Assembly (NCBI RefSeq): GCF_035994185.1
Contig: NZ_CP108538.1
Coordinates: 7,133,501-7,197,500 of the forward strand
From: Streptomyces sp. NBC_01217
GTDB lineage: Bacteria > Actinomycetota > Actinomycetes > Streptomycetales > Streptomycetaceae
Direction: 5' to 3'
Length of the DNA stretch: 64,000 nt
The notes under the pieces are model-generated. The model did not search any database, was not told where the DNA came from, and saw nothing but the letters and a program-made list of their open reading frames with translations. Of this stretch, positions 1 through 64,000 are shown piece after piece. The position numbers and the translations under genes are program-made. The stretch's first letter is position 1. Each line of letters begins with the position of its first letter.

Positions 1-693
1 ATGACGGCGCAACCAGTCGATACCCATTCGGTTGGTGACGTTGCTCCGCGTAACGAACAGGTCGCGTCCCGCGCGCACAAAATCCGCTGCATCAAACACT
101 GGCTCGAACTCGGTCAGGATGTAGCTCACGGGCTCACCGACGTCGGGTATACGGAAATCCGCATCGAACAGTGCGTCGGTGAGCTGCGGCTTCGGTGCCG
201 CCGTCCAGCGCGCGCCGCGCCGGAAGTAGTCCTTGAGGATCGTGCGATAGGAGTGGGTCTCGAAGTACCGGCACGGCCACGCCATCGGAGTCTCGATGAT
301 CTCGTCACCGATCACGAGCATGCTGTCACGCGGACAGGTGTTGCAGAAACCGCGGGACGACCAGTCAGGAGTGCTGAAGCGTTGCCTGTGGTCGACCGCA
401 TCCGGTTGCCTGACCGTGACGCCGAGCGATCGCAGGAGAGCAATGAACTGATCGAGTTCACGCTGTGCCGGCTCGATCAATATGCGCGGATACTTGAAGC
501 CGGCGGAAATCCCCTGCAACCGCGCCGCCCACGGTGGGACGTTGCAGGCCGCGACCGGATGACTGGAGGGGAACGTCGCGTCATCCAGACGCCCAACGAT
601 GATCTCCTCCAGCGGGTCCCATTCGTTGTACGAATTGACCGGCGAAACGGGAGGTGTTGCCCTGTTGGCAGCCGTAACCAATGGCGTTGACAT
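1..693 (-). CDS. Glycine amidinotransferase-like protein, N-terminal 231 codons (runs off window)
   Basis: The minus strand is open from an ATG at 693 to the window edge. The translation has the hallmarks of L-arginine:glycine amidinotransferase: NSYNEWDPLEEIIVGR near residue 20, a CNTCPRDSMLVIGDE stretch near 120, and DAADFVRAGRDLFVTRSNVT close to the edge, which in the family carries an active-site Asp and substrate-binding residues. The catalytic His and Cys lie further on and are outside the window. A GGAG six to seven bases upstream supports the start. The family moves the amidino group of arginine to glycine or another amine; in actinomycetes such genes occur in natural-product clusters, and the true acceptor cannot be told here. 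The plus-strand frame at 1-690 is its shadow. Confidence 0.9.
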   Translation of the reverse strand, partial: MSTPLVTAANRATPPVSPVNSYNEWDPLEEIIVGRLDDATFPSSHPVAACNVPPWAARLQGISAGFKYPRILIEPAQRELDQFIALLRSLGVTVRQPDAVDHRQRFSTPDWSSRGFCNTCPRDSMLVIGDEIIETPMAWPCRYFETHSYRTILKDYFRRGARWTAAPKPQLTDALFDADFRIPDVGEPVSYILTEFEPVFDAADFVRAGRDLFVTRSNVTNRMGIDWLRRH

Positions 694-774
694 CACTCAC
701 TCCAAGCCCACCTACAGGTATCACCATCTGCCACCGTCGCCAAAATGCCGGGCCTCCGTGCTGCCGCCGATCAT

Positions 775-1716
775 CTACGGGACTTCCCTTAAGCCAGCCA
801 GTTCGACTGAGTCGCCGTTCTCGGCCGTGATGTTCTGGCGCGAGCCTTGTAGCGATTGGCCCCTGCCCAGGTCCTGCCCTGCCCCTTTCGGGGAGGCCGC
901 GAGAGCAGTTGGTCCGCCAGGCGTCATCAACCGGTTTCCTGCCGACATCGGCTGCGAAGGGGTTGCCCGCTCCAGAAATCGCAGGAGTTCGACGGGGAAG
1001 GGGAGGACGAGGGTCGAGTTCTTCTCGGCGGCGACCGCGACGACGGTCTGTAGCAGCCTGAGCTGGAGGGCGGCGGGCTGGTCGGACATCACCGTGGCAG
1101 CCTCGGCCAGCTTCTTGGACGCTTGCAATTCTGCGTCGGCGTTGATGATCCGAGCCCGGCGTTCACGGTCGGCCTCTGCCTGCCGCGCCATGGAGCGCTT
1201 CATGCCCTCGGGTAGGGAGACGTCCTTGATCTCAACGCGGTCAATGCTGACGCCCCACTCGACGGCCGGGCTGTCCATCATCAGCTCAAGACCCTGATTG
1301 AGCTTTTCCCGGTTGGAGAGCAGTTCGTCGAGATCGCTCTTGCCGAGGATCGAGCGGAGCGATGTCTGGGCCATCTGAGAGACGGCGAAGCGGTAATTCT
1401 GGACGCGTATGATCGCATCGACTGGATCGACGACCTTGAAGTAGATAACGGCATCGACGCGGACCGTGACGTTGTCTCGGGTGATGCCGTCCTGAGCCGG
1501 CACCGGCATGGTGACGATCTGCATGTTCACCTTATGCAGCCGATCGATCCCCGGAATCACCATGGTGAAGCCTGGCCCTCGGACGATGCCATGCAGGCGG
1601 CCGAAGCGCAGGACCACGCCCCGCTCGTACTGTCTGATCACACGCGCTGCCGCAGCCACGTACAACACGCCCGCGGCACCCGTCAGGGCCAGCGCTGTGA
1701 GGATTTCCTGGATCAT
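775..1716 (-). CDS. Slipin / stomatin-like SPFH membrane protein
   Basis: An N-terminal hydrophobic segment (about residues 3-25) is followed by RQYERGVVLRFGR and the prohibitin-homology (SPFH) core through about residue 250, including EWGVSIDRVEIKDVSLPEGM. A polar Pro/Gly/Ser tail follows. Slipins oligomerise on the inner membrane face and organise membrane microdomains or regulate proteases and channels. The frame is open upstream to 1908, but similarity begins at MIQEILTALALTGA, so I take the ATG at 1714-1716. No NfeD-type partner is adjacent. A second SPFH scrap lies just upstream. The substrate or partner is unknown. Confidence 0.85.
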   Translation of the reverse strand: MIQEILTALALTGAAGVLYVAAAARVIRQYERGVVLRFGRLHGIVRGPGFTMVIPGIDRLHKVNMQIVTMPVPAQDGITRDNVTVRVDAVIYFKVVDPVDAIIRVQNYRFAVSQMAQTSLRSILGKSDLDELLSNREKLNQGLELMMDSPAVEWGVSIDRVEIKDVSLPEGMKRSMARQAEADRERRARIINADAELQASKKLAEAATVMSDQPAALQLRLLQTVVAVAAEKNSTLVLPFPVELLRFLERATPSQPMSAGNRLMTPGGPTALAASPKGAGQDLGRGQSLQGSRQNITAENGDSVELAGLREVP

Positions 1717-1802
1717 CGCGAGCCGCCTTTCGCGTGTACCTCTACCGCACAGATGCCCGCTTTGCCGGTCATTTACTCTATTTTGTTCGCGCTTTACCTT
1801 TA

Positions 1803-1915
1803 GGTGCCGCTCATCGCAGACGCTGCGGGCGCGGCCCGGTCCTTGATGGTCTGCGGAAGGTCGACGGCCTTGATCTCCAGCCTGTTGACCCTCAGCCCCC
1901 ACTTGCATTCCCCTG
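1803..1915 (-). pseudogene. Fragment of a second SPFH/slipin gene
   Basis: About 35 codons on the minus strand read KWGLRVNRLEIKAVDLPQ followed by TIKDRAAP, then soon reach a stop at 1800-1802. This matches the stretch EWGVSIDRVEIKDVSLPEGM of the intact neighbour, so it is a remnant of a paralogous SPFH gene with both ends gone. The upstream side abuts transposase debris, so an IS-mediated deletion probably removed the rest. Confidence 0.7.
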
Positions 1916-2088
1916 CAGCAGTCCAGGAGCCGCCAAAGGCTGTGCTGGTTCGCGATCAGCAGGCCGCGCAGAGCGGAGCCGCGGCGAAGCGCGCCAGCCG
2001 GGTGCGCGCCGGGCGGGCACCCGGCAGAGGCAGTGGCCGCCCGACACCACGCCTGAGGTCGGAGCTCGAGGAAGCGGACCGAGCAGCG

Positions 2089-2290
2089 ACGAGGATGCTG
2101 ACCGACTCGAAGTGGAGCCGCCAGCAGATGAGACTGCAGGCCAACGAAGCGAAGGCTTGGAGGAGTTCAAGGCGCCGCTCCATCGCACGGCTGGCACTTG
2201 AACTGGTGCAGCAGGGCGAGGGGCTGCCATCGCGGGAGCGCTCTTACGGGAGATCACAGCGGGGTCCGGCGGCAGGCACACCGATTAGCC
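2089..2290 (-). pseudogene. Remnant of IS5-family transposase C-terminus
   Basis: Minus-strand reading gives VISRKSAPAM in one frame and MERRLELLQAFASLACSLIC in another. These correspond to VISRKGAPNI and WERRLELHAFVSLACSIIC near the C-terminus of the fuller IS5-type transposase at 2741-3562. The piece is frameshifted and has lost the central DDE region, so it is a dead copy. It marks the junction that truncated the SPFH fragment next to it. Confidence 0.7.
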
Positions 2291-2297
2291 TTGCCGG

Positions 2298-2744
2298 GTG
2301 TCGTCTTTCGCTGTTACTGCTGCCTCGTGCTCGTCGGCGCCTGCTGCTGTCGTCTACGCAGTGCTCCTCGATGCAGAGTCCTGGGCATCGTGGACCTCTT
2401 ACTACGAGGTTGAGATGGAGTTGCCCGCGGGTGTCGAGCGGCCGGTCCGCGTAGGTGACCGCCGAACGATCCGTTCTCGCCTTGGACGGGTGTCCTGCCG
2501 GGAGCGCATTGTCGAGTTGATTCCCAACCAGCGGTTCAGCTACGAACAGGCTGCCGGGCCGCTCGCGTCTCATCAGGGGTCAGTGAATCTCACCGGCGCG
2601 CCTCATGGAGGCACCGAAATCACCTGGTCAGCAACCTACCGCCGCACCCTCCCCCTTCTTGACATGCTCAGGAGACGACGCCTACAGGTTCTGGTCCACG
2701 ATCTCGCTTCGTATGCCAACTCAGTGGTGAACCGGAACTCCTAG
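2298..2744 (+). CDS. SRPBCC (START-like) superfamily protein
   Basis: The 148-residue product has the single-domain layout of polyketide cyclase/dehydrase-type SRPBCC proteins. An N-terminal strand is followed by a helix with VVYAVLLDAESWASWTSYY, a beta sheet with VGDRRTIRSRLG and RERIVELIPNQRFSYE, the GGTEITWSATY strand, and a long C-terminal helix. These proteins bind hydrophobic ligands; the ligand is not predictable. The start is a GTG at 2298 with a weak ribosome site. Its stop overlaps the 3' end of the convergent transposase by four bases, so the insertion landed right behind it. A standalone cytosolic protein is likely. Confidence 0.7.
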   Translation: MSSFAVTAASCSSAPAAVVYAVLLDAESWASWTSYYEVEMELPAGVERPVRVGDRRTIRSRLGRVSCRERIVELIPNQRFSYEQAAGPLASHQGSVNLTGAPHGGTEITWSATYRRTLPLLDMLRRRRLQVLVHDLASYANSVVNRNS

Positions 2745-3562
2745 CCGCTCGGAACGCGATCATCAGTTTTCTTGAGGCGCCGCCAGCAGATGATGCTGCA
2801 GGCCAACGAGACGAAGGCGTGGAGTTCGAGGCGTCGTTCCCAGCGCACGGCCAGGCGCTTGAACTGGTGAAGCAGAGAGAAGGTCTGCTCGACAACGTAG
2901 CGGAGCTTCCCTAAGCCCTTGATGTTCGGGGCGCCCTTGCGGGAGATCACCGGCATGACCCTGCGACTCCGCAGTTCCCGGCGAACGGCCTTCGAGTCGT
3001 ACGCCTTGGCCCCCAGCAGGGCATCGGGGCGACGACGCGGATGGCCAACCCGTCCGGCGACGGGCGGGATGCCGTCGACCAGGGCGAGAGTCTGGGTGAC
3101 GTCGTTGACGTTGGCTGCGGTGGTGATGACGTGCAACGGAGTGCCACGTCCATCGCAGATCAGATGGTGTTTGCTGCCCGTCTTGCGCCGGTCGACCGGC
3201 GACGGACCGGTCGCAGCTCCCCTTTTTTCGCGCGCACGTGGGAACCGTCCACGCATGCTCGCGACCAGTCGAGTTCGCCGGCCGCGTTCAACTCGGCAAG
3301 CAGTAGACGGTGCAGCCGGTCGAAAACGCCGGCCCTGCTGCCACCGCTCCAGGCGCCGCCAGCAGGACTGGCCGGAGCCGAACCCCAGCTCCTGCGGCAG
3401 GAGTTGCCAGGCGATGTCCTGATACAGGACGAACAGGATGCCCTGCAGACACCGCCGATCATCCACCGGTTTCGGACCCGGCGACCGCTCGGGCCAGGGA
3501 GGCAGTAGCGGTTCGATGAGTGCCCACAAGTCGTCATCCACGATCCACGGCCGAGTTGTCAC
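2741..3562 (-). mobile_element. IS5-family (IS427-group-like) transposase with slippery site and a single-base insertion
   Basis: The start (MTTRPWIVDDDLWALIEPLL) and end (VVEQTFSLLHQFKRLAVRWE) are in one frame, while AGVFDRLHRLLLAELNAAGE and DWSRACVDGSHVRAKKG are read in another. The first frame change is at a GGG run (3333-3335), where one extra base breaks OrfA. The second is at an A6G4 run (3219-3228), a good -1 programmed slippage site as used by IS5-family OrfAB transposases. DDE residues can be found: D in CVDGSH, D in VDGIPPV/AYDSKA, and the E of EQTF. The extra G makes this copy probably inactive unless it is a base-calling error. Terminal inverted repeats were not clear. Confidence 0.8.
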
Positions 3563-3722
3563 GCACCACGAACGGCCCGATCGTCACACAAGTCACGCCC
3601 CGGTCAGACCGCGCAGCAAGATCCTGTTACGAGCTCTTTGTTCCGGTCATGGGATGGAGAGGAATGGTCAAGACCTATGGACTGAAGGCCACATTCTGGA
3701 CCTCATCCTCCTGCTCAGGCGC

Positions 3723-4000
3723 CTACTCTTGGCGCTCGACCAGGACCCCATTCTCGAATCTGGCGCTGGCCCGGACAAGGGGCACCAGGTGTGCTCCGGT
3801 GATCGCCCGCCAGCGGGCCTGCGCAGACTCCACCAGCTTGAACACCATCGCTAGAGCCGCGGCCGGGCTGCCCGCACCGCGGGTGACCTTGGTGCGGAGT
3901 TTGACCGTGGAGAACGTGGACTCGATGGGGTTGGTGGTCCTCAGGGGGATCCAGTACTCGGCGGGGAAGCCGGGCCCGAACCAGCAGATCACCGAATTCC
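3723..4000 (-). pseudogene. C-terminal fragment of an IS256/Mutator-type transposase
   Basis: The minus strand encodes YWIPLRTTNPIESTFSTVKL, RTKVTRGAGSPAAALAMVFK and LVESAQARWRAITGAHLVPL, the C-terminal signature of IS256-family transposases (RTTNPIESTFATVR...RTK). The 200 or more residues with the first catalytic aspartates are missing; unrelated sequence is fused upstream near 4000. No second end of the element is visible. Confidence 0.75.
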
Positions 4001-4239
4001 CGGTGATCTTCGGCGTGATGAAGGTTTCGGAGAGTTGCAAGGACACTGCGCCGCAGTGATCTGCCCGAGGACGCCAGCGTCCCACCACTGTCATCCACGC
4101 TGCGCATCGCGGGACTGGTGGGACCACCGAGGACGACAGAAGTCGACGGCAGCACCGTGGGCTTCTTCAGTCGTGCTGGTCGGCCGGAGGGCTGATCAGC
4201 AGACCGGCACCTTCCACCGTGCGCGTCAGGGAAGGTGAC

Positions 4240-4494
4240 TACGGTGCGGGCCGGGAATCGGAGGTAGTCGTTGACCGCGGGAGAGCGCTCGACCATGACG
4301 CTGACGCTGGACCCGGTGGCGCTTGTGGAGTGGTAGATCCAGACGGGACCCCGCAGGGAAGGGCCGCACAGACCATCCGGGAGCTCGATCTCATCGTCGG
4401 CAACCCCTTTGGTGCCGTACTTCTCGTCGAACAGAGGCTTGCCGTCCGGGAGGATGCCCGCACGGTGTAGATAGTCCGGTACCTGGTTGCTCAC
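4240..4494 (-). pseudogene. Hypothetical gene start fused to IS256 debris
   Basis: From a GTG at 4494 about 85 codons read like a folded protein (YLHRAGILPDGKPLFDEKYG, then EIELPDGLCGPSL and GPVWIYHSTS), after which the frame runs into the transposase scrap. I do not recognise the family. No ribosome-binding site is seen. It is most likely the truncated 5' part of a gene interrupted by the IS256-type element, or it may not be a gene at all. Confidence 0.2.
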
Positions 4495-4773
4495 GAAGGT
4501 GACTTCTGGCCCCTGTCGTTCGACGCGCAGGTGTGGCTGATGCTCGTGTCCTGGCTTGTTGCCGCACTGCCCTGCGCTGCGTGCTCTTGTACGTGTTCAA
4601 GCGGTGTCCCCGGCCCCAGTAGTTGCCGGGTTCCGGCAATCGTGAGCCGTCCAAGGTGTCCGTCAGCAGCCCGTCAGAAACGCGTATGGGACGTGTAAAG
4701 TCCGCCGTGGTGTGCCGGGAAGCCTGGTCGGCGAATTCGAGAGAGCTCTCTTTGCCGATCGGGGGACACCCTC
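4495..4773 (+). other. Intergenic region upstream of the antiporter
   Basis: No convincing gene. The minus strand has short open pieces without ribosome sites. The promoter of the antiporter operon must lie in the last ~100 bases, but no clear -35/-10 pair stands out. Confidence 0.4.
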
Positions 4774-6015
4774 ATGGTGCTCGTTGCTGTTTTCGGAGTC
4801 GCACTGCTTGTCGCGGTGCTGCTGTCCGGGCTCGCCGCTCGTACGGTCCTGTCCACCTCGTTGCTGTTCCTCGTCGGCGGGGCATTGGTCAGCGACGGCT
4901 TCCTCGGTCTGATTCACATCACGCCGGACAGTGACATCGTCGCGGTCACTGCGGATCTCGCTCTGTTCACGGTGCTTTTCACCGACGGAATGCACGTCTC
5001 CTTCCCGAAGCTGCGCGCGAACTGGAAGAACCCGGCGCGGGCTTTGGGCCTGGGCATGCCGTTGGCATTCGTCGGCATGGCCCTGGTCACGCACTACGTG
5101 GTGGGTCTGGACTGGACGACGTCGTTCCTGGTCGGCGCGGTACTGGCGCCGACCGACCCGGTGTTCGCCTCGGCCATCGTCGGGCGCAAGGAAGTCCCGG
5201 CCAAGTTGCGGCAGTTGCTGAATGTCGAGAGCGGCATCAACGACGGTCTCGCCCTGCCCATCGTCCTGGTCCTCATCGCCGCCGCCGGCCCCATGGCCGG
5301 CCACGCCGAAGCCTCGCTCGGCAAGATCGCCCTGGAGCTTGGTCTCGGACTGGCCCTCGGCATCATCCTGCCGCTGCTCGTCATCAGCCTCGTCCGCTTC
5401 CGACTGCTGGGCGCGGAGCCCAAGTTGCAGCCATTGCTGCCGCTGGCTATTGGGATCACTGTGTACGGGCTGTGCCACCTCACCCACGCCAACCCCTACC
5501 TCGCGGCGTTCTCCGCAGGCGCGGTTCTCGCCGCGTCCTCTCCGGAGGCGAGGACGGCATTCGAGCCGCTCGGTGAGGCGCTCGCGGAGCTGGCCAAGTT
5601 CGCTGCGCTGCTCGTTTTCGGAGCCCTTCTCACTCCGCAGCTCTTCGGTGACCTTTCCTACGGCGGGTACGTTGCCGTGGTCCTGGCGATCGTGCTCATC
5701 CGCCCGGTATCGCTGCTGATATCGCTGATCGGGACGCGGTTCGACCGCAGGGAGAGACTGGTCGCGGCCTGGTTCGGTCCGAAGGGCTTCGCGTCGGTCG
5801 TGTACGGCTTGCTGGTGCTGCAGTCCGGCATCCCTCAGGGCCAGGAGGCGTACACACTGATCGCGGTGTGTATCGCGGCCTCGATCATCGCTCACAGCAG
5901 CACCGACGTCCCGATCGCCCGCCTCTTCAATGTCGAGGATCTGGCAGGGATCCCCGCCGACCACGATGCAGCGGAAGTTCCCCACAGCAAGGAGGGCGGC
6001 CATGTTCGCGCGTGA
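4774..6015 (+). CDS. Cation:proton antiporter (CPA1/NhaP type)
   Basis: The 413-residue protein is almost wholly hydrophobic, with about 12 predicted membrane spans. It carries the CPA1 signature: FLVGAVLAPTDPVFASAIVG (about residues 118-137), with the TDP break, and LLNVESGINDGLALPIVLVL (about 148-167), with the ESGxND motif whose acidic residues carry the ion. It should exchange Na+ or K+ for H+ at the cytoplasmic membrane. The ATG follows CACCCTC with only a weak ribosome site. The 3' end overlaps the CBS gene by 14 bases, so the two are probably co-translated and the CBS protein may gate or sense for the transporter. Confidence 0.9.
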   Translation: MVLVAVFGVALLVAVLLSGLAARTVLSTSLLFLVGGALVSDGFLGLIHITPDSDIVAVTADLALFTVLFTDGMHVSFPKLRANWKNPARALGLGMPLAFVGMALVTHYVVGLDWTTSFLVGAVLAPTDPVFASAIVGRKEVPAKLRQLLNVESGINDGLALPIVLVLIAAAGPMAGHAEASLGKIALELGLGLALGIILPLLVISLVRFRLLGAEPKLQPLLPLAIGITVYGLCHLTHANPYLAAFSAGAVLAASSPEARTAFEPLGEALAELAKFAALLVFGALLTPQLFGDLSYGGYVAVVLAIVLIRPVSLLISLIGTRFDRRERLVAAWFGPKGFASVVYGLLVLQSGIPQGQEAYTLIAVCIAASIIAHSSTDVPIARLFNVEDLAGIPADHDAAEVPHSKEGGHVRA

Positions 6016-6400
6016 CCTCGCAGAGCCCTACCCCTGCGTCTCGACGAACGACAGGGCGGCGGATACGGCACGGCTGCTCGCCGGGCAGCTACCCGCGCTG
6101 CTCGTGCCCGATATGGACCAGCGACCGTACGCCATGGTGACGGGCTCCCAGTTCCTCAAGCAGCCGGCACCCGACTACGTACTCGAAGCCCCACACGTCG
6201 CCGCCGTGATCGACGACCGGCACCTCGCCGAGGTCACGGAGGACATCGCGGGCAGGACCGTGAGCGAGTGGCTCCCACCACGGACGTACACCAGGCTCGA
6301 CGCGGGAGCCCTGCAGGTGGCAGCAGACCGCTGGTCGCTGTCATCCAGCGCGACGGGGACCAAGTCCGGCTGGTGGGCGCCATCACGGCCGCCCGCCTGA
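6002..6400 (+). CDS. CBS-domain protein with C-terminal frameshift
   Basis: From the ATG at 6002 it reads MFARDLAEPYPCVSTNDRAA and resembles the intact CBS protein at 8143-8625. Near 6318-6325 the match jumps frame: RPLVAVIQRDG...ITAARLMERLIGEM continues in another frame and ends at a TGA at 6424-6426 that overlaps the next gene's GTG (ATGTGA). Compared with the paralogue, about five residues are missing at the break, so a short deletion shifted the frame and the present product has 34 unrelated C-terminal residues. CBS pairs bind adenine nucleotides and regulate channels and transporters. The ancestral operon coupling is still visible. Confidence 0.75.
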   Translation: MFARDLAEPYPCVSTNDRAADTARLLAGQLPALLVPDMDQRPYAMVTGSQFLKQPAPDYVLEAPHVAAVIDDRHLAEVTEDIAGRTVSEWLPPRTYTRLDAGALQVAADRWSLSSSATGTKSGWWAPSRPPA

Positions 6401-6422
6401 TGGAACGACTCATCGGAGAAAT

Positions 6423-7721
6423 GTGAACGACTGGCAGAGCTGGGCCTCGATCGCCGTCTTCGTCGGCACGTATGCCCTGATCATCAGCGAGAAGATCCAC
6501 CGCGTGGCGGCCGCCCTCGGCGGCGCCGGGCTGATGCTGGCGATCGGGGCAACCGACGACAAGTCGGCCTTCTACTCCGAGCACACCGGCATCGACTGGA
6601 ACGTCATCTTCCTGCTCATGGGCATGATGATGATCGTCGGCGTGCTCAAGAAGACCGGCATGTTCGAGTACCTGGCCATCTGGTCCGTCAAAAGGGCGAA
6701 AGCCAGACCCTTCCGCGTGATGGTCATGCTGATCGTGATCACCGCCATGGCCTCGGCGCTCCTCGACAACGTCACCACCGTGCTGCTCATCGCCCCGGTG
6801 ACGCTGCTGGTGTGCGAACGGCTCGCGCTGCCCGTCGCGCCGTTCCTGATCGCTGAGGTGTTTGCCTCCAACATCGGCGGCACCGCCACCCTGGTCGGCG
6901 ACCCGCCGAACATCATCATCGCCAGCCGGGCCGGACTGACGTTCAACGACTTCCTCGTCCACCTCGCCCCGCTCTCCGCGCTGCTGATCGCGGTGCTGAT
7001 CGCCCTGTGCCGCTTCCTGTTCCGCAAGTCCTTCCTCTACGACGAGGACCGCGCTGCCGAGGTGATGGAACTGAAGGAGCGCGAAGCCATCCGTGACCCC
7101 CGGCTCCTCGTCCAGGGTCTGATCGTCCTCGCCCTGGTCGTCGCCGGGTTCGTGCTGCATCCGGTGCTGCACTACGAGCCCAGCGTCGTCGCCCTGCTCG
7201 GCGCCGGCCTGCTCGTCGCCCTGTCCACGGCCGAGACCAGTGACGTGCTCAAAGAGGTCGAGTGGCCCACGCTGGCCTTCTTCGCCGGACTGTTCATCAT
7301 GATCGGCGCGCTGATCGAGACCGGCGTGATCGGCGAGGTGTCCAGGGCCCTCGCGAACGCGATCGGCGACAACGAACTGGGCGGCTCCATGCTGCTGCTC
7401 GGCGCCTCCGCCGTACTGTCCGGCATCATCGACAACATCCCCTACGTCGCCACCATGGCCCCCATCACCAGCGACCTCGTCCAGGCCATGGGCGGCGACA
7501 CCAACCACGTCATGTGGTGGGCCCTCGCCATCGGCGCGGACCTCGGCGGCAACGCCACCGCGATCGGCGCCTCCGCGAACGTCGTCGTCCTCGGCATCGC
7601 CGAACGCAACCGCACCCCAATCTCCTTCTGGCAATTCACCAAGTACGGCCTCGTCGTCACCGCCGTCACCGTGGCCATCTCCGCGGTGTACGTCTGGCTG
7701 CGCTACTTCGCCCTGGCCTGA
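6423..7721 (+). CDS. SLC13/ArsB-NhaD-type ion permease
   Basis: The 432-residue protein has 11-12 hydrophobic segments and the duplicated ion-transporter motifs. The first repeat has LDNVTTVLLIAPVTLLVCE and NIGGTATLVGDPPNIIIASR; the second has IIDNIPYVATMAPI and DLGGNATAIGASANVV. This is the IT-superfamily layout shared by ArsB, NhaD and SLC13 permeases, in which the two NxxN-type loops bind substrate and Na+ or H+. The substrate (arsenite, Na+/H+ or a divalent anion) cannot be decided. The GTG start overlaps the preceding CBS gene's original stop, so it belongs to the antiporter-CBS operon. Confidence 0.85.
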   Translation: MNDWQSWASIAVFVGTYALIISEKIHRVAAALGGAGLMLAIGATDDKSAFYSEHTGIDWNVIFLLMGMMMIVGVLKKTGMFEYLAIWSVKRAKARPFRVMVMLIVITAMASALLDNVTTVLLIAPVTLLVCERLALPVAPFLIAEVFASNIGGTATLVGDPPNIIIASRAGLTFNDFLVHLAPLSALLIAVLIALCRFLFRKSFLYDEDRAAEVMELKEREAIRDPRLLVQGLIVLALVVAGFVLHPVLHYEPSVVALLGAGLLVALSTAETSDVLKEVEWPTLAFFAGLFIMIGALIETGVIGEVSRALANAIGDNELGGSMLLLGASAVLSGIIDNIPYVATMAPITSDLVQAMGGDTNHVMWWALAIGADLGGNATAIGASANVVVLGIAERNRTPISFWQFTKYGLVVTAVTVAISAVYVWLRYFALA

Positions 7722-7724
7722 CCG

Positions 7725-8009
7725 ATGACGACCTGGGCACAGGCGGCACTCGGGTGCGGCATCGTCATTGCGGCACTCGTCATACGCACCGCACTCGGCC
7801 AGCTGCGCCGGCCGGGGACCGCTGGGCGGCAATGGCGGTTCTTGACCAACACAACGGCGGTGGCGGCGGGCGTCGCGTCCGCCGCTGCCCTCGGCACGGC
7901 GGTGGCCGTAACTGGATTGCGTCCGGGCCACGCGGCATGGGCGCTGCTGGGCGGGATCCTGACCGCGTTCATCGTCGACCGACTGATGGACCGCACCCCG
8001 GGCACCTGA
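7725..8009 (+). CDS. Small two-span membrane protein
   Basis: This 94-residue protein starts three bases after the permease stop. It has an N-terminal hydrophobic stretch (about residues 5-22) and two more around 42-62 and 70-86, linked by a basic loop. I do not recognise a family. The tight spacing suggests an accessory subunit or small regulator of the permease, but that is only inference. Confidence 0.6.
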   Translation: MTTWAQAALGCGIVIAALVIRTALGQLRRPGTAGRQWRFLTNTTAVAAGVASAAALGTAVAVTGLRPGHAAWALLGGILTAFIVDRLMDRTPGT

Positions 8010-8142
8010 CATGGATCCGCAGCGCGCAGCGGCAATGGCGCAAGCTGTTGGATCCATATATTCCGCGTCAAGGTCGTCGCCGGAATTGAGGATGTGGACG
8101 ACGCTGGGAACAGGCACATTCTGAACAGACGAGGAGCCGGTC

Positions 8143-8625
8143 GTGCACGCACGAGACCTGGCAGTTGAGTACGAATCGGTGAGCGTCGACAGCGACGCCT
8201 TGGAGGCGGCCAGGCTGATGGCCGAGCACAAACTCCCGGGCCTCCTCGTGCTCGACCAGCACGGCGAGCCCAAGGCGATCCTCCCGGCCTCCCAGATGGT
8301 CAAGGCCTTGGTGCCCGCGTATGTGATCGAGGACCCGACACTGGCCGCGGTCGTCGACGAGAAGCACGCCGACCGGCTGTGCCAGGCACTGGTCGGACGC
8401 ACGGTCGGCGACTGCCTGCCCACCGCCGCGGCCCCGCCACCGATCGCCGCCCCCGACGACACCGCACTGGAAGTTGCAGCGCTCATGGCCCAGGTCCGCA
8501 GCCCCCTGGTCGCCGTGGCCGAGAAAGCCAAGGACGGCACCCACCTGCTCGGCGTGATCACCGCCGCCCACCTGCTGCACGAACTCCTTGGCGCCGTCGG
8601 CGGCGACGGCACAAAACGGGCGTGA
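8143..8625 (+). CDS. CBS-domain protein
   Basis: Two CBS motifs fill the 160-residue product. The first is HARDLAVEYESVSVDSDALE with LPGLLVLDQHG; the second is DDTALEVAALMAQVRSPLVA with HLLGVITAAHLLHELLG. CBS pairs bind AMP, ATP or similar nucleotides and regulate partner enzymes or transporters. The start is GTG at 8143 with GAGGAG seven bases upstream. It is the intact paralogue of the frameshifted CBS gene at 6002, and the two bracket the permease. A 130-base gap separates it from the small membrane protein, so it may have its own promoter. Confidence 0.85.
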   Translation: MHARDLAVEYESVSVDSDALEAARLMAEHKLPGLLVLDQHGEPKAILPASQMVKALVPAYVIEDPTLAAVVDEKHADRLCQALVGRTVGDCLPTAAAPPPIAAPDDTALEVAALMAQVRSPLVAVAEKAKDGTHLLGVITAAHLLHELLGAVGGDGTKRA

Positions 8626-8758
8626 CTGCGGAGGGCGGCTCGCGCAGGCCAACTCGGCCCGGGCTCCGGAAGGTCCTCGAAGCCGTGCACCCGTTCCGGC
8701 AATTCCTCGCGCTCTGGGGCGGCAGCTGTTCGCTGGAGTCGAGGCAGTCGGTGGGAAG

Positions 8759-8887
8759 ACGCTGAAGCGGATGCCGGCCGGAGAGATCACCGTCAAGGTG
8801 ATCACCGTCGCGTGCGTGGTTGCCACCAGCAACCTCGCCATCGGAGTCGTCGTCGGCTCGATCACCGCGATGGTCATCTTCGCCTAG
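8759..8887 (+). pseudogene. Internal fragment of a SulP anion transporter
   Basis: About 42 codons, beginning LKRMPAGEITVKVITVACVV and ending GSITAMVIFA, match residues 350-392 of the intact SulP transporter at 9410-10915 (LRRMPAGEITVMVITVIVVV to GSLTAMVIFAK) but on the opposite strand. The DNA has diverged to roughly 80% identity by eye, so this is an old scrap of a second SulP gene rather than a recent duplication. Confidence 0.7.
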
Positions 8888-9357
8888 CGCGTCGCTCCGC
8901 GACTACATGTGGATCGGCGCTGTCGACGGCCTGCGGATCAACCAGACCGTCTACGACTTCGAAGCCGGCGGTGTCAGAACTCGTCGCGCCAACTGAGCAA
9001 GGCGTCGGCAGGGAGGCGTCGCCCGCGGTGTGGTGGCGGTGGATACGCTCGATGCCCACCTCCCTTGTCAGCGCGGTGACTCTGAGGTCAGACACGCGGC
9101 GATCCCTTGGCCAGGCGCAAGCGTCCGTTATCCAGATACCGCAAGTCGTCATCAGAGACTCGGAGGAAGGGTAAGGAGGCGGTCAGCCGTCGGCCCATCC
9201 GGCTTCCTCGGCCATCTTGGGTCGGCGCCCTTCCGGGCCAGACGCCTGGTCAAGCGCGAAGCCGAACTGGATGCCGCCCGAGAAGTAAATCGTCAGCTGA
9301 CCAAGGCACTCAACCAGCACGCGTGAATGGGCGGTTGGGATGGATCCTCCAGAGCAA
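8888..9357 (+). other. Non-coding or decayed stretch
   Basis: No gene with a ribosome site and family resemblance is visible. At 9248-9326 the plus strand encodes a charged helix, REAELDAAREVNRQLTKALN, which looks like the tail of some longer protein, possibly a recombinase, but nothing around it continues the frame. Confidence 0.35.
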
Positions 9358-9384
9358 AGGACCCCGGCGGTATGCCGGGGTCCT
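9358..9384. terminator. Bidirectional hairpin terminator
   Basis: Perfect 11 bp stem AGGACCCCGGC / GCCGGGGTCCT with a five-base loop, 26 bases beyond the stop of the SulP gene. There is no long T tail, as is common in high-GC actinomycetes. Confidence 0.75.
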
Positions 9385-9409
9385 GCTGTGCTGTGCGGGC
9401 CGGGACGGG

Positions 9410-10915
9410 TCAGTGGCTGCCGGTGAGCTCGCCGCTGAGCTTGCCGTGGAGGTCGGCGCTGGGGTCGTTCAGGCCGATGATTTCTACGGTTTTGCCGCGC
9501 TGGGTGTACTTGGTCTCGATGGCGTCGAGGGCGGCGACGGAGGAGGCGTCCCAGATGTGGGCGGCGGTGAGGTCGATGACGACCTTGTCCGGATCGGTGG
9601 CGTAGTTGAACTGGCCGACGAGGTCGTTGGAGGAGGCGAAGAACAGTTCGCCGGTCACGGAGTACACCACGCTGGTGCCGTCGGGGTCGGTGACGGCGGT
9701 GACGTGGGCGAGGTGGGCGACGCGCTTGGCGAAGATGACCATGGCGGTGAGGGAGCCGACGACGACGCCGATGGCAAGGTTGGAGGTGGCGACCACGACG
9801 ATCACGGTGATGACCATGACAGTGATCTCGCCGGCGGGCATCCGCCGAAGCGTCTTCGGAGCGATGGAGTGCCAGTCGAAGGTGCCGAAGGCGACCATGA
9901 CCATGACGGCGACCAGGGCGGCCATGGGGATGTCGGAGACGACCGGGCCGAAGACGACGCACAGCACCATCAGGAACGTGCCGGCAAGGAAGGTGGAGAG
10001 GCGGGTGCGGGCGCCGGACACCCTCACGTTGATCATCGTCTGGCCGATCATGGCGCAGCCGCCCATGCCGCCGAAGAAGCCGGTGACGATGTTGGCGATG
10101 CCCTGGCCGATGGACTCGCGGGTCTTGGAGGAGTGGGTGTCGGTGATGTCGTCGACCAGCTTGGCCGTCATCAGGGACTCCATCAGGCCGACCAGCGCCA
10201 TCGCGAGGGCGTAGGGGGCGATGGTGGTCAGGGTGTCCAGGGTGAACGGCACGTCCGGCAGGCCCGGCACCGGCAGTGAGGACGGCAGTTCACCCTTGTC
10301 GCCGACCGTGGGCACCGCGATCCCAGCGGCGATGGTGATGACGGTGAGGATGACGATGGAGACCAGCGGCGCAGGGATCACCTTGGTGACCTTCGGGAAG
10401 AACACCATCAGCGCCAAGCCGCCGATGATCAGGGGGTAGACCGCCCAGGGCACGTCGTGCATCTCGGGCACCTGCGCCATGAAGATCATGATGGCGAGGG
10501 CGTTGACGAACCCGGTCATCACCGAGCGAGGCACGAACCGCATGAGCTTGGCCACGCCGACCGCACCCAGGACCACCTGGAAGACACCGGCCAGGATGAC
10601 GGTGGCGATCAGGTAGCCGAGACCGTGGTCACGGTTCATAGGCGCGATCACTAGGGCGACCGCGCCGGTGGCCGCCGAGATCATCGCGCGGCGCCCGCCG
10701 ACGATGGAAATCGTGACGGCCATGGTGAACGAGGCGAACAGACCGATCGCCGGGTCGACACCGGCGATGATCGAAAACGAGATCGCCTCCGGGATCAGTG
10801 CGAGGGCGACGACCAGGCCGGCCAGGACCTCGGTGCGCCAGACCTTCGGGTTGTTCAGCCAGTCGGGGCGCAGGCCACGCAGCCGCGTGGCAGGAGTCAC
10901 TGCGGAAGAAGACAA
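9410..10915 (-). CDS. SulP family inorganic anion transporter with STAS domain
   Basis: The 501-residue protein begins with VLAGLVVALALIPEAISFSI, the typical first SulP helix, followed by about 10-12 hydrophobic segments to residue ~390. A C-terminal STAS domain covers about 395-495 and contains VVIDLTAAHIWDASSVAALD, the phosphorylatable-Ser helix region of anti-sigma-antagonist-like folds. SulP proteins carry sulfate, bicarbonate or other anions across the inner membrane; no carbonic anhydrase domain is fused. It is divergent from a MerR-type gene 400 bases away, whose operator could also control this promoter. A strong hairpin follows the stop. Confidence 0.9.
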   Translation of the reverse strand: MSSSAVTPATRLRGLRPDWLNNPKVWRTEVLAGLVVALALIPEAISFSIIAGVDPAIGLFASFTMAVTISIVGGRRAMISAATGAVALVIAPMNRDHGLGYLIATVILAGVFQVVLGAVGVAKLMRFVPRSVMTGFVNALAIMIFMAQVPEMHDVPWAVYPLIIGGLALMVFFPKVTKVIPAPLVSIVILTVITIAAGIAVPTVGDKGELPSSLPVPGLPDVPFTLDTLTTIAPYALAMALVGLMESLMTAKLVDDITDTHSSKTRESIGQGIANIVTGFFGGMGGCAMIGQTMINVRVSGARTRLSTFLAGTFLMVLCVVFGPVVSDIPMAALVAVMVMVAFGTFDWHSIAPKTLRRMPAGEITVMVITVIVVVATSNLAIGVVVGSLTAMVIFAKRVAHLAHVTAVTDPDGTSVVYSVTGELFFASSNDLVGQFNYATDPDKVVIDLTAAHIWDASSVAALDAIETKYTQRGKTVEIIGLNDPSADLHGKLSGELTGSH

Positions 10916-11236
10916 GGAGATGCGTACCTGTCGGTCTCAGGCACACCCCACTGGCGGGCCGGGGTGTGCGGGGAGGACACGCAGGGGCCGGACCGGCACC
11001 CCGCGGACGGCCCAAACGGGCCGGAAGTCGAAGGGGAACATGGAGCCGGGCCTGGCGCGGGCGCGCGGCCGTGCGGCTCACATCCGGGGGCGGAGGGTCA
11101 CGGCGGGCAGGCGGTGGCGGTCGGCGTCATCGGCTCGCGCACGCTCTCTCCTGCAAGAATGGGATCTTCGCCGAGGGTGCCATCGGCCCCCGAACGGTAG
11201 TGGACGGGGCAACCGGGCCGCCCTCACCGACACCAA

Positions 11237-11260
11237 CTCTACCCTAACGTTAGAGTAGAG
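11237..11260. promoter_or_regulatory. MerR-type operator palindrome
   Basis: The 24 bp sequence CTCTACCCTAAC / GTTAGAGTAGAG is an inverted repeat with a single mismatched pair. It lies 59 bases before the MerR-family start codon and between the divergent sulP and merR-like genes. MerR proteins bind such dyads in long-spacer promoters, so autoregulation and control of sulP are both possible (inference). Confidence 0.7.
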
Positions 11261-11318
11261 GTTGGCGAGGCCGTACGGGACGCGCCCCGCCACGACGGGA
11301 AAGGCCAGGACTAAGGGC

Positions 11319-11741
11319 GTGGACGACAAGCACATGCAGATCGGCGAAGTTGCCGCGCGGACGGAGCTGTCCCTGCGCACCATCCGCCACTACGAGGAGA
11401 CCGGCCTGGTCATCCCCTCTGCCCGCTCCCAGGGCGGATTCCGCCTCTACACCGAGACCGACGTCGCCCGCCTCATGGTCATTCGCCGCATGAAGCCCCT
11501 CGGCTTCACCCTGGACCAGATGCGCGACCTCCTGGACGCCACCGACCGCCTCGACGCTGGCACCGGTCTCGAGGCCGCTGAACGCGAGGCGCTCCTGGAG
11601 CGCGTGCACACCTACCAGCAGGCCGCGGCCGAACAGGTCCAGAAACTGCGCGTGCAGCTCGCCCGGGCCGAGGACTTCGAAGCCACTTTGCGGGCCCGCG
11701 TGGAGCAAGCCACCCCGGCCGCTGCGGCGGCACGGGACTGA
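11319..11741 (+). CDS. MerR-family transcriptional regulator
   Basis: MQIGEVAARTELSLRTIRHY and EETGLVIPSARSQGGFRLYT form the winged-helix DNA-binding head at the N-terminus. A MerR-type linker (VIRRMKPLGFTLDQMRDLLD) and a long dimerisation coiled coil rich in Glu and Arg follow. There is no Cys-rich metal-binding tail, so it is probably not a metal sensor. The frame is open from 11262, but GTG at 11319, with AAGGCCAGGA upstream, puts the protein at 140 residues. A near-perfect dyad lies directly upstream. Its divergent neighbour is the SulP transporter, the most likely target. Confidence 0.85.
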   Translation: MDDKHMQIGEVAARTELSLRTIRHYEETGLVIPSARSQGGFRLYTETDVARLMVIRRMKPLGFTLDQMRDLLDATDRLDAGTGLEAAEREALLERVHTYQQAAAEQVQKLRVQLARAEDFEATLRARVEQATPAAAAARD

Positions 11742-12007
11742 CATCACCCCACGCCTATGGGCGGTGCGAAGGCTTGAGTCCCTACCCCGCGGCAGGTTCG
11801 GTGTTTCCCGTTGACGACGTGCGGTGAGTTGGAAAGCCTGGTCGGCATGATGTTCCTTCTGCAACGGAGGTCCTGTCGGTGACCTGGACCTCGGTCGTGC
11901 TCACCGCCTGGGCCGTGACCTTCCTGGCGCTCAATGCTGCCAGTAGCGAAGTCCAGGGCTTCACACGGAGGTCGGTGCTCTCGAAACGGAGGGCTTCCGG
12001 CCGCGCG
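11742..12007 (+). other. Intergenic region, possible remnant small ORF
   Basis: At 11879 a GTG preceded by CGGAGG starts a hydrophobic peptide (TWTSVVLTAWAVTFLALNAA), but the frame then runs antisense through the universal stress gene. It may be the 5' remnant of a membrane-protein gene. No other feature is seen. Confidence 0.25.
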
Positions 12008-12442
12008 TCACGTTGTCTGCGGGCGTACGACCAGGACGGGGCAGGGCGCGTGGTGGACGCAGTGCTGAGCGGTGGAGCCCAGGAGCATCTCGGCGAACGC
12101 GCCGTGCCCGCGACTGCCGACGACGAGTAGGTCCGCCTCACGCGCTGCCGCGAGTAGCACCGGGGCAGGATGGCCCTCCTCGACCCTGGCGTCGACGGAG
12201 AGCTGCGGAGTCGGGCCCAGTACTGCGTTGATCGCGGAGTCGAGCGTCTCGCGAGCACCCGCCGCGAAGTCCACGTCCGAGTAGTCGGGCAGGTATCCGT
12301 AGGTTGGTGGCAATCGCCACGCGGTGACCACCCGCAGGACGGCCCCAGTGGTCTCGGCATGCCGCGCTGCCCACCGCAATGCCTCCTTGCTTACCTCGGA
12401 ACCGTCCACGCCGACAACGATCAACCGCTGGTCACCGGTCAT
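12008..12442 (-). CDS. Universal stress protein (UspA family)
   Basis: A single Usp domain of 144 residues: LIVVGVDGSEVSKEALRWAA at the N-terminus and LLVVGSRGHGAFAEMLLGST at about 105-125. The latter is the G-2x-G-9x-G(S/T) ATP-binding loop of the ATP-binding Usp class. The ATG at 12442 has GGAGG six bases upstream; the longer open frame to 12616 is not coding. In actinomycetes such proteins are induced in hypoxia and stationary phase. It stands alone, transcribed towards the merR-like gene. Confidence 0.9.
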   Translation of the reverse strand: MTGDQRLIVVGVDGSEVSKEALRWAARHAETTGAVLRVVTAWRLPPTYGYLPDYSDVDFAAGARETLDSAINAVLGPTPQLSVDARVEEGHPAPVLLAAAREADLLVVGSRGHGAFAEMLLGSTAQHCVHHAPCPVLVVRPQTT

Positions 12443-12688
12443 CCTCAACCTCCGAGATGTCCTGAGCGGACGCTTATGTCGTCGGCGACGGTAGTGCCAA
12501 GAGACTTTTGCCCTTCGAACCAGGACACGACCGGATCTGTCGCACATCGACAGCGAGCGGCAGACCAGCTCACGTAGGCATGGCCCCACCAGGTCGAGCG
12601 TGGTCGTCAGCACCACCGACGGCCAGCGGACCTCCGCCGAACGGGGCAGCGCCTGTGGGCCGCCCTGCGGGCACTGAACGGACGACCG

Positions 12689-12728
12689 GCGTCCCTCACG
12701 GGAGTGCTGGCGTCCCTCACGGGAGTGA
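12689..12728. repeat. Tandem 21-base repeat, two copies
   Basis: GGCGTCCCTCACGGGAGTG occurs twice head to tail with a 21-base period, each copy itself partly palindromic (CTCACGGGAG). It lies in the gap between the universal stress gene and the nitroreductase gene. The 360-base gap (12443-12803) holds no gene that I can see. Confidence 0.5.
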
Positions 12729-12803
12729 GAGACGGATGGTGATGGCCCCAGGGGCGAAGGATTTCATTCCAGGAGTCGCGCCGGACCCGTGGTGTTGCAG
12801 TGT

Positions 12804-13301
12804 TCAGAACGACCGGGGTCCGGCGTCGTCCAGTTGTACGAACGGGATGGCGCTGCCTGCGTCTCGGAATGCGGCCTCGCTGCCGTCGGCGGCAAGGTCG
12901 AAGAAGGCGCACAGTCGGCGGGCGGTCCGGGGGTGCCGCCGGCCGTAGCGTGCCATGATCTCGGCTCCGTCGTCCGGCGTGAGGAAGTAGGCGGTGACGG
13001 CGTGGTGCCGGTTGCCGAACTGGATGACCGTCTTCGGCTCTGCGCGCAGATTCAGGTACCAGTCCGATCGTGGCCCGAAGCCGGAGGCCACGGTCCAGCT
13101 GCCGCCGGCAGGATCGTGCGCCACGACTTCGAGAACCACGCGGCGGTCGAGCCCGGTGGCCCGGCCGGTGTGGTGCAGCAGGAGTAGTCGCTTGCCGAAC
13201 ACCGGTCCCAGCCCCATACGGAAGAGGTGGATCGGCAGCCGTGCGGCCCGGCGTCGCCATCCGGCCGGGAGTAGGGACGGCTTGGGGTCGGTTTGAGGCA
13301 T
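12804..13301 (-). CDS. Deazaflavin-dependent nitroreductase family protein (Ddn-like)
   Basis: The 165-residue product matches the F420H2-dependent Ddn/FDOR-B fold. It has an N-terminal amphipathic helix, the strand LLLHHTGRATGLDRRVVLEV, the core GGSWTVASGFGPRSDWYLNL with the conserved SDWYxNL motif that lines the F420 site, and a helix AEIMARYGRRHPRTARRLCA. Members reduce nitroaromatics or quinones using F420. The ATG at 13301 is preceded by GGGAAGGG. It is divergent from the phosphatase gene; a TTTGCA-type operator lies between them at 13387-13405. Confidence 0.85.
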   Translation of the reverse strand: MPQTDPKPSLLPAGWRRRAARLPIHLFRMGLGPVFGKRLLLLHHTGRATGLDRRVVLEVVAHDPAGGSWTVASGFGPRSDWYLNLRAEPKTVIQFGNRHHAVTAYFLTPDDGAEIMARYGRRHPRTARRLCAFFDLAADGSEAAFRDAGSAIPFVQLDDAGPRSF

Positions 13302-13386
13302 TTTCGCCCTTCCCGGGGGACTGAAATGTCTGCTCCTGGCCTCGATTGGGTAAAGGGTCGGGCCGAGAGGCGCTTCGTCAGGGAAA

Positions 13387-13405
13387 CCTTTGCATAGTCT
13401 AAAGG
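13387..13405. promoter_or_regulatory. TTTGCA operator, site A
   Basis: CCTTTGCATAGTCTAAAGG has five-base perfect arms (CCTTT/AAAGG) and a good left TTTGCATA half-site. It lies between the divergent nitroreductase and phosphatase-MarR genes. One of six related sites between 13.4 and 18.2 kb. Confidence 0.5.
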
Positions 13406-13462
13406 CGGGGGCGTCCGCCGCAAAGGCGGCTCTCGATCGATGCGACACCGATGGAGAACGTC

Positions 13463-14551
13463 ATGACCGTGAAGAGGCCGACGTCCAGTTCCGCTGTGCT
13501 GTTCTGGATGCCGGTGGCGGCGATGGTCGTGGTGGCCGCTGCCGATGTGCTCGCCGGCCCGGGAGTGGGTTTTCTGCCCTTGGTGTCCCTCGGGCCGGCG
13601 TTCGCCGGGTTGCTCGGCGGTTGGCGGCGTACGGCGCTGATCGGCGTGGTGGCTCTGGTGCTCTGCGTCGGACTCGGGCTGTACGACGGGTTGTTCGAGG
13701 AGCGCCGGGGGTTCACCGCGATGGCGTCGGTGGCGGGCGTCACCGGTGTCGGCATCGCGGCAGCGGTGATGCGCGGCCGCCGGGAGGTGGAGCTGGCCAA
13801 TGTGAGGTCGATCGCCGAAGTGGCTCAGCGGGTGTTGCTTCGGCCGGTGCCACGGACGGCGGGGCCGCTGCAGGCGGCTGTGTCCTACACCTCCGCCGTG
13901 GCGGAGGCACGCATCGGCGGTGACCTGTACGAGGTGGTCGCCTCGCCACACGGTGTGCGGGTGATCGTCGGGGACGTGCAGGGCAAGGGGCTGACCGCGG
14001 TGGAGACGGCGGCCGTGGTGCTGGGCGCGTTCCGGGAGGCGGCGCATGACGAGCCCGACCTGGTCGGACTCGGCGAGCGACTGGAGCGCAGCGTGGCGCG
14101 GGAGCTGGAGGGTGAGAAGTTCGTCACCGCCGTGCTTGCCGAGATCGCCTCGGACCGCGAGGTCGTCTTCCTCAACTACGGCCATCCGGCACCGATGGTC
14201 GTACGCCGGGACGGGACCTTGGACTTCCCGCAGCCGCCTTCTTACGCGCTTCCACTGGGCCTGGGCGCGCACGGGATCGAGGGACCCAAGCCCCACCGGG
14301 TGGCCTTCGCCCCTGGCGAGCAGCTGCTCCTGTACACGGACGGCGTCACCGAGGCCCGTGACGAGGGCGGCTCGTTCTACCCCCTTGGCGAGCGGGCGCA
14401 CCTACTCAAAGACCCCGACGCCCACGGCGCTTTGGAGGCCCTGCGCGCGGATCTGATGCGGCACACGGCCGGGCCGCTGCACGACGATGCCGCGATGCTG
14501 CTGCTCCGGTATCACGGGCATGGGGAAGGAAAATCTGTTCCCATCGAGTGA
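13463..14551 (+). CDS. Membrane-anchored SpoIIE-type PP2C phosphatase
   Basis: Three or four hydrophobic segments (about residues 10-105) anchor a cytosolic PP2C domain from about 140 to the end. Metal-binding and core motifs are present: ARIGGDLYEVVASPHGVRVI, VGDVQGKG, LNYGHPAP, LLLYTDGVTEAR and DDAAMLLLRY. Such RsbU/SpoIIE-like enzymes dephosphorylate anti-sigma-antagonist (STAS) proteins and so release sigma factors. There is no PAS or GAF sensor; the membrane part may be the sensor. ATG at 13463 (GGAG six bases upstream) is preferred to ATG 13451. The MarR gene follows after 34 bases, a likely operon. Confidence 0.85.
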   Translation: MTVKRPTSSSAVLFWMPVAAMVVVAAADVLAGPGVGFLPLVSLGPAFAGLLGGWRRTALIGVVALVLCVGLGLYDGLFEERRGFTAMASVAGVTGVGIAAAVMRGRREVELANVRSIAEVAQRVLLRPVPRTAGPLQAAVSYTSAVAEARIGGDLYEVVASPHGVRVIVGDVQGKGLTAVETAAVVLGAFREAAHDEPDLVGLGERLERSVARELEGEKFVTAVLAEIASDREVVFLNYGHPAPMVVRRDGTLDFPQPPSYALPLGLGAHGIEGPKPHRVAFAPGEQLLLYTDGVTEARDEGGSFYPLGERAHLLKDPDAHGALEALRADLMRHTAGPLHDDAAMLLLRYHGHGEGKSVPIE

Positions 14552-14585
14552 GTGGGCAGCGAGTTCGGCACGGTAGAAAGGACGT

Positions 14586-15122
14586 ATGCCGGAGCGCGAG
14601 ACCCCTGCTGGGGCCATGGATGATGTCGATGCTGTGACGAGGGCGGTGCTGACCGCGTCACGGCTGCTGGTGGCGGTCTCCGCCCGCTCCCTCGCCGAGG
14701 TCGAGGAGCGAGTGACCCTGCCGCAGTTCCGGATGCTGGTCGTGCTCTCCACCCGGGGCGCCACCAAACTGGTCGCGCTCGCCGATCTGCTCCAGGTGGC
14801 ACCCTCGACCGCCATGCGCATGGTCGACCGGCTCATCGCCGCAGGACTCGCCGACCGGCAGACCAACCCCGGCAACCGCCGCGAAACGCTGCTGCAGCTC
14901 ACGGCGGAGGGCCGGCGCACCGTCGAGGACGTCACCGCCCGGCGCCGCTCCGAGATCGCCGCCGTCGTCGCGCGGCTCCGTCCGACGCAGCGGCTGGCGC
15001 TCGTCGAGGCCCTCAACGCCTTCAACGAGGCGGGCGGAGAGCCCTTGGCCCCTGCTGCGGACGACCCGGAGCCGCACCCGCTCGGCTGGATCGTGGACGG
15101 CGCGATGGCGCACGACGCGTGA
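14586..15122 (+). CDS. MarR-family transcriptional regulator
   Basis: The 178-residue protein has the MarR winged helix: LPQFRMLVVLSTRGATKLVA, a recognition helix around LLQVAPSTAMRMVDRLIAAG, and the wing with DRQTNPGNRRETLLQLTAEG. N- and C-terminal helices form the dimer interface. The start ATG has GAAAGGA seven bases upstream. It is the second gene of the phosphatase operon. Several palindromes TTTGCAT-N-ATGCAAA lie before neighbouring genes and before the operon itself, so this regulator is the best candidate to bind them (inference). No Cys redox pair is obvious. Confidence 0.9.
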   Translation: MPERETPAGAMDDVDAVTRAVLTASRLLVAVSARSLAEVEERVTLPQFRMLVVLSTRGATKLVALADLLQVAPSTAMRMVDRLIAAGLADRQTNPGNRRETLLQLTAEGRRTVEDVTARRRSEIAAVVARLRPTQRLALVEALNAFNEAGGEPLAPAADDPEPHPLGWIVDGAMAHDA

Positions 15123-15181
15123 CCGCCTGCGGCTGAGAGTCCGGTTTCCGGTAGGTCGGCTCTTCTCCACGCCCGGAAGTT

Positions 15182-15196
15182 TTTGCATAAAGCAAG
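15182..15196. promoter_or_regulatory. TTTGCA operator, site B
   Basis: TTTGCATAAAGCAAG matches 13 of 15 positions of the perfect site E. It lies about 150 bases before the truncated membrane-protein gene at 15343, in the same relative position as site E has to the full-length paralogue at 16646. Confidence 0.55.
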
Positions 15197-15342
15197 GGAA
15201 TGGTGGACGTGGCCCTTCGCCGCCGAGTTCCGGCAACGGTGGCCACGCGAATGTGTCCGGTCGAAGGCAGGGCGGCCGGTCTGCCGCGGCGGCAGCACGG
15301 GCGGTCGCCGACGGGCTGAGAACGACGCAGGGATGTGCGCGC

Positions 15343-15588
15343 ATGCGCCGATGGCGCCGGCCTTCGTCCCACGCCGAGTCTCACCTCATGGCGCATCTGC
15401 GGTCCACGGTGTGGAGGCCCGCGGAGTTCGTCAGGCTGCCGCCCCGGTGGCTGGTCGGGGAAGGGCTCCTTGCGGGGCTCACGGTTCCGATCGTGCTGCG
15501 CGAGATGGGCACGGTACCTCTCGGTACGGACGACATGGGCGCCTGGAGGTACGTGCACACCAGCCGGGATAACCTTTGCAGTAGGTAA
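15343..15588 (+). CDS. Truncated paralogue of the membrane protein at 16646
   Basis: From ATG 15343 the product (81 residues) contains HLRSTVWRPAEFVRLPPRWL and a short hydrophobic stretch. This parallels HLRTTVWGPAEFVGLPPWGL of the 248-residue protein at 16646-17392. The match ends after about 60 residues, and the reading frame stops inside the next TTTGCA site, so the membrane and periplasmic parts are missing. The upstream DNA, including the operator, is also duplicated. It may be a non-functional leftover. Confidence 0.45.
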   Translation: MRRWRRPSSHAESHLMAHLRSTVWRPAEFVRLPPRWLVGEGLLAGLTVPIVLREMGTVPLGTDDMGAWRYVHTSRDNLCSR

Positions 15589-15589
15589 A
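15575..15589. promoter_or_regulatory. TTTGCA operator, site C (weak)
   Basis: TTTGCAGTAGGTAAA, followed at once by another TTTGCATA half-site at 15591. The two half-sites overlap the 3' end of the truncated gene and could serve the minus-strand zinc-ribbon gene's terminus or be a relic of the duplication. Confidence 0.35.
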
Positions 15590-15665
15590 GTTTGCATACC
15601 GCCATGCAGCGTGGGTCACTATGCGCTGGTTTCGGACCGGGGGCTGACGTGCGGCTCCGCCCTCG

Positions 15666-15896
15666 TCATGTTTCATGCGGACGCGCCGACGGAACGGGCC
15701 CCCGCCGAATGATACGGACCTCGTGGTTCTCGCAGGCGGGGCAGTGGGCAGACTGCCTACCGTCTAGGTGGTAGACGGGGGCGATCCGGTCGTGCTCGTC
15801 TACCGTTATGTCGATGTCGTACGTGCCGTTCCAGCCGTGCCCGCAGTCGAGACAGAGGAACGAGTAGTAGACGCAACGGGCGTGCTCTGCGTCCAC
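15666..15896 (-). CDS. Small zinc-ribbon-like protein
   Basis: The 76-residue product has CVYYSFLCLDCGHGWNGTYD and, 30 residues on, HCPACENHEVRIIRRG. The CxxC pairs suggest a zinc ribbon. The GTG start at 15896 has an excellent AAGGAGG seven bases upstream. A perfect TTTGCAC-A-GTGCAAA palindrome lies 50 bases upstream, in promoter position. The protein family is common in Streptomyces near universal stress and CBS genes, but its function is not known to me. Confidence 0.75.
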   Translation of the reverse strand: MDAEHARCVYYSFLCLDCGHGWNGTYDIDITVDEHDRIAPVYHLDGRQSAHCPACENHEVRIIRRGPVPSARPHET

Positions 15897-15945
15897 GACT
15901 GACCTCCTTGGGGTGGTCTGTCCATCGAGGTTCTGCGCTCCAGTT

Positions 15946-15960
15946 TTGCACAGTGCAAAG
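15946..15960. promoter_or_regulatory. TTTGCA operator, site D (perfect palindrome)
   Basis: TTTGCACAGTGCAAA, seven-base arms around one central base, 50 bases before the start codon of the minus-strand zinc-ribbon gene. Confidence 0.7.
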
Positions 15961-15985
15961 CCGATGGAAATGCCTCAAGAAGTGG

Positions 15986-16425
15986 TCAGGTGGCAGTGTG
16001 TACCGCGCGCAGCGCGCTCTGGCGGCTGAGTCACCCGACCGGGTTGCCGTGTGCCGACTCCAGCACGGGTACGCCGGTTCCCACTGCCGAGAGCCGGGAG
16101 TGCAGAGCCTGGGCGAGGGGCTGGTCGGCCGTGACGGGGGCCGGCGGCTCGGCGAGCTGCCCGACAACCGCCGGTGCGCCTTCCGGCTGTTCCGCAGCGC
16201 CTTCACCACCGCCTGGGCGACGACGCCGGCATAGTCTCCGGCCTCGTCGAGGACGGGGAGCGCGCTGCGGCCCGACAGGCTCAGCAGGTCGGCGGCGTCC
16301 GTCAGCGTCGTGAAAGCGTGCAAAGCTGAAGGCAGCGATTCCATGACTGCGCCGACGCGCTGTGGGCCTATCCGTGTCCCGGGGGCCGGGCCTTCGAGGT
16401 CGATGGCGCGGCGGCACAGGACTCC
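15986..16425 (-). pseudogene. CBS-pair gene, frameshifted and with internal stop; ClC-channel tail remnant
   Basis: The minus strand aligns along its length with the intact CBS gene at 18617-18979. AIDLEGPAPGTRIGPQRVGA, then MESLPSALHAFTTLTDAADL and SGRSALPVLDEAGDYAGVVA are in one frame. A one-base shift near 16195 moves GQLAEPPAPVTADQPLAQAL into another. A TGA then replaces the Trp codon of PVGWLS (16031-16033), before the tail LSRQSALRAVHTAT. The N-terminal stretch before the CBS pair resembles the linker after the last helix of ClC chloride channels, so both copies may descend from a channel's C-terminal CBS module (inference). Confidence 0.7.
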
Positions 16426-16483
16426 TGGCGCCCACGTGACACACCGGTGTCGCCACCCCGGTTCTTCTCTGTCACCGCATTAT

Positions 16484-16498
16484 TTTGCATAATGCAAA
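16484..16498. promoter_or_regulatory. TTTGCA operator, site E (perfect palindrome)
   Basis: TTTGCATAATGCAAA, a perfect 7-1-7 dyad. It lies 148-162 bases before the membrane-protein gene at 16646 and upstream of the minus-strand CBS pseudogene, so it could serve either direction. Confidence 0.7.
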
Positions 16499-16645
16499 GG
16501 AAGGGTGAGCGGGAGGCTTCACTGCCGGGGTCCGGCAACATCGGCCACGCAACCGTGTCCGGCCTGGGGCAGGGTGGATTCCCGCCCCGAACGGCAAGAT
16601 GCGAGGCCGCTGACGGACGAGAAACGACGCTAGGGGGTGGGACGC

Positions 16646-17392
16646 GTGCGCCGACTGCGTCACTTCCCGCGCGCGGCGGAACCCCATCTTTCGACCCACT
16701 TGCGAACCACGGTGTGGGGGCCTGCCGAATTCGTCGGCCTGCCGCCCTGGGGGTTGGTCAGGGAGGGGATCTTTGCCGGGACGCTCGGTGTCCTGACCAT
16801 CGTTGGCACAGGAGCCCTCGGGGTCTGGACCGGTGCGTCCGCGCTGGCTAATGGCGAGGCGGGCCTGGTGGGTGCCGGCGCCCTGGCGCTCTATCTCGCC
16901 TTCGTGCGGGCTGGGCGGGCACTGATCGGCATTGTCGCGGTGCTCGGCGTGTGTCTGGCACTCCATGCTCCGCAGGCTGCGGCGGGCGTCGTGCTGGCCG
17001 ACCGGGGGCGCGTGCAGTCCGTGGTAGTCACATCCGTTGACAGCGGTCGGCAAGCTGCCGCGGGCCGCAGCCGCTACCTGTGCTCGGTGGCCGACCAGGC
17101 CGGCGTACCGCTCAAGGTCCGCATCTGGCGGGGCTGTGGCCGGACCACCCGGCCGGGTGACGCGCTCGCCGTCTTGTACGACCCGCAGGGGCGGGTATCG
17201 CCGCGCGGACTGGACGCGGGGACGGCGGCGACGGGGCCACTTCGTGACCTCGCCGCTCTGGCCGCCGCGCTCGTCGCCGGATGCGTGATCGCGGTCGTAC
17301 GCTCGCACCGCCTCACCCATGCGCTCTCCGCTCCGTCACGCCCCTTCACCGATGCGGATGTGTCAGATCACTATTCATCCGACCACCGGTGA
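16646..17392 (+). CDS. Membrane protein with DUF3592-like extracytoplasmic domain
   Basis: A cytosolic N-terminus with HLRTTVWGPAEFVGLPPWGL leads to two or three hydrophobic segments (about residues 45-120). An outside domain follows with a Cys pair (RYLCSVADQAG...RIWRGCGRT) and LAVLYDPQGRVSPRGLDAG, like the YDP motif of DUF3592 domains. A last helix (about 210-228) and a basic tail end the protein. GTG at 16646 (AGGGGGTGG upstream) is preferred to GTG 16637. Function is unknown. A perfect TTTGCA palindrome lies upstream and a truncated paralogue at 15343. It converges tail to tail with the DUF4142 gene with no gap. Confidence 0.65.
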   Translation: MRRLRHFPRAAEPHLSTHLRTTVWGPAEFVGLPPWGLVREGIFAGTLGVLTIVGTGALGVWTGASALANGEAGLVGAGALALYLAFVRAGRALIGIVAVLGVCLALHAPQAAAGVVLADRGRVQSVVVTSVDSGRQAAAGRSRYLCSVADQAGVPLKVRIWRGCGRTTRPGDALAVLYDPQGRVSPRGLDAGTAATGPLRDLAALAAALVAGCVIAVVRSHRLTHALSAPSRPFTDADVSDHYSSDHR

Positions 17393-18127
17393 TCAGCCCG
17401 TCGTGGGTGTCGGGGACGGCGTATGCACGTTCAGGTCCGGACGCGCTCTGAGGGCGAGGACCGGTGTTCCGGGCTGCGGTGGCGGCGGGGTGAGTTGGGC
17501 CTTGGGAAGTTTCGGCGGAGTGGTCTGCTGGAAGTTGACCTGGTCGAAGTTGACCAGGCCGGTCTTCTCCAGCACGGTGATGTGATCCAGAACGGTGTCG
17601 TTGGCCAGGTCGGCCAGCTGGCGCACCAGGGTGTTCTCGGTGCTCGCGCGGATCTTGGCGATGACCGGGAAGATCTGCCCGTGGGTCACGCGCATGATGT
17701 TGACCGCGGTGGAGTCGAATTCCTTGCCGTTCTTCGAGTCGGCGGTCGCCACGAACTGCTGCTGCTGCGGGGTCGCTTGGTTGGGGAGGGTGATGTTCAG
17801 CTCGGGGGCGATCCTTCGGCACAGCTCGTCGAGGCCGGCATGCCCGACGACCAGGTGCGCGCCGGCCTCTTTCATGGCCGCTGTCGTGCCCCGTTGCATC
17901 GCAATTTCACCGAGGGGGTACTCCCACAGTCCGGCCGAGCGGACCTTGACCACGAAGTCCCGGTCGGCCTCGGTCAGCGGGCCGTACTGGGTGTTGGCGA
18001 TGATGCGCGAGGTGGACGTGGTCGCGTTCTGCACGCCGACCATGGCGGGATAGGCGAGCGCAGCGAGGGTCAGGATCAGCGCACCGACCACAAGGGTGGT
18101 TCCTATCCAGTTGCGCGAGTTGGGCAT
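17393..18127 (-). CDS. DUF4142 domain protein, exported or membrane-anchored
   Basis: An N-terminal hydrophobic helix (about residues 8-30) anchors or exports the 244-residue protein. The DUF4142 helical bundle spans about residues 50-190: LTEADRDFVVKVRSAGLWEY, LGEIAMQRGTTAAMKEAGAH, then AVNIMRVTHGQIFPVIAKIR. A Pro/Gln-rich tail follows. DUF4142 proteins are ferritin-like helical bundles of unknown role, often stress-induced. The ATG is at 18127. A degenerate TTTGCA site lies 80 bases upstream. Confidence 0.85.
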   Translation of the reverse strand: MPNSRNWIGTTLVVGALILTLAALAYPAMVGVQNATTSTSRIIANTQYGPLTEADRDFVVKVRSAGLWEYPLGEIAMQRGTTAAMKEAGAHLVVGHAGLDELCRRIAPELNITLPNQATPQQQQFVATADSKNGKEFDSTAVNIMRVTHGQIFPVIAKIRASTENTLVRQLADLANDTVLDHITVLEKTGLVNFDQVNFQQTTPPKLPKAQLTPPPPQPGTPVLALRARPDLNVHTPSPTPTTG

Positions 18128-18616
18128 GCTGCCTCCAGGCGTGAGCGGTTCTGCACGCCAGGGGGTACGGACGCGTCGGGTGGATTCATCATTGCGCTGG
18201 GTAAAATTTGCATCCTGCTATGTGTTGTGCGTCACGCCGTAGCCGGGTGGGCGATGCGGAACGGGTTCATGGCAGTCATGGCCAGGGCCAACTCGCCATG
18301 CTGGTCGATAGCTTCGGCGCCGTCTCGCACGACCTGCAGGTCCTGCCTGGAGCGCTGGGGCGTGCCCGCAACCTTCCGTCGTCCCCCCGAAGGGTGGGCC
18401 TGTCGGCACGCCAGGCTTCGCGGGGCAGGTAGGGCTTTGTGAGCGTGTCACAGGCGCCGGTCTGATGGATGGTCGTGCATCCGGGCGGTCGGCGGCCTCC
18501 CGCCGGCGCCCGGTTGGACGGGGCGCAATCCGTCGACGGCGGGTGGGTGCACAGTCCGCGCGGCGCCGAGGCCGTCGACCGGGTACCCGAGGAGGCGCGC
18601 GTGTCGGGGCGCCGCC
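18128..18616 (-). other. Gap between DUF4142 and CBS genes
   Basis: No gene is supported. The stretch holds TTTGCA site F near 18207 and short open frames in all phases without ribosome sites or recognisable products. It may contain decayed gene pieces. Confidence 0.4.
18207..18221. promoter_or_regulatory. TTTGCA operator, site F (one good half-site)
   Basis: TTTGCATCCTGCTAT keeps the left half and the TGC of the right half. It is 80 bases before the DUF4142 start codon on the minus strand. Confidence 0.4.
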
Positions 18617-18979
18617 TTATGCGACGGGGTGCACGGCCCGTAGTGCGTTTTGGTGGCTGAGCCAGCCGACCGGCTTTCCGTGCTCGGGATCCAGGACCGG
18701 CACCCCGGTTCCCCCTGTCGAGAGCAGGGCGTGCAGAGCCTGCGCGAGGGTCTGGTCCGTCATGACGGGTGGGGGTGGCTCGGCGAGTTGCCCGACCCGC
18801 GTTGGTGCTGCTTCTGGCTCTTCCGCGAGAGCCTCGGCCACGGATTGGGCGGTGACGGTGCCGACGAATTGGCCGGTGGTGTCGATGACCGGAAGTGCGC
18901 CGTGGCCGGACAGGCTGAGCAGGTCGGCGGCGTCGGCGAGTGCCATTGATACCGGTAGCGGCGAGGGCAGGGGTTCCAT
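18617..18979 (-). CDS. CBS-pair protein
   Basis: Starting at the ATG at 18979 (GGAG five bases upstream), the 120-residue product has two CBS motifs: LADAADLLSLSGHGALPVID with FVGTVTAQSVAEALAEE, and MTDQTLAQALHALLSTGGTG with VPVLDPEHGKPVGWLSHQNA. The open frame continues upstream to a TTG at 19054 with LRRRGVDLEGPARG, which looks like the linker of a ClC-type chloride channel, but the channel itself is absent. The protein is therefore probably a detached regulatory module. The copy at 15986-16425 is its broken paralogue. It lies next to, but outside, the DISARM operon. Confidence 0.75.
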   Translation of the reverse strand: MEPLPSPLPVSMALADAADLLSLSGHGALPVIDTTGQFVGTVTAQSVAEALAEEPEAAPTRVGQLAEPPPPVMTDQTLAQALHALLSTGGTGVPVLDPEHGKPVGWLSHQNALRAVHPVA

Positions 18980-19075
18980 GACGGCTCCGACGTGCTGGGT
19001 GCCGATCTGCGCGCCACGAGCCGGGCCTTCGAGGTCGACGCCGCGCCGGCGCAACTTGACTGCGGGCAGCCCACG

Positions 19076-19807
19076 TCACAGCTGCTCATACAGAGAGTTT
19101 TCCGCCTCCCTCAGCTCGCGTTCGACGGCTTCGGTGAGATTTGGGTTGTCGATGAGGACGCCGAACTCGACGTTGTTGTTCTCCGCGCTCCAGGAGAAGT
19201 TCGCGCTAGTCACCAGGAGAAGGTGGTGATCGATGGCAAGGAACTTGGCGTGGTTGCGGACGTGTATGCCGTCGAATTTCTTGGTTCGCCAGACCTCGGC
19301 CGGCGCCAGGTGCGCGGCGACTTCTGCGGTCGTCGGGGACCAATGTTGTCCGCTGTCGTCGGCGGCCCGGGTGTCCATGTAGACGCGGACAGTGATGTCG
19401 TCGCGCCGTGCAGCTTCCCGTAGTGACTTCCAAAGCGTCGAGCTCCGTTGGAAGTTGAAGGTCGAGCACGTGATGGCGTGGCGCGCGCTGTCGACGAGGC
19501 GGCTCACCGAGGTGGTGAGCGGCCCGGTCTGGGCGAGGTGCCCGGGCATGGTCCACAGCGGTGACAGTGTGGTTGGCAGTGCCCGGGCCCCCTCGATTGC
19601 ACGTAGGACTTGGATCTGTTGGTGCGATGCCGCGTCGTAGACGACTACGGCCTGCAGCAGACGCCGGACTTCTGCCCGCTGGCCGGCCGCCACGACTTTG
19701 AGCGCGGTGCTGAGGGTGTCGCCGTCGGCCAGCCGGTCCGCGATGCCTTTGGCCTCGGTTCCGGAGAGGAGCTGGCCGAGTCGTCGTGGCGCGTCTGTCT
19801 CACTCAT
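19076..19807 (-). CDS. drmC: DISARM protein DrmC (phospholipase D-like)
   Basis: Last gene of the class 1 DISARM operon. The 243-residue product has an N-terminal helical region and one PLD active-site motif, VRNHAKFLAIDHHLLLVTSA, with NFSWSAENNNVEFGVLIDN after it. This is HxK(x)4D followed by the conserved S/N-rich strand. A single motif means that a dimer would form the active site. In characterised DISARM, DrmC is dispensable for protection, and its role is not settled. It overlaps drmB by eight bases and ends the operon. The flanking CBS gene is separated by 97 bases. Confidence 0.9.
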   Translation of the reverse strand: MSETDAPRRLGQLLSGTEAKGIADRLADGDTLSTALKVVAAGQRAEVRRLLQAVVVYDAASHQQIQVLRAIEGARALPTTLSPLWTMPGHLAQTGPLTTSVSRLVDSARHAITCSTFNFQRSSTLWKSLREAARRDDITVRVYMDTRAADDSGQHWSPTTAEVAAHLAPAEVWRTKKFDGIHVRNHAKFLAIDHHLLLVTSANFSWSAENNNVEFGVLIDNPNLTEAVERELREAENSLYEQL

Positions 19808-21857
19808 GGACTCGGAAGAACCCGAGGTCGCTGCCGGGCAGGTCGAGGAGGAAGCGGCGATCGAGGAAACGGTTGGCGCGCTCGCAGGAGGTCTCTGATG
19901 CCATTACACAGCAATGGCAGGCGGCGCCGTGGAGGAAGTCCTCGGGGTCCTGCGGAGTGCGCTTGGAGCAGATGGGGTCGGAGGAGCAGCGCGTGGCTTT
20001 GCTTAGCGCGCTGTCGACGACTCGCTGGAGGCGAGAGGGCTCGCTGAGCTGCACGAGGCCGCCGAGGGTGCCGTCGCTGTCGGAGGCGGTGGTGCAGATG
20101 AGAAGGCCAGCTGATGGGTCGCGGCCGTCTGCGGCGGGCCAGGCGTAGAGGCGTTCGCTGAGGCTGGCGGCCGAGTATCCACAGGTGAGGGCGAGTTCGC
20201 GGATCAGGATGTGGGCGAAGGTATGAACGAGCCAGTAGCGCGGGGGCTTCAGGCGGGTGTCGGGGTCGACCTTGCCTGCGGTGTCGGAGAAGCGACGCTC
20301 GAAGTTCCTGCGGTGCGCGTCGCGATGGGACGTCCACACGCCGGTGTCCAGGACGCGCTTCTCCCAGGTAGCGACCGCGTTCTCATCGAGCTGGATGAAG
20401 ATCCCCTCACCCCGGTCCTCGGTCGCTACGGTCCAGGCCGGTCGCGACGTGCGGGTCAGCGGGGCCAGCCGGCGCGGGAGGTCGCCGACTCGGTCCATGT
20501 CGTCGATGCGGGTGAAGCCGACCAGGGCGTTCACCTTACGGAGGCGCTCGACCGCGAGGACGCGGGTGATTTCTGGCTGCAGAGTGCCGCCTCGCTCGCG
20601 GTTGGCGAGGGTAAGTCCGCTCTTGGGGTCCTCGACACGGGTGCCGACGATGTCGCGCAACAGGTAGCGCCATTCGGGGACGAGGAGGTCGACCGGGTCC
20701 CAGTCGCGGAGCTTCTCCTCCTGCTCCTCTGGAGTGTCTGTGGGCGCGGAAGCAGCCTGCAGGACTTGTTCCAGCTCGTGGTCGGACAGCCCGGTGACGT
20801 CGACGCCGCCGTCCATGCCGAGCAGGTCCCTGATCAGGTCGAGGCTGACGCGGTACTTGGCGAGTTTGTCGCCGAGCGCGGTGCGGACTCGGTCGGCCAG
20901 GTCGCTGGCCTTCTCCTCCTGGGACTCCGGCATGACGACGATCGACTGGGTGGCCGGGAACCACAGGTTGGATGCGCCGACGAGCATGAGGCGGGATTCG
21001 TTGCGGCAGCCCTTGGGCTCGAAGGCATCCAGGTGGGGGTGGCGTCCGCGGCACTGCGGAAGCTTCGCCTTGCCGGCCTCTCCCTGAGCCTCGTTCATCG
21101 GGCGCCGCAAACCGCAGGATGCGCAGTGGATGACAGCCGAGGCGCCCTTGCCGGCGGTCCGGTCGACCATCTTCATTGCGGGCAGTTCCGCCTTGCTACA
21201 CGGCTGTCCGCGGTGCACCCACAGGTCGTACGGGAACTCATCCAGGTGCCCGTCCACACAGGCCAGCAGGTAGCGGGCTGGGATGGCGGTGCGCCGCATC
21301 GGTTTGCGTGGGCCGGCTCCCGCGCGTCCGGTGCACTTGGCGTGTTCGAAGACGGCCAGGTCCGTGCGGAAGGGATGCGTATTGCGGTAGTCGAACTGCG
21401 CGAGAAGCCCGAGCATGTCGCAGCCCGTGCACCGCAGCCACTGCGGGAAGACCCGCGAGGGGACGCCGAGGTCGTTGCCCTCGGCGGACCGGCTGTACTT
21501 CTTCGGCTGCCAGGGATAGGGCCGCAGCTGCACGTCGGGGGAGCGCAGCATCATCCGGACCACGTCACGCAGGCGCGGCGCGTGGATCTGCGGAGGCGCG
21601 GAGTCGCGCCGCTGCCAGATGCGGTCCCACTCGTCCAGCCCGGTGGGCATGATCGTGAACTGCGGCAGGTCCATGATCGCGCCGGGACCGTAGGTGTAGA
21701 GCAGGGAGGAGGGGCGGGCCGAACCGACTTTGGCGCGGTTGTGCTTGGTGGCCTTCTCCGCCTCCTGCTCCAGGTCGCCCAGCGGGTCGACGGCGTGAGC
21801 GACCTCGTGGAGGAATCGCGTCTCGTCACTCACGAGTTTTCCTCCGGCATCTGCCAC
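19800..21857 (-). CDS. drmB: DISARM protein DrmB (DUF1998)
   Basis: The 685-residue protein opens with VGSARPSSLLYTYGPGAIMD, the usual DrmB start. Cys clusters follow around residues 140-275 (RCTGCDMLG, VIHCASCGLRRP). The DUF1998 core comes in the last third: YWLVHTFAHILIRELALTCG, SERLYAWPAADGRDPSAGLL, and the zinc cluster GAACHCCVMASETSCERANR. DrmB forms a complex with the helicase DrmA that recognises incoming phage DNA and is partly autoinhibited by a trigger loop. It overlaps drmA's end by 28 bases and drmC's start by eight, so translation is coupled. Confidence 0.93.
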   Translation of the reverse strand: MADAGGKLVSDETRFLHEVAHAVDPLGDLEQEAEKATKHNRAKVGSARPSSLLYTYGPGAIMDLPQFTIMPTGLDEWDRIWQRRDSAPPQIHAPRLRDVVRMMLRSPDVQLRPYPWQPKKYSRSAEGNDLGVPSRVFPQWLRCTGCDMLGLLAQFDYRNTHPFRTDLAVFEHAKCTGRAGAGPRKPMRRTAIPARYLLACVDGHLDEFPYDLWVHRGQPCSKAELPAMKMVDRTAGKGASAVIHCASCGLRRPMNEAQGEAGKAKLPQCRGRHPHLDAFEPKGCRNESRLMLVGASNLWFPATQSIVVMPESQEEKASDLADRVRTALGDKLAKYRVSLDLIRDLLGMDGGVDVTGLSDHELEQVLQAASAPTDTPEEQEEKLRDWDPVDLLVPEWRYLLRDIVGTRVEDPKSGLTLANRERGGTLQPEITRVLAVERLRKVNALVGFTRIDDMDRVGDLPRRLAPLTRTSRPAWTVATEDRGEGIFIQLDENAVATWEKRVLDTGVWTSHRDAHRRNFERRFSDTAGKVDPDTRLKPPRYWLVHTFAHILIRELALTCGYSAASLSERLYAWPAADGRDPSAGLLICTTASDSDGTLGGLVQLSEPSRLQRVVDSALSKATRCSSDPICSKRTPQDPEDFLHGAACHCCVMASETSCERANRFLDRRFLLDLPGSDLGFFRVHE

Positions 21858-24800
21858 TTAGGGGCATAGTCAGGCGCCCGGTACACCAGACGTTCCTTGA
21901 TCGGGCTCACCAGCAAGTTGATCTCCGGCTGAACCTCACGCATTGAGTTCGCCACGATGAACGGAGGCGCGTCCCGGGTATCGATGCCAGCCTTGGCGTT
22001 CTCCGCGCTCATCATCAGCGCGTCGTGCCGACTGTCGTCCAGAACCTTTTCGTAGACCAGGGACTTACGCAGCTCAATGAGGTGTTTGCGCCGCTTGCCC
22101 CACTGGTCGAGCCGGTTCTCCAGGCGTAGGCGGGCGCGGTCGGCCGCGTCCTCATCGCCCGCCCTTGCGATCCGACGCACGAGGGCTTCGATGAGCTCAC
22201 CAGCGAAGTGCTGCTCGGCCTCGATACGCGCCGCGCCGTCCTCTGGGGACAGCCCCTGACCGTGGCCAGCCCTGGCAGCCTGCAGGACCCTGGCCGCGCT
22301 GACCAAGACACCGTCCAGGCCGCGTTCCAAGGAGGTCACCGAGAACGGGGTAACCGACAGCGCCTCGACCTGAGCATAGAACGTCTCGTGATAGTGACGG
22401 AACTGCTCGAAATGGGCGAGGTCCCTGGGCCGAGCCCAGTTCCCCAGTGCGAGAATCAGCCCTGGCCGGTCGCCGTCCCGGCCGACGCGGGAAGACGCCT
22501 GGATGTACTCGGCGGTGTTCTTCGGCTGGCCGACCACGAGCATCAGACCGAGCCGGGTCACGTCGACGCCCACCTGCAGCATGGAGGTGGCCAGCACTAC
22601 GTCGTACGGGTTCACCTCGCGTGTGAGATCCGGCTTCTTCGCCTCCCGCAAGGCGCGCCGGTTGCGCTTGCCCGCCGTGGAATCGAAGCCGGGATCAAAC
22701 GACATAGCCATCTGGTCAAGCGTCGCGGTGATGTCGGCGCTGGCCACCCGTGACGTCAGCTCGGCAACGTGCAGCGAACCGAAGTCGGTGCCGGTGCGGC
22801 GAGGCAGCTTCGACCAGGGGCGCCCCTTGGCGAGCGCAGTCTGGATATCGTCACTCATATAGCGCGCCATGCCCGCCAGTTCACGGGTGGCGCTGAAATA
22901 GCCGACCAGGCTCATATACGGATCTGCCACGCTGCCCGAGCGGTCAATCAGCAGTTGCCCGCCGGCCATGAGGACCTCGGCAACCCGGATCTCCGCCGTG
23001 GTCAAACGCACACCTGTCGTGCTGACCCCGACGTACCGGCGCCCGGGATTCTTCTCGGAGACCGGGATCTCCTTGGAGAAGAACGTGTTCCCGGCGTCCA
23101 GGACCTGCGGCGGGAAGATGGTGACGTCCCGCCCATACAGGGCACGCACCTGGTCGGACGCGTTGCGAGCGGTGGCGGTGGAAGCGACAAGGAGCGGGCG
23201 CACCGGGCGCCCGTCCTTCGTCCGCCAGTCGGTCATCACGTCGATGGCCACCTCGAACAGACCGACCGTGGTGCCGAGGGCTCCCGTAATCAGGTGGAGT
23301 TCGTCCTGGATGACGAGATCCGGGGGCCGCAGCCGCGCAGCCGGATGTACGGGGGCGGCCGGGTGGCCGTCCTTCTTGGGGTGTTTGCTGCCGTCCTTGA
23401 TGGCGCACTGCTGATAGTCGGGGTGGACGAAGCCGTGCCGCTCGCAACGCCGCGAAACGTGTCCGAAGAGCGAGGCGGCCTCGCCCTCCCGGGCCAGGCG
23501 GGCGAACTTGTCCACCGTAGCGATGACGAACGCCGGCGCGAGCCGGTAAATCTCCTCGTCCACCGTGAGCACCGGCAGCCCGTCGGGGACCTCACCGCCG
23601 TCGGCGAACGGGCACTCGGCCAGCTCGTCACCGCAGTACACATACACCCTGCGCAGCGCGGGCTCCGTGCGTACATCCCGCGCCTCGACCCGGGTCCCGC
23701 ACCACGGGCAGCGCTGGATCTGCAGCACCGTCAGCCGGTAGCCACGGCCCCCATGGGCCTTCTGCAGCTGATCGGCAGCCTCGTCGTACCGCTTCGGACT
23801 CACATCCGTCCCCACCCACAGCCCGATACGGAACGGCTCGTCCCCCCACGTCGCCACGTCATCGCGCCGCGCCAGCTCGGCCGCGCACACCAGCGTGGTG
23901 GCACGCTGGAACTGCTGAGCAGTGAGCAGGCGCAGCGTGTACCGCATGAGCACGGCCACCCCGGAGCGTCCGTCCAGGGGGCCGTCAAAGGCATCGACGA
24001 CGCCCTGACGGCGCCTGATCGCGAAGGTGTACGCGGCAAGACCGAGATACGCCTCCGTCTTGCCACCACCAGTCGGGAAGAACAGCAGCTGCGCCTTGGC
24101 CAGCTCTCCCGACCGTTTCTCCGCCGCCGGATCGGACAGCATCGGCAACTGCATTAGCACGAAGGCCAGCTGGAAGGTACGCCACGAATGCGCCCGTTCC
24201 TTATTGTCGGCAAGGATCGCTTCGCGGGCCTCGTCAATGCCCTCCTCGGGTGCGCTCGCTCGCCGCTCCGCGACTTGCGACTGCACACGCTGATCGGCCA
24301 TCACCCGGTTCATGAACCGGAAGCAGCGCAACGCTTCCTCGTCCCCGAGAAGAAACTCCAGTCCGTCGGCGAGCTGGCGCTGTACTCGGCGTGCGTCCCC
24401 AACCGCTTCCAGTCCCTCGGACCGCAAATGATCCGGAAGAGCCTCGGCCCTCTGCTGCTCGTTGTCCAACCAGGCCGTGTAACCCGCGACGATCGGTTCA
24501 AGTCCTGTGCGTAGCTCGCCGGTTGATGCTCCCTGGAGCTTGCGCATGTCCAATAGGGCCGCGCTGATCTCCTCTGCGGCCGTCTGCGGCGTCTCGCTCA
24601 CCGGCAGCCATGTCGTCCAGACCTCGCTCGCCCTGCGTGCCCCCTCGACGGTCTTCCAGTCCACCGAGCAGGTTCGACCGTGAGCGAACTCCAGACGATT
24701 GCGGTACTGCAGCCGCAGCCGACGCAGCTCGTCGTCCTGCTCCTCACGCGTATCGAGAAGTACGTCGTTGACCGGCAGGAACACCTCTGCCCCGCCTGCC

Positions 24801-25582
24801 GACACCGACAGCTTCGTCTGGTACAGCCATGCTTCAACCGGGATCTTGCGCGGGGTCTCCCGGTCGTTGCAGAGCGCCACCTCTATCAATCGGCAGCCAC
24901 GCTCGGTGTCGTCGTAGCGATCCACCCGGAGCACGATTTTGTCCTTGAGTGTGATCTCCGTCGTACGGGACGGCCCCAGGTCAGCGACCTTGATTGTCTT
25001 GGCGATGGCGTGGGGGGTGCGCTGGAAACGGCGGAAGGCAGGAGCGGGCGCCTCGCCCTCGCTGGCGTCTACGCCTTCACCACGCTTCTCCTTCACCGGC
25101 TCGTACGTGCCCCACGAGGCGGTGACCGTGAACTCGTCCAGGTCGTCGGGGATCTGGCACCGAAGCCCCATTGACGCCGGGATCATCAATCCGCGTTTCT
25201 GCGGCTGGTCCTCGACCTCGTCCTCATCCGAACTGGCACTGCTGTCATCGACCGCGGTCAGCGGCACACCCCGGCTCTCGGCGGCGTCCACGGCATCGCC
25301 TACGTCGCTCGCGGCCTCGTCCGAGCCCGCCTCGCCAGGATCAGCTCGGCCGGCGGTCAGCCGCACGGGCGCGATCCGACCGATCAGGTAGGCCGAGTCG
25401 GGGACACCTTCGAGGACCTCTTCCGGGCCGTTGGCCGGGCCGAGGAGCTCACGCTCCAAGATGTCGACCAGGTTCTCGCGGGCCGTCCAGGAACGGTCGT
25501 CGGGGTCAAGGGCGAGACGATAGGGCGGGGCCTGGAGGGCGCCGGTGACGGACTGGGCGCTGTTGCGCTGGGGGGTGGTCAC
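21830..25582 (-). CDS. drmA: DISARM helicase DrmA
   Basis: The 1250-residue protein is a superfamily 2 helicase. Walker A is LLFFPTGGGKTEAYLGLAAY near residue 500. The DExx box is PDLVIQDELHLITGALG near 760, with DELH in place of DEAH. Motif III lies around LLVASTATARNASDQVRALY, and the C-terminal RecA motifs end with QASSRVGRDGDRPGLILALG near 1030. The long N-terminal part carries Asp/Glu-rich linkers. DrmA moves along DNA and, with DrmB, senses 5' ssDNA ends of invading phage genomes. GTG at 25582 overlaps drmMI's stop (GTGA). Confidence 0.95.
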   Translation of the reverse strand: MTTPQRNSAQSVTGALQAPPYRLALDPDDRSWTARENLVDILERELLGPANGPEEVLEGVPDSAYLIGRIAPVRLTAGRADPGEAGSDEAASDVGDAVDAAESRGVPLTAVDDSSASSDEDEVEDQPQKRGLMIPASMGLRCQIPDDLDEFTVTASWGTYEPVKEKRGEGVDASEGEAPAPAFRRFQRTPHAIAKTIKVADLGPSRTTEITLKDKIVLRVDRYDDTERGCRLIEVALCNDRETPRKIPVEAWLYQTKLSVSAGGAEVFLPVNDVLLDTREEQDDELRRLRLQYRNRLEFAHGRTCSVDWKTVEGARRASEVWTTWLPVSETPQTAAEEISAALLDMRKLQGASTGELRTGLEPIVAGYTAWLDNEQQRAEALPDHLRSEGLEAVGDARRVQRQLADGLEFLLGDEEALRCFRFMNRVMADQRVQSQVAERRASAPEEGIDEAREAILADNKERAHSWRTFQLAFVLMQLPMLSDPAAEKRSGELAKAQLLFFPTGGGKTEAYLGLAAYTFAIRRRQGVVDAFDGPLDGRSGVAVLMRYTLRLLTAQQFQRATTLVCAAELARRDDVATWGDEPFRIGLWVGTDVSPKRYDEAADQLQKAHGGRGYRLTVLQIQRCPWCGTRVEARDVRTEPALRRVYVYCGDELAECPFADGGEVPDGLPVLTVDEEIYRLAPAFVIATVDKFARLAREGEAASLFGHVSRRCERHGFVHPDYQQCAIKDGSKHPKKDGHPAAPVHPAARLRPPDLVIQDELHLITGALGTTVGLFEVAIDVMTDWRTKDGRPVRPLLVASTATARNASDQVRALYGRDVTIFPPQVLDAGNTFFSKEIPVSEKNPGRRYVGVSTTGVRLTTAEIRVAEVLMAGGQLLIDRSGSVADPYMSLVGYFSATRELAGMARYMSDDIQTALAKGRPWSKLPRRTGTDFGSLHVAELTSRVASADITATLDQMAMSFDPGFDSTAGKRNRRALREAKKPDLTREVNPYDVVLATSMLQVGVDVTRLGLMLVVGQPKNTAEYIQASSRVGRDGDRPGLILALGNWARPRDLAHFEQFRHYHETFYAQVEALSVTPFSVTSLERGLDGVLVSAARVLQAARAGHGQGLSPEDGAARIEAEQHFAGELIEALVRRIARAGDEDAADRARLRLENRLDQWGKRRKHLIELRKSLVYEKVLDDSRHDALMMSAENAKAGIDTRDAPPFIVANSMREVQPEINLLVSPIKERLVYRAPDYAPKWQMPEENS

Positions 25583-28500
25583 TCGTCGCCCTCCTCTTCC
25601 TCGGTGGCTTCATTGTTGCCGGTGGGACTGACAACTCCCTGCGAGGCGGCACGGCGATGGTTCTCTTCGAGGAGGCGGTCGAGGATCTCCACCCGGGCGG
25701 CCGGACTCACCGTCCAGCGTTGCACCTGCCGATAGGTGTGGAAGTTGTGGTCCAAGGGGAGGCCGTCCCAGCCGTAGGCGACCATGACGGCTTGGTCGAG
25801 CTCGACGTGGATCTCGCGGAGGCGAGCGACGTCGGCGTCCAAAGAGCCATCAATGTTTGAGTCGTTTACCAAATGGTAAAGTTTGGTCAGCCCCAGACCG
25901 CGACGGAGCATGATATTTTGCCGCTCCACATTGAGAAGGCTCCCGATTTCGGACAGTCTATCGCTATGTGCTGGGCGCGGGAACGTTTCGAATACGTCCG
26001 ATGGGGTGTAGCGAATATCGGCGCGCATGGTCGACCCGTGCGTGATTGCCCACAGCTGATGCAAACTTGAGGACAGCACCGCCTGATCGGAGTAGGACTC
26101 CGTGGCAAAGACGACGGTAGCCTCGCTAGGGATGGGCCCTTTTTTTACCCTGCACGGCATCACGGTCACGGAGTGCCTTGTTAGAACGAGAAATTCGCTC
26201 AACTCTGAAATCGCTGCCCTCATTGCAGGGCGCGCCCTAAAGAACAGCCACCATGGGGCGTCCCTGACTGCCTTCGATTTCTGCGCCCGTTCTCCTTTGA
26301 CTTCTTCTAGGATCCGATTAAACGGTAGTGGGTACTCCTGGGCGGCAGATTCTGTGCGGTCGTTGAAATCAATGATCCAACGGGAAGGTGAAGAATTCGG
26401 GCGCGAATTCAAGTCTTCGCCATTAAGGTAGGGGAACAAGACCTCGGCGTTCTTGGCGTCCGCCTTCAGCCACTCTGCAGCCTCCTCCTGCGTGATTACG
26501 AAACCGCCGCCATATGGTTTGCATCCTTCAAATGTAACGCCTCGATTCTCGATCAGTTTGACTGGATGCCCCTCGACTCGGCCGCTCGCCTCCAGAAGGG
26601 TCGAGATTCGCCTGACTGGGACATCATCTGCCATTCGCGACGCCTCGATTGAGATCTCGCCCAGGCTCCCCCACACTGCGGCGTATTCCAAGTTGGCACT
26701 TACCGCAGGCCAGGGGCGACTCTGCGTCGCCCGGGTAATAGTGAACCCGTTACTAGCGATGAGGTCTAGGCCCGTCTCTCGGGTATCACCCTGGGCAATG
26801 GTATTGGTCGCAATGAGGCCGAGGTTGCCCTTTAGGGTCAGGAGTTCAGTAGCGCGAAGGAAGAAATAGGCCACGATATCTGCGCGGCCACCACCTCGTC
26901 CACCTGCCAGTACGTAGCTGAACCAATCCCGAACGTTCCCGCCCAGCGCTCCGGAAATCTTGGTCCCGCCTAGGAACGGCGGGTTCCCGATCACGGCGTC
27001 GAACCCGCCTCGTTCCATTACATCCGGCACCGCCAGAATCCAGTGCAGCGGCTTCCACCGCGCGTAGTCCGTCGTCACCGTCGGAGTAAGTCCGACCTCC
27101 TGGATGCCGTCGAGCATGGTCCGATCACGGTCCGTCTCCTCGCCTCCGGCGGGGTACGCGGTCTCCACGGCGATGCGCAGGTTCTCGTACGCTGCCTTGA
27201 GCTGCTTCCCAGGCTTGCCGCCCCACTGCAGCCCTGCCGCGATCACACCATCGGCGACGTCAGCGAGTTGCTCGGTCAGTTCCTGGTAGCGGCGCCACTG
27301 GCGACGCTTGGTGGCGGCCGACCGCTGCGGGTCGTTGTCGTCGACCTCGCTGGCGAGCTGGCGACGCAGGCGGGTGGCCTGGTCCAGAATGTCGTCTACG
27401 TCTAGGGCGAAGACGCTGAGCTGATTGCCAGCCGCGGCCGGGTCGATGTGGAGGCGGCGTAGCTGGTCGGCGTCGGTCAGACCGAGAAGGGCGTTGCCGT
27501 GCAGCACCTTGTCGTCGACGAAGGAGAACGGGAGCTTCGGGTCCAACGACACCAGCCACAGCGACAGCTTGCACATCTCCACGGCCATGCCGTTGATGTC
27601 GGCGCCGTACAGGCAGGTCGCGACGACGGTCCTTATGGCGTGGACGAGCAGGTCGTGCGGTGTCCTTCCGTACGCCACCCCCTCGCGCTGCCATGCCTCG
27701 ACGAGGCGGTCGGCTAGGTAGCGGGCTGCGGCCACGAGGAAGGCGCCCGAGCCGCAGGCGATGTCGGCGATGCGCAGTTCGAGGATCTGGTCGGAGTCGA
27801 GTGGCCGCCATGCATCCTGGTTGGCGGTCTGATGCGGCCCGGGTGCGTAGACGAGAGGCTCGAGCGCGTACCGGACGACTTCCTCGGCCAGCGAGCGCGG
27901 CGTGTAGTGCGCGCCCGCCGAGGCCCGCGAGGGGGTCTCCACCAACAGGACACCGCCGGGCATGACGACGAGGGGACGGCCTCGCAGGTCACGGCGGATG
28001 ATGCCGATGAACGGGCGTAGCCGCTCGCGTAGTTCAGGGTCATCGGTGACGTCGCGTAGGGCGATCTCGATGTCGTCAAGGGTCTCGCCCGCCTTCAGCG
28101 CCTTGGTGAGGGCGGCCTTGCTGGACGGCTTAGCCGCCGGCTGGTTCACCTTGACCCAGGCGAGGATCGCATCGGCCAGCGCGGCTTCGGTGCGCTTGGC
28201 CTGGCTGAGTTCTTCGAGCGTGGCGAGGGGGACCTCAGGTTCGGAGCCCGCGCTACCGGTCAGGCCGACAACGATCTCTTCGGCGGGCTCGCAGGAGTAG
28301 CCGAGGAGACCCTCGTAGATGTAGCCGATCTGCTCGACGTCGATGTCGCGGAATGAGATCCGGCGGGCCCCGCCGGGAAGTTGGGCGATCTGGACAGCGC
28401 GGAGGACTTCGAGCATGACGCGGTCGCTGACCGTGATGGCCAGAGTGTCCTGGGAGTCACAGGCGGTGAGAAAGCCGAAGCGGGCGGGGTCGAACAGGGA

Positions 28501-29616
28501 GCCGCCGTACTCGGGCAGGCGGAGGTCTTCGAAGGACGCGCCCCGGTACAGGGCCTGGGAGGTGGCAAGGAGCCGGTGCCATGTCAGGAAGGTGGCGTCG
28601 AGGGCTTGTTCGCCTTCCTCCTTCTCCCGCGAGTCAAGGAGGTCGAGTTCGTCACTGATGCCGTAGCCCATCGCGAAGAGCCGGCTCTGGGGCAGCAGCC
28701 CGCGCTCTTCGGCGAAGAGGAGAAAGACGACGCGCATCATGACGGTTACGGCGGCCTCGTAGACCTCGCTGCGCCGCGCGGGCAGCGGGTCGGCCTCGCC
28801 GCGTCGCCGCGACTCCAAGGCACCTTCGGACAGGGCCTGGACGATGAGTTCGACGGCGCGGCGGACCTGGGTGCCGAGTGCTTCGGTGATCTTCTCGGCA
28901 GCGGTCACAGACTCGCCGAACAGTTCGGTGAGCCGGTCCTGTGGCTTGCCACCGATCAGGCGGCGTCGCTGGAGGAGTTCGATGAAGGCGTTGCGGGTCT
29001 GGGGCTCTTCGATCCAAGTCTGGGCGTCGACGATGCCCGAGGCGACCATGGTCTGCGGGCGGGCACTGACGAGGACCCACCACCGGCCGTCAGTGACGAC
29101 GCCGATGGGCACGCCGGAGGCGCGCAGCAGCTCTTCCATACGGTCGATGGGACTGGCCGACCAGCCGTCGGTGAGCGGATCGCGAAGGGACTCCGCGGGG
29201 TCGGTGATGAGGACGAGCGCGCCGGTGGTATCGCCGTGGATGAGAGCGCCAGTGGCGCCTACGGAGACGGTGTAGTCGGGCGAGTGAATCTCGGCGGCGG
29301 CCGGGGCCGGCACGGTATAGGAGGCACCCCAGCGCAAGCCCCGGCGCAGGACGAGTTCGACCCAGGTATCGCGGGCCTCGCGGTAAAGATCGAGGGCGGC
29401 CTCGTCGTCGGGGTACTCGTCCCAGTTCTCCCACGCCTTCTCGAAGGCGGGCTTGGCGTCCTTGATGGCGTCGAGTGCTCGGGCATCGGGCTGGGGAATG
29501 CCCTGGGGCCAGAGGCGCTCCAGGGCGGGGACGGCGAGGAACGGACCATCGCTGTCGACGAGTTCGAGCCAGGCACGATGCAGGTCGGCGGCGGTCGGGG
29601 CGTACTTGCGGCTCAT
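25579..29616 (-). CDS. drmMI: DISARM adenine methyltransferase DrmMI
   Basis: A 1345-residue Eco57I/type IIG-like protein. SAM motif I is LRIADIACGSGAFLVAAARY near 620. The catalytic motif IV is GGFDAVIGNPPFLGGTK near 880 (NPPF, adenine N6 class). The C-terminal third (about 900-1300) is the target-recognition part. In class 1 DISARM this enzyme marks the host genome so the DrmAB complex ignores it. The region coding for the recognition part, roughly 25.85-26.9 kb, is visibly lower in GC than the rest. ATG at 29616 overlaps drmD's stop (ATGA). No nuclease motif of type IIG enzymes was evident to me. Confidence 0.93.
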   Translation of the reverse strand: MSRKYAPTAADLHRAWLELVDSDGPFLAVPALERLWPQGIPQPDARALDAIKDAKPAFEKAWENWDEYPDDEAALDLYREARDTWVELVLRRGLRWGASYTVPAPAAAEIHSPDYTVSVGATGALIHGDTTGALVLITDPAESLRDPLTDGWSASPIDRMEELLRASGVPIGVVTDGRWWVLVSARPQTMVASGIVDAQTWIEEPQTRNAFIELLQRRRLIGGKPQDRLTELFGESVTAAEKITEALGTQVRRAVELIVQALSEGALESRRRGEADPLPARRSEVYEAAVTVMMRVVFLLFAEERGLLPQSRLFAMGYGISDELDLLDSREKEEGEQALDATFLTWHRLLATSQALYRGASFEDLRLPEYGGSLFDPARFGFLTACDSQDTLAITVSDRVMLEVLRAVQIAQLPGGARRISFRDIDVEQIGYIYEGLLGYSCEPAEEIVVGLTGSAGSEPEVPLATLEELSQAKRTEAALADAILAWVKVNQPAAKPSSKAALTKALKAGETLDDIEIALRDVTDDPELRERLRPFIGIIRRDLRGRPLVVMPGGVLLVETPSRASAGAHYTPRSLAEEVVRYALEPLVYAPGPHQTANQDAWRPLDSDQILELRIADIACGSGAFLVAAARYLADRLVEAWQREGVAYGRTPHDLLVHAIRTVVATCLYGADINGMAVEMCKLSLWLVSLDPKLPFSFVDDKVLHGNALLGLTDADQLRRLHIDPAAAGNQLSVFALDVDDILDQATRLRRQLASEVDDNDPQRSAATKRRQWRRYQELTEQLADVADGVIAAGLQWGGKPGKQLKAAYENLRIAVETAYPAGGEETDRDRTMLDGIQEVGLTPTVTTDYARWKPLHWILAVPDVMERGGFDAVIGNPPFLGGTKISGALGGNVRDWFSYVLAGGRGGGRADIVAYFFLRATELLTLKGNLGLIATNTIAQGDTRETGLDLIASNGFTITRATQSRPWPAVSANLEYAAVWGSLGEISIEASRMADDVPVRRISTLLEASGRVEGHPVKLIENRGVTFEGCKPYGGGFVITQEEAAEWLKADAKNAEVLFPYLNGEDLNSRPNSSPSRWIIDFNDRTESAAQEYPLPFNRILEEVKGERAQKSKAVRDAPWWLFFRARPAMRAAISELSEFLVLTRHSVTVMPCRVKKGPIPSEATVVFATESYSDQAVLSSSLHQLWAITHGSTMRADIRYTPSDVFETFPRPAHSDRLSEIGSLLNVERQNIMLRRGLGLTKLYHLVNDSNIDGSLDADVARLREIHVELDQAVMVAYGWDGLPLDHNFHTYRQVQRWTVSPAARVEILDRLLEENHRRAASQGVVSPTGNNEATEEEEGDE

Positions 29617-32600
29617 GCCTTAACCATTCCGTTCTTCGCGTCTTCGGGGGTGAGAGCGAACACGACCGCGGCGGCCGACACGTAGGGCCTGATGTCGCTG
29701 TAGCGCTCCCGGATCGACGCGATCTCGCGCTCTTCCTCGTCGCCCAGGCTCTCCAGGCGTTCGTTCATGTGGTGCAGGTCGCGGCGGCGCTGCTTTTGCT
29801 GGTCGTCGGTGAACAGCAGCTCCTCCTCGGCGCGGATGGCCTGCTCCAGACGGTCACGGGACTCGCGCAGGTTGATCCGGAACGCGCCGAAGATCTCGTG
29901 GGCGCGCGCGATGTCGGAGTCCCGACGCTGCGTGAGAGCTTCAGTGACCTTCTCCTGGCGGCTGGCGCTCTTGCGTTCCATCGCAGTCAGCAGGCGGCTG
30001 CGCAACCGTGCGCCGTCGTCGTTCCACTGCTCGGCGAGGTGGGCCCGTACGTTCTCGTCTGCGAGGAGCAGCTTCTCGGAGTCGAGCGTTTCGTCGAGGA
30101 CCTGTTCGACCTTGGACTCCGCGAGTGCCTGGCCGCGCAGGCGGACACCGGTGAGAAAGACCTCCTCGTGGAGGCGTAGCCCGCCGCGGCCGACCAGGAC
30201 GAGCCGGGAGACGGCGGCGACACAGGATTGGGGAAGCTCGGGGGCGATGACGGCGGCGACTCGGTGGACCGGGGAGTCCGTGCTGAACAGCGCGGAGCGC
30301 AGGGTGCGGGTGGCCCGCTGCATGAGGGCGTGTCCGAGGTGGATGTGGACGAGGTCGGTGCGCTGCTGGGCGGCCTGGTCGTCGAAGGTGATGGGGCGCA
30401 GCACCCCCGGTTCAAGGCGGGTGTCCAGGCCGCGCAACGCTGGCTGCCAGGTCCGGCCGAGGTTCGGGATCTCGAAGACCTGCGCCTCGGTGCGGTCGTC
30501 GCCGATCTCGACGAGCGGGGGCTGGGCGGTCAGAGTGAGCGCGGTGTCCACGACCCGGCGCGCGTTGGCGGGCGTGAGGTGCATGGCGGCCTTGGACTCG
30601 CCGTAGGTGTCCGACAGCTGGGTCAGCTTGCGGTTCAGGTCGATACCGCCGGCCAGCACCCGGGTGATCACCTCGTTGGCGTCGTCCGGCGCGGTCAGCC
30701 GGGCCTTGCGTGTCGTACGGGTGGGGGCGAAGTGCTCCTGCACCTCCGCGTCGATGACCTGGTTGACCTTGCCCAGGTCCTCGATGGCCTGTCCGACCTT
30801 CGTCGCGATGATTCCCATGAACTTCATGTCCGCGTCGTACGTCGTGGAGCCGGAGACGGGCACGAAGTGGAAGATCTCCGGATTCTGCGTCTGCCCGTAC
30901 CGGTCGATCCGACCGATGCGCTGTTCCAGGCGAGACGGGTTGAAGGGGATGTCGAAGTTCACCAGGCGATGGCAGTGGGTCTGCAGGTCGATACCCTCGC
31001 CCGCGGAGTCGGTGGCGAGCAGGACACGGACCGGGTGTTTGTCGGGGCTCTCAGTGAACCGGGCGCGGATCTTCTCCCGCTCCTCGGTGGGAGTCGAGCC
31101 CTGGATAACCTCGAGCACGTCGTTATAGCCGCGCTGGCGCAGGATGCCGGCGATCCAGTCGAGAGTGGCCGCGTACTCGGTGAACACCACGACCCGTTCG
31201 TTGGTCCAGTGGCGGCCATCGGGGCGGCAGACGGCACTCAGGAAGGACAGCAGTTCCTCCAGCCGGGAGTCCGGCTTGTGCTCATAGCCGCGCCCCCACT
31301 CGACGAGCGAGGCGATCTCGCTGCTGGTGGCCGCGACCAGGGGGTCCGAGCCCTTTGAGTGGCGCAGTGCGGTGAACTCAGGGTGCCCGACCGCGCCTTC
31401 CTCCTCGTCCGACTGGGCGCTGCCGAGGACCTCCGTGTAGTACTCATACTCGTCGTCTACTCGCAGCTGCCGGTCACCGTCGCCGGCCTCCTCGTACAGC
31501 TCAAGGGTGCGGGCGAATGACCATGGGCTGGACAGGAATCGCTTTTTCAGCAGCATCGCGACGATGTCGCCGCCCGATCCCTTGCCGTTCGCGCGGGCGC
31601 TCTCCGTCAGAAGCCGCTCCAGTCGCTCGAACTGCTGCTGCTCCTCCTCAGACGGCGTAAACGGGAGGGTCCCCAGCGTCCGTGCCTTGAACCCCTTGTC
31701 GGGCAGATCGGTCTTCAGCCACCGCACCATCACCTCCTTGAGTGCCTTCTCATCGATGCTCGCGCCGCGGGTGAACCGGCGGCCGTCGATCATCTCCAGG
31801 AGGGCGGTGAAGGACTCCGAGTAGCCGTTGTGCGGTGTAGCGCTCAAGAACAGCCGGTGCTCGCATGCCTCTGCAAGCCTTTTCGTCGCGGTCGTCCGCT
31901 TGCTGTCCACCGCGTAGCCGCGCTGCCCCGGCGCCGTCGTCGGGCTGGCTGGCGCCACATGGTGAGCCTCGTCGACCACCAGCGCATCGAACGCGTACCG
32001 CCTAGCCGTCCCGGAGCTGCGCACATCGGCCAGCACGTCGCGCAGGAGACGCTGAGCCCTCAGCGACGGCAGCCACGCCATGCTCACGATCACGCGGGGG
32101 AAGAGCCGGAAGGGGTTGGCATTCAGCCCATGGCTCCGCCGCACCTTCGCCATCAAGTCACTATTGACGATGACGAAGTCGAGGCCGAACTTCTCCCGCA
32201 TCTCGTCCTGCCACTTCAACGAGAGGCTCGGCGGGCACACGATGACCACGGAACGAGCACGGTGCCTCAGCAACAGCTCCTGCACGACGAGGCCGGCCTC
32301 GATGGTCTTGCCCAGTCCGACGTCGTCCGCGAGCAGGAGGTTCGTCCGCGACGACTGCAGGGCCCGGCGCAGCGGCTCCAGCTGGTACGCCTCGACATTC
32401 GCACCGCTACGGAAGGGGGCCTGGTAGGAGTCCGCGTCCGCAGAGGTGACCGCGCCCCAGCGCACGGCGTCCACGAACGCGGCGAGCGTGTTCGGGTCGT
32501 CGAATGCCTCCGCGCGCACGGATTCAGGGAGGCCCTGGTTCGGGGCGACGGTGTGGCCGACCTCGAGCTCCCAGACCACCATCAGTTCCTGCCCGAGCCG

Positions 32601-32816
32601 GTCCTCGTCCAGCGACTGCAGGCTGACCACATGGGAGAGGCCGGCAACGCCCTCGTCGGCGGGGCTACGAGGCAGGCCCTGCCTCTGGACGTCGGAGACC
32701 GCCCAGGTGGAGCCCCGGACCTTGACGACCTGCCCCGGCTCCGGGACTGGCGGTAGGGCCACTGGGTTCGGGGCACTGCTCGCTGATCCCTGCGGATACT
32801 CCGTCGTTGTCGCCAC
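29613..32816 (-). CDS. drmD: DISARM SNF2-like helicase DrmD
   Basis: First gene of the operon, 1067 residues. Its SNF2/RapA-type ATPase has TNLLLADDVGLGKTIEAGLV (Walker A, residues 159-178), LVVDEAHHV (motif II), HRLFLSATPHNGYSESF (motif III), and the C-terminal lobe VLLATDSAGEGIDLQTHCHR with FNPSRLEQRIGRIDRYGQTQ (motif VI). The tail is a long charged coiled coil. DrmD is the defining gene of class 1 DISARM. The start is GTG at 32816 with GGGAG eight bases upstream. The 440-base gap before the divergent regulator holds its promoter. Confidence 0.93.
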   Translation of the reverse strand: MATTTEYPQGSASSAPNPVALPPVPEPGQVVKVRGSTWAVSDVQRQGLPRSPADEGVAGLSHVVSLQSLDEDRLGQELMVVWELEVGHTVAPNQGLPESVRAEAFDDPNTLAAFVDAVRWGAVTSADADSYQAPFRSGANVEAYQLEPLRRALQSSRTNLLLADDVGLGKTIEAGLVVQELLLRHRARSVVIVCPPSLSLKWQDEMREKFGLDFVIVNSDLMAKVRRSHGLNANPFRLFPRVIVSMAWLPSLRAQRLLRDVLADVRSSGTARRYAFDALVVDEAHHVAPASPTTAPGQRGYAVDSKRTTATKRLAEACEHRLFLSATPHNGYSESFTALLEMIDGRRFTRGASIDEKALKEVMVRWLKTDLPDKGFKARTLGTLPFTPSEEEQQQFERLERLLTESARANGKGSGGDIVAMLLKKRFLSSPWSFARTLELYEEAGDGDRQLRVDDEYEYYTEVLGSAQSDEEEGAVGHPEFTALRHSKGSDPLVAATSSEIASLVEWGRGYEHKPDSRLEELLSFLSAVCRPDGRHWTNERVVVFTEYAATLDWIAGILRQRGYNDVLEVIQGSTPTEEREKIRARFTESPDKHPVRVLLATDSAGEGIDLQTHCHRLVNFDIPFNPSRLEQRIGRIDRYGQTQNPEIFHFVPVSGSTTYDADMKFMGIIATKVGQAIEDLGKVNQVIDAEVQEHFAPTRTTRKARLTAPDDANEVITRVLAGGIDLNRKLTQLSDTYGESKAAMHLTPANARRVVDTALTLTAQPPLVEIGDDRTEAQVFEIPNLGRTWQPALRGLDTRLEPGVLRPITFDDQAAQQRTDLVHIHLGHALMQRATRTLRSALFSTDSPVHRVAAVIAPELPQSCVAAVSRLVLVGRGGLRLHEEVFLTGVRLRGQALAESKVEQVLDETLDSEKLLLADENVRAHLAEQWNDDGARLRSRLLTAMERKSASRQEKVTEALTQRRDSDIARAHEIFGAFRINLRESRDRLEQAIRAEEELLFTDDQQKQRRRDLHHMNERLESLGDEEEREIASIRERYSDIRPYVSAAAVVFALTPEDAKNGMVKA

Positions 32817-33074
32817 CTGGGCAGACTCCCTTAACCAATGCCGTCATTGCTGGCCTGTGACTCCCAGCGCTTTGCACCGCAACTGCGCCATATGAGGATC
32901 ACGAAAACACCAGTATCTCCTGGCCTGGGTACGGCCCGCTTCAAGTCGCCAGGACTCGCTGACATCGCTGGTCAGCCTTCCACCCAGACCGCCCCTGGTG
33001 GTCTCGCAAGCCAGGGTTTTCTGGCCGCCGTACCCTTGATCTCGCGCTGACGGAGACGCGCCCGCGACTCAGGC

Positions 33075-33225
33075 TTGCACTGTGGGGGTTGTCCGCTGGT
33101 CAGCAGGGCGTGCGTTGCTTGCCGGAGTTCCCGCGGGAGCTTTTCCGCCAATCTGTGGCCCGGTTGCTGGTGGTGGGTGGGTGTGCCCGCAGCAGGGCAG
33201 CCAGTTCCCGCTCCGACCTGGGAGA
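33075..33225 (-). pseudogene. Decayed 3' end of a second jetD gene
   Basis: On the minus strand LAALLRAHPPTTSNRATDW, then, after a frame change, EKLPRELRQATHALLTSGQ parallel the C-terminus of the intact JetD at 35305-36366 (LLLAHEPTAGDIIANERATS, PEELQQAAHALLTKGQRIAQ). At DNA level GGTCAGCAGGGCGTGCG matches GGTCAGCAGGGCATGCG of jetD. The rest of that gene is gone. This places remains of another Wadjet locus right beside the DISARM promoter. Confidence 0.6.
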
Positions 33226-33243
33226 TCGCCTACGGTGCGCCTT

Positions 33244-33275
33244 GTGGACAGTGCAGATGGCGGACTACTGTCCAC
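33244..33275. promoter_or_regulatory. Inverted repeat over the start of the XRE-ImmA/IrrE gene
   Basis: GTGGACAGT (33244-33252) and ACTGTCCAC (33267-33275) are perfect nine-base arms around a 14-base spacer. The spacer contains the ATG at 33257. The position suits autorepression by the XRE domain or a leaderless promoter-operator (inference). Confidence 0.55.
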
Positions 33276-34384
33276 GGGTGTCCAGCATCTCCGATCGCGT
33301 GAGAAGCCTGATCGACCAATCGGGCTTGAGCCTCCGCGACTTCGCCGACCAGGCCGACCTTGACGCCGAGCAACTCAGTGAGTGCCTTAGCGGCGCGAGC
33401 CGCTATTCGGCCGTTGAGCTCGCGGTCATTGCCGATGAATTCCACGTCTCCATGGACTGGCTGCTCACCGGAGCCGAGCCCCCACTGGCCGTGGCAGCGA
33501 GAACGACCACCGGAAAGGCCGCCGAAGCACTGGCGACTGCCCGGGACTTCGTTGCGCGGCGCGCCGACCTGGACAAGCTCGGCTATCCGCAGCCCTGGCG
33601 GCCCGTAGGCCCGACAACGCCTTCCGGCAACAGCTACGCCGCCCAGGGAGAGGCGCTGGCAAAATCAGCTCGGCGGGCGGTGGAGCGCCAGGGACGGTTG
33701 GTGACCGAGGGCGGCCTGCCAGAATTGATCGAGACGGTCTTCGGTGCGGATGTGGCTGTTGAGCCGCTGGGCGATGGCTTTGACGGCCTCGCTGCCATGG
33801 GCCAAGGTGCCAAGCTCATCCTCCTGAGTACGGCATCCAACCCGGCACGTCAGCGCTTCACACTCGCCCATGAACTCGGGCACCTCCTCGCCGACGACGA
33901 CCAGGACGTCCACCTCGATCGCGACATCTTCGATCGAGCCCAGAAGAACGATCCGAGCGAGCAGCGAGCCAACACCTTCGCCTCCGTCTTCCTGTTGCCC
34001 GAGCAAGCCCTGCGCGAAGCGCTCGGCAAGGTGGGGCTGACCCGCGGAAGTTTTGCCAAGCTGTGCTGCGACTTCATGGTCAGCCCTGAGACCCTGGCCT
34101 ACAGACTGCTCAAGTTGCGTGTGATCGACGCTGGCGGTTGCGACTACTACAAGCGCATGACCGTCCACGAGGCCGCAGTCGTAGCCGATCGGGTGGAAGA
34201 ACTTGACCAGCGAGTCGCGGCCTCGGAGGAGAAGAAGCTCCCTGGACTCCTTGTACGCGACACGCGCGGTGCCTATGAGGCTGGCAAAGCGACCTTGCGT
34301 CCGTACGCATCGCTACTCGGCGCTGACGTCGACGAGCTCAGAGACCAGTTCGCGTCCGAACAGGACAACGGCGGTGCTGCGTGA
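33257..34384 (+). CDS. XRE-ImmA/IrrE family regulator-peptidase
   Basis: An N-terminal helix-turn-helix (VRSLIDQSGLSLRDFADQAD, then LDAEQLSECLSG) is joined to a zinc metallopeptidase domain with RFTLAHELGHLLADDDQD (HExxH-type, here HELGH) and a downstream acidic helix with ANTFASVFLLPEQALREALG. This is the domain order of ImmA/IrrE-type regulators that cleave or titrate a repressor or act as antitoxins. The start is either ATG 33257 or GTG 33278, without a clear ribosome site. It overlaps the PIN-like gene by four bases (GTGA). Divergent from DISARM, it could also influence that operon. Confidence 0.85.
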   Translation: MADYCPRVSSISDRVRSLIDQSGLSLRDFADQADLDAEQLSECLSGASRYSAVELAVIADEFHVSMDWLLTGAEPPLAVAARTTTGKAAEALATARDFVARRADLDKLGYPQPWRPVGPTTPSGNSYAAQGEALAKSARRAVERQGRLVTEGGLPELIETVFGADVAVEPLGDGFDGLAAMGQGAKLILLSTASNPARQRFTLAHELGHLLADDDQDVHLDRDIFDRAQKNDPSEQRANTFASVFLLPEQALREALGKVGLTRGSFAKLCCDFMVSPETLAYRLLKLRVIDAGGCDYYKRMTVHEAAVVADRVEELDQRVAASEEKKLPGLLVRDTRGAYEAGKATLRPYASLLGADVDELRDQFASEQDNGGAA

Positions 34385-34986
34385 GCGACTTCCTGTTCCC
34401 GGACAACACCGTCCTGTGCAACTTCGCCGCCGTTGAACGCCTCGACCTGCTTCGCGCGGTCCTGGCCGACCGCGGCAAGTGGACCTCCGCTGTGTCGCGG
34501 GAGGCGCACAAATCGGCCGGACAGCTTCCCGCTCTAAACGACTTGAGACAGCAAGGCTGGCTCGGCGAGGCAATCCGAGTATCGGCTCCAGACGACCGTG
34601 AGAACGTCGGCCACCTTCGCACAGCCGTGTTCGGCGGCCAAGGCGACAGGCCCTTGCAGCACCTTGGAGAGGCCGAGACCTGCCACATTATCCAACACTG
34701 GCCCCAGTTCTCCGGTGCGTGGTGGATATCAGATGATAAATCCGCGCTGGAGTATGCAATCGGACAGGGCATCATGACAGCGGAAACGCTCGACATGATG
34801 CAGCTGGCTGTGAAAGCGGGATTCGTCACCGCGGAGGACGGCTTTGACCTGATGCAGAAAATGCGTGAGCTGAACCGTTATCCGCGGCTTCCCCGGTCCG
34901 TCACTGACCTGGCTGTTCTCCCCTGGTCCATTGCTGAACTTTTACCTGGACAGAGCGACGGCGAAGCCGCCGCGCACGCTACGTAA
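34381..34986 (+). CDS. PIN-like domain protein, probable toxin partner
   Basis: The 201-residue protein begins FLFPDNTVLCNFAAVERLDL, like strand 1 of a PIN ribonuclease with its first acidic residue. It has GEAETCHIIQ (second acidic position) and WWISDDKSALEYA (third and fourth acidic residues, DD). That is the usual layout D...E...DxxA(L). PIN proteins cut RNA and are toxins of type II systems. The start overlaps the stop of the ImmA/IrrE gene (GTGA), so the two are made together, and XRE-IrrE proteins are known antitoxins of such toxins. It is longer than the typical 130-150 residues. Confidence 0.65.
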   Translation: MSDFLFPDNTVLCNFAAVERLDLLRAVLADRGKWTSAVSREAHKSAGQLPALNDLRQQGWLGEAIRVSAPDDRENVGHLRTAVFGGQGDRPLQHLGEAETCHIIQHWPQFSGAWWISDDKSALEYAIGQGIMTAETLDMMQLAVKAGFVTAEDGFDLMQKMRELNRYPRLPRSVTDLAVLPWSIAELLPGQSDGEAAAHAT

Positions 34987-35175
34987 AAACGGACAACGGT
35001 GTCCCCGGTCAATTGGTCGGAATCCTACGCCGGTTCTGATGCATCACTTCTTGGGTATCCATCATCCTGCCGTGCGCGGGGATAGTGGCTTGCTCGATGG
35101 GGCGGTGGGTTCGCCCCCGAGGCGGTCAGATGCAGTCTGAACTACGCGAATGTTGGCAATCTGACGGGATGTCAG

Positions 35176-35231
35176 TGGTGTTCCGCGGAAGGACTCGAAC
35201 CTGCGGCCGAGCACCTAGAGAGCGCGTGGTA
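35176..35231 (-). other. Degenerate tRNA 3' end (possible attachment-site relic)
   Basis: Read on the minus strand, a T-arm-like GCAGGTTCGAGTCCTTC is followed by CCGCGGAACACCA. It has the conserved TTCGA loop and a terminal CCA, but one T-stem pair is mismatched and no matching 5' half (D-arm, acceptor) is present upstream. The shape is what is left when an element integrates into a tRNA gene. The surrounding 34987-35304 gap has no gene. Confidence 0.4.
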
Positions 35232-35304
35232 GGCAACGGAAGTCGATCCGGGGCGGCGCCACTGCTGGCCAGGGCACGCAGGAGCCGCCTCAAGGGGAGG
35301 AGGC

Positions 35305-36366
35305 TCACCATCGCCAGTCTGGCTCGACGCTGAGTTCATTGCGGTTGGTTGCCTCTTGCGCGATGCGTTGCCCTTTGGTCAGCAGGGCATGCGCTGCCTG
35401 CTGGAGTTCCTCGGGGAGCCATGTTGTCAGGCTGGTGGCGCGTTCGTTGGCGATGATGTCGCCGGCGGTGGGCTCGTGGGCGAGCAGGAGGCGATACAGG
35501 CCAGTCGCTGGTTCGATGGGCGGCAGTCCGTGCTGTACGCCGTTGATGGAGGCTCTTGCCGGGATGGCGATGCCTTCGGCGTCGAGGTCGCCGTAGTAGA
35601 CGATGCGGTGGATGCCAGGGAGCTCGGTGGTGTTTTCTACGGATGCTTCGAAGGCTCTTCCGGAGCCGAAGGCGATGTATCCGATGCGACCGGGGGCAGG
35701 TTTGAGCAGGTTGCGGAGAGTGGCGTAGGTGTCGCTGTTTTCCACTACGAGCATGGTGTCGCCGTCACCGAGCCTGCGGTGAGCCAGCGGGGGCGGTTCG
35801 CGGTAGGTGGCGAGCTGCTTGAGGGTCAGCCTGCCAGGGGCGAAGAGGGCTCCGGTGATCAGCGTGTCGAGGCGCTTTTCGTAGCGGAAGATCTCGTATG
35901 AGCGCTCGCGTAGGGGGAGCGGAACGCGTCGGGTTGGCTGGTTGTGGGTGTCTCGGAACCAGCGGTTACAGGCGAGGAGGTCCTTGGTCTGGGACGCAGT
36001 CAGCCGGGTGTCGTAGGCCCAGTTGAGCTCTGGCCGCCATGACACATGCTGGCGTGGGGTGGAGAGTTTCGCAGGCGCCGCGGTGGGGATCCGGACCTGT
36101 TCCGGAAGAGCTGGGCGGCCGGCGTCCCATTTGGTGCGGGAGGCGGGAAGGCCGATGATGCCGCGATCGGCGATTTCGTACAGCAGCGTGGCGAGGGTGC
36201 TGCGCGCGCTCGCTCCGCTGGCGGCGCCCGGCAGAGCGCCGCGGAATGCCTCCATGAGGGTGGCCCGGGTGACTGTGGCTCGATCGGCGCGGGCTTGGAG
36301 TGCCGCGCTGAGTTGTGCCGCTGCGGGGGAGAGCGGAGCCTCGACCTGGTCTGCGGGTGAGGTCAC
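35305..36366 (-). CDS. jetD: Wadjet nuclease subunit JetD
   Basis: The 353-residue product has an N-terminal arm domain (about 1-150; RPELNWAYDTRLTASQTKDL) and a C-terminal Toprim-type domain: MLVVENSDTYATLRNL with the catalytic Glu, and HRIVYYGDLDAEGIAIPARA with the DxD pair. It resembles topoisomerase VI A and Spo11. JetD dimers cut circular plasmid DNA once the JetABC motor has extruded it. It overlaps jetC by four bases (ATGA) and is the last gene of the operon. Confidence 0.9.
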   Translation of the reverse strand: MTSPADQVEAPLSPAAAQLSAALQARADRATVTRATLMEAFRGALPGAASGASARSTLATLLYEIADRGIIGLPASRTKWDAGRPALPEQVRIPTAAPAKLSTPRQHVSWRPELNWAYDTRLTASQTKDLLACNRWFRDTHNQPTRRVPLPLRERSYEIFRYEKRLDTLITGALFAPGRLTLKQLATYREPPPLAHRRLGDGDTMLVVENSDTYATLRNLLKPAPGRIGYIAFGSGRAFEASVENTTELPGIHRIVYYGDLDAEGIAIPARASINGVQHGLPPIEPATGLYRLLLAHEPTAGDIIANERATSLTTWLPEELQQAAHALLTKGQRIAQEATNRNELSVEPDWRW

Positions 36367-39300
36367 TGAGTGTTGACCTGCTTCCTGTACAGCCGGGCGG
36401 AGGTGAGGAGGCCGGCGGGTTCGGGGGCGTCTTGGTCGGGGTTGATGCGGGGTGCGGGGATTAGGGCGTTGCGTACTTGTTCTTCGAGCCGGATGAGGGA
36501 GAGGCCGCTTCGGGCCTCGGCGTCGTTGCGGAGCTGGATGCGCATGGGGAAGCGTGAGGTGACGTCCTCGTCGGTCAGTCCGGTGGTGTAGATCAGCTGG
36601 ATTCCCAGCGCGGCGGCCATCTGCATCTGGATGTCGACGAGGTAGCCGGCGTTGGCCCGGCCGATGGGGTTGTCGAGCAGGAGCAGTCCGCCATTGCGCG
36701 TGCGGCTGCGAGGGCCGGGTGACGTGCGTAGGGCGGCGAGCGCGCAGTACAGGAGGATGGCGCCGGTCAGTTCCTGGCCACCGGAGAAGACTCGGCTCAT
36801 TTCCTCGACGGGGACACGGTCCAGGCGCTGGGCGGCATTGGGCTTCATGACCTCGGCGGTGAACCCGCGGGGGACTGCCGCTACGAGGCAGCGCATGACG
36901 ACGTCGATGCCCTTGAGCTTGCGCGTGCGCGGGTTGCCTGCCAGAGCATCGACGGACTCGTGCATCTGAGCGGTGAGAGCAGCCAGGTCTGGCTTCTTGT
37001 AGCGGATGGTGAGGAACTTCTGCCCGGACCAGGGAGCGTCCCCCTCGGGGAAGGCGGAGAAGCGGCTGGCCTGGTCGAGGCGCTGCAGGAGGTCAGTGAC
37101 GAGGCCGCTGAGCTGTGAGGCGAGAGCCTCGCGGGCCTTGGCCATGCCTTCCAGGTCCGAGTTCAGGGCTGCGATGCGGGAAATCAGTGCATCGGTCCAG
37201 GTCGCAGCCATGGCGGGGATGTGACGGCCATCTAGGGCGGAGATCTGCGTGCGCAGCGGGATGTCGAGTCGTTCGAAACGAACATCGGCGGGTACCTCCT
37301 TGAGCCGGCTCACGGCCCCCTCCAGCTGCCGCTCCGTTCCGCGGGCAGCGTCCCGGCACGTGGTGTGCGCGGCTGTCACCTGGCGAGCGGCGTATTCGGC
37401 TGCTTCACCAGTGCCGGCGTAGGGCGGACTATCCGGCGGAACGGCCAGACCGTGGACAGCGGATTCGAGCATCGGCAGAACCCGGTCGAAAGCTGCCAAC
37501 TCCTTGGTGGAACTGGCCTGATCGCGGCGGGCACTGTTGAAGGCACCGGCCGCAAGGCGCTCCTTCGCCTGAGCGGTGTCGAGCTCACCCATCGCCCGGG
37601 CCTCCAGCTCGCGAGCCTCAGCAACGGTGGCCGGCGTCCAAGCGGTGGCGTCTTTTTCGTTCAGCGAGACTGCGGGGGCCAGGAGCTTGGCACGCTCCAC
37701 AAGACGGCTCGCCTGATCGCGCAGCCGCTGGAGGGCAGCGTCGCAAGTTTCGATCTTGACGGTGAGGGCACGCACAATGGCGTCGCGCTGGACGGCGTCA
37801 CCGGCTCGCTCATCGCGGCTGTGGGTCAAGGCCAGACCCCGTACCTGTTCGGGGACTTCGTTCCATTCTTCCTGGCTGTCGAGCAGGGCCTGCTGTGCTG
37901 CCGCGGCCCGCACTTGCTGGTCCTCGCCGACCTCAACGCTGCGCAGCTCATCCTGCGCTTGCAGATGGCGGTGCTGGAGAGCGGGGAGAGGCAACAGGGG
38001 TGGGTTGGAGGCGTCGTGGGCCTGTTGCGCTTGGGACGTGCTGGTGATCTCTTCGCGCGAGCGGGCGTATCCGTCTGCCGCCTGCTCGGCCGATTCGATG
38101 GCCCGAGCGAGTTGCAGGATCTCCTCACCCGCCTGGTCGATCTGTCCGGCCAGTGACTCGAGTTCGTCAGTGCGAGCGACTCTTTCGCCTGTGAGAGCCG
38201 CGAGTCGGGTCTGCGCTTGGTCGGCTGCAGACTCTTCCTCCGCCAGGCGCGTCAGACTGTCGGCGATCTTCTGCGCGGTCTGGAGGTCCTCGGTGCGGCG
38301 TTCGCATGTGTCCTCGGCGCTCTCCAGAGCGGCTTCCTGCTCTCCGGCTGCTGTGCGGGCCGCGGCCAAATTGGCCTCTGCCTCCTCAGCCGCGGTCTCC
38401 AGCTGTTCCAGCTGGTCAAGTCGCTTGGACACACTCAGGCCGCCACAAGCGTCACGCCAGTTCACGATCTGCCGGACAAGGTTCCGTACAGCGCTGAGGC
38501 GCTGTCCGAGCACGCTCAACTCGCGGCTGACCTCGGTGATGCGGGTGTCGACCGCGGCGCGCTCGTGTGCGGCGGCTGCCTCGTCGTGAAGGGCGGGTGA
38601 GGGCTCGACCACGAACCGCCCGCCATCCGGGTCCGTCAGAGCGCTCAGCATCCGTTCCCCGGTGCCCACCGTGACAGCGGCGCAGGGCAGGGGGCGAAAG
38701 CGCTCCACCATGCTCTGAGCGGCTTCCAAGCCGTCGGCACCGCCCACGATGATCCCGCCCACCAGGTCGGGGTGCGTTCTGATGACCTGCTGGCGCTCCG
38801 TGGTCGGTACGTTGTCGCGCATCCACTGCCAGCCGGGCACGGCGTGGATCCCGTGGTCCGTCAGCTTTCCGCACAGATCGCGTACCTCTTTGGCGGCAGG
38901 CAGCAGGCCCTCGCTGGTGTCGAGGAGGGACAGCAGGGCCTGATCGTTCTCCAGATCGATGTTCTTGCGTGTCAGTGACGTCTCGAGGCCGCCGGTGCGA
39001 CGCTCGGCGAGCTGGTGCAGGGTGTCGAAATGATCGTCCAGCCAGCGCAGTGCATCACCGGCGTGAAGGTCATCACTGTTGGCTTCCAGCAGCTCGGCAC
39101 ACAGGGGGCTGCTGCGAATGTCCGCGGCCCGAGCTCGCAGCCGACTGGTCTCGTCATTCGCTGTCGTCGCGGCAGCACGTGTGGACCAGGCCAACTTTTG
39201 CTTGTCTGTCAGCGCGGCGTGGGCTCGGTCCCGTTCGGCCCGGATGCCCTTGCGGGCCTCGTTGGCCTCGCGGAGTAGCTGTTCGCTATGGCGTACGTGG

Positions 39301-40820
39301 TCCTGGGTGCGGGCGGCGGCATCGGCGGCGCTTTCCTGCGGGGTGAGGAGATCCTGTTCCTGGGCGGTGCTCAGGTGTGACGCGAAGGCTTCGGTCTGCT
39401 TCTGCAGAGTGCGGGTTTCCTCCTGCGCGGCGCCCGCGGCGGTGAGCAACTTGTTGCTTCGGGTACGCCACTGCTCGATCTGTTTCTGTGTCTCGGTCGT
39501 GGTGTCCTTGTGCGTACGGATCGTGTCGCGGGCCTCCTTCTCGGCCCGTGTGTAGCCCGCGCGCAGCGCAGCGGCTGCGGTGTCGAGGGCCTGGACGTAA
39601 GGGGCGGCGGTGCGTTCGGCTTGAACGAGTGCCTGCTGGGCGCGGTTGTGGTTGTCCAGCGCCTGGGTGTGCCGCAGGGCGACCGGGACGCTCACCCACG
39701 CCCCGCTCTCATCCTGCGTCTTCTGCTTGTCCTTCTGGGTTTGCTTCTGTTGCGCGGCGATCTCGTCCAGCTCGAGCGCGTGGGAGCACACCTGTACGTG
39801 CTGCAGGCGTGATTTGGAGAGTTCGCTGGTGCGCTTTGCGGCTTCCAGCGTGCGGTGTGTGTCCTTGAGGGTGGTGTTCCTCTCGGACTCGGTGGCGGTG
39901 AGGACGGTGTGGCGTGCCCGGACCGCGGCGGTGAGGTTAACGAGGTTCTTCTCCGCGTCCTTGGCCGCACCGGCATGCTTGGTTAGCGTGCCATGGAGGC
40001 TGGCGACTTCCTCGCATGCGTGCTGCATCTCCACCGCGAACTGCCGCTCTCTTTCCCACTGGGCGCGTTCGTCGTGTGCGGCGGCATAGCTGTGGAACGC
40101 GGTCCCCAGTTCGGTGTACCGGTCATCATCTGTGGCCTTGCGTAGGAGCCATTCAACGAAGGCGTCGGCGGTGTTGGTGGTGAAGGCTGCGGCGGCGTCG
40201 CTCTCCTTTGCGTTCATCCGGCGTTGCACGTCGAAGAGTTCGGGCTGCAGGCCGAGGCCGCGTTGGTGCTTCTCCCACTTCTCCTGGCCTTCGAGGATGT
40301 GCAGCTCGAGCGCTTCGACGCGCTTTTCCCAGTCGCGCAGTTCGGTGCAGTAGTCCTCGTAGGGGGTCCAGTGTCCTTCGCGGTGGAAGGGAAGCCGGTC
40401 GGCGTCCAGGGCTGCGGAGGGATGGAAGCTGTAGAAGCAGCGGTGCAGTTTGCCGTCGTGCTCGGGGGCCAGGACCTGGGCAGTGACCAGGAGGCGTCCG
40501 GTGCGGGCGTCGGCCCATTCGAGCACCACGTGGGACGGCTGGGCCATGGAGACAGTGAAGTTGCGCAACGTCTCCAGATCGCTGTGGCGGTAGGGGATGG
40601 TGGTGCAGGTGATCCCCGTCAGTAAGACGCCCTTGCCGCCGCCGTTCTGCAGCATGACCAGGCTGGCGGGCGCCGGGCGCTGCACGACGTGCCCGGCAGC
40701 AGGAATCAGCGAGGCGGTCTCCACCTCGGCGCCGGCGCCGGAGAAGTCCAGGGGCACGTCCTCGTAGCGGGCATCTTGCGGCCCGAAGTTTCGCAGCAGA
40801 ATGCGATTGAGCTCATACAT
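36363..40820 (-). CDS. jetC: Wadjet SMC-like motor JetC
   Basis: The 1485-residue protein is an SMC/MukB-like ATPase. An N-terminal Walker A is SLVMLQNGGGKGVLLTGITC (near residue 70). About 1000 residues of coiled coil are broken by a hinge near 650-720. The C-terminal head has the signature EMSRVFSGGQELTGAILLYC near 1340 and Walker B GGLLLLDNPIGRANAGYLVD near 1380. Note N rather than E after the Walker B Asp. JetC extrudes DNA loops and so detects small circles. The start is an ATG 24 bases after the end of jetB. Confidence 0.92.
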   Translation of the reverse strand: MYELNRILLRNFGPQDARYEDVPLDFSGAGAEVETASLIPAAGHVVQRPAPASLVMLQNGGGKGVLLTGITCTTIPYRHSDLETLRNFTVSMAQPSHVVLEWADARTGRLLVTAQVLAPEHDGKLHRCFYSFHPSAALDADRLPFHREGHWTPYEDYCTELRDWEKRVEALELHILEGQEKWEKHQRGLGLQPELFDVQRRMNAKESDAAAAFTTNTADAFVEWLLRKATDDDRYTELGTAFHSYAAAHDERAQWERERQFAVEMQHACEEVASLHGTLTKHAGAAKDAEKNLVNLTAAVRARHTVLTATESERNTTLKDTHRTLEAAKRTSELSKSRLQHVQVCSHALELDEIAAQQKQTQKDKQKTQDESGAWVSVPVALRHTQALDNHNRAQQALVQAERTAAPYVQALDTAAAALRAGYTRAEKEARDTIRTHKDTTTETQKQIEQWRTRSNKLLTAAGAAQEETRTLQKQTEAFASHLSTAQEQDLLTPQESAADAAARTQDHVRHSEQLLREANEARKGIRAERDRAHAALTDKQKLAWSTRAAATTANDETSRLRARAADIRSSPLCAELLEANSDDLHAGDALRWLDDHFDTLHQLAERRTGGLETSLTRKNIDLENDQALLSLLDTSEGLLPAAKEVRDLCGKLTDHGIHAVPGWQWMRDNVPTTERQQVIRTHPDLVGGIIVGGADGLEAAQSMVERFRPLPCAAVTVGTGERMLSALTDPDGGRFVVEPSPALHDEAAAAHERAAVDTRITEVSRELSVLGQRLSAVRNLVRQIVNWRDACGGLSVSKRLDQLEQLETAAEEAEANLAAARTAAGEQEAALESAEDTCERRTEDLQTAQKIADSLTRLAEEESAADQAQTRLAALTGERVARTDELESLAGQIDQAGEEILQLARAIESAEQAADGYARSREEITSTSQAQQAHDASNPPLLPLPALQHRHLQAQDELRSVEVGEDQQVRAAAAQQALLDSQEEWNEVPEQVRGLALTHSRDERAGDAVQRDAIVRALTVKIETCDAALQRLRDQASRLVERAKLLAPAVSLNEKDATAWTPATVAEARELEARAMGELDTAQAKERLAAGAFNSARRDQASSTKELAAFDRVLPMLESAVHGLAVPPDSPPYAGTGEAAEYAARQVTAAHTTCRDAARGTERQLEGAVSRLKEVPADVRFERLDIPLRTQISALDGRHIPAMAATWTDALISRIAALNSDLEGMAKAREALASQLSGLVTDLLQRLDQASRFSAFPEGDAPWSGQKFLTIRYKKPDLAALTAQMHESVDALAGNPRTRKLKGIDVVMRCLVAAVPRGFTAEVMKPNAAQRLDRVPVEEMSRVFSGGQELTGAILLYCALAALRTSPGPRSRTRNGGLLLLDNPIGRANAGYLVDIQMQMAAALGIQLIYTTGLTDEDVTSRFPMRIQLRNDAEARSGLSLIRLEEQVRNALIPAPRINPDQDAPEPAGLLTSARLYRKQVNTQ

Positions 40821-40844
40821 GAAAGAGGTCCTTGGGGTGAGCGT

Positions 40845-41660
40845 TCAGCTGAACAGGTCCGTTACCGGCGTGGCGGCGGCTGACGCGAGGGGGTCGTCCG
40901 GTGACGGCGGGTTGTGGTCGGGTGCGCCGCCGGCGGGGAGGGCTGCGACGCCCAACGCAGCGAGTTCCTCCAGCATGTCGCGCGCGGCCTGGTCGCGGAT
41001 CTGTAGTCGGTACTTGACGTTGGTGACATAGGTGCCGGCGTCTTCGTCGCTGAGCTTGCGTACGAAGCCGTGGCTCTCCAGATGCGTGAACGCCTTTTTC
41101 ACCAGGGCTCGCGTCGAGGATCGCGGGGCCCTGTCCGTCTGTGTCTTTCCCGTGGCGTTGCGGCGCAGGTAAGCCCGCCACAGCCCCTCCAGCCCCGGCT
41201 GATCGCTGGGCGGATCAATGTCCTCATCGGTCTGGGCAAGGCGGCGCTCGATGGTCGAGGCCAGGACCCGGACCTCTTCATCGACCTGTTTGACGGAGAT
41301 CCGGCCGACGTGCTCGTCATCGTCGAGGTCTTCGGGACGGGGAAAGGCCATGGCGGCGATGGTCAGCTGGGCCAGCAGGTAAAGGGGGCGATCGGCGGTC
41401 TGCGGGACGAGGTCAGAGACGGACACCGCGAAGTCGGTTTCGGGCGTGGTGCCCAGGACCAGTCCGGTCAAGGGGTGCACTTCCAGCACCGTCAGCTCGA
41501 AGCCCTGGGCGACCTTCCGTACCATCTGCGCGAAGTCCGGCTCGGTATCGAAGCGTTGGACGAGCCGGGCGTACTCGCCAGAGCGGGCGGGCGCCTTGCG
41601 GCGGGCCATGGCAAAGGCAACCATCCGGGCTGCCTCGGCTGCATCCTCGTGGCGGTTCAT
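40845..41660 (-). CDS. jetB: Wadjet accessory subunit JetB (MukE-like)
   Basis: The 271-residue protein has two winged-helix-like parts and the DUF4194/MukE-type features: FAQMVRKVAQGFELTVLEVH, LYLLAQLTIAAMAFPRPEDL, ALVKKAFTHLESHGFVRKLS. It is the kite subunit that bridges the kleisin JetA and the JetC heads. It overlaps jetA's stop by four bases (ATGA) and precedes jetC. Assignment rests mainly on position between jetA and jetC and on fold-like pattern. Confidence 0.85.
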   Translation of the reverse strand: MNRHEDAAEAARMVAFAMARRKAPARSGEYARLVQRFDTEPDFAQMVRKVAQGFELTVLEVHPLTGLVLGTTPETDFAVSVSDLVPQTADRPLYLLAQLTIAAMAFPRPEDLDDDEHVGRISVKQVDEEVRVLASTIERRLAQTDEDIDPPSDQPGLEGLWRAYLRRNATGKTQTDRAPRSSTRALVKKAFTHLESHGFVRKLSDEDAGTYVTNVKYRLQIRDQAARDMLEELAALGVAALPAGGAPDHNPPSPDDPLASAAATPVTDLFS

Positions 41661-43213
41661 GCACTCTCCTGGTCAAGCTGGCGGGCGTCAGGGCCTTGCG
41701 GTCGGCGTGGTGCGGGGAAAGCGGACAGGGGCGCGTTCGCCAGCGGTTCCTGCCCCATAGCGGCGCCCCCGGTGCGGACCAGGAGGAAGTCACTGCCGCC
41801 AAAGAGGTCGTCATCCAGGACTGTGCCGTCGTCGACGGCCACCACGGCAGCTTCACCAGCAGCCAGCTGGCGCACCGGAATGAGCCGGAACAGTTGCTGA
41901 ACGCGGAGCGTGAGCAACTCATCGGTGCCGGAGTTCGGCCCCGTCCACGGGCCGGGCTGGCGGGTCGCGGTCAACAGGGCCGAGAGCCGCACGCCCTGCT
42001 CCGTGACGGCCGCCAGCAACGTGTCCACCGCGTGGTGTTGCTCGTCGCTGAAGGCGGAAGGGGCGTCGAACTGCGACCAGTCGTACTCGTCTTGAACCGG
42101 CACCAGTTCCTCGCCGGCCTCGTCGGTGACCTTGGTGAGCCCCTCAAGGAAGTCGGGCAGGAACATCACCCGAGGGCGCACGGGCCCCAGGACAGCGCGA
42201 GTGAACGCTTCCAAAGGGCCCAGGCACGCGTTGAGAGAGAGGTCCAAGGCCGGTTGGAGGAGCTGCCCGTGCAGATGTACACGCGTGTGGATCGCCGGAG
42301 CGACGAACACCTGACGGTCTTGTTGACGCCGGAATTCCGGGCCGACCTTCATCAGCATGTCGATCAGTACCGCATGACGTTGCCAGCACTCGTGAATGAG
42401 CGCCTCCAGATCTTCCAGCTGCCTGCGCTTGCGTTCATCGGCGGTGGCTTCCAGCAGCTGGTTGACCCGCTCCTTGAGCATCGTCTCGGCCGCGGACCGG
42501 CTGCGCACGTGCTCCAGAGCCTCATCGACCGTGTCCCTGACTTCCGTGTCCCAGTCCACAGCCCGCACATTGCGCTTCATCGCTTCGATGCGCCCATGGA
42601 TGTCCTTGGCGTACCGGATGCTCTGGATCCGTGCACTGTGGGCGATCTGCCATGCCTCGCTGATCCGAGAACGCTTGAGTAGAGCCTCCAATTTGGCTTC
42701 GGCGGCGATCTGTTCTGAGGCGATATCGACGTCGATCGCATGCACCAGCACGGTGATCGCCGCGTCCGTGGCGATGAGCGCGGCCTGCCCCACGTGATCA
42801 GGGACTTCCTTGAGGATCTGGAAAGATGTCTCGCGCGTCTCGAACCCGTCGTCCGTCACATACCCCACGTCGTGACGGAAAGTGCGGTCGCGTTCTTCGG
42901 TATTGATCAGCCGCTCGGTCACCCACCGCGCGACCGCCCGGTACTCCTCCCCACCGCGGCCCGGCAGCTGCAGTGCGGCGTACTCCGCAACGTGCTCCAC
43001 GACCGTCTCCTGCCGCACGGCCGTCCGCATGTCCGTGCGCAGCGTCACGAAGTCGATCGCGGCCAGGGCCAGCTCGGCCATGCGATATCGGTCCCACCCG
43101 CGTTCCTTCTTGGCCTTGCTGTTGTCCAAGGCCAGCAGCGGAAGTACCACTGCCAGGGCCCGCATCCGCGACGTGATGCTCTCGTAGACTGCCGACGGCT
43201 CTTCAAAGATCAC
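41657..43213 (-). CDS. jetA: Wadjet kleisin subunit JetA (MukF-like)
   Basis: The 518-residue protein is helical, starting with a winged-helix region (about 1-120, RMAELALAAIDFVTLRTDMR) and a central helical bundle (KRNVRAVDWDTEVRDTVDEA). Its C-terminal domain ends DELLTLRVQQLFRLIPVRQL, typical of kleisin-type JetA/MksF. It links the two JetC heads and binds JetB. The GTG at 43213 follows a G-rich stretch. It is the first gene of the Wadjet operon; no promoter was recognised in the 100 bases upstream. Confidence 0.85.
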   Translation of the reverse strand: MIFEEPSAVYESITSRMRALAVVLPLLALDNSKAKKERGWDRYRMAELALAAIDFVTLRTDMRTAVRQETVVEHVAEYAALQLPGRGGEEYRAVARWVTERLINTEERDRTFRHDVGYVTDDGFETRETSFQILKEVPDHVGQAALIATDAAITVLVHAIDVDIASEQIAAEAKLEALLKRSRISEAWQIAHSARIQSIRYAKDIHGRIEAMKRNVRAVDWDTEVRDTVDEALEHVRSRSAAETMLKERVNQLLEATADERKRRQLEDLEALIHECWQRHAVLIDMLMKVGPEFRRQQDRQVFVAPAIHTRVHLHGQLLQPALDLSLNACLGPLEAFTRAVLGPVRPRVMFLPDFLEGLTKVTDEAGEELVPVQDEYDWSQFDAPSAFSDEQHHAVDTLLAAVTEQGVRLSALLTATRQPGPWTGPNSGTDELLTLRVQQLFRLIPVRQLAAGEAAVVAVDDGTVLDDDLFGGSDFLLVRTGGAAMGQEPLANAPLSAFPAPRRPQGPDARQLDQESA

Positions 43214-43316
43214 CAGCTCTGCCCCCCCAATTCATCTCTGGCGCGCTGAGTTCAAGCTAAAACACGGCACTGACAATTCCGACGGAAATCGAACTAACGT
43301 CGCATTGCTGGTGTGG

Positions 43317-44080
43317 CTATTGACGGATGCATTTGAGCCCCGGGGCGCGGTCGAGGTCGAGAGTGAAGCTGCCGATCGGGTTCGTGCTGCCGGACAGGGT
43401 GAGCGTGTAGCCGTTACCGGTGTATGTGTTTGGTCCGGAGCGGGTGAGTGGCTCTCTTGTGCCGCGGCGCCACAGGTGGAGCGAGCCCGCAGCGCGAGTG
43501 AGCCTCAAGCTCCCGGGGGCCTGGTCGGAGGTGAAGGTGTCGATGTCGGTGTGCGGATTGGGGGCGTCTTGAGCAGGCGGCATCGCGCTGGGGGCGGGGC
43601 GTGGTTTCGCCGCTCGAGCAAGGCGTGCCCGGGGTCTCTTTTCGGATGCGCGTGGAGGTCTTGCAGGACGGCGGCGGTGATGTGATCGGCCAGGATGTCG
43701 GCGTTGTTGGACAGGCAGATATCGCGTAGACCTGTTGATCCCAGGTGCGGCGCTGCCGAGAAGCCCTGCTCGTGTCCGAAGTGGAAGACGGCGGCGTCGT
43801 CGCCGCGGGTGCGAGGCGTAGAGGCCGGGGCCGTAGCGGTATGGGAGGTGGTCACTCGGCGTGTAGGAGAGGGTGTCCTGCCAGGGGAGTTGGGGCTGCT
43901 GCCAGCTCTGGTGGAGGTGCGTGAGCCACCGGTCGAGATCGCCGGGGGTGGTCCACAGGCTTCCGGGACCGGGCAGGGTGACCGGCCTTGAACGTGCTGC
44001 CAGGTGTGGTCGGTGGCCTGGTAGGCGGATGCGGCTCGGGCGATTACCTGGCGTGGGTCTGCCTTGAAGTGGGTGTCGTT
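43317..44080 (-). pseudogene. Beta-lactamase-fold serine hydrolase, C-terminal half, several frameshifts
   Basis: Minus-strand pieces in different frames line up as one protein: MNDTHFKADPRQVIARAASA, then WTTPGDLDRWLTHLHQSWQQ, then AVFHFGHEQGFSAAPHLGST and ICLSNNADILADHITAAVLQ, ending with the beta-rich tail LTRSGPNTYTGNGYTLTLSG. This is the order in class C beta-lactamase-type hydrolases after the active-site SxxK, and the SxxK half itself is missing. At least three frame changes show it is dead. Confidence 0.75.
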
Positions 44081-44176
44081 CATGCCGCTCACACCATCTT
44101 CACACTCCCGAAGCCCCTCGCGGAAACAATCCTGCGCCGGCTCGGCGTTGGTGATCTCCGAGCCGAGGAGGGGAAG

Positions 44177-45073
44177 GTGTCGGGCCTGAAGCTGTTCCGC
44201 ACGGATACGACGAATAGCGGCATGACCGAGGTCACGCCGCGTCTTGCTGAGGTTGAGGCAGATGTGCAGGGCCTCGTCGAGGCGCATATGGAGACGCTGC
44301 TGGGGGTTCGGTTCCTGGCGAGCGAGTACGGCACGGGGCCGGTGCACGCGGGCCGGATCGATTCGCTGGGGCTGGACGAGAACGGGTCGCCGGTCATCGT
44401 CGAGTACAAGCGGGGTGTCGACGCTGGTGTCATAAACCAGGGACTGTTCTACCTGGCCTGGCTGATGGACCACCGGGCCGAGTTCGAGCACCTCGTCCGC
44501 GACCGGCTGGGGGTGACGGCCGCATCCCAGGTCCTGTGGAGCGGCCCGCGTCTGATCTGTATCGCCGGTGACTTCACGCGCTACGACGTGCATGCCGTGC
44601 GCGAGCACCGGCGGTCGATCGACTTGGTCCGCTACCGACTCTTCGGCAGCGACCTGCTCGGCCTTGAGACCGTGGCGTCCGTGAGCGGCGGCATGCAGGT
44701 GGCACGCCGAGTGCGCCGCCAGGCGGTTGCTCGGGCGGCAGCCGACGTCCAGGGCGCGTCGATGATGGAGCTGGCGGGCGCGGTCGACGAGGCACTGCTC
44801 GGGCTCGGGGACGGTGTGAACCGTGTTGAGCGCAAGCAGTACAGGGCGTATCGGCGTCTACGGAACTTCGCCTGCCTGTGTCCGCCGCAGCGGAGCAAGC
44901 TCCTGGTCTACCTGAAGGTCGACCCGAAGGACGTCGACCTCGTTCCGGGGTTCACCCGGGACGTGTCGGGTCTCGGTCACCACGGGACGGGTGGTCTGGA
45001 GGTGCAGCTCCGTACGCCGATGGACGTGGAGCGGACGCATGATCTGTTCCGGGCCAGCTACGCGGCGGCGTGA
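44177..45073 (+). CDS. PD-(D/E)xK-like protein with DUF5655 tail
   Basis: From GTG 44177 (GGAGGGGAAG upstream) the 298-residue product reads SGLKLFRTDTTNSGMTEVTP. It then has GRIDSLGLDENGSPVIVEYK with RGVDAGVINQGLFYLAWL, which has the D...(I/V)EYK pattern of PD-(D/E)xK nucleases (NucS-like). The C-terminal quarter is DUF5655: KLLVYLKVDPKDVDLVPGFT, DVSGLGHHGTGGLEVQL, RTHDLFRASY. DUF5655 proteins are common in defence islands and act on or bind DNA, but no role is proved. The open frame starts at 43988, but upstream codons overlap the pseudogene. Confidence 0.8.
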   Translation: MSGLKLFRTDTTNSGMTEVTPRLAEVEADVQGLVEAHMETLLGVRFLASEYGTGPVHAGRIDSLGLDENGSPVIVEYKRGVDAGVINQGLFYLAWLMDHRAEFEHLVRDRLGVTAASQVLWSGPRLICIAGDFTRYDVHAVREHRRSIDLVRYRLFGSDLLGLETVASVSGGMQVARRVRRQAVARAAADVQGASMMELAGAVDEALLGLGDGVNRVERKQYRAYRRLRNFACLCPPQRSKLLVYLKVDPKDVDLVPGFTRDVSGLGHHGTGGLEVQLRTPMDVERTHDLFRASYAAA

Positions 45074-45152
45074 GAGTCTGCCGGCCTCTGGCTGCTCTGT
45101 GGTCGTGGGGTGGTGCCTTTCGACGTGCGGGCAGGGCGTGGCGGTGGACTAT

Positions 45153-45204
45153 CAATGGTGCGCGGGATCGCCGGTTTGGCTAGCCGGCGATCCCGCGCTA
45201 TGTT
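45153..45204 (+). promoter_or_regulatory. Conserved promoter/operator-like element, copy 1
   Basis: CAATGGT-N10-GCCGGTTTGGCTARCCGGCG-N3-CC-N2-GCTATGTT. The core is a perfect hairpin (14 bp arms, 45161-45174 / 45184-45197). TTGGCT (45176-45181) and TATGTT (45199-45204) sit 17 bases apart, as in a sigma-70-type promoter pointing rightwards, antisense to the DUF317 gene whose stop is 24 bases on. Copy 2 is at 61758. It may equally work as a terminator for the minus-strand gene. Confidence 0.55.
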
Positions 45205-45227
45205 GCCCCGCTCTCGTGTGCCGGTGA

Positions 45228-46604
45228 TCAGCGTGAACGGCTGGCAGTGGGGCCGGCCGCGACCGCCGGAGCGGCTGGCGGGCTGGAGACGAGGCTCGTC
45301 CTGCGTTCGGGGCCCGCGGGCTGCGGGCGGCGAAGGCCGGTTTCGTGGGCGAGGGTCTCGGAGAGATCGACCAGCAGCGAACTCGGGGTGTGCGGGGACG
45401 CGGTGAGGGTCCAGGTGGGCCGGTCGGGGTCGGGACCGGCCCAGACGGTCCAGGTGGCCAGGTTCTGGCTCGGGTGCTGTGCGGTGAAGGCGTCGAACTG
45501 GACGCCCGCGTCCTCGGCGGGGGACGTCCAGCGGATCCATCGCCCGTCCACGGTGTGCTTCCATCCGGCGTCGCTGAGAGGCTGCGTGGCCGCTGTGACC
45601 ATCTTCTCGTCCACCGGGGCGCCGATGGCCGTGTCCCAGCCGTCGCCGTCGGCGAGGTGGTCCAGCAGCTCCTGCAGCACCAGGGCGGGGGTGGCGCCGG
45701 TCGCGGTGAGGACCCACACGCGGTCGGAGACGGGCGTCTCGTAGGCGGCTACGGTCCATGCGGTCTCGTGGGCCGGGGTTTCGTGGACGCGCTCGATGCG
45801 CAGGGTCTGGGACTCGTGGATGGCGTGGGTTGTCTCGTCCGACCAGGTCCGCCACTTCTCCCAATCGCCGTGTGCATCCAGGAAGGCGTCGAGCAGGGCG
45901 TCGTGGTCGCCGGCATCGGCCAGGTAGGCCGGAACAGTCTCTGGCTCCGGGCCGGACGATTCGGGCTTGGCTGCGCTGAGGTCGGAGATGGCGCGGGCTT
46001 CGGCGGCGGCGCGTTCGGTGTCGGTCAGGGGCGCCGCGCCGGGGCGCATGCCTGCAGCGTGGACCTTCTCGAAGGCGAGCAGGGCCTGGGCGGGCGAGTC
46101 GAAGGTGTCGGCGATTTGGCGCAGGTGGTCCTCGCCGTGGAGGTAAACGGACTTGCCGTTGCGGCCGAGGTAGGTGCCGACCGCGACGGTGGTGTGGCCG
46201 TCGTGGGCGTGGGCGTGGATGAGGAGCTGGCCGTGGCGGATGTCGTCGTGGATCTTCTGGGCCTCGTTGGAGACCTCGCGGATTTCGCTGCGGGTGCACC
46301 AGGGCATCGGGTAGTTGGCCCAGGTCCATTCCTCGTCTATGGCCTCACGGAGTCGAAGGGTGATCTCGACGGTGATGCCTTCGGCGGACAGATGTTTGGC
46401 TGCGTCCTCGGCCCAGTAGGGCTCCTCGTGGTCGATGCGGACCAGGACCAGAACGTTGTCGGCGACGACGGTCCAGTCGGCTGCCTCCAGACCCATGAGA
46501 GCGATGCGGGCCTGGGTGCCGGTCAGGACGGCGGTCACGGCGCTGGGATGCGTGGGGTGGGTGTCGAGGCGGACGTGGGCGTCGATGGGGAGTGTGGTGG
46601 TCAC
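45228..46604 (-). CDS. DUF317-type plasmid protein
   Basis: Starting at GTG 46604 (458 residues). The N-terminal half is RLDTHPTHPSAVTAVLTGTQ ... GTYLGRNGKSVYLHGEDHLR, a region shared by proteins of Streptomyces conjugative plasmids. An acidic linker follows. The C-terminal half has the DUF317 pattern GWKHTVDGRWIRWTSPAEDA and WTVWAGPDPDRPTWTLTASP, with HTPSSLLVDLSETLAHETGL. DUF317 has no known activity and is often present in several copies on one element, as here. A strong hairpin separates it from the gene upstream. Confidence 0.65.
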   Translation of the reverse strand: MTTTLPIDAHVRLDTHPTHPSAVTAVLTGTQARIALMGLEAADWTVVADNVLVLVRIDHEEPYWAEDAAKHLSAEGITVEITLRLREAIDEEWTWANYPMPWCTRSEIREVSNEAQKIHDDIRHGQLLIHAHAHDGHTTVAVGTYLGRNGKSVYLHGEDHLRQIADTFDSPAQALLAFEKVHAAGMRPGAAPLTDTERAAAEARAISDLSAAKPESSGPEPETVPAYLADAGDHDALLDAFLDAHGDWEKWRTWSDETTHAIHESQTLRIERVHETPAHETAWTVAAYETPVSDRVWVLTATGATPALVLQELLDHLADGDGWDTAIGAPVDEKMVTAATQPLSDAGWKHTVDGRWIRWTSPAEDAGVQFDAFTAQHPSQNLATWTVWAGPDPDRPTWTLTASPHTPSSLLVDLSETLAHETGLRRPQPAGPERRTSLVSSPPAAPAVAAGPTASRSR

Positions 46605-46624
46605 GTTGGGGTGTCGTCTCTTCT

Positions 46625-46658
46625 GCCGGTGGCCGGACCTTCGGGTCCGGCCACCGGC
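46625..46658. terminator. Hairpin terminator with TTCG loop
   Basis: A perfect 15 bp stem (46625-46639 / 46644-46658) closed by TTCG. It lies 12 bases after the stop of the DnaB-N-like gene and before the DUF317 gene start. Confidence 0.75.
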
Positions 46659-46669
46659 GTATGCGGGCG

Positions 46670-47788
46670 CTATCGGGTTGCTCGCGCAGCGCGGGCGGTG
46701 TGCGCGGCCGTGGTGGTCGGCGGGCCGGCGCGGGTGGTGGGCGCCGGTCGCGGTCGCTGCGGCGGGACCGTTCCGGTGGCGTGCTGCCAGCGGGTGCGGA
46801 CGGCGCCGATGTCGGCGAGGGATCGGCGGGCGCCGACGACGAGTTGGAACGGTGTGTTCGCCGGGTCGCTGGCGTACGCCTCGATGAGTCGGCCGGTGTG
46901 ATCGGCGGTGGCCAGGAGGGAACGCTGCAGGGCGCGCTCGCCCCAGTGCTCTACGGAACCAGCCGGTTCGGCCAGCAGGCGGAGCACCACGCCCGGTTCG
47001 CTTCCGTCGTCCAGCAGACCGCGCTGCTGGGCCTCCCACAAGACGGTGACGGGGTCGACGGGCTCGCGACGCCGGGCGAGGGTGGTCAGGCACTGCCACA
47101 GGCCGGCGTGCAGCGGCAGAGTGAGGTCGTCGGGGAGCAGCCACCGGATGGAGTCGATGTCGGCGGGGTGGGCGGTGGCGGTCGCGAGCAGCAGCTGCTC
47201 CTCCTCGACCGCCTCGGTGTGGTCGGGCGCGATGGCTGGCGGCGGTGCCGGGGTGCGGGGCAGGACGCCGGCGCGCGGAGGGAAGCGGCTCGCGATGTCG
47301 TCCACGACCGCGGCGAGTGCGTCGGCCTCGGCGAGCACCGTCTGGACGGGATGCGGGAGGGAGGCATCGTGGACGGTCTGGACGAGGCGTTCGGCGGCCG
47401 TCTGCAGACGGCGGCGGGCGTGTTCGGCCTCGACCATCCGTGCGTAGGCCGGTGCGTGGCGAGGCCAGGGGCAGACCTGGACGAGGGTGTGCAGGTACGA
47501 GGCGGTCAGTCCGCGCGCCTGCCCACGTCCCGTGGCGAGCACGCGGTCGAGCCATTTGGTGTTCTTCGCGTGCTCGGCGGGGTCGGGCGGAGGCAGGGTA
47601 CTGATCGCGGCGAACAGGGCGGCGTGCGCGGCAGTGGAGAAGGCGTCGGCGGCGATGCCGGTCACGTCGCCGAGACGGCGCGGATCGAGGAGGAGGGCGC
47701 CGAGGAGGGCCTGCTCGACGTGGAACACCGGCTGCGGCGGCGCGATGGCGTCGAGGTCGTCTTCGTCGGGTTCGGGGGCGTGGGGCAT
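46670..47788 (-). CDS. Protein with two DnaB N-terminal-like domains, no helicase core
   Basis: The 372-residue protein has VEQALLGALLLDPRRLGDVT, typical of the DnaB N-terminal helical domain (about 25-120). A second copy around residues 190-290 is EEQLLLATATAHPADIDSIR with VDPVTVLWEAQQRGLLDDGS. The RecA-like ATPase of DnaB is absent. It may load or modulate the host helicase at an element's replication origin (inference). The ATG overlaps the methyltransferase stop (TGATG), so the two are co-translated. Confidence 0.7.
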   Translation of the reverse strand: MPHAPEPDEDDLDAIAPPQPVFHVEQALLGALLLDPRRLGDVTGIAADAFSTAAHAALFAAISTLPPPDPAEHAKNTKWLDRVLATGRGQARGLTASYLHTLVQVCPWPRHAPAYARMVEAEHARRRLQTAAERLVQTVHDASLPHPVQTVLAEADALAAVVDDIASRFPPRAGVLPRTPAPPPAIAPDHTEAVEEEQLLLATATAHPADIDSIRWLLPDDLTLPLHAGLWQCLTTLARRREPVDPVTVLWEAQQRGLLDDGSEPGVVLRLLAEPAGSVEHWGERALQRSLLATADHTGRLIEAYASDPANTPFQLVVGARRSLADIGAVRTRWQHATGTVPPQRPRPAPTTRAGPPTTTAAHTARAARATR

Positions 47789-49059
47789 CAGGCGGCGAGA
47801 GTGAAGTCGTCGGGGTCGAGGGCGACGCCGAGGAGCGGGGCGAGAAGGTGGCCAGCGAGCAGCGGCGGGACAGCGTTGCCGATCTGGCCGAAGACCTGAC
47901 TTTTGTTGCCGGCCCAGGGGTAGTCGGCGGGGAAGGTCTGCAGGATGCCGGCCTCGCGGGCGGTGATCCGGATCGGCTCCGGCACGGCGGGGGCGTCCGT
48001 GCCCTGTGTCGGCGCAGCGGCCGGTTCGGCGACCCAGGTGCACTCGTTCGCGCGGTGCCCGAAGAACAACGTGCCCGCCGGCTCCTGGATGGACCGGATG
48101 GTGGTGTTGGCCTGGTTGTTGCTGCGCAGCGACCAGGACCAGCGGTGGGCCTCGGCGGTGAACGTCGGCGCCGGAGCGCTGGCAGCACGGTTCTCACGGG
48201 TGCCGTGCCGGGCGGCCCATCCAGCTCCTTCGCGACGGGACTGCAGGACCACTCCGTCCGGCCGGGGCATCCAGGTGCCGCGCTCCCGGGCATCGGACAG
48301 CGTTTTGCGGGAGCCCGACGGGAACGGTTCAGGCCCGCCGCCGGGTCCGCCGCCGGCGCAGACGGTAGGGACGGGCCGGTCGGTCGCGCCCCATCCCAGG
48401 GCCTCGGCCATGCTCACCCAGCGGGCGCGGCCCGGACCGAACAACGAGTCAGGCTCATCGACCTGGGCATGTGTCGGCGTGGGAGGCTGCGCCGTACGGA
48501 CCCGGGAGGCGAGCAGAATCGCCCGCCTCCTCGTCTGTGGAACACCGAAGTCGGCGGCGTTGAGGATCCCGTACCAGACCGAGAACCCCCAGCCGCGCAG
48601 GACAGCCGCGTACTGCATCCACAGCGGAAGAACGTCCGGCACCTCCTCCATGGCGACCCACTCGGGCTCGCCGACCGTGTTCAGGGCGTAGAGGTAGCGC
48701 ATGGGCTCGGCCGCGAGGAGGGAGCGCTCGTCGCGGCACGCTGCGAGGAGCCGCTCGCGGGTGTCACGTCCGGCGGCCAGGTCCTCGACCGCTGCGTGCA
48801 CCAGCGGCTGGTCCACCAGGCCGAGGCGTTTGCCGGCCATGCTCCACGCCTGGCACGGCGGGGAGGCGATCAGCCCGCGGGTGCGGCCGACGAAGGGCCA
48901 CGTCGGATACATCGCTACGTCGGTCCGAACCGTCAACTGCCCGGCGGCAGAACGGGTCCTGCAGGCCCACTCGTCCCATTCCAGACCGACGTCGCGAATG
49001 CCGAGGACGCCCAGTGCCCTGCTCCAGCCGCCCGGCCCCGCGAAGAGATCGAGTATCAC
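47788..49059 (-). CDS. DNA (cytosine-5) methyltransferase
   Basis: All main C5 motifs are seen: VILDLFAGPGGWSRALG (I), LIASPPCQAWSMAGK (IV, catalytic Cys), WVAMEEVPDVLPLW (VI, EEV for the usual ENV), FGVPQTRRRAILLASR (VIII) and VFGQIGNAVPPLLAGHLL (X). A variable region from about 240 to 345 should set the target. There is no linked endonuclease gene, so it is an orphan enzyme, likely protecting the element from host restriction. GTG at 49059 overlaps the upstream stop (GTGA); the frame is open to 49125. Confidence 0.88.
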   Translation of the reverse strand: MILDLFAGPGGWSRALGVLGIRDVGLEWDEWACRTRSAAGQLTVRTDVAMYPTWPFVGRTRGLIASPPCQAWSMAGKRLGLVDQPLVHAAVEDLAAGRDTRERLLAACRDERSLLAAEPMRYLYALNTVGEPEWVAMEEVPDVLPLWMQYAAVLRGWGFSVWYGILNAADFGVPQTRRRAILLASRVRTAQPPTPTHAQVDEPDSLFGPGRARWVSMAEALGWGATDRPVPTVCAGGGPGGGPEPFPSGSRKTLSDARERGTWMPRPDGVVLQSRREGAGWAARHGTRENRAASAPAPTFTAEAHRWSWSLRSNNQANTTIRSIQEPAGTLFFGHRANECTWVAEPAAAPTQGTDAPAVPEPIRITAREAGILQTFPADYPWAGNKSQVFGQIGNAVPPLLAGHLLAPLLGVALDPDDFTLAA

Positions 49060-50366
49060 GTGGCCAGCCCAAGGTCCTGCGCGAGCGCGTCGGTACCTCT
49101 GCGGCACGCCCAGGGCGAGCAACACGTGCGGGTATCCGGGAACGCCGCCTGGGCGCGGTATATGTGGCGGTAGAGGGTGGGGATGCGGTCGAGGAGGTCG
49201 GTGGCCGACTCGATGAACTGCTGGGGTGAGGGGCCGATGAGTACGACCGGTCCTGACGACACACCGTTTCGGCGGCGCTGGTTCTCCAGGGCGCGGGCGA
49301 GAGCGGCGGTGAGTTCGGCGCCCGCGTCCTGGGCGGCCTTGGTGATCTGCGCGACTCGGAGGAGGAGTTGAAGATCTGCCGATGTGGCCTGCGGCGTTGG
49401 CTGTGCGAGGTCTCTGAACAGCTGAAGGGCAATGCGTGCGAGGGCTTGGGCCTCGGTGATCCGCTCAGTCAGTGCGTGCGTGTGGTTGGTGGCGTTGGTG
49501 CGTAGGGCCCTGTGCAGGGTCAGGGCGTCGGCGGTGATCCGGGCGAGGGTCTCGACCGGTGTAGGACGATCAGGCACGGTCCTCCGGGGGGTGGTCGGGC
49601 GCAGGGCCTGGGCGAACGCGGCGGCCAGGATGGGGGCTTGGTCGGGGGCGGTGGCCAGGGCGCGGACGATGGGGGTGCCGATGACGACGGCGTCCACCAG
49701 TGGGGCGACGCGCGCTGCGAGGTCGGGGGTGGAGACCCCCACCCCGGAGACCACGGGCAGCGGGCTCGCGGCGCGCAGACGCTGGGTGAAGCCGGAGAGG
49801 GCCGGGATGTCGAGCGGGCCCTGGTAGCCGGTGGGAGCGCTGCTGGCGGGAGCGTAGAGCCATCCCGATGCCCCGGTCACCATGTGGGCGAGGTCGGCGT
49901 CGGTGGTGTGACGCGGGACGAGGCGTGGGGTGCGAAGGCCCGCGCTCTGGGCGGCGGCCTGCCAGCGGACCGCCTGGTGGGTGGGCAGGTCCACGACCAT
50001 CACTCCGGTCGCGCCGGCCTCGGCGAACAGGCGGGCCAGGTGTTCGGGACCGTGGCGGCTGACGGGTTCCCAGTAGGTCATGACTACGGTCGGTCGGAGG
50101 CTGGCGGCATGTTCGACCGCGCGGAGGGTGCGGTCGAGGACGCTGCCGCGCATCAGGGCGCGGCGGTACGCGCTCTGGATGACGGGGCCGTCGAGGACGG
50201 CGGTGTGGTGTGCCAGCCCGATCTCGAACAGTGCGCACCCGGCGTGGGCGAGGGCGTCGAGGTGACGACGTTCTGCGGCTGCCGTGTGCATGCCCGCGGG
50301 GACGAACACGGCCAGTGAGCATGCGGGTTGGGTGAGAAGAGTGTGGAGGGCGTCGTGGGTGGTCAG
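49056..50366 (-). CDS. Tryptophan synthase alpha-like protein with C-terminal extension
   Basis: Residues up to ~250 follow the TrpA barrel: CALFEIGLAHHTAVLDGPVI keeps both catalytic acids (E of FEIG, D of LDGP), although the usual PFSDP is AHHTA. EAGATGVMVVDLP, SGVGVSTPDLAARVAPLVDA and VVIGTPIVRAL match later strands. About 170 further residues, helical with Ala/Gln-rich stretches, are not in TrpA. No trpB or other trp gene is present, so a biosynthetic role is doubtful. The N-terminal helix (THDALHTLLTQPACSLA) is coded upstream of the first ATG/GTG (50309), and CTG at 50366 with GGGAAAGG is the best start. Confidence 0.7.
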   Translation of the reverse strand: MTTHDALHTLLTQPACSLAVFVPAGMHTAAAERRHLDALAHAGCALFEIGLAHHTAVLDGPVIQSAYRRALMRGSVLDRTLRAVEHAASLRPTVVMTYWEPVSRHGPEHLARLFAEAGATGVMVVDLPTHQAVRWQAAAQSAGLRTPRLVPRHTTDADLAHMVTGASGWLYAPASSAPTGYQGPLDIPALSGFTQRLRAASPLPVVSGVGVSTPDLAARVAPLVDAVVIGTPIVRALATAPDQAPILAAAFAQALRPTTPRRTVPDRPTPVETLARITADALTLHRALRTNATNHTHALTERITEAQALARIALQLFRDLAQPTPQATSADLQLLLRVAQITKAAQDAGAELTAALARALENQRRRNGVSSGPVVLIGPSPQQFIESATDLLDRIPTLYRHIYRAQAAFPDTRTCCSPWACRRGTDALAQDLGLAT

Positions 50367-50404
50367 GGTGGCGCCTTTCCCGGCGGTAGCCCTGTCGCCG
50401 TAGA

Positions 50405-51064
50405 TCAGCGGTGGCGTACGGCCGGTGGAGTCGGGGTGGTCGCGGGAGCAGTGGCGCTCCGGCCGTGATCGGGTTGCGGCCCGGGCGTGGTGTCCGTGGT
50501 GGGTCGGCTGCTGAAGGCGGGAGCCACGCGGTCGAGGGCCTGGGGGATCTGATGGGCCTGGTCGTGGGCGTCACGGAGCTGTTCCGCGACGGAGTCGGCG
50601 AGGCGGTCCCATTGGGCTCGGTACTGGTAGCGCTGGATGATCTCGGTGGCGTTACGCAGCTGCTCGGCGAGCTGCCGCAGGACCGCGGTCTGCTGCTCTG
50701 GGCTGGTGGCGGTGTGGGTGGCCGGCAGGAGCGCATCGAGGGCGGTGGGCAGCGGGGTTGCGTCTGTGGGGAGGCCGAAGAGGTGAGCGCGCAGTGCTTG
50801 GGCAAGACCGTGACGGGTCCGCCTCGCGAGCGGTGGTTGAACTCGGCTGCCGCCTGTCGACGAACGCTGAAGCTGACGATCGTCGAGGTGACGGGCCACC
50901 GGCCGGCCGACGATGACCACGGCGCGCAGCGTGCCGGTCTCGTCGGCGGCTCCGACGGCGAAGATCTGACCTACGGGCGGCGGATGGTGGCGGTGCCAGT
51001 CGCGCACGAAGTCCTTCGCCTCACGTGAGCGGACCGGCACCAGGTGCAGCCGGACGTCGCTCAC
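50405..51064 (-). CDS. Truncated XF1762-like domain fused to a helical tail
   Basis: GTG 51064 (overlapping the coupling-protein stop in GTGTGA) starts SDVRLHLVPVRSREAKDFVR, then PPVGQIFAVGAADETGTLRA and VIVGRPVARHLDD. That is the first half of the GNAT-like XF1762 family common on Streptomyces plasmids. The family's next part (LEVTR..) is replaced by a different helical sequence (LAQALRAHLFGL ... TAVLRQLAEQLRNATEIIQR) of about 150 residues. It is probably a chimera formed by deletion or frameshift. Function is unknown. Confidence 0.6.
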   Translation of the reverse strand: MSDVRLHLVPVRSREAKDFVRDWHRHHPPPVGQIFAVGAADETGTLRAVVIVGRPVARHLDDRQLQRSSTGGSRVQPPLARRTRHGLAQALRAHLFGLPTDATPLPTALDALLPATHTATSPEQQTAVLRQLAEQLRNATEIIQRYQYRAQWDRLADSVAEQLRDAHDQAHQIPQALDRVAPAFSSRPTTDTTPGPQPDHGRSATAPATTPTPPAVRHR

Positions 51065-52851
51065 ACGGCCTTCCCGAAGTCGGACTGGGCCGGCGCGTGC
51101 TTCGCCACGGCGCGGGCGGTGATCGCCTTCGACGCGCGGGCGGACGCCGCGGACAGCTCCTCCGCTCCGGGCTCCCGGTACCACGGGCGCAGATCGAGCA
51201 TGGCGGCCCTCATGCCGGTGGCGAAGCAGAGCGCGGTGCCCTTGGGGAGGGCACGGATCGCGTCGGCGGGCAGGATCCGCTCCTGCCGCATGCTGACCGA
51301 GGTCGACTTGCCGGACTCCGAGTGCGAAGTGGACGTGGTCTCCACGTCGTGGTCGCCGATCAAACGGCTCAACTTGTCTGCGAAATCGGGATCGTCGATG
51401 CCGCTGCCGATGACCTTTACCGTCGAGGCAGACCACATGGCATCCATACCCGCGTCCCCCCAAACCTTTTGGCCCTGGCGGTAGGACTGCAAAATGGTGA
51501 TAGGGATGATCCCGCGACTTCCGAGGTGCGAATACAAATCCGGGAGGTCTGAAATCTTGCAAACATTCGCGGCCTCGTCGAGGATCGCGAGCATCGGCGG
51601 GTCAAGGCGTCCGCCTGCGCGTTCGGCCTGAGCGGTTGCGGCACGCATCACGGAGTCCGCGCAGGCCGCGATCAACGCCGAAGCTCCGCCTCCGCCGTCC
51701 TTGCTGAGCAGGAAAAGCGTGTCAGTCGAGGTGACGAATTGCTCCGGTCGAAATTCCCGGACGTCTTTCTGCGGTGTCACCCACGCGGCTATTTCCGCAT
51801 TCAAGAGCGCGGAGGCGTACTGCCGGGCTGTTTCGTAGATTCCATCGCGCGTTTCCGGCGGCCCCTCGACGGTTCCTTTGAGCTGAGCGGCGACGGCGGC
51901 GAAATCATGGTCGCGGAGAATATCGAGCGGAGTGCGGTCGGCGGGGAAGGCGAGCCACTGCATGATGTCGGTGATCGGTCGCTCGTCGAGCGCCGTGGCC
52001 AGCAGCAACTGGGACAGGATGTTGCTGCCGGCCTTCGACCAGAAGTCGCCCTGCTGGGAGGCGTCCACCGAGGCTGCGAGGAAATGCCCGGCGAGCCGGT
52101 TCGCCCCGTCCAGGGTTCTCGCGCTGGCGAGAGGGTTCCACCACATCTCGCGTGCGGCGTGGGCGATCTGCTGCGTGTCCATGGTCCACACCGCCCCCGC
52201 CTTGGCCCGGGCCTCGTAGGCAGTGGTGAAGGCGTCTCCGGCGGCCTTGTTCGACGTCAGCAGGACCGGGCCTGGCGCGCTGAGCATGGAGGGGATGGCG
52301 AGCGAGGTCGTCTTGCCGGACCGGGGCGCCATGATCGCGACGGCGACGTCCTCGAACCCCATCCGTACCTCGTGGCGGCTGCCCTGCAGATTACCGAGGA
52401 GGATGCCGGTGTCCTTCGCGTCGATGCGCTTGGTGTCCTTCAGACTTGGGCGCAAAGAGCGGGCCTTGTCGGTGATCGCCTTGGCCATCAGCGGCTTGAT
52501 GTCCCGGGCCTTGGCCATGTCGGTGATCTTCTGCCGACCGCCCCTTCGGTTCTTGTGCCGGGCCCACAGGATGCCCGCCCCCACACCGAGGGCAAGGAGC
52601 AGGACAACGGGGACGATGCGGGCACTGATCAGCAGGGACGTTTCTCCTGCGTCGGGCCAGACCTGCTCGGGGTGGAGCAGGGCGGTGGTCGGCTGGTAGG
52701 GGGCCCAGGTGGCGCCGGTGAGGTAGGCGGTGATGTTGCCGGACAGCCAGGCGAGGTGGGACAGGGGGACGACGACGGCGAGCACTCCGAGAAGGAGGCG
52801 CAGGACGAGGTCGTACCCGTCGGTGTTGCTGTTGGAGGAGGAAGGGGGCAA
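51061..52851 (-). CDS. VirD4/TraG-type conjugative coupling ATPase
   Basis: Two N-terminal membrane spans (about residues 15-45 and 70-95) are followed by the cytosolic motor. Walker A is VAIMAPRSGKTTSLAIP near 185 and Walker B LDPPMLAILDEAANVCKISD near 415, with LYSHLGSRGIIPITILQSYR behind it. The 596-residue length suits VirD4/TraG proteins that bring the relaxase-DNA complex to the transfer channel. The start is TTG 52851, since a stop lies two codons upstream. An IS110 element sits just upstream and may have separated it from earlier transfer genes. Confidence 0.85.
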   Translation of the reverse strand: MPPSSSNSNTDGYDLVLRLLLGVLAVVVPLSHLAWLSGNITAYLTGATWAPYQPTTALLHPEQVWPDAGETSLLISARIVPVVLLLALGVGAGILWARHKNRRGGRQKITDMAKARDIKPLMAKAITDKARSLRPSLKDTKRIDAKDTGILLGNLQGSRHEVRMGFEDVAVAIMAPRSGKTTSLAIPSMLSAPGPVLLTSNKAAGDAFTTAYEARAKAGAVWTMDTQQIAHAAREMWWNPLASARTLDGANRLAGHFLAASVDASQQGDFWSKAGSNILSQLLLATALDERPITDIMQWLAFPADRTPLDILRDHDFAAVAAQLKGTVEGPPETRDGIYETARQYASALLNAEIAAWVTPQKDVREFRPEQFVTSTDTLFLLSKDGGGGASALIAACADSVMRAATAQAERAGGRLDPPMLAILDEAANVCKISDLPDLYSHLGSRGIIPITILQSYRQGQKVWGDAGMDAMWSASTVKVIGSGIDDPDFADKLSRLIGDHDVETTSTSHSESGKSTSVSMRQERILPADAIRALPKGTALCFATGMRAAMLDLRPWYREPGAEELSAASARASKAITARAVAKHAPAQSDFGKAV

Positions 52852-52947
52852 GGGCTACGTGCTTCCGGGCGGGGACGGGGGGGGGTGCCTCTATGTGTTT
52901 CGTCAAGGCGCCCGTGGTGGGTTTGGGGTAGTTCGGTGTTGCTGGGG

Positions 52948-54165
52948 TCACGCGGCGAGCTCAACGTCTTTCGGCGCCCGAGTCTCGTAGAAGGTGCCGT
53001 CGCGGAGCATGGCGAACAGGACGCTGATGCGTTGGCGGGCGAGGCGGAGGAGGGCTTGGGTGTGGGTCTTGCCGCGGGCGCGTTGCTTGTCGTAGTAGGC
53101 GCGGGAGGCGGGGTCGGCGTTCATACAGGCGAAGGCAGAGAGGAACATGGCGCGTTTGAGCTGCCGGTTTCCGCCTCGGGGGGCGTGTTCGCCGTGGATA
53201 GAGGTGCCCGACTGCTTTGTCGTGGGCGCGAGACCGGCGTAGGAGGCCAGGTGGGCGGCGGTGGGGAAGCTGGAGCCATCGCCGACGGTGACCAGCAGGA
53301 CGGCGGCGGTCCTGACGCCGACGCCGGGCATCGAGGTCAGGACCTGGGAAAGAGGGTGGGCCTCCAGCAGGGCGTTGATCTGGGCTTCCATTGCCCGGCG
53401 TTGGGTGTGGACGGCGGCCAGGGACGCGGCGAGAGAGGGGATAACGATGTCGAGGGTGCCGGCGCCCGGGACCACAACGGTTTGCTCGTCGAGCGCGTCG
53501 AAGACCTCGTCGATCAGCCGCTGGGCCATGCGTGGGGCCTTGGGCCGGATCAGTTCGACGAGCCTGCGGCGGCCGGCTTTGCGCAGGGCGGACGGGGAGC
53601 CGTAGCGCTCCAGCAGCCAGGTCACAGCCTGGTGGTCCAGACGTGGCCCGAGGACGCGTTCCAGGGAGGGGTGGAACTGGGTGAGCAGGCCGCGTATCCG
53701 GTTGGAGGTGCGGGTGGCCTCTGCGGCGAGGTCCTGGTCGAAGCCGACGAGGACGGTGAGCTCGGCGGTGATCTCGTCGGTGAGTTCGAGCGAGCGCAGG
53801 GTGTGCGGCATGGTGCGGGCCGCGTCCGCGATCACCGCGGCGTCCTTGGCATCGGTCTTGGCCTCGCCGGGGTAGAGGTCGGCGATCCGGCGCATGGCCA
53901 GGCCGGGCAGGTAGGCGACGCGGCAGCCGGCGTCGCGGGCGACGGTCAGCGGGAGGGCACCGATGGAGGCGGGCTGGTCCACGATGACCAGGACGGTGCC
54001 GAACTTCGCGGCAAGTTTGTCGAACACGGCCCGCAGCTTCGGTTCGCTGTTGGGCAGCGGCTTGTCGAAGACCTTCTTGCCGGCCGGGGTGAGTCCGTGG
54101 CCGTGGTGAGCGGACTTGCCGACGTCCAGGCCGAGGAACACGCCCACGTCTTCGATCTCGAACAT
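52948..54165 (-). mobile_element. IS110-family insertion sequence transposase
   Basis: The 405-residue transposase has the DEDD (RuvC-like) N-terminal domain VGVFLGLDVGKSAHHGHGLT ... LVIVDQPASIG and KTDAKDAAVIADAARTM, and the C-terminal transposase_20 domain SMPGVGVRTAAVLLVTVGDG. The catalytic Ser region LASYAGLAPTTKQSGTSIHG follows, then RAMFLSAFACMNADPASRAY. It appears complete. IS110 elements lack inverted repeats and use a bridge RNA encoded in the non-coding end, here probably 54166-54300 or 52852-52947. The ATG is at 54165. Confidence 0.92.
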
Positions 54166-54430
54166 CGCACCCTTCCAGGGGTGTTGACGGTGCCGGCCTC
54201 GGCTCGGGTGTCGTGCTCGCGCATCCACGTTATGCAGACCTGCCGCCCGCGAACTGCCCGGCATTGCGCCGGACCGGACGGTGGCCGGACCTCTGATCAG
54301 CGTCTCCGACGAACACCCCCGGACCCGGCGACACCACCCCCCAGGTCATGCCTTCGACAGGGGGCAACAGTCATACCGGGCCCGGAGGCCAGCGGCCCCG
54401 TTGCAGGACCGCGAAAAAGATAACGGGGGA
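54166..54430 (-). other. IS110 upstream non-coding end and spacer
   Basis: No gene. The first ~130 bases next to the transposase start are the likely IS110 left end and bridge-RNA region. The boundary with the host element could not be fixed by eye. Confidence 0.4.
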
Positions 54431-55210
54431 TCAGCGGCTGCGGCTGTTGTTGGCCGGCGGCTGTCGCGAGGGGACCGGACTCGTCGGCGGGGCGGCGCGC
54501 CGGGCAGCGAGGGAGTGGACGCGTTCTTCCAGCGCCCCGGCGACGTACACGGCGAGCACGTCCGTGGTCCTATAGGTGACGACGTTCGGGTCGTGGGTCG
54601 GGAGACTGCACCCGCTGTCGATGCTCGGTACGGGCTTCGGATCGGCGAGCGCAGCGGTGAACGCGGCGACCAGGCGGGCGGGAGTGTGCGCGCCGAAGCG
54701 GGCCTGCCACACCGGCCGGGCCGGGCCGAGCGTGGCGGTGACGAACCAGGCTCCCGGTTCTTCCGCGCTGCCCAGCCGCTGGAGATACGCGGTGCCGTCG
54801 GGCGACACGAGGCCGTTGCCCGCGGAGGCGGGCGACCAGCCGATCTGTTGGAGCGGCTCGAACGGATCGGAGGGCGCGCCCGCCGGCGGGGCCGGGTCGG
54901 TGAGGGCGTCGGTGGCGGCGGCGATGAGTTCGACGGGCGTGCGGGCGCTGAAGCTCGCGTACCAGGCGGGCCGGTCCGGCTCCGCAGCGTGGCTCAACGT
55001 CCACCACTGGCCGTCGGGGTCGGGCTCCAGGCGCAGGAGGGCCTTCTGGTCGGGGCTGGAGAGCAGGACGCGCGGCATCAGGGGGTCGTTGCCGTGACTC
55101 CAGCCGCAGGCACGATGGAGGGGGACGGTGATCCAGGCGGGGTCACCGCCGCCGGTGAGGTGACGCGGTGCGATGAAGTCGACCTCGACGGTCTCGGGAG
55201 TCGGGGGCAT
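54431..55210 (-). CDS. DUF317 protein
   Basis: The 259-residue product has two DUF317 repeats: FIAPRHLTGGGDPAWITVPL ... RPAWYASFSARTPVELIAAA, and GWSPASAGNGLVSPDGTAYL ... VWQARFGAHTPARLVAAFTA. A tail rich in Pro, Ser and Arg follows. The ATG is at 55210, three bases after the stop of the gene upstream. It belongs to a set of at least three DUF317 genes between 45 and 58 kb. Function is unknown. Confidence 0.8.
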   Translation of the reverse strand: MPPTPETVEVDFIAPRHLTGGGDPAWITVPLHRACGWSHGNDPLMPRVLLSSPDQKALLRLEPDPDGQWWTLSHAAEPDRPAWYASFSARTPVELIAAATDALTDPAPPAGAPSDPFEPLQQIGWSPASAGNGLVSPDGTAYLQRLGSAEEPGAWFVTATLGPARPVWQARFGAHTPARLVAAFTAALADPKPVPSIDSGCSLPTHDPNVVTYRTTDVLAVYVAGALEERVHSLAARRAAPPTSPVPSRQPPANNSRSR

Positions 55211-55212
55211 GC

Positions 55213-55629
55213 TCACTTTCGTGCCGCAGTGCGCCGGACGGGTGCGGGGGCCGGTATGGGGGCCAGGGGCGAACGGGCCTTGCGAGCGGCGGAGTTGATT
55301 TCCCGGAGCGCCTTTCCGTGGGTGGCCCAGTCGTCGAGGTAGCTCCACGATTCGGCGTGATGCTCGGCGAGGGCGTCGTCGAAGTCGGCGGTGCCGGGCT
55401 TGGCGGTGGCCGGGAGAGCGTCTCGGGTCTCCAGCCACTGCTCGTGCAGTTCGTCGAGCCGGTCGAGGGCGGCGTGCAGAACGCCCAACTGGTAGACCCA
55501 GCGGCTCTGCACCGTGTTCTCCGGCAGATGGGCCAGCTGTGTCTCGGCGGTGGCCAGCAGGTGACGGGCGCCGTAGCGGAGCGGCTCGAACGCCGTGAGG
55601 GTGTCGGCGTCGCGCTGGCTCGCGCGCAT
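55213..55629 (-). CDS. Small helical protein; coding extends upstream of the first canonical start
   Basis: From ATG 55629 the 138-residue product is helical (HLLATAETQLAHLPENTVQS) with a basic Pro/Arg tail. In the same frame upstream lies clearly coding sequence (HAHRDFLRHLDDYLSDSKNI, then DAWDAYSDEHTDLDGWPHDD) as far as about 55779, with no ATG, GTG or TTG. An ATC at 55779 with CAGGA eight bases before it is the only initiator-like codon. Either an unusual start is used or a start was lost. Family not recognised. Confidence 0.55.
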   Translation of the reverse strand: MRASQRDADTLTAFEPLRYGARHLLATAETQLAHLPENTVQSRWVYQLGVLHAALDRLDELHEQWLETRDALPATAKPGTADFDDALAEHHAESWSYLDDWATHGKALREINSAARKARSPLAPIPAPAPVRRTAARK

Positions 55630-55798
55630 GCCGTAGGCGTGGTCGTCGTGGGGCCAGCCGTCGAGGTCGGTGTGCTCGTCGGAGTAGGCGTCCCAGGCGT
55701 CGAGGATGTTCTTGCTGTCGCTCAGATAGTCGTCGAGGTGGCGGAGGAAGTCGCGGTGTGCGTGGTGGTCGGTGGAGATGAGGTGGAGTCCTGTCGGT

Positions 55799-56629
55799 TC
55801 AGCGGCGAGCGGCCGGCTGGGCTAGGCCGACGTTCGCCGGGGTCGTCGCGGGTTTCGTCTGCTGCCGGCGGGCGGAGCGTGCCTGCGCGCGGAGGGATTT
55901 GAGGCGCGTGGCGTGGGCGTCGACCACCTGCTGTGGGCGCAGTGGGCTGGGCTCCTGCACGGCGCTGTAGTGGCCGGTGCGGTCGTACATGCCGCGCTGG
56001 AGCGGGCTACGGTCGGCCAGTGCGGTGAGGAACGATCCGACCAGGTGGGCGGGGGTGTGTTCGTCGAAGTAGGCGTGCCAGATGCGCGGGCCGTGGAACT
56101 CTCCGTGGCCGGGCTGGCGGGTCTCGACGTGCCAGGACGGCCGGTCGCGGAATTCGCTCAACGGGCGCAGTTCGATGTGACACATGGAGTTTGGCGAGCG
56201 CGCTGTGGCGTCTGAGTCGCGGTGCCACCCCGCCGAGGTCACCGGCTGCCATGGGTCCGGCTGCTGTGGCGGCGGGACGATGAGGGCGTCCGTGAAGCCG
56301 GCGAGGATCTCGGCGGGCACGAGTTCGTCGAACTCGGCGTACCAGCCGGGCTCGGTGTCGGTGGGCTCCGCCCGCAGCCGCCACCACGCGGAGGTGCGGG
56401 ACTGCGGGTCGAACTGGAGGCGGTGGCGAAGGTCGGGGCTGCGCAGGACGATTTCGGCGCTCAGGGGGTCGGAGACGGCGCTCCATCCGGCGGCGGCCAG
56501 GCCGTGGGTGACGTGGCGGGCGTCTCCGGGGCCGGCGAGGTGGCGGGGGCTGGTGTCGAACGGGATCTGCCCGGCGTGCTTGTCTGCGAAGGCGGCGAGC
56601 TGCCGTTCGCTCAGCGGCACCAGCAGCAC
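55799..56629 (-). CDS. DUF317 protein
   Basis: GTG 56629 begins LLVPLSERQLAAFADKHAGQ. Two DUF317 repeats follow: RHLAGPGDARHVTHGLAAAG ... GWYAEFDELVPAEILAGFTD, and ELRPLSEFRDRPSWHVETRQ ... IWHAYFDEHTPAHLVGSFLT. A basic helical tail (RLKSLRAQARSARRQQTK) ends the 276-residue protein. The start overlaps the upstream gene by 19 bases. Second of the DUF317 set. Confidence 0.75.
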   Translation of the reverse strand: MLLVPLSERQLAAFADKHAGQIPFDTSPRHLAGPGDARHVTHGLAAAGWSAVSDPLSAEIVLRSPDLRHRLQFDPQSRTSAWWRLRAEPTDTEPGWYAEFDELVPAEILAGFTDALIVPPPQQPDPWQPVTSAGWHRDSDATARSPNSMCHIELRPLSEFRDRPSWHVETRQPGHGEFHGPRIWHAYFDEHTPAHLVGSFLTALADRSPLQRGMYDRTGHYSAVQEPSPLRPQQVVDAHATRLKSLRAQARSARRQQTKPATTPANVGLAQPAARR

Positions 56630-56967
56630 CCCGGCTCGCTCGCGGCGGCGCTGCCGTACAGGTCGCGGAGGTCGTCCAGGACGTAGTGGAGGGTGTGCTG
56701 GTCGGCCTGCTCCCACGCGGCCGTGCGCAACTCGGCAGTCCGAACGTCGACCTGCGCGGTGCGCGGCGTGTCCGGGTGGTCCTGCACGGCACGAGCGAGG
56801 GCGCGCAGGGTGTCGGCGAGCTGGACGGGCAGGCCCGTGTACTCGTCGAGGAGAGGCTCGACGAGGGCGAGGGCTTCCACGGGGTCGGGGTTCTCGCGCA
56901 GGTAGTCGGTGAGGTCCGACAGTGTTTCGGTCAGTGTGCGGATGGTGTCCGGGGTGAGTGCGGGCAT
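56611..56967 (-). CDS. Small hypothetical protein
   Basis: The 118-residue product is helical (PDTIRTLTETLSDLTDYLRE, ARAVQDHPDTPRTAQVDVRT) with CCW near the C-terminus. ATG 56967 follows AAGGAG with good spacing. It lies between two DUF317 genes and is overlapped by the downstream one. No family is recognised. Confidence 0.65.
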   Translation of the reverse strand: MPALTPDTIRTLTETLSDLTDYLRENPDPVEALALVEPLLDEYTGLPVQLADTLRALARAVQDHPDTPRTAQVDVRTAELRTAAWEQADQHTLHYVLDDLRDLYGSAAASEPGCCWCR

Positions 56968-56993
56968 CGGGCTCCTTGGAACGGGGCGGCGGG

Positions 56994-57797
56994 TCAGCGG
57001 CGGGTCCGGGCGCCGCCGGCCGGGGTGTAGGGACGGACGCTGGTGCGCGGCCGGGTACTTCGGGCGCTGTTGCGGGCCCAGGTGGCGGCGCGGGCGGCCG
57101 TGATCCGGGCCTGCTGCCACGCACTGAGCTGGGAGGGCTTGACGGAGACCGACCAGGTACGGATCTGCGCGCTGTGCGGAACGCGTCCGCGCGGGCGCAT
57201 CACGGGATCGGGGCCGGCGAGTTCGGTCGAGAAGGCTTGCACCAGGTGCATCGGCGTGTTCGGCGTGAAGTTGGCCGTCCAGCCGTTGCCCTGCTTGTCC
57301 TTCGCTCCGGTCCACCACATCGCCGAGCCGTCGGCGCCCTGGTGGTACTGCATCCACGCGGTGCCGTCGGGGCTGGTCGCCATGTAGTGCTCGCCCTCGA
57401 AATGCGTGTGCCAGTTCTGCTCCTGCAACGGCGCCCAGACGTTGGGGGCGTGGGCGGAGCGGGGACGGGTGAGGGCGTCGGTCAACCCGGCGACGATCTC
57501 CACCGGCGTCTGCCGGCCCAGGTGCGCCGACCACTCGCCGTTGGGGCCGTCCGCTCTGCCGTGGATGGTCCACCCGCCGGGAAAAACATAGGGGTCGTAG
57601 GCGACACGGACGGTGCGGTCCGGGCTCTCCATGAACAGAGGACCGCCCGACTTGGACTTGTCCCGCCAGCCCGAGGCGCGCAGGAACTCCGAGACGTGCC
57701 GGACGTCGCCGCCGCCGGCGAGGGCACGGGGCTGGACGAGGTAGTGCTGCTCGGCCTGCTCGCCTGGCCCCCAGCCCTGCCACTGCTTCTTCTTCAC
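56994..57797 (-). CDS. DUF317 protein
   Basis: GTG 57797 overlaps the upstream stop (GTGA). The 267-residue product has YLVQPRALAGGGDVRHVSEF ... GEWSAHLGRQTPVEIVAGLT, and HYMATSPDGTAWMQYHQGAD ... GWTANFTPNTPMHLVQAFST, the two DUF317 repeats. A basic Arg/Ala tail follows that may bind nucleic acid. Third of the DUF317 set. Confidence 0.78.
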   Translation of the reverse strand: MKKKQWQGWGPGEQAEQHYLVQPRALAGGGDVRHVSEFLRASGWRDKSKSGGPLFMESPDRTVRVAYDPYVFPGGWTIHGRADGPNGEWSAHLGRQTPVEIVAGLTDALTRPRSAHAPNVWAPLQEQNWHTHFEGEHYMATSPDGTAWMQYHQGADGSAMWWTGAKDKQGNGWTANFTPNTPMHLVQAFSTELAGPDPVMRPRGRVPHSAQIRTWSVSVKPSQLSAWQQARITAARAATWARNSARSTRPRTSVRPYTPAGGARTRR

Positions 57798-58177
57798 CGG
57801 CGCCGCCGGACGACGAGCGGGGCGGGTGCCGGGGGCTTCGCCGCGGTGGTGGCGGGCAGGGTGCCGACGTGCTGCAGGGCGTCTTTGTGTTCGTCCAGGT
57901 CGAGGGTGATGTCGTGCAGTTCGTTCGAGGCGCGGCCCAGCGCGAGCCACACCTCTGCGGGGAGGGCGCCTCGCTCTGCCTGGTCCTTGGCGAACACGCT
58001 GCCGGTGGCGACGAGGTGGGTGACGCCGCCGAGGACTCCGGCGTCCGGGTCGAGAACGCGGGCGATGACCTGCGCGGCCTGGGGAGGGGGAAGCTGAGAG
58101 AGGTGGTCGGCGAGCTGGCCGAGCTGGCGGGTGATCTCGTCGGCCAGTCTCACCGGGTAGGGCGCGGGGCGGGACAT
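57794..58177 (-). CDS. Small helical hypothetical protein
   Basis: 127 residues, mostly helix (EITRQLGQLADHLSQLPPPQ, GRASNELHDITLDLDEHKDA) and a Pro/Arg tail. ATG 58177 has GGAGG upstream (CCGGAGGAGC). Its stop overlaps the next DUF317 start. Not recognised. Confidence 0.65.
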   Translation of the reverse strand: MSRPAPYPVRLADEITRQLGQLADHLSQLPPPQAAQVIARVLDPDAGVLGGVTHLVATGSVFAKDQAERGALPAEVWLALGRASNELHDITLDLDEHKDALQHVGTLPATTAAKPPAPAPLVVRRRR

Positions 58178-58199
58178 GCTCCTCCGGGTCGGTGGACGG

Positions 58200-58385
58200 T
58201 CAGTGGTGGTGGCGGTGACCGACGCGCTGCGTCTCGGCGAGGACGGCCTCCGGGCGGGCGCCGGCCAGCGGGGAGGCGCGGTCGGGGCCGGTCGGGATGC
58301 AGGCGCGCAGGTAGCGGCGGAACAGGGCTGTCGCGAGTCGGGGTTTGAGCCGGTTGCTGATCGGTGGGGGTGTGCGGGCTGCTAC
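58200..58385 (-). CDS. Possible small ORF without canonical start
   Basis: The minus-strand frame ISNRLKPRLATALFRRYLRA, continuing CIPTGPDRASPLAGARPE to a stop at 58200, reads like a real basic peptide. A GGAG precedes a GTA codon at 58385, but no ATG, GTG or TTG exists. A terminator lies just upstream at 58414-58444. It could be the tail of a truncated gene. Confidence 0.25.
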   Translation of the reverse strand, partial: VAARTPPPISNRLKPRLATALFRRYLRACIPTGPDRASPLAGARPEAVLAETQRVGHRHHH

Positions 58386-58413
58386 GGGTTTCTCCGGGGA
58401 TCGGGCGGTGCGG

Positions 58414-58444
58414 GGGCGGCCCCGGCGTGGTGCCGGGGCCGCCC
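58414..58444. terminator. Hairpin terminator
   Basis: Perfect 13 bp stem (GGGCGGCCCCGGC / GCCGGGGCCGCCC) with a five-base loop, eight bases after the stop of the minus-strand gene at 58452. Confidence 0.75.
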
Positions 58445-58451
58445 GGGCGTC

Positions 58452-58862
58452 TTACGGGGTGTGGCGGGCCGGTGCGGGGCGCGAGGGAGAGCTGGCCGGC
58501 GGTGCCGGTTGCTGCGCGGCAGGGCGGGCCGCACGGGTGCGGATGTCGTGCACGGCCTGCCGGTAGGTGGCTTCGTCGAAGACGTCGGGCGTGCAGTTGA
58601 CCTCGTAACCGGCCACGAGCAGCGCGGGGATGGCGCGGCTCGCCAGGCGCTTCTGCTCGTCGGCACCGAGGTGTTCGGGCACGGTGTGCCAGATGTAGAG
58701 CGGCCCGCCCGTGGGGTATTCGTGGCGTTCCAAGCCGAGCTGTTCCAGCAGGTCGTGGAGCTGTGCGGGGGCGCCGGTCGAGGTGTCGGCGTGGATGGTC
58801 GTCGTCAGGGCCTTGATGCAGATCTCGACGTCCGTGCCGTACTCGTCGGCCAAATTGGCCAT
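58452..58862 (-). CDS. Hypothetical protein of the plasmid-like module
   Basis: The 136-residue product contains VEICIKALTTTIHADTSTGA, PLYIWHTVPEHLGADEQKRL and VAGYEVNCTPDVFDEATYRQ, a small alpha/beta pattern, and a Pro/Ala tail. The C-terminal motif 'VAGYxVNCxPxxFD' resembles 'VAGYHVDCEEDFDT' of the protein at 59728, so the two are distant relatives. ATG 58862 has GAAGAGAGG upstream. Function unknown. Confidence 0.7.
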   Translation of the reverse strand: MANLADEYGTDVEICIKALTTTIHADTSTGAPAQLHDLLEQLGLERHEYPTGGPLYIWHTVPEHLGADEQKRLASRAIPALLVAGYEVNCTPDVFDEATYRQAVHDIRTRAARPAAQQPAPPASSPSRPAPARHTP

Positions 58863-58944
58863 GGGCCTCTCTTCGGGGTCAACGGCGGTTGGGCCTTGGT
58901 GATGGTGACGTACTCCAGCACCCAGAAGTCGGGCTCCGTCTGCT

Positions 58945-59704
58945 TCATCGAGCCCTGGTGGTCGGCGTGCGGGTGCCGGCCGGGGCCGGCGGCATGGAAG
59001 CTGGGGCGGAGGTGGGCGCGGTCCGGCCTGCGGGGTGCTGCAGGGCGGTGCCGATGCCGAGCCGGTCGAGCCGCAGGCCGATCTCGCGCAGGGCGCGCGC
59101 CTGCGCCTGGGTGTCGTCGCCGTTGAGGCGGTAGATGCCGCTCTGCGGGTCCTGGACGAAGCCGTTGGCCACGAGGACGGCGCCAGCACGGTCGTCGACG
59201 GGGGCGGTGGCGACGCTGCCGTCCTGCTGCCAGGTCAGGAGGACCCGGTCCGGCTGGGAGGGCTGGATGCCGCCCAGGGCGTTGTGCCGGACCTGGGCGA
59301 GCGCGCTGTCGTAGCGGGCGAGCAGGTCGCCGGCGACCTGCTCGGCGCTCAGGAACGGGTCGTCCGCCAGGGCGATGCCGTTGGGCTCGGGGACGGCGCG
59401 GTACGCCTCGTCGGGCAGGGCGGGGGGGGGCGACGGCGGCGATGAGGAATCCGTCGCGCTCGTCATGCCGGTTAAGGACGACAAGCTGGGCGCCGTCCGG
59501 GCGGCTCAGGACGGCGGCCTGCTGGAGCGGGTGCTCGGCGAGGGAGGCGGCGACCAGGTCCAGATCCCAGATGCGGTCGGAGAGTTCGGCGAGATCGTCC
59601 TTGGCGTCGGCCGGCAGGTGGGAGCTGGACCAGCTGTCGGGGAGTTCGCTGGCGAGGACGTCGGCGTACGAGGAAAGGCGCTCGGAGGTGTCGTGGTCGT
59701 GCAT
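58945..59704 (-). pseudogene. Hypothetical gene split by a C9 homopolymer
   Basis: ATG 59704 (AAGGA upstream) opens MHDHDTSERLSSYADVLASE and runs to GFLIAAVAPP. At a run of nine C (plus-strand G9, 59422-59430) the frame is lost, and ALPDEAYRAVPEPNGIALAD ... AEQVAGDLLARYDSALAQVR continues in the next frame to a stop at 58945. With eight C the gene would be one 252-residue protein. The break is either a slipped homopolymer (reversible) or a sequencing error. Confidence 0.6.
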
Positions 59705-59727
59705 GGTGTCCTTGGGCGAGGTGGGAG

Positions 59728-60432
59728 TCAGCGACGCAGTCCGGCGGCCACCGGGGGCGGCGGAGCCGGGAGCGTGCGCGGCGGGGGCGGGCAGGCGCAC
59801 ACGGCGGAGCGCTCGCGTTCGGTGGCGGGGACCTCCCCGCTGCAGGTGCTGCGGCAGGGGTGGGGTGCGTGCCGGTCGGCGAGCGTGTTGCGGGTGTCGG
59901 CGAGGTCGGTGCGGATGACGCGAAGGTGCTCGTCGGCGAGGTAGCGCAACCGCCGTGCGATGTAAGGGTCGGCCGCCTGGCCGAGCCCGTCGTGGAAGTC
60001 GGCGGTGGCGGTGAGGACTTCGTCCAGCGCGGCGAGGATGCCGTCGTGGGCGGCGGTCAGCTCGATCAGGGCGTCGGCCGCCTCTTCCGTGGTGGTGGCC
60101 TCGCGAATGCGCTCGGCAATATGGGCGACGGAGGAGCTCAGCGGCAGGTAACTGGCCCGACGGGAACCAGTGTCGAAGTCCTCTTCGCAGTCGACGTGGT
60201 ACCCGGCGACCCGGAGGCGGGCGACTGCGTCGGTGGCGAGACGGGACTCGTCTTCCTCGGTGAGGCCGGTGAGGCCGGTGGGGGCGCGGTGGTAGGTCTC
60301 GTGGACGCGGACGACAGCGATGAAACCCGCGCGCTGCAGGACGCTGTGCGCCTCGGAGTCCCCGCCGCGGGCGAGGAGTTCGTCGGAGTGCGGGTCACGG
60401 CGGATGTCCAGGAAGCGGTCGGTACGGGGCAA
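59728..60432 (-). CDS. Hypothetical protein of the plasmid-like module
   Basis: TTG 60432, with GGAG nine bases upstream, starts PRTDRFLDIRRDPHSDELLA. The 234-residue product has AGFIAVVRVHETYHRAPTGL, DAVARLRVAGYHVDCEEDFD and a long helical half (TTTEEAADALIELTAAHDGI). A Cys-containing Pro-rich tail (CRSTCSGE, CACPPPP) ends it. It shares the AGYxVxC motif with the gene at 58452. Function unknown. Confidence 0.65.
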   Translation of the reverse strand: MPRTDRFLDIRRDPHSDELLARGGDSEAHSVLQRAGFIAVVRVHETYHRAPTGLTGLTEEDESRLATDAVARLRVAGYHVDCEEDFDTGSRRASYLPLSSSVAHIAERIREATTTEEAADALIELTAAHDGILAALDEVLTATADFHDGLGQAADPYIARRLRYLADEHLRVIRTDLADTRNTLADRHAPHPCRSTCSGEVPATERERSAVCACPPPPRTLPAPPPPVAAGLRR

Positions 60433-60445
60433 CGAGACGTTTCTC

Positions 60446-61291
60446 CTACGGCGATCGGTGAGCGGTGCGCCGGACGGCGGGCGGCACGGCGGCGACCCGC
60501 GGCTGGACCAGGCGCGCTGCGGTGCTGTCCAGGTCCTGCTGGATGGCGTGGAGGCGGCGGGCAATCAGCTCCAGGCGGTGCGCCACATCGGTGCCGGCGG
60601 CGCCGGGCTGGCGGGCGATCCGGTGCGCGGTGTGCTCGACCAGTCCGCGGACCGTGGCAAGTGGACCGGCCTGCTCGTCGGCGAGCTGCGTGAGGACGCT
60701 CGCGAGCTGGGCCGACGCCGTGGGCGCCATACGGATGGCGGGTCGCGCCGTGGGGCCGGTGCGGACGGGGATCAGGTGGAGGTCCTGCTCGATGCGGCGC
60801 GCCTCGTCCGAGAGGCGCCGCAGGATATCCGCGGGCGGGGGTGGCCACGCGCCGTCGACGTGGATCAGGTTGGCGATCACATCGAGGCGTCCGGACTGGG
60901 CCTGAACGGCGATCCACCGGCAGCCGTCCTCCTTGCCGGGAATCTCGATACCGGCGGCCCGCGCGAGCCGGTGGGCGGCTTCTGCCCACTCGGGGCCGGT
61001 CAGCTCCCGGTCGTCCGGGTGAAGCCGGACGACGAGGTGGAGGATCGCCCGCCGGTCATCATCCGGGCTGGCGGCGAACGGATGCTCCAGGTACGGGTCT
61101 TCGAGGTGCTCGGCCCACTGGAGGGACGTCCAGGTCCTCTGCTCGTCGTCCAGGGTGAAGTAATCCAGGCCCGGCCAGTGGGCGACGACCGTGTACTCCG
61201 TCAGGCCCTCGTTCGGCGAGACCGGCCGCCCCAGAGCCTCGGCGAGCGAGTCGTGCGGAGCGTGGGTCCGCTGATGGAGGCGGGGAATCAC
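60446..61291 (-). CDS. Relaxase-like protein lacking the HxH motif
   Basis: The 281-residue product parallels the nicking domain of Streptomyces mobilisation relaxases. AILHLVVRLHPDDRELTGPE, EWAEAAHRLARAAGIEIPG and EDGCRWIAVQ are followed by SGRLDVIANLIHVDGAW where active enzymes have DDHIHIVATL, so both metal-binding His are replaced (R and D). Then EARRIEQDLHLIPV and a helical tail. The N-terminal part up to residue ~60 (TEYTVVAHWPGLDYFTLDDE) is also relaxase-like. GTG 61291 overlaps the upstream stop (GTGA). Probably a DNA-binding accessory rather than a nickase. Confidence 0.6.
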   Translation of the reverse strand: MIPRLHQRTHAPHDSLAEALGRPVSPNEGLTEYTVVAHWPGLDYFTLDDEQRTWTSLQWAEHLEDPYLEHPFAASPDDDRRAILHLVVRLHPDDRELTGPEWAEAAHRLARAAGIEIPGKEDGCRWIAVQAQSGRLDVIANLIHVDGAWPPPPADILRRLSDEARRIEQDLHLIPVRTGPTARPAIRMAPTASAQLASVLTQLADEQAGPLATVRGLVEHTAHRIARQPGAAGTDVAHRLELIARRLHAIQQDLDSTAARLVQPRVAAVPPAVRRTAHRSP

Positions 61292-61713
61292 CGGCCGCCC
61301 CGGATGTCGGCGATGTGCACCAACTGGTTGAGGGCGGTGGTGGTGTACCAGCCGCAGTCGATCAGCTCGTTGCGGCCGACGTACCGCGGCAGGAGAGCGT
61401 CCTCCATGGCTCGCAGGTAGATCAGGCAGTCCGGGCAGCGGCGCGAGAGGTGCACGAGGTAGCGGGGATGGCCGGTGACGTAGGACTGGGATCCGCCGGT
61501 CGCATCCCGCAGCCGCCATCCGTCCTCGTCGGTCGGGGTGTGCCAGGACGGGGCGACGACGCGCATCGCGTCTCCCCACAGTTCACCGTCGGCCACCCCC
61601 TTGAGGACGACGACGGTGTCACCGGCCTGGAAGTGCTGGTGCGTGATGTCCCGGTCGGGGGTGAGCGGGTCGGGTGTCGGCGCGAAGGCCGAGGTGGGCG
61701 GGGGCTGGGACAT
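61288..61713 (-). CDS. Hypothetical protein upstream of the relaxase-like gene
   Basis: The 141-residue product has a small-barrel-like centre (QAGDTVVVLKGVADGELWGD, WRLRDATGGSQSYVTGHPRY) and a CPDC pair (RRCPDCLIYL). ATG 61713 follows GGAAGGAACCGA. It is translationally coupled to the next gene. Family not recognised. Confidence 0.65.
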   Translation of the reverse strand: MSQPPPTSAFAPTPDPLTPDRDITHQHFQAGDTVVVLKGVADGELWGDAMRVVAPSWHTPTDEDGWRLRDATGGSQSYVTGHPRYLVHLSRRCPDCLIYLRAMEDALLPRYVGRNELIDCGWYTTTALNQLVHIADIRGGR

Positions 61714-61757
61714 GCGGTTCGGTTCCTTCCACGCAATCGGTGGCGGGGTGGGAGGAA

Positions 61758-61809
61758 CAATGGTCCGGAGGAACGCCGGTTTGGCTAACCGGCGTTTCCC
61801 GGCTATGTT
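61758..61809 (+). promoter_or_regulatory. Conserved promoter/operator-like element, copy 2
   Basis: The same block as at 45153, with identical internal spacing: CAATGGT (61758), hairpin AACGCCGG / CCGGCGTT (61772-61779 / 61789-61796) around TTTGGCTAA, and GCTATGTT (61802-61809). TTGGCT and TATGTT are again 17 bases apart. It lies just after the stop of the minus-strand gene at 61819 and upstream of the gene at 61713. Confidence 0.55.
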
Positions 61810-61818
61810 CCGCCGCGA

Positions 61819-62316
61819 TCAGCGGAACGGGTTCTCCGTCCCGCGGTCCGCCTCGGTGGCTGCGTCGAGGAGTTCGAGCAGGTCAGTGCCCTCTGCGTCG
61901 CGCTGGTCGATCCACCACCCGGCGCGGGTGATGGCGCGGGCCTTCTCCTCCAGCTCCGCCCAGTCCGCCTCGTCCCAACTCCCCTCCACGACCAGCGCGG
62001 TGTGCGCGGCCGTCATCAGCTGGTGGCGGGAGCGCTCGCCCCAGTCCATGGCCTTCTCCGGGCCTTCCAACTGCGGCATGTCGAACTGCTTCGCCCACGC
62101 GGCGGCCGCCTCCTGCTCGGCGGAGCGCTTGGCCGCGAGCCACTCCTCCTTGGACTCGGTATCGGCGTCGCGTGCCGCCTTCCAGCAGTCGGAGCAGTCC
62201 TTCGCCGCGAGCCAGCGGGCGAATCCGGCCCGCTTGTCGGCAGGACGGTTGGACAGGTCATGAACCACCTGGTGGGAGCACACGTGCTCCACGGTCCACT
62301 GCGTACGGACGGCCAT
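61819..62316 (-). CDS. Hypothetical plasmid protein with Cys/His N-terminus
   Basis: The 165-residue product starts with WTVEHVCSHQVVHDLSNRPA and GFARWLAAKDCSDCWKAARD, a C-H...C-C pattern that could bind zinc. A helical remainder rich in Trp, Glu and Ala follows. This family recurs on Streptomyces conjugative plasmids. ATG 62316 follows GAGGAGATCC. Function unknown. Confidence 0.7.
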   Translation of the reverse strand: MAVRTQWTVEHVCSHQVVHDLSNRPADKRAGFARWLAAKDCSDCWKAARDADTESKEEWLAAKRSAEQEAAAAWAKQFDMPQLEGPEKAMDWGERSRHQLMTAAHTALVVEGSWDEADWAELEEKARAITRAGWWIDQRDAEGTDLLELLDAATEADRGTENPFR

Positions 62317-62364
62317 AAATGGATCTCCTCAGAAGGGTTGGAAAGTAGGGGTGTTGCGCCCTGA

Positions 62365-63373
62365 TCAGGGCGTCTTGTGCCGGCCTCGGAGCGGGCGGCA
62401 GTGTCGGCCGCGCTGCCGCTGTCCGGTGGGGCCGAGACGTCGGCGCCCGGCGAGAAGGACAGTGAGAGCGAAGGCCGCGCCGGCGGCGGGGAGCGCAGCG
62501 CTGGCGAGAGGCTGCTCGGCGAGGCGTCCGGCGAGGGCGGTGCCGACGGACTGCCCGGCGCCGATCGCGAGGATCAGCCACGCGTACGCCTCGCTGGTAC
62601 GGCCCGCCGGAGTGAGGGCGTCGGTGGTGACGTAGGCGCAGGCGACCACGATGGTCAGGAACGCACCGGGCACGGTGACCGCGGCGATGGCCGCATACGG
62701 GCCCGGAAGGGCAAAGAGCGGGAGCCACCCGGCCAGAAACGCGCCTGTGGCGATGATCAGTCGTCTGGTGGTGGTGCCCGACCAGGTGCGGCTTCCGTAG
62801 ATGAGGCCGCCGAGGAAGCTGCCGGTCGAGAACGCGGCAGGGATGATGCCCGAGACCATGTCCTGGTGGTGGTGCTCGGCCATGGCGATGGACCACACGT
62901 TCATCGCTCCGATCGCGAACCCGATACCGGTGAGGGAGCCGAACAACAGCAACACGGCGGGAGTGGCCAACTGCTGGGCCTGGGAAGCGTCCTGGCCCTC
63001 GAACCCTTCGGGTCGCCAACGTCGCGATGGCGGCGCCAGGGCGACCGCAGCGGTGCCGGCCAGGCCGAGGGCCGTGGTGACAGCGAGCGCGACGGCGGGG
63101 TTGTACACGGAGGCGAGCGCGGCCACGAGCAGCGGGCCGACGATGTACAGCAGGCCCTGCGTGCCGGTGTCGAGCGCGAGCGCGGCGTGCCGCAGCCGGG
63201 GGTCGGGCAGCACGCTCGGCCACAGCGCCCGCAGCCCGGCCTCCAGCGGAGGCGTGGTTCAGACCGCCGGCGACGACGATAGCCGTGGCGAGGCCCGGTC
63301 CGCCGTACGGTCCGGACAGTGGCAGGGCTACCAGGAGGGCCGAGTTGAGTAGGGCGGCCGGAAGGTGGGGCAC
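62365..63373 (-). pseudogene. MFS transporter, N-terminally truncated and frameshifted
   Basis: The minus strand reads ALLNSALLVALPLSGPYGGP to GGL in one frame. A one-base insertion near 63258 shifts TTPPLEAGLRALWPSVLPDP to a second frame, which then runs to the stop at 62365 with LYIVGPLLVAALASVYNPAV, GFAIGAMNVWSIAMAEHHHQ and LAIGAGQSVGTALAGRLAEQ. Seven to eight membrane spans remain. The first spans and the start are absent, and the upstream gene runs into this sequence out of frame. A 282-residue piece from GTG 63213 could still be made. Confidence 0.75.
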
Positions 63374-64000
63374 GGGCGGACGCGCAGCACGGGGGTGCGG
63401 TGCGGCGGCAGGACGGCGACGGTCGCGCCGAGGTCCTCGGCCGCTTCTTCGACTTCGCGGGTGAGGAACTCAACCTGCCGGCCGATCGCCGAGAAGCGGG
63501 CGGCGATCTGGCGGCCCTGGACGGTCTCCAGCGCGCTGGCGAACTGGCTGCTCGTTTCCAGGAGTTCTTGGAGACGGACCATCGGCCCTGCGTCGTATCC
63601 GCGCTGGGTTGCACTGAGGAGCGCGTTGGACGCGTCACCGGCGTGGTGGGCCTCGACGACGTCGCGGGTGAGTTCCTGCAGCGAGATCTCGGGGGCGGGC
63701 TCGGGCCGGTTGAACCCTGAGACATCGGCGCGCAGCACGCCGGGCGGGACCGGGGCGGGTAGTGACTGCCCTGCCTCGTATTCGTGGGCGTAGTGCCCGA
63801 TCACCTGCCAGCCCGGTGCGTCCGGGTCTCCTCGCAGCGCGACCAGCGTCGAGTCGTCGTCTTCGACCAGGTGGGCGAGGGTGATCGGCTGCCCGTCGGC
63901 GGCGTACCACGACTCGGTCAGCTCCAGCTCGCCTCGCCTCTGCGCAGCCTGAGCTCGCTCGGTCCACATCCGCTGTTCCTCTTCGGTCAGCGGAGCCTTG
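63328..64000 (-). CDS. Hypothetical protein, 5' end outside the window, 3' end fused to MFS debris
   Basis: The frame enters from the right edge (KAPLTEEEQRMWTERAQAAQ) and runs to a stop at 63328. It has a beta-rich part (WYAADGQPITLAHLVEDDDS, TLVALRGDPDAPGWQVIGHY) and a helical part (RLQELLETSSQFASALETVQ ... RQVEFLTREVEEAAEDLGAT). The last ~15 residues (after VLRV) are coded by out-of-frame MFS sequence, so a deletion joined the two genes and the natural C-terminus may be lost. Function unknown. Confidence 0.6.
   Translation of the reverse strand, partial: KAPLTEEEQRMWTERAQAAQRRGELELTESWYAADGQPITLAHLVEDDDSTLVALRGDPDAPGWQVIGHYAHEYEAGQSLPAPVPPGVLRADVSGFNRPEPAPEISLQELTRDVVEAHHAGDASNALLSATQRGYDAGPMVRLQELLETSSQFASALETVQGRQIAARFSAIGRQVEFLTREVEEAAEDLGATVAVLPPHRTPVLRVRPCPTFRPPYSTRPSW

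Follow-up and report, generated by a model that had tools for sequence, protein, structure and literature searches.

The MarR-family protein encoded at positions 14586-15122 very probably acts as a repressor that binds a palindrome in its own operon and in the promoters of the neighboring membrane-protein, zinc-ribbon and DUF4142 genes. Positions refer to the window, that is, the whole stretch of 64,000 nucleotides from Streptomyces sp. NBC_01217 that was analyzed. A local MarR regulon had been put forward in the original prediction, and at the level of sequence it is supported by the conservation of sites at the same genes, by the co-occurrence of the site and MarR, and by the presence of the core beside some diverged MarR genes.

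Proposed operator sites and genes of the block

The features of the block are listed below by coordinates, strand and description.

12804-13448, minus strand, F420-type nitroreductase-family gene (Pfam PF04075, 2e-12; TIGR00026, 1.6e-20)
13389-13403, plus strand, operator TTTGCATAGTCTAAA, an asymmetric form, between the nitroreductase gene and the phosphatase-MarR operon
13451-14551, plus strand, SpoIIE/PP2C-type phosphatase (PF07228, 7.9e-43)
14586-15122, plus strand, MarR-family regulator, the proposed repressor (PF01047, 3.3e-13; 2nyx, 6.2e-44)
15182-15196, plus strand, partly decayed operator (2 mismatches) in front of the truncated membrane-gene copy
15253-15588, plus strand, ORF containing a truncated membrane-protein gene copy (47% identity in the tblastn piece at 15340-15546)
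15575-15605, minus strand, relic of a double operator of the DUF4142 type, made up of 15575 and 15591 and differing from the double-operator pattern by 1 mismatch
15666-15896, minus strand, gene for a small zinc-ribbon-like protein (CxxC pairs by eye; 13 of 14 homologues sited)
15945-15959, minus strand, perfect operator TTTGCACAGTGCAAA (0 mismatches) in front of the zinc-ribbon gene
15998-16413, minus strand, probable remnant, split between two frames, of the CBS part at the C-terminus of a ClC channel gene (two tblastn pieces)
16484-16498, plus strand, perfect operator TTTGCATAATGCAAA (0 mismatches) in front of the intact membrane-protein gene
16637-17392, plus strand, conserved membrane protein (38 of 40 membrane-gene 5' ends sited)
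17393-18127, minus strand, DUF4142 protein gene (PF13628, 3.8e-15)
18191-18221, minus strand, tandem double operator, 16 bp apart, in front of the DUF4142 gene (match to the double pattern)
18617-19054, minus strand, CBS-domain ORF (PF00571, 5.5e-14)

The coordinates of the nitroreductase gene are those of the longest ORF, and the gene probably starts on the far side of the operator. The N-terminal part of the phosphatase is hydrophobic, as seen by eye. Pfam searches gave no match for the zinc-ribbon-like protein (15666-15896) or for the membrane protein (16637-17392). The latter had been called DUF3592-like, a label that finds no support in Pfam; a search with 30 members produced two single-member matches (E ~0.03), both to other families, and the label was dropped. 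In the predicted model of the membrane protein (mean pLDDT 76.9), long helices are accompanied by a small beta domain, and a Foldseek search with this model gave none at E <= 0.001 among the matches listed (50 of 377). The weak matches in that list were mostly to ribosomal S12 and IF1 type proteins. The CBS ORF at 18617-19054 aligns with positions 444-570 of a ClcB-like model of 577 positions, with a score below the model cut-off, and both this ORF and the pieces at 15998-16413 resemble the C-terminus of ClC genes in relatives. Judging from these alignments, the two are probably C-terminal ClC remnants, and because they match the C-termini of the relatives' ClC genes, ClC seems to have been lost from this block. 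MarR had been taken to be the only regulator nearby, but a MerR-like ORF (recognized by eye) is also close, at 11262-11741; a homologue of it was found in just 3 of 61 other records.

The six sites listed in the original prediction are all present, at positions that differ from those given there by 0-2 bases: 13389 (2 mismatches), 15182 (2), 15575 (2), 15945 (0), 16484 (0) and 18207 (2). The two perfect 7-1-7 dyads that it claimed are those at 15945 and 16484. The assignment of sites to the region between the nitroreductase gene and the phosphatase-MarR operon (13389), and to the zinc-ribbon, intact membrane-protein and DUF4142 genes, was correct, but 15182 fronts a truncated gene copy and 15575 belongs to a copy that has been lost. 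Two partner half-sites had been overlooked, at 15591 beside 15575 and at 18191 beside 18207, each 16 bp apart.

The 9.03-Mb genome was searched with the pattern TTTGCANNNTGCAAA, and the same pattern reversed served as a control. With at most one mismatch, three sites were found, all of them inside the window, compared with one for the reversed pattern; with at most two mismatches there were 21 sites against 16. A scan for clustering of the motif had been proposed as a check on the regulon. Seven of the 21 sites lie in the window, and six of these in the 4.8 kb between 13389 and 18221, where ~0.01 would be expected (Poisson ~5e-16, a post hoc value, as the stretch was picked after the sites had been seen). 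Because the excess within the window itself is mild (11 matches with at most three mismatches against a shuffled mean of 5.1, with 2 of 100 shuffles reaching 11), it is the genome-wide count that carries the clustering claim. The third genomic site with at most one mismatch, at 26518 (1 mismatch), is located within the drmMI methyltransferase gene; it was set aside as a regulon member and is probably a chance match.

Two partial copies of the conserved block are present in the window: the DNA at 15124-15556 aligns with 16429-16875, and that at 15540-15665 with 18156-18295. The first copy consists of the truncated membrane gene, the partly decayed operator at 15182 and the DUF4142 double-operator relic, which has no gene. 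Most relatives that are sited at the position of 15182 carry TTTGCATAATGCAAG there. The operator of the intact membrane gene, at 16484, is perfect. A decayed site at the dead copy and a perfect site at the live one are what would be expected under selection on binding, an argument drawn from a single genome. A double-operator pattern, composed after the DUF4142 promoter class had been seen, matched the genome twice with at most three mismatches, at 18191-18221 and at the relic 15575-15605.

Conservation of the sites around MarR genes

We examined 80 named Streptomyces loci, the best 80 of at least 286 relatives of MarR. In these loci (1.25 Mb), the pattern with at most one mismatch occurs 128 times and the reversed pattern not once; 36 of the 128 sites fall in the first kilobase counted from the MarR start, and at least one site is present in 58 of the 80 loci. 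A count of all 6-base palindromes with gaps of 0-10 in the intergenic DNA of the same loci, which presupposes no motif, puts TTGCAT-N-ATGCAA at the top, with 66 copies spread over 43 of the 80 loci. Downstream of the MarR gene, 38 of the 80 loci have a site, with a mean column identity of 97% as compared with 50-54% in the flanks of 40 bases on each side, the sites having been chosen at no more than two mismatches, which favors the 97% figure. The spacer columns TAA of this site, on which the pattern places no demand, are conserved as well, and so is a G at the last base, where the pattern asks for A.

This comparison bears on the reading that a single mobile island gave rise to the sites by repetition or duplication, as an artefact. 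It is true that the promoters of the membrane gene and of DUF4142 each occur in the window as two diverged copies, but the flanks of the post-MarR site have diverged while the site itself has not, and in different gene classes the site is embedded in different flanks that show no alignment beyond the palindrome. We give this reading almost no credence and set it aside for that reason.

The association of the site with particular genes was scored in 82 records (the 80 loci, the window and one plasmid) as a site with at most two mismatches at the 5' end. Sites were found at 31 of 45 PP2C phosphatase genes and at 25 of 35 nitroreductase genes, mostly the same divergent site. The membrane gene (38/40), the zinc-ribbon gene (13/14) and the ClC gene (24/25) were sited in nearly every case; the DUF4142 gene was sited in 19 of 48 cases and MarR itself in 3 of 81. 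Sites also precede genes for an FAD monooxygenase (7/7), a GlxA-like oxidase (7/8) and a permease-like protein (2/2), counts that are not independent, as these queries came from the sites themselves. The permease-like protein was named by eye, and a Pfam search with it gave no match. The reversed pattern was found at no 5' end in any of the ten gene classes. On the evidence of these sites, the regulon in relatives would be larger than that in the window, with the addition of the ClC channel, the FAD monooxygenase, the GlxA-like oxidase and the permease. Copper-related genes (GlxA-like, CopCD) are seen downstream of some sites in relatives. In the six gene clusters present in at least five loci, the median distance from the site to the nearest possible start codon is 26-93 nt, a spacing that resembles that of many repressors.

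One could also envision that the palindromes are core-promoter elements instead of operators, with the CATAAT part serving as a -10 box. CATAAT is indeed present in the commonest form in front of the ClC and membrane genes, but both arms of the palindrome are conserved symmetrically, forms of the zinc-ribbon site such as TTTGCACTGTGCAAA have no CATAAT box, and the motif is specific to these loci. We consider this explanation very unlikely, and the operator interpretation is retained below.

Two classes depart from the single symmetric site. The count for DUF4142 is low because its promoters carry a pair of weak sites spaced by 16 bp; 33 of 48 DUF4142 5' regions, the window included, fit the site pair (at most seven mismatches in total), and the reversed control fits none. 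The other is the self-operator TTTGCATAGTCTAAA, which is listed in 30 of the 80 relatives, letter for letter in 29 of them, as well as in the window. This exact form occurs at 28 of the 31 sited PP2C 5' ends, and the self-site at 13389 is the sole match to it in the genome with at most one mismatch. Its identity in 29 of the 30 listed relatives and the window suggests that it might be weaker by design.

Co-occurrence of the site and MarR across genomes

Of 295 genomes of the genus, 117 encode a MarR homologue (E <= 1e-25). The exact core TTGCAYNRTGCAA is present in 67 of these 117 genomes and in 9 of the 178 others (p ~2e-24, a value inflated by shared ancestry); the reversed core is present in 6 of 117 and 13 of 178, respectively. 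We also counted sites of the looser pattern in genomes with a strong MarR (best E below 1e-70), in those with a weaker homologue and in those with none. At least one site was found in 44/58, 29/59 and 33/178 genomes of the three groups, and at least two sites in 32/58, 13/59 and 5/178; the reversed looser pattern occurs at least twice in 11/58, 12/59 and 29/178. Against the regulon, 14 of the 58 strong-MarR genomes have no site with at most one mismatch, and the exact core is absent from 17 of the 58. Five of the 14 have a site with two mismatches in the MarR locus (L055, L056, L057, L059 and L092). Among 75 of the 148 exact sites, 57 have a listed MarR homologue no more than 10 kb away. When 13 of the 18 distant ones were inspected, three were found, by eye, to front homologues of the zinc-ribbon gene (L109, L131) or the membrane gene (L130), and the genomes concerned encode a MarR homologue; the other inspected sites, inside mechanically called ORFs or before unrelated ORFs, are probably due to chance.

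Outside the genus, 38 MarR genes with 41-64% identity to the window MarR were examined. The core, with at most one mismatch, lies near the gene (within ~600 bp) in nine of the 38 loci, compared with a mean of 0.6 and a maximum of 3 in 60 first-order randomized sequence sets subjected to the same test; the remaining 29 loci have no core near the gene. Three of the nine belong to one genus (g4 of family f4), which is represented by 14 loci. In L236, L237 and L241, which come from a single genus other than Streptomyces and whose proteins are 53-56% identical to MarR, the core with one mismatch lies beside the gene.

Another regulator, for example a MarR paralogue of the same genome, might bind the sites, in which case the local MarR would be a passenger or a competitor. 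The paralogue is 66% identical, its DNA-binding region is very similar and might fit these sites, and there are the strong-MarR genomes that lack them. Nevertheless, throughout the genus, and to some extent outside it, the sites track the local MarR gene, and the 20-kb surroundings of the paralogue have no site with at most two mismatches. We think that this possibility is unlikely, and that the local MarR is the candidate of choice.

Proposed mechanism and relation to known systems

The window protein matches PF01047 at 49.8 bits (E 3.3e-13), above the cut-off of 24.6. Palindromic promoter sites are usual in the MarR family, and sequence comparison alone places such sites at the protein's own operon and at its putative targets. 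We infer that a dimeric MarR would bind TTTGCA-YNR-TGCAAA at its own phosphatase-MarR operon, including the divergent nitroreductase gene, and would also repress the membrane-protein, zinc-ribbon and DUF4142 genes and, in relatives, the ClC channel and other genes. The rarity of a site at the MarR start would be explained if, under this scheme, MarR is transcribed from the phosphatase promoter. A signal would free MarR from the operators, and the whole set would be induced together. The self-operator, with one perfect and one altered half, is probably weaker, so that its own operon could respond first, and the two weak sites of DUF4142 may need two dimers.

Acid or envelope-ion stress is the leading guess for the signal, but a weak and doubtful one that draws on the relationship to Rv1404 (see below) and on the ClC gene, whose presence would agree with a stress from acid or chloride. 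In ClC proteins, the second Glu of the EE pair has a role in proton transport. In the one ClC protein aligned, that of L206, a Leu takes the place of this second Glu of the solved relative, which weakens the acid reading. In a broader reading, which we offer tentatively, the core would be the ancestral site bound by an actinobacteria-wide branch of Rv1404-type MarR proteins, and in Streptomyces this branch might have come to govern genes for envelope and ion stress, in a set that reassorts, through repression coupled to the SpoIIE phosphatase of its own operon, with graded operators (the asymmetric self-site, single strong sites and a weak double site) ordering the response.

A literature search with the gene set, the operator letters and Rv1404 found the operator or regulon in no title or beginning of an abstract, and the titles retrieved by operator letters (four 13-letter variants) were unrelated. 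A Rv1404 operator is described neither in the Rv1404 passages of PMC3317779 and PMC10312376 nor in the reference to Rv1404 in PMC9044949, and Rv1404 is unmentioned in the main text of PMC4301838. We conclude that this is very probably a new, conserved MarR regulon and not a new kind of system. With it, a group of genes distributed across Streptomyces, among them DUF4142 and a membrane protein that belongs to no Pfam family, gains a defined operator, a list of targets and a regulator.

E. coli MarR, PcaV and CouR, all of solved structure, share the MarR domain with the window protein, but their sequence similarity to it is weak (E 1e-3 to 3e-5). MalR of Corynebacterium glutamicum, presented in passages of PMC6536590 as a MarR-type regulator of envelope stress, is like the window protein a MarR-type regulator of an actinobacterium, a likeness by description alone. 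The closest solved relative is Rv1404 (PDB 2nyx, E 6.2e-44), which aligns with the window MarR over residues 4-155 of both proteins (the latter having 178). Passages of PMC6536590, PMC5526998, PMC3756022 and PMC13002591 link Rv1404 to acid stress and to neighboring genes. The targets described for it in the relevant part of PMC3756022 are methyltransferases, whereas those proposed here are a SpoIIE phosphatase, the nitroreductase, the membrane, zinc-ribbon and DUF4142 proteins and, in relatives, ClC. The tie to the Rv1404 branch makes the signal testable in harmless soil bacteria.

The operator pair of the DUF4142 promoter

Two weak operators, lying 16 bp apart, were found in the DUF4142 promoter of the window and in relatives, and this pair is present in 33 of the 48 DUF4142 5′ regions. 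The features concerned are:

17393..18127, minus strand, DUF4142 protein gene
18191..18221, minus strand, tandem double operator, with copies of the palindrome proposed to bind the MarR protein

A second MarR protein, 66% identical, is encoded in the same genome about 2.8 Mb away (L047, 10001-10522). No site with two or fewer mismatches was detected in 20 kb of this locus; cross-binding involving the second protein is possible.

Genes following operator sites in relatives

Close to the phosphatase-MarR operon of a Streptomyces plasmid (L046, 9709-10247), the weakly matching site TTTGCACAGGGTAAA is directly followed by a STAS-domain gene, whose product could be the partner-switch target of the phosphatase. 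The site itself recurs with identical letters at 13083 of L085 and 13078 of L090. In some relatives, genes after operator sites encode CopC-CopD and GlxA-like copper proteins (L160, 3992-5833; L148, 11254-13191), and these genes hint at a connection with copper.

Neighbouring genes in the window

A MerR-like ORF (11262-11741), assigned by eye, lies near the region, with a homologue in 3 of 61 other records. DISARM defence genes (19076-32816) adjoin the region, and DrmC, DrmB, DrmA, DrmMI and DrmD all gave strong matches to PADLOC models; from its gene content, we take this set to be class 1 DISARM.
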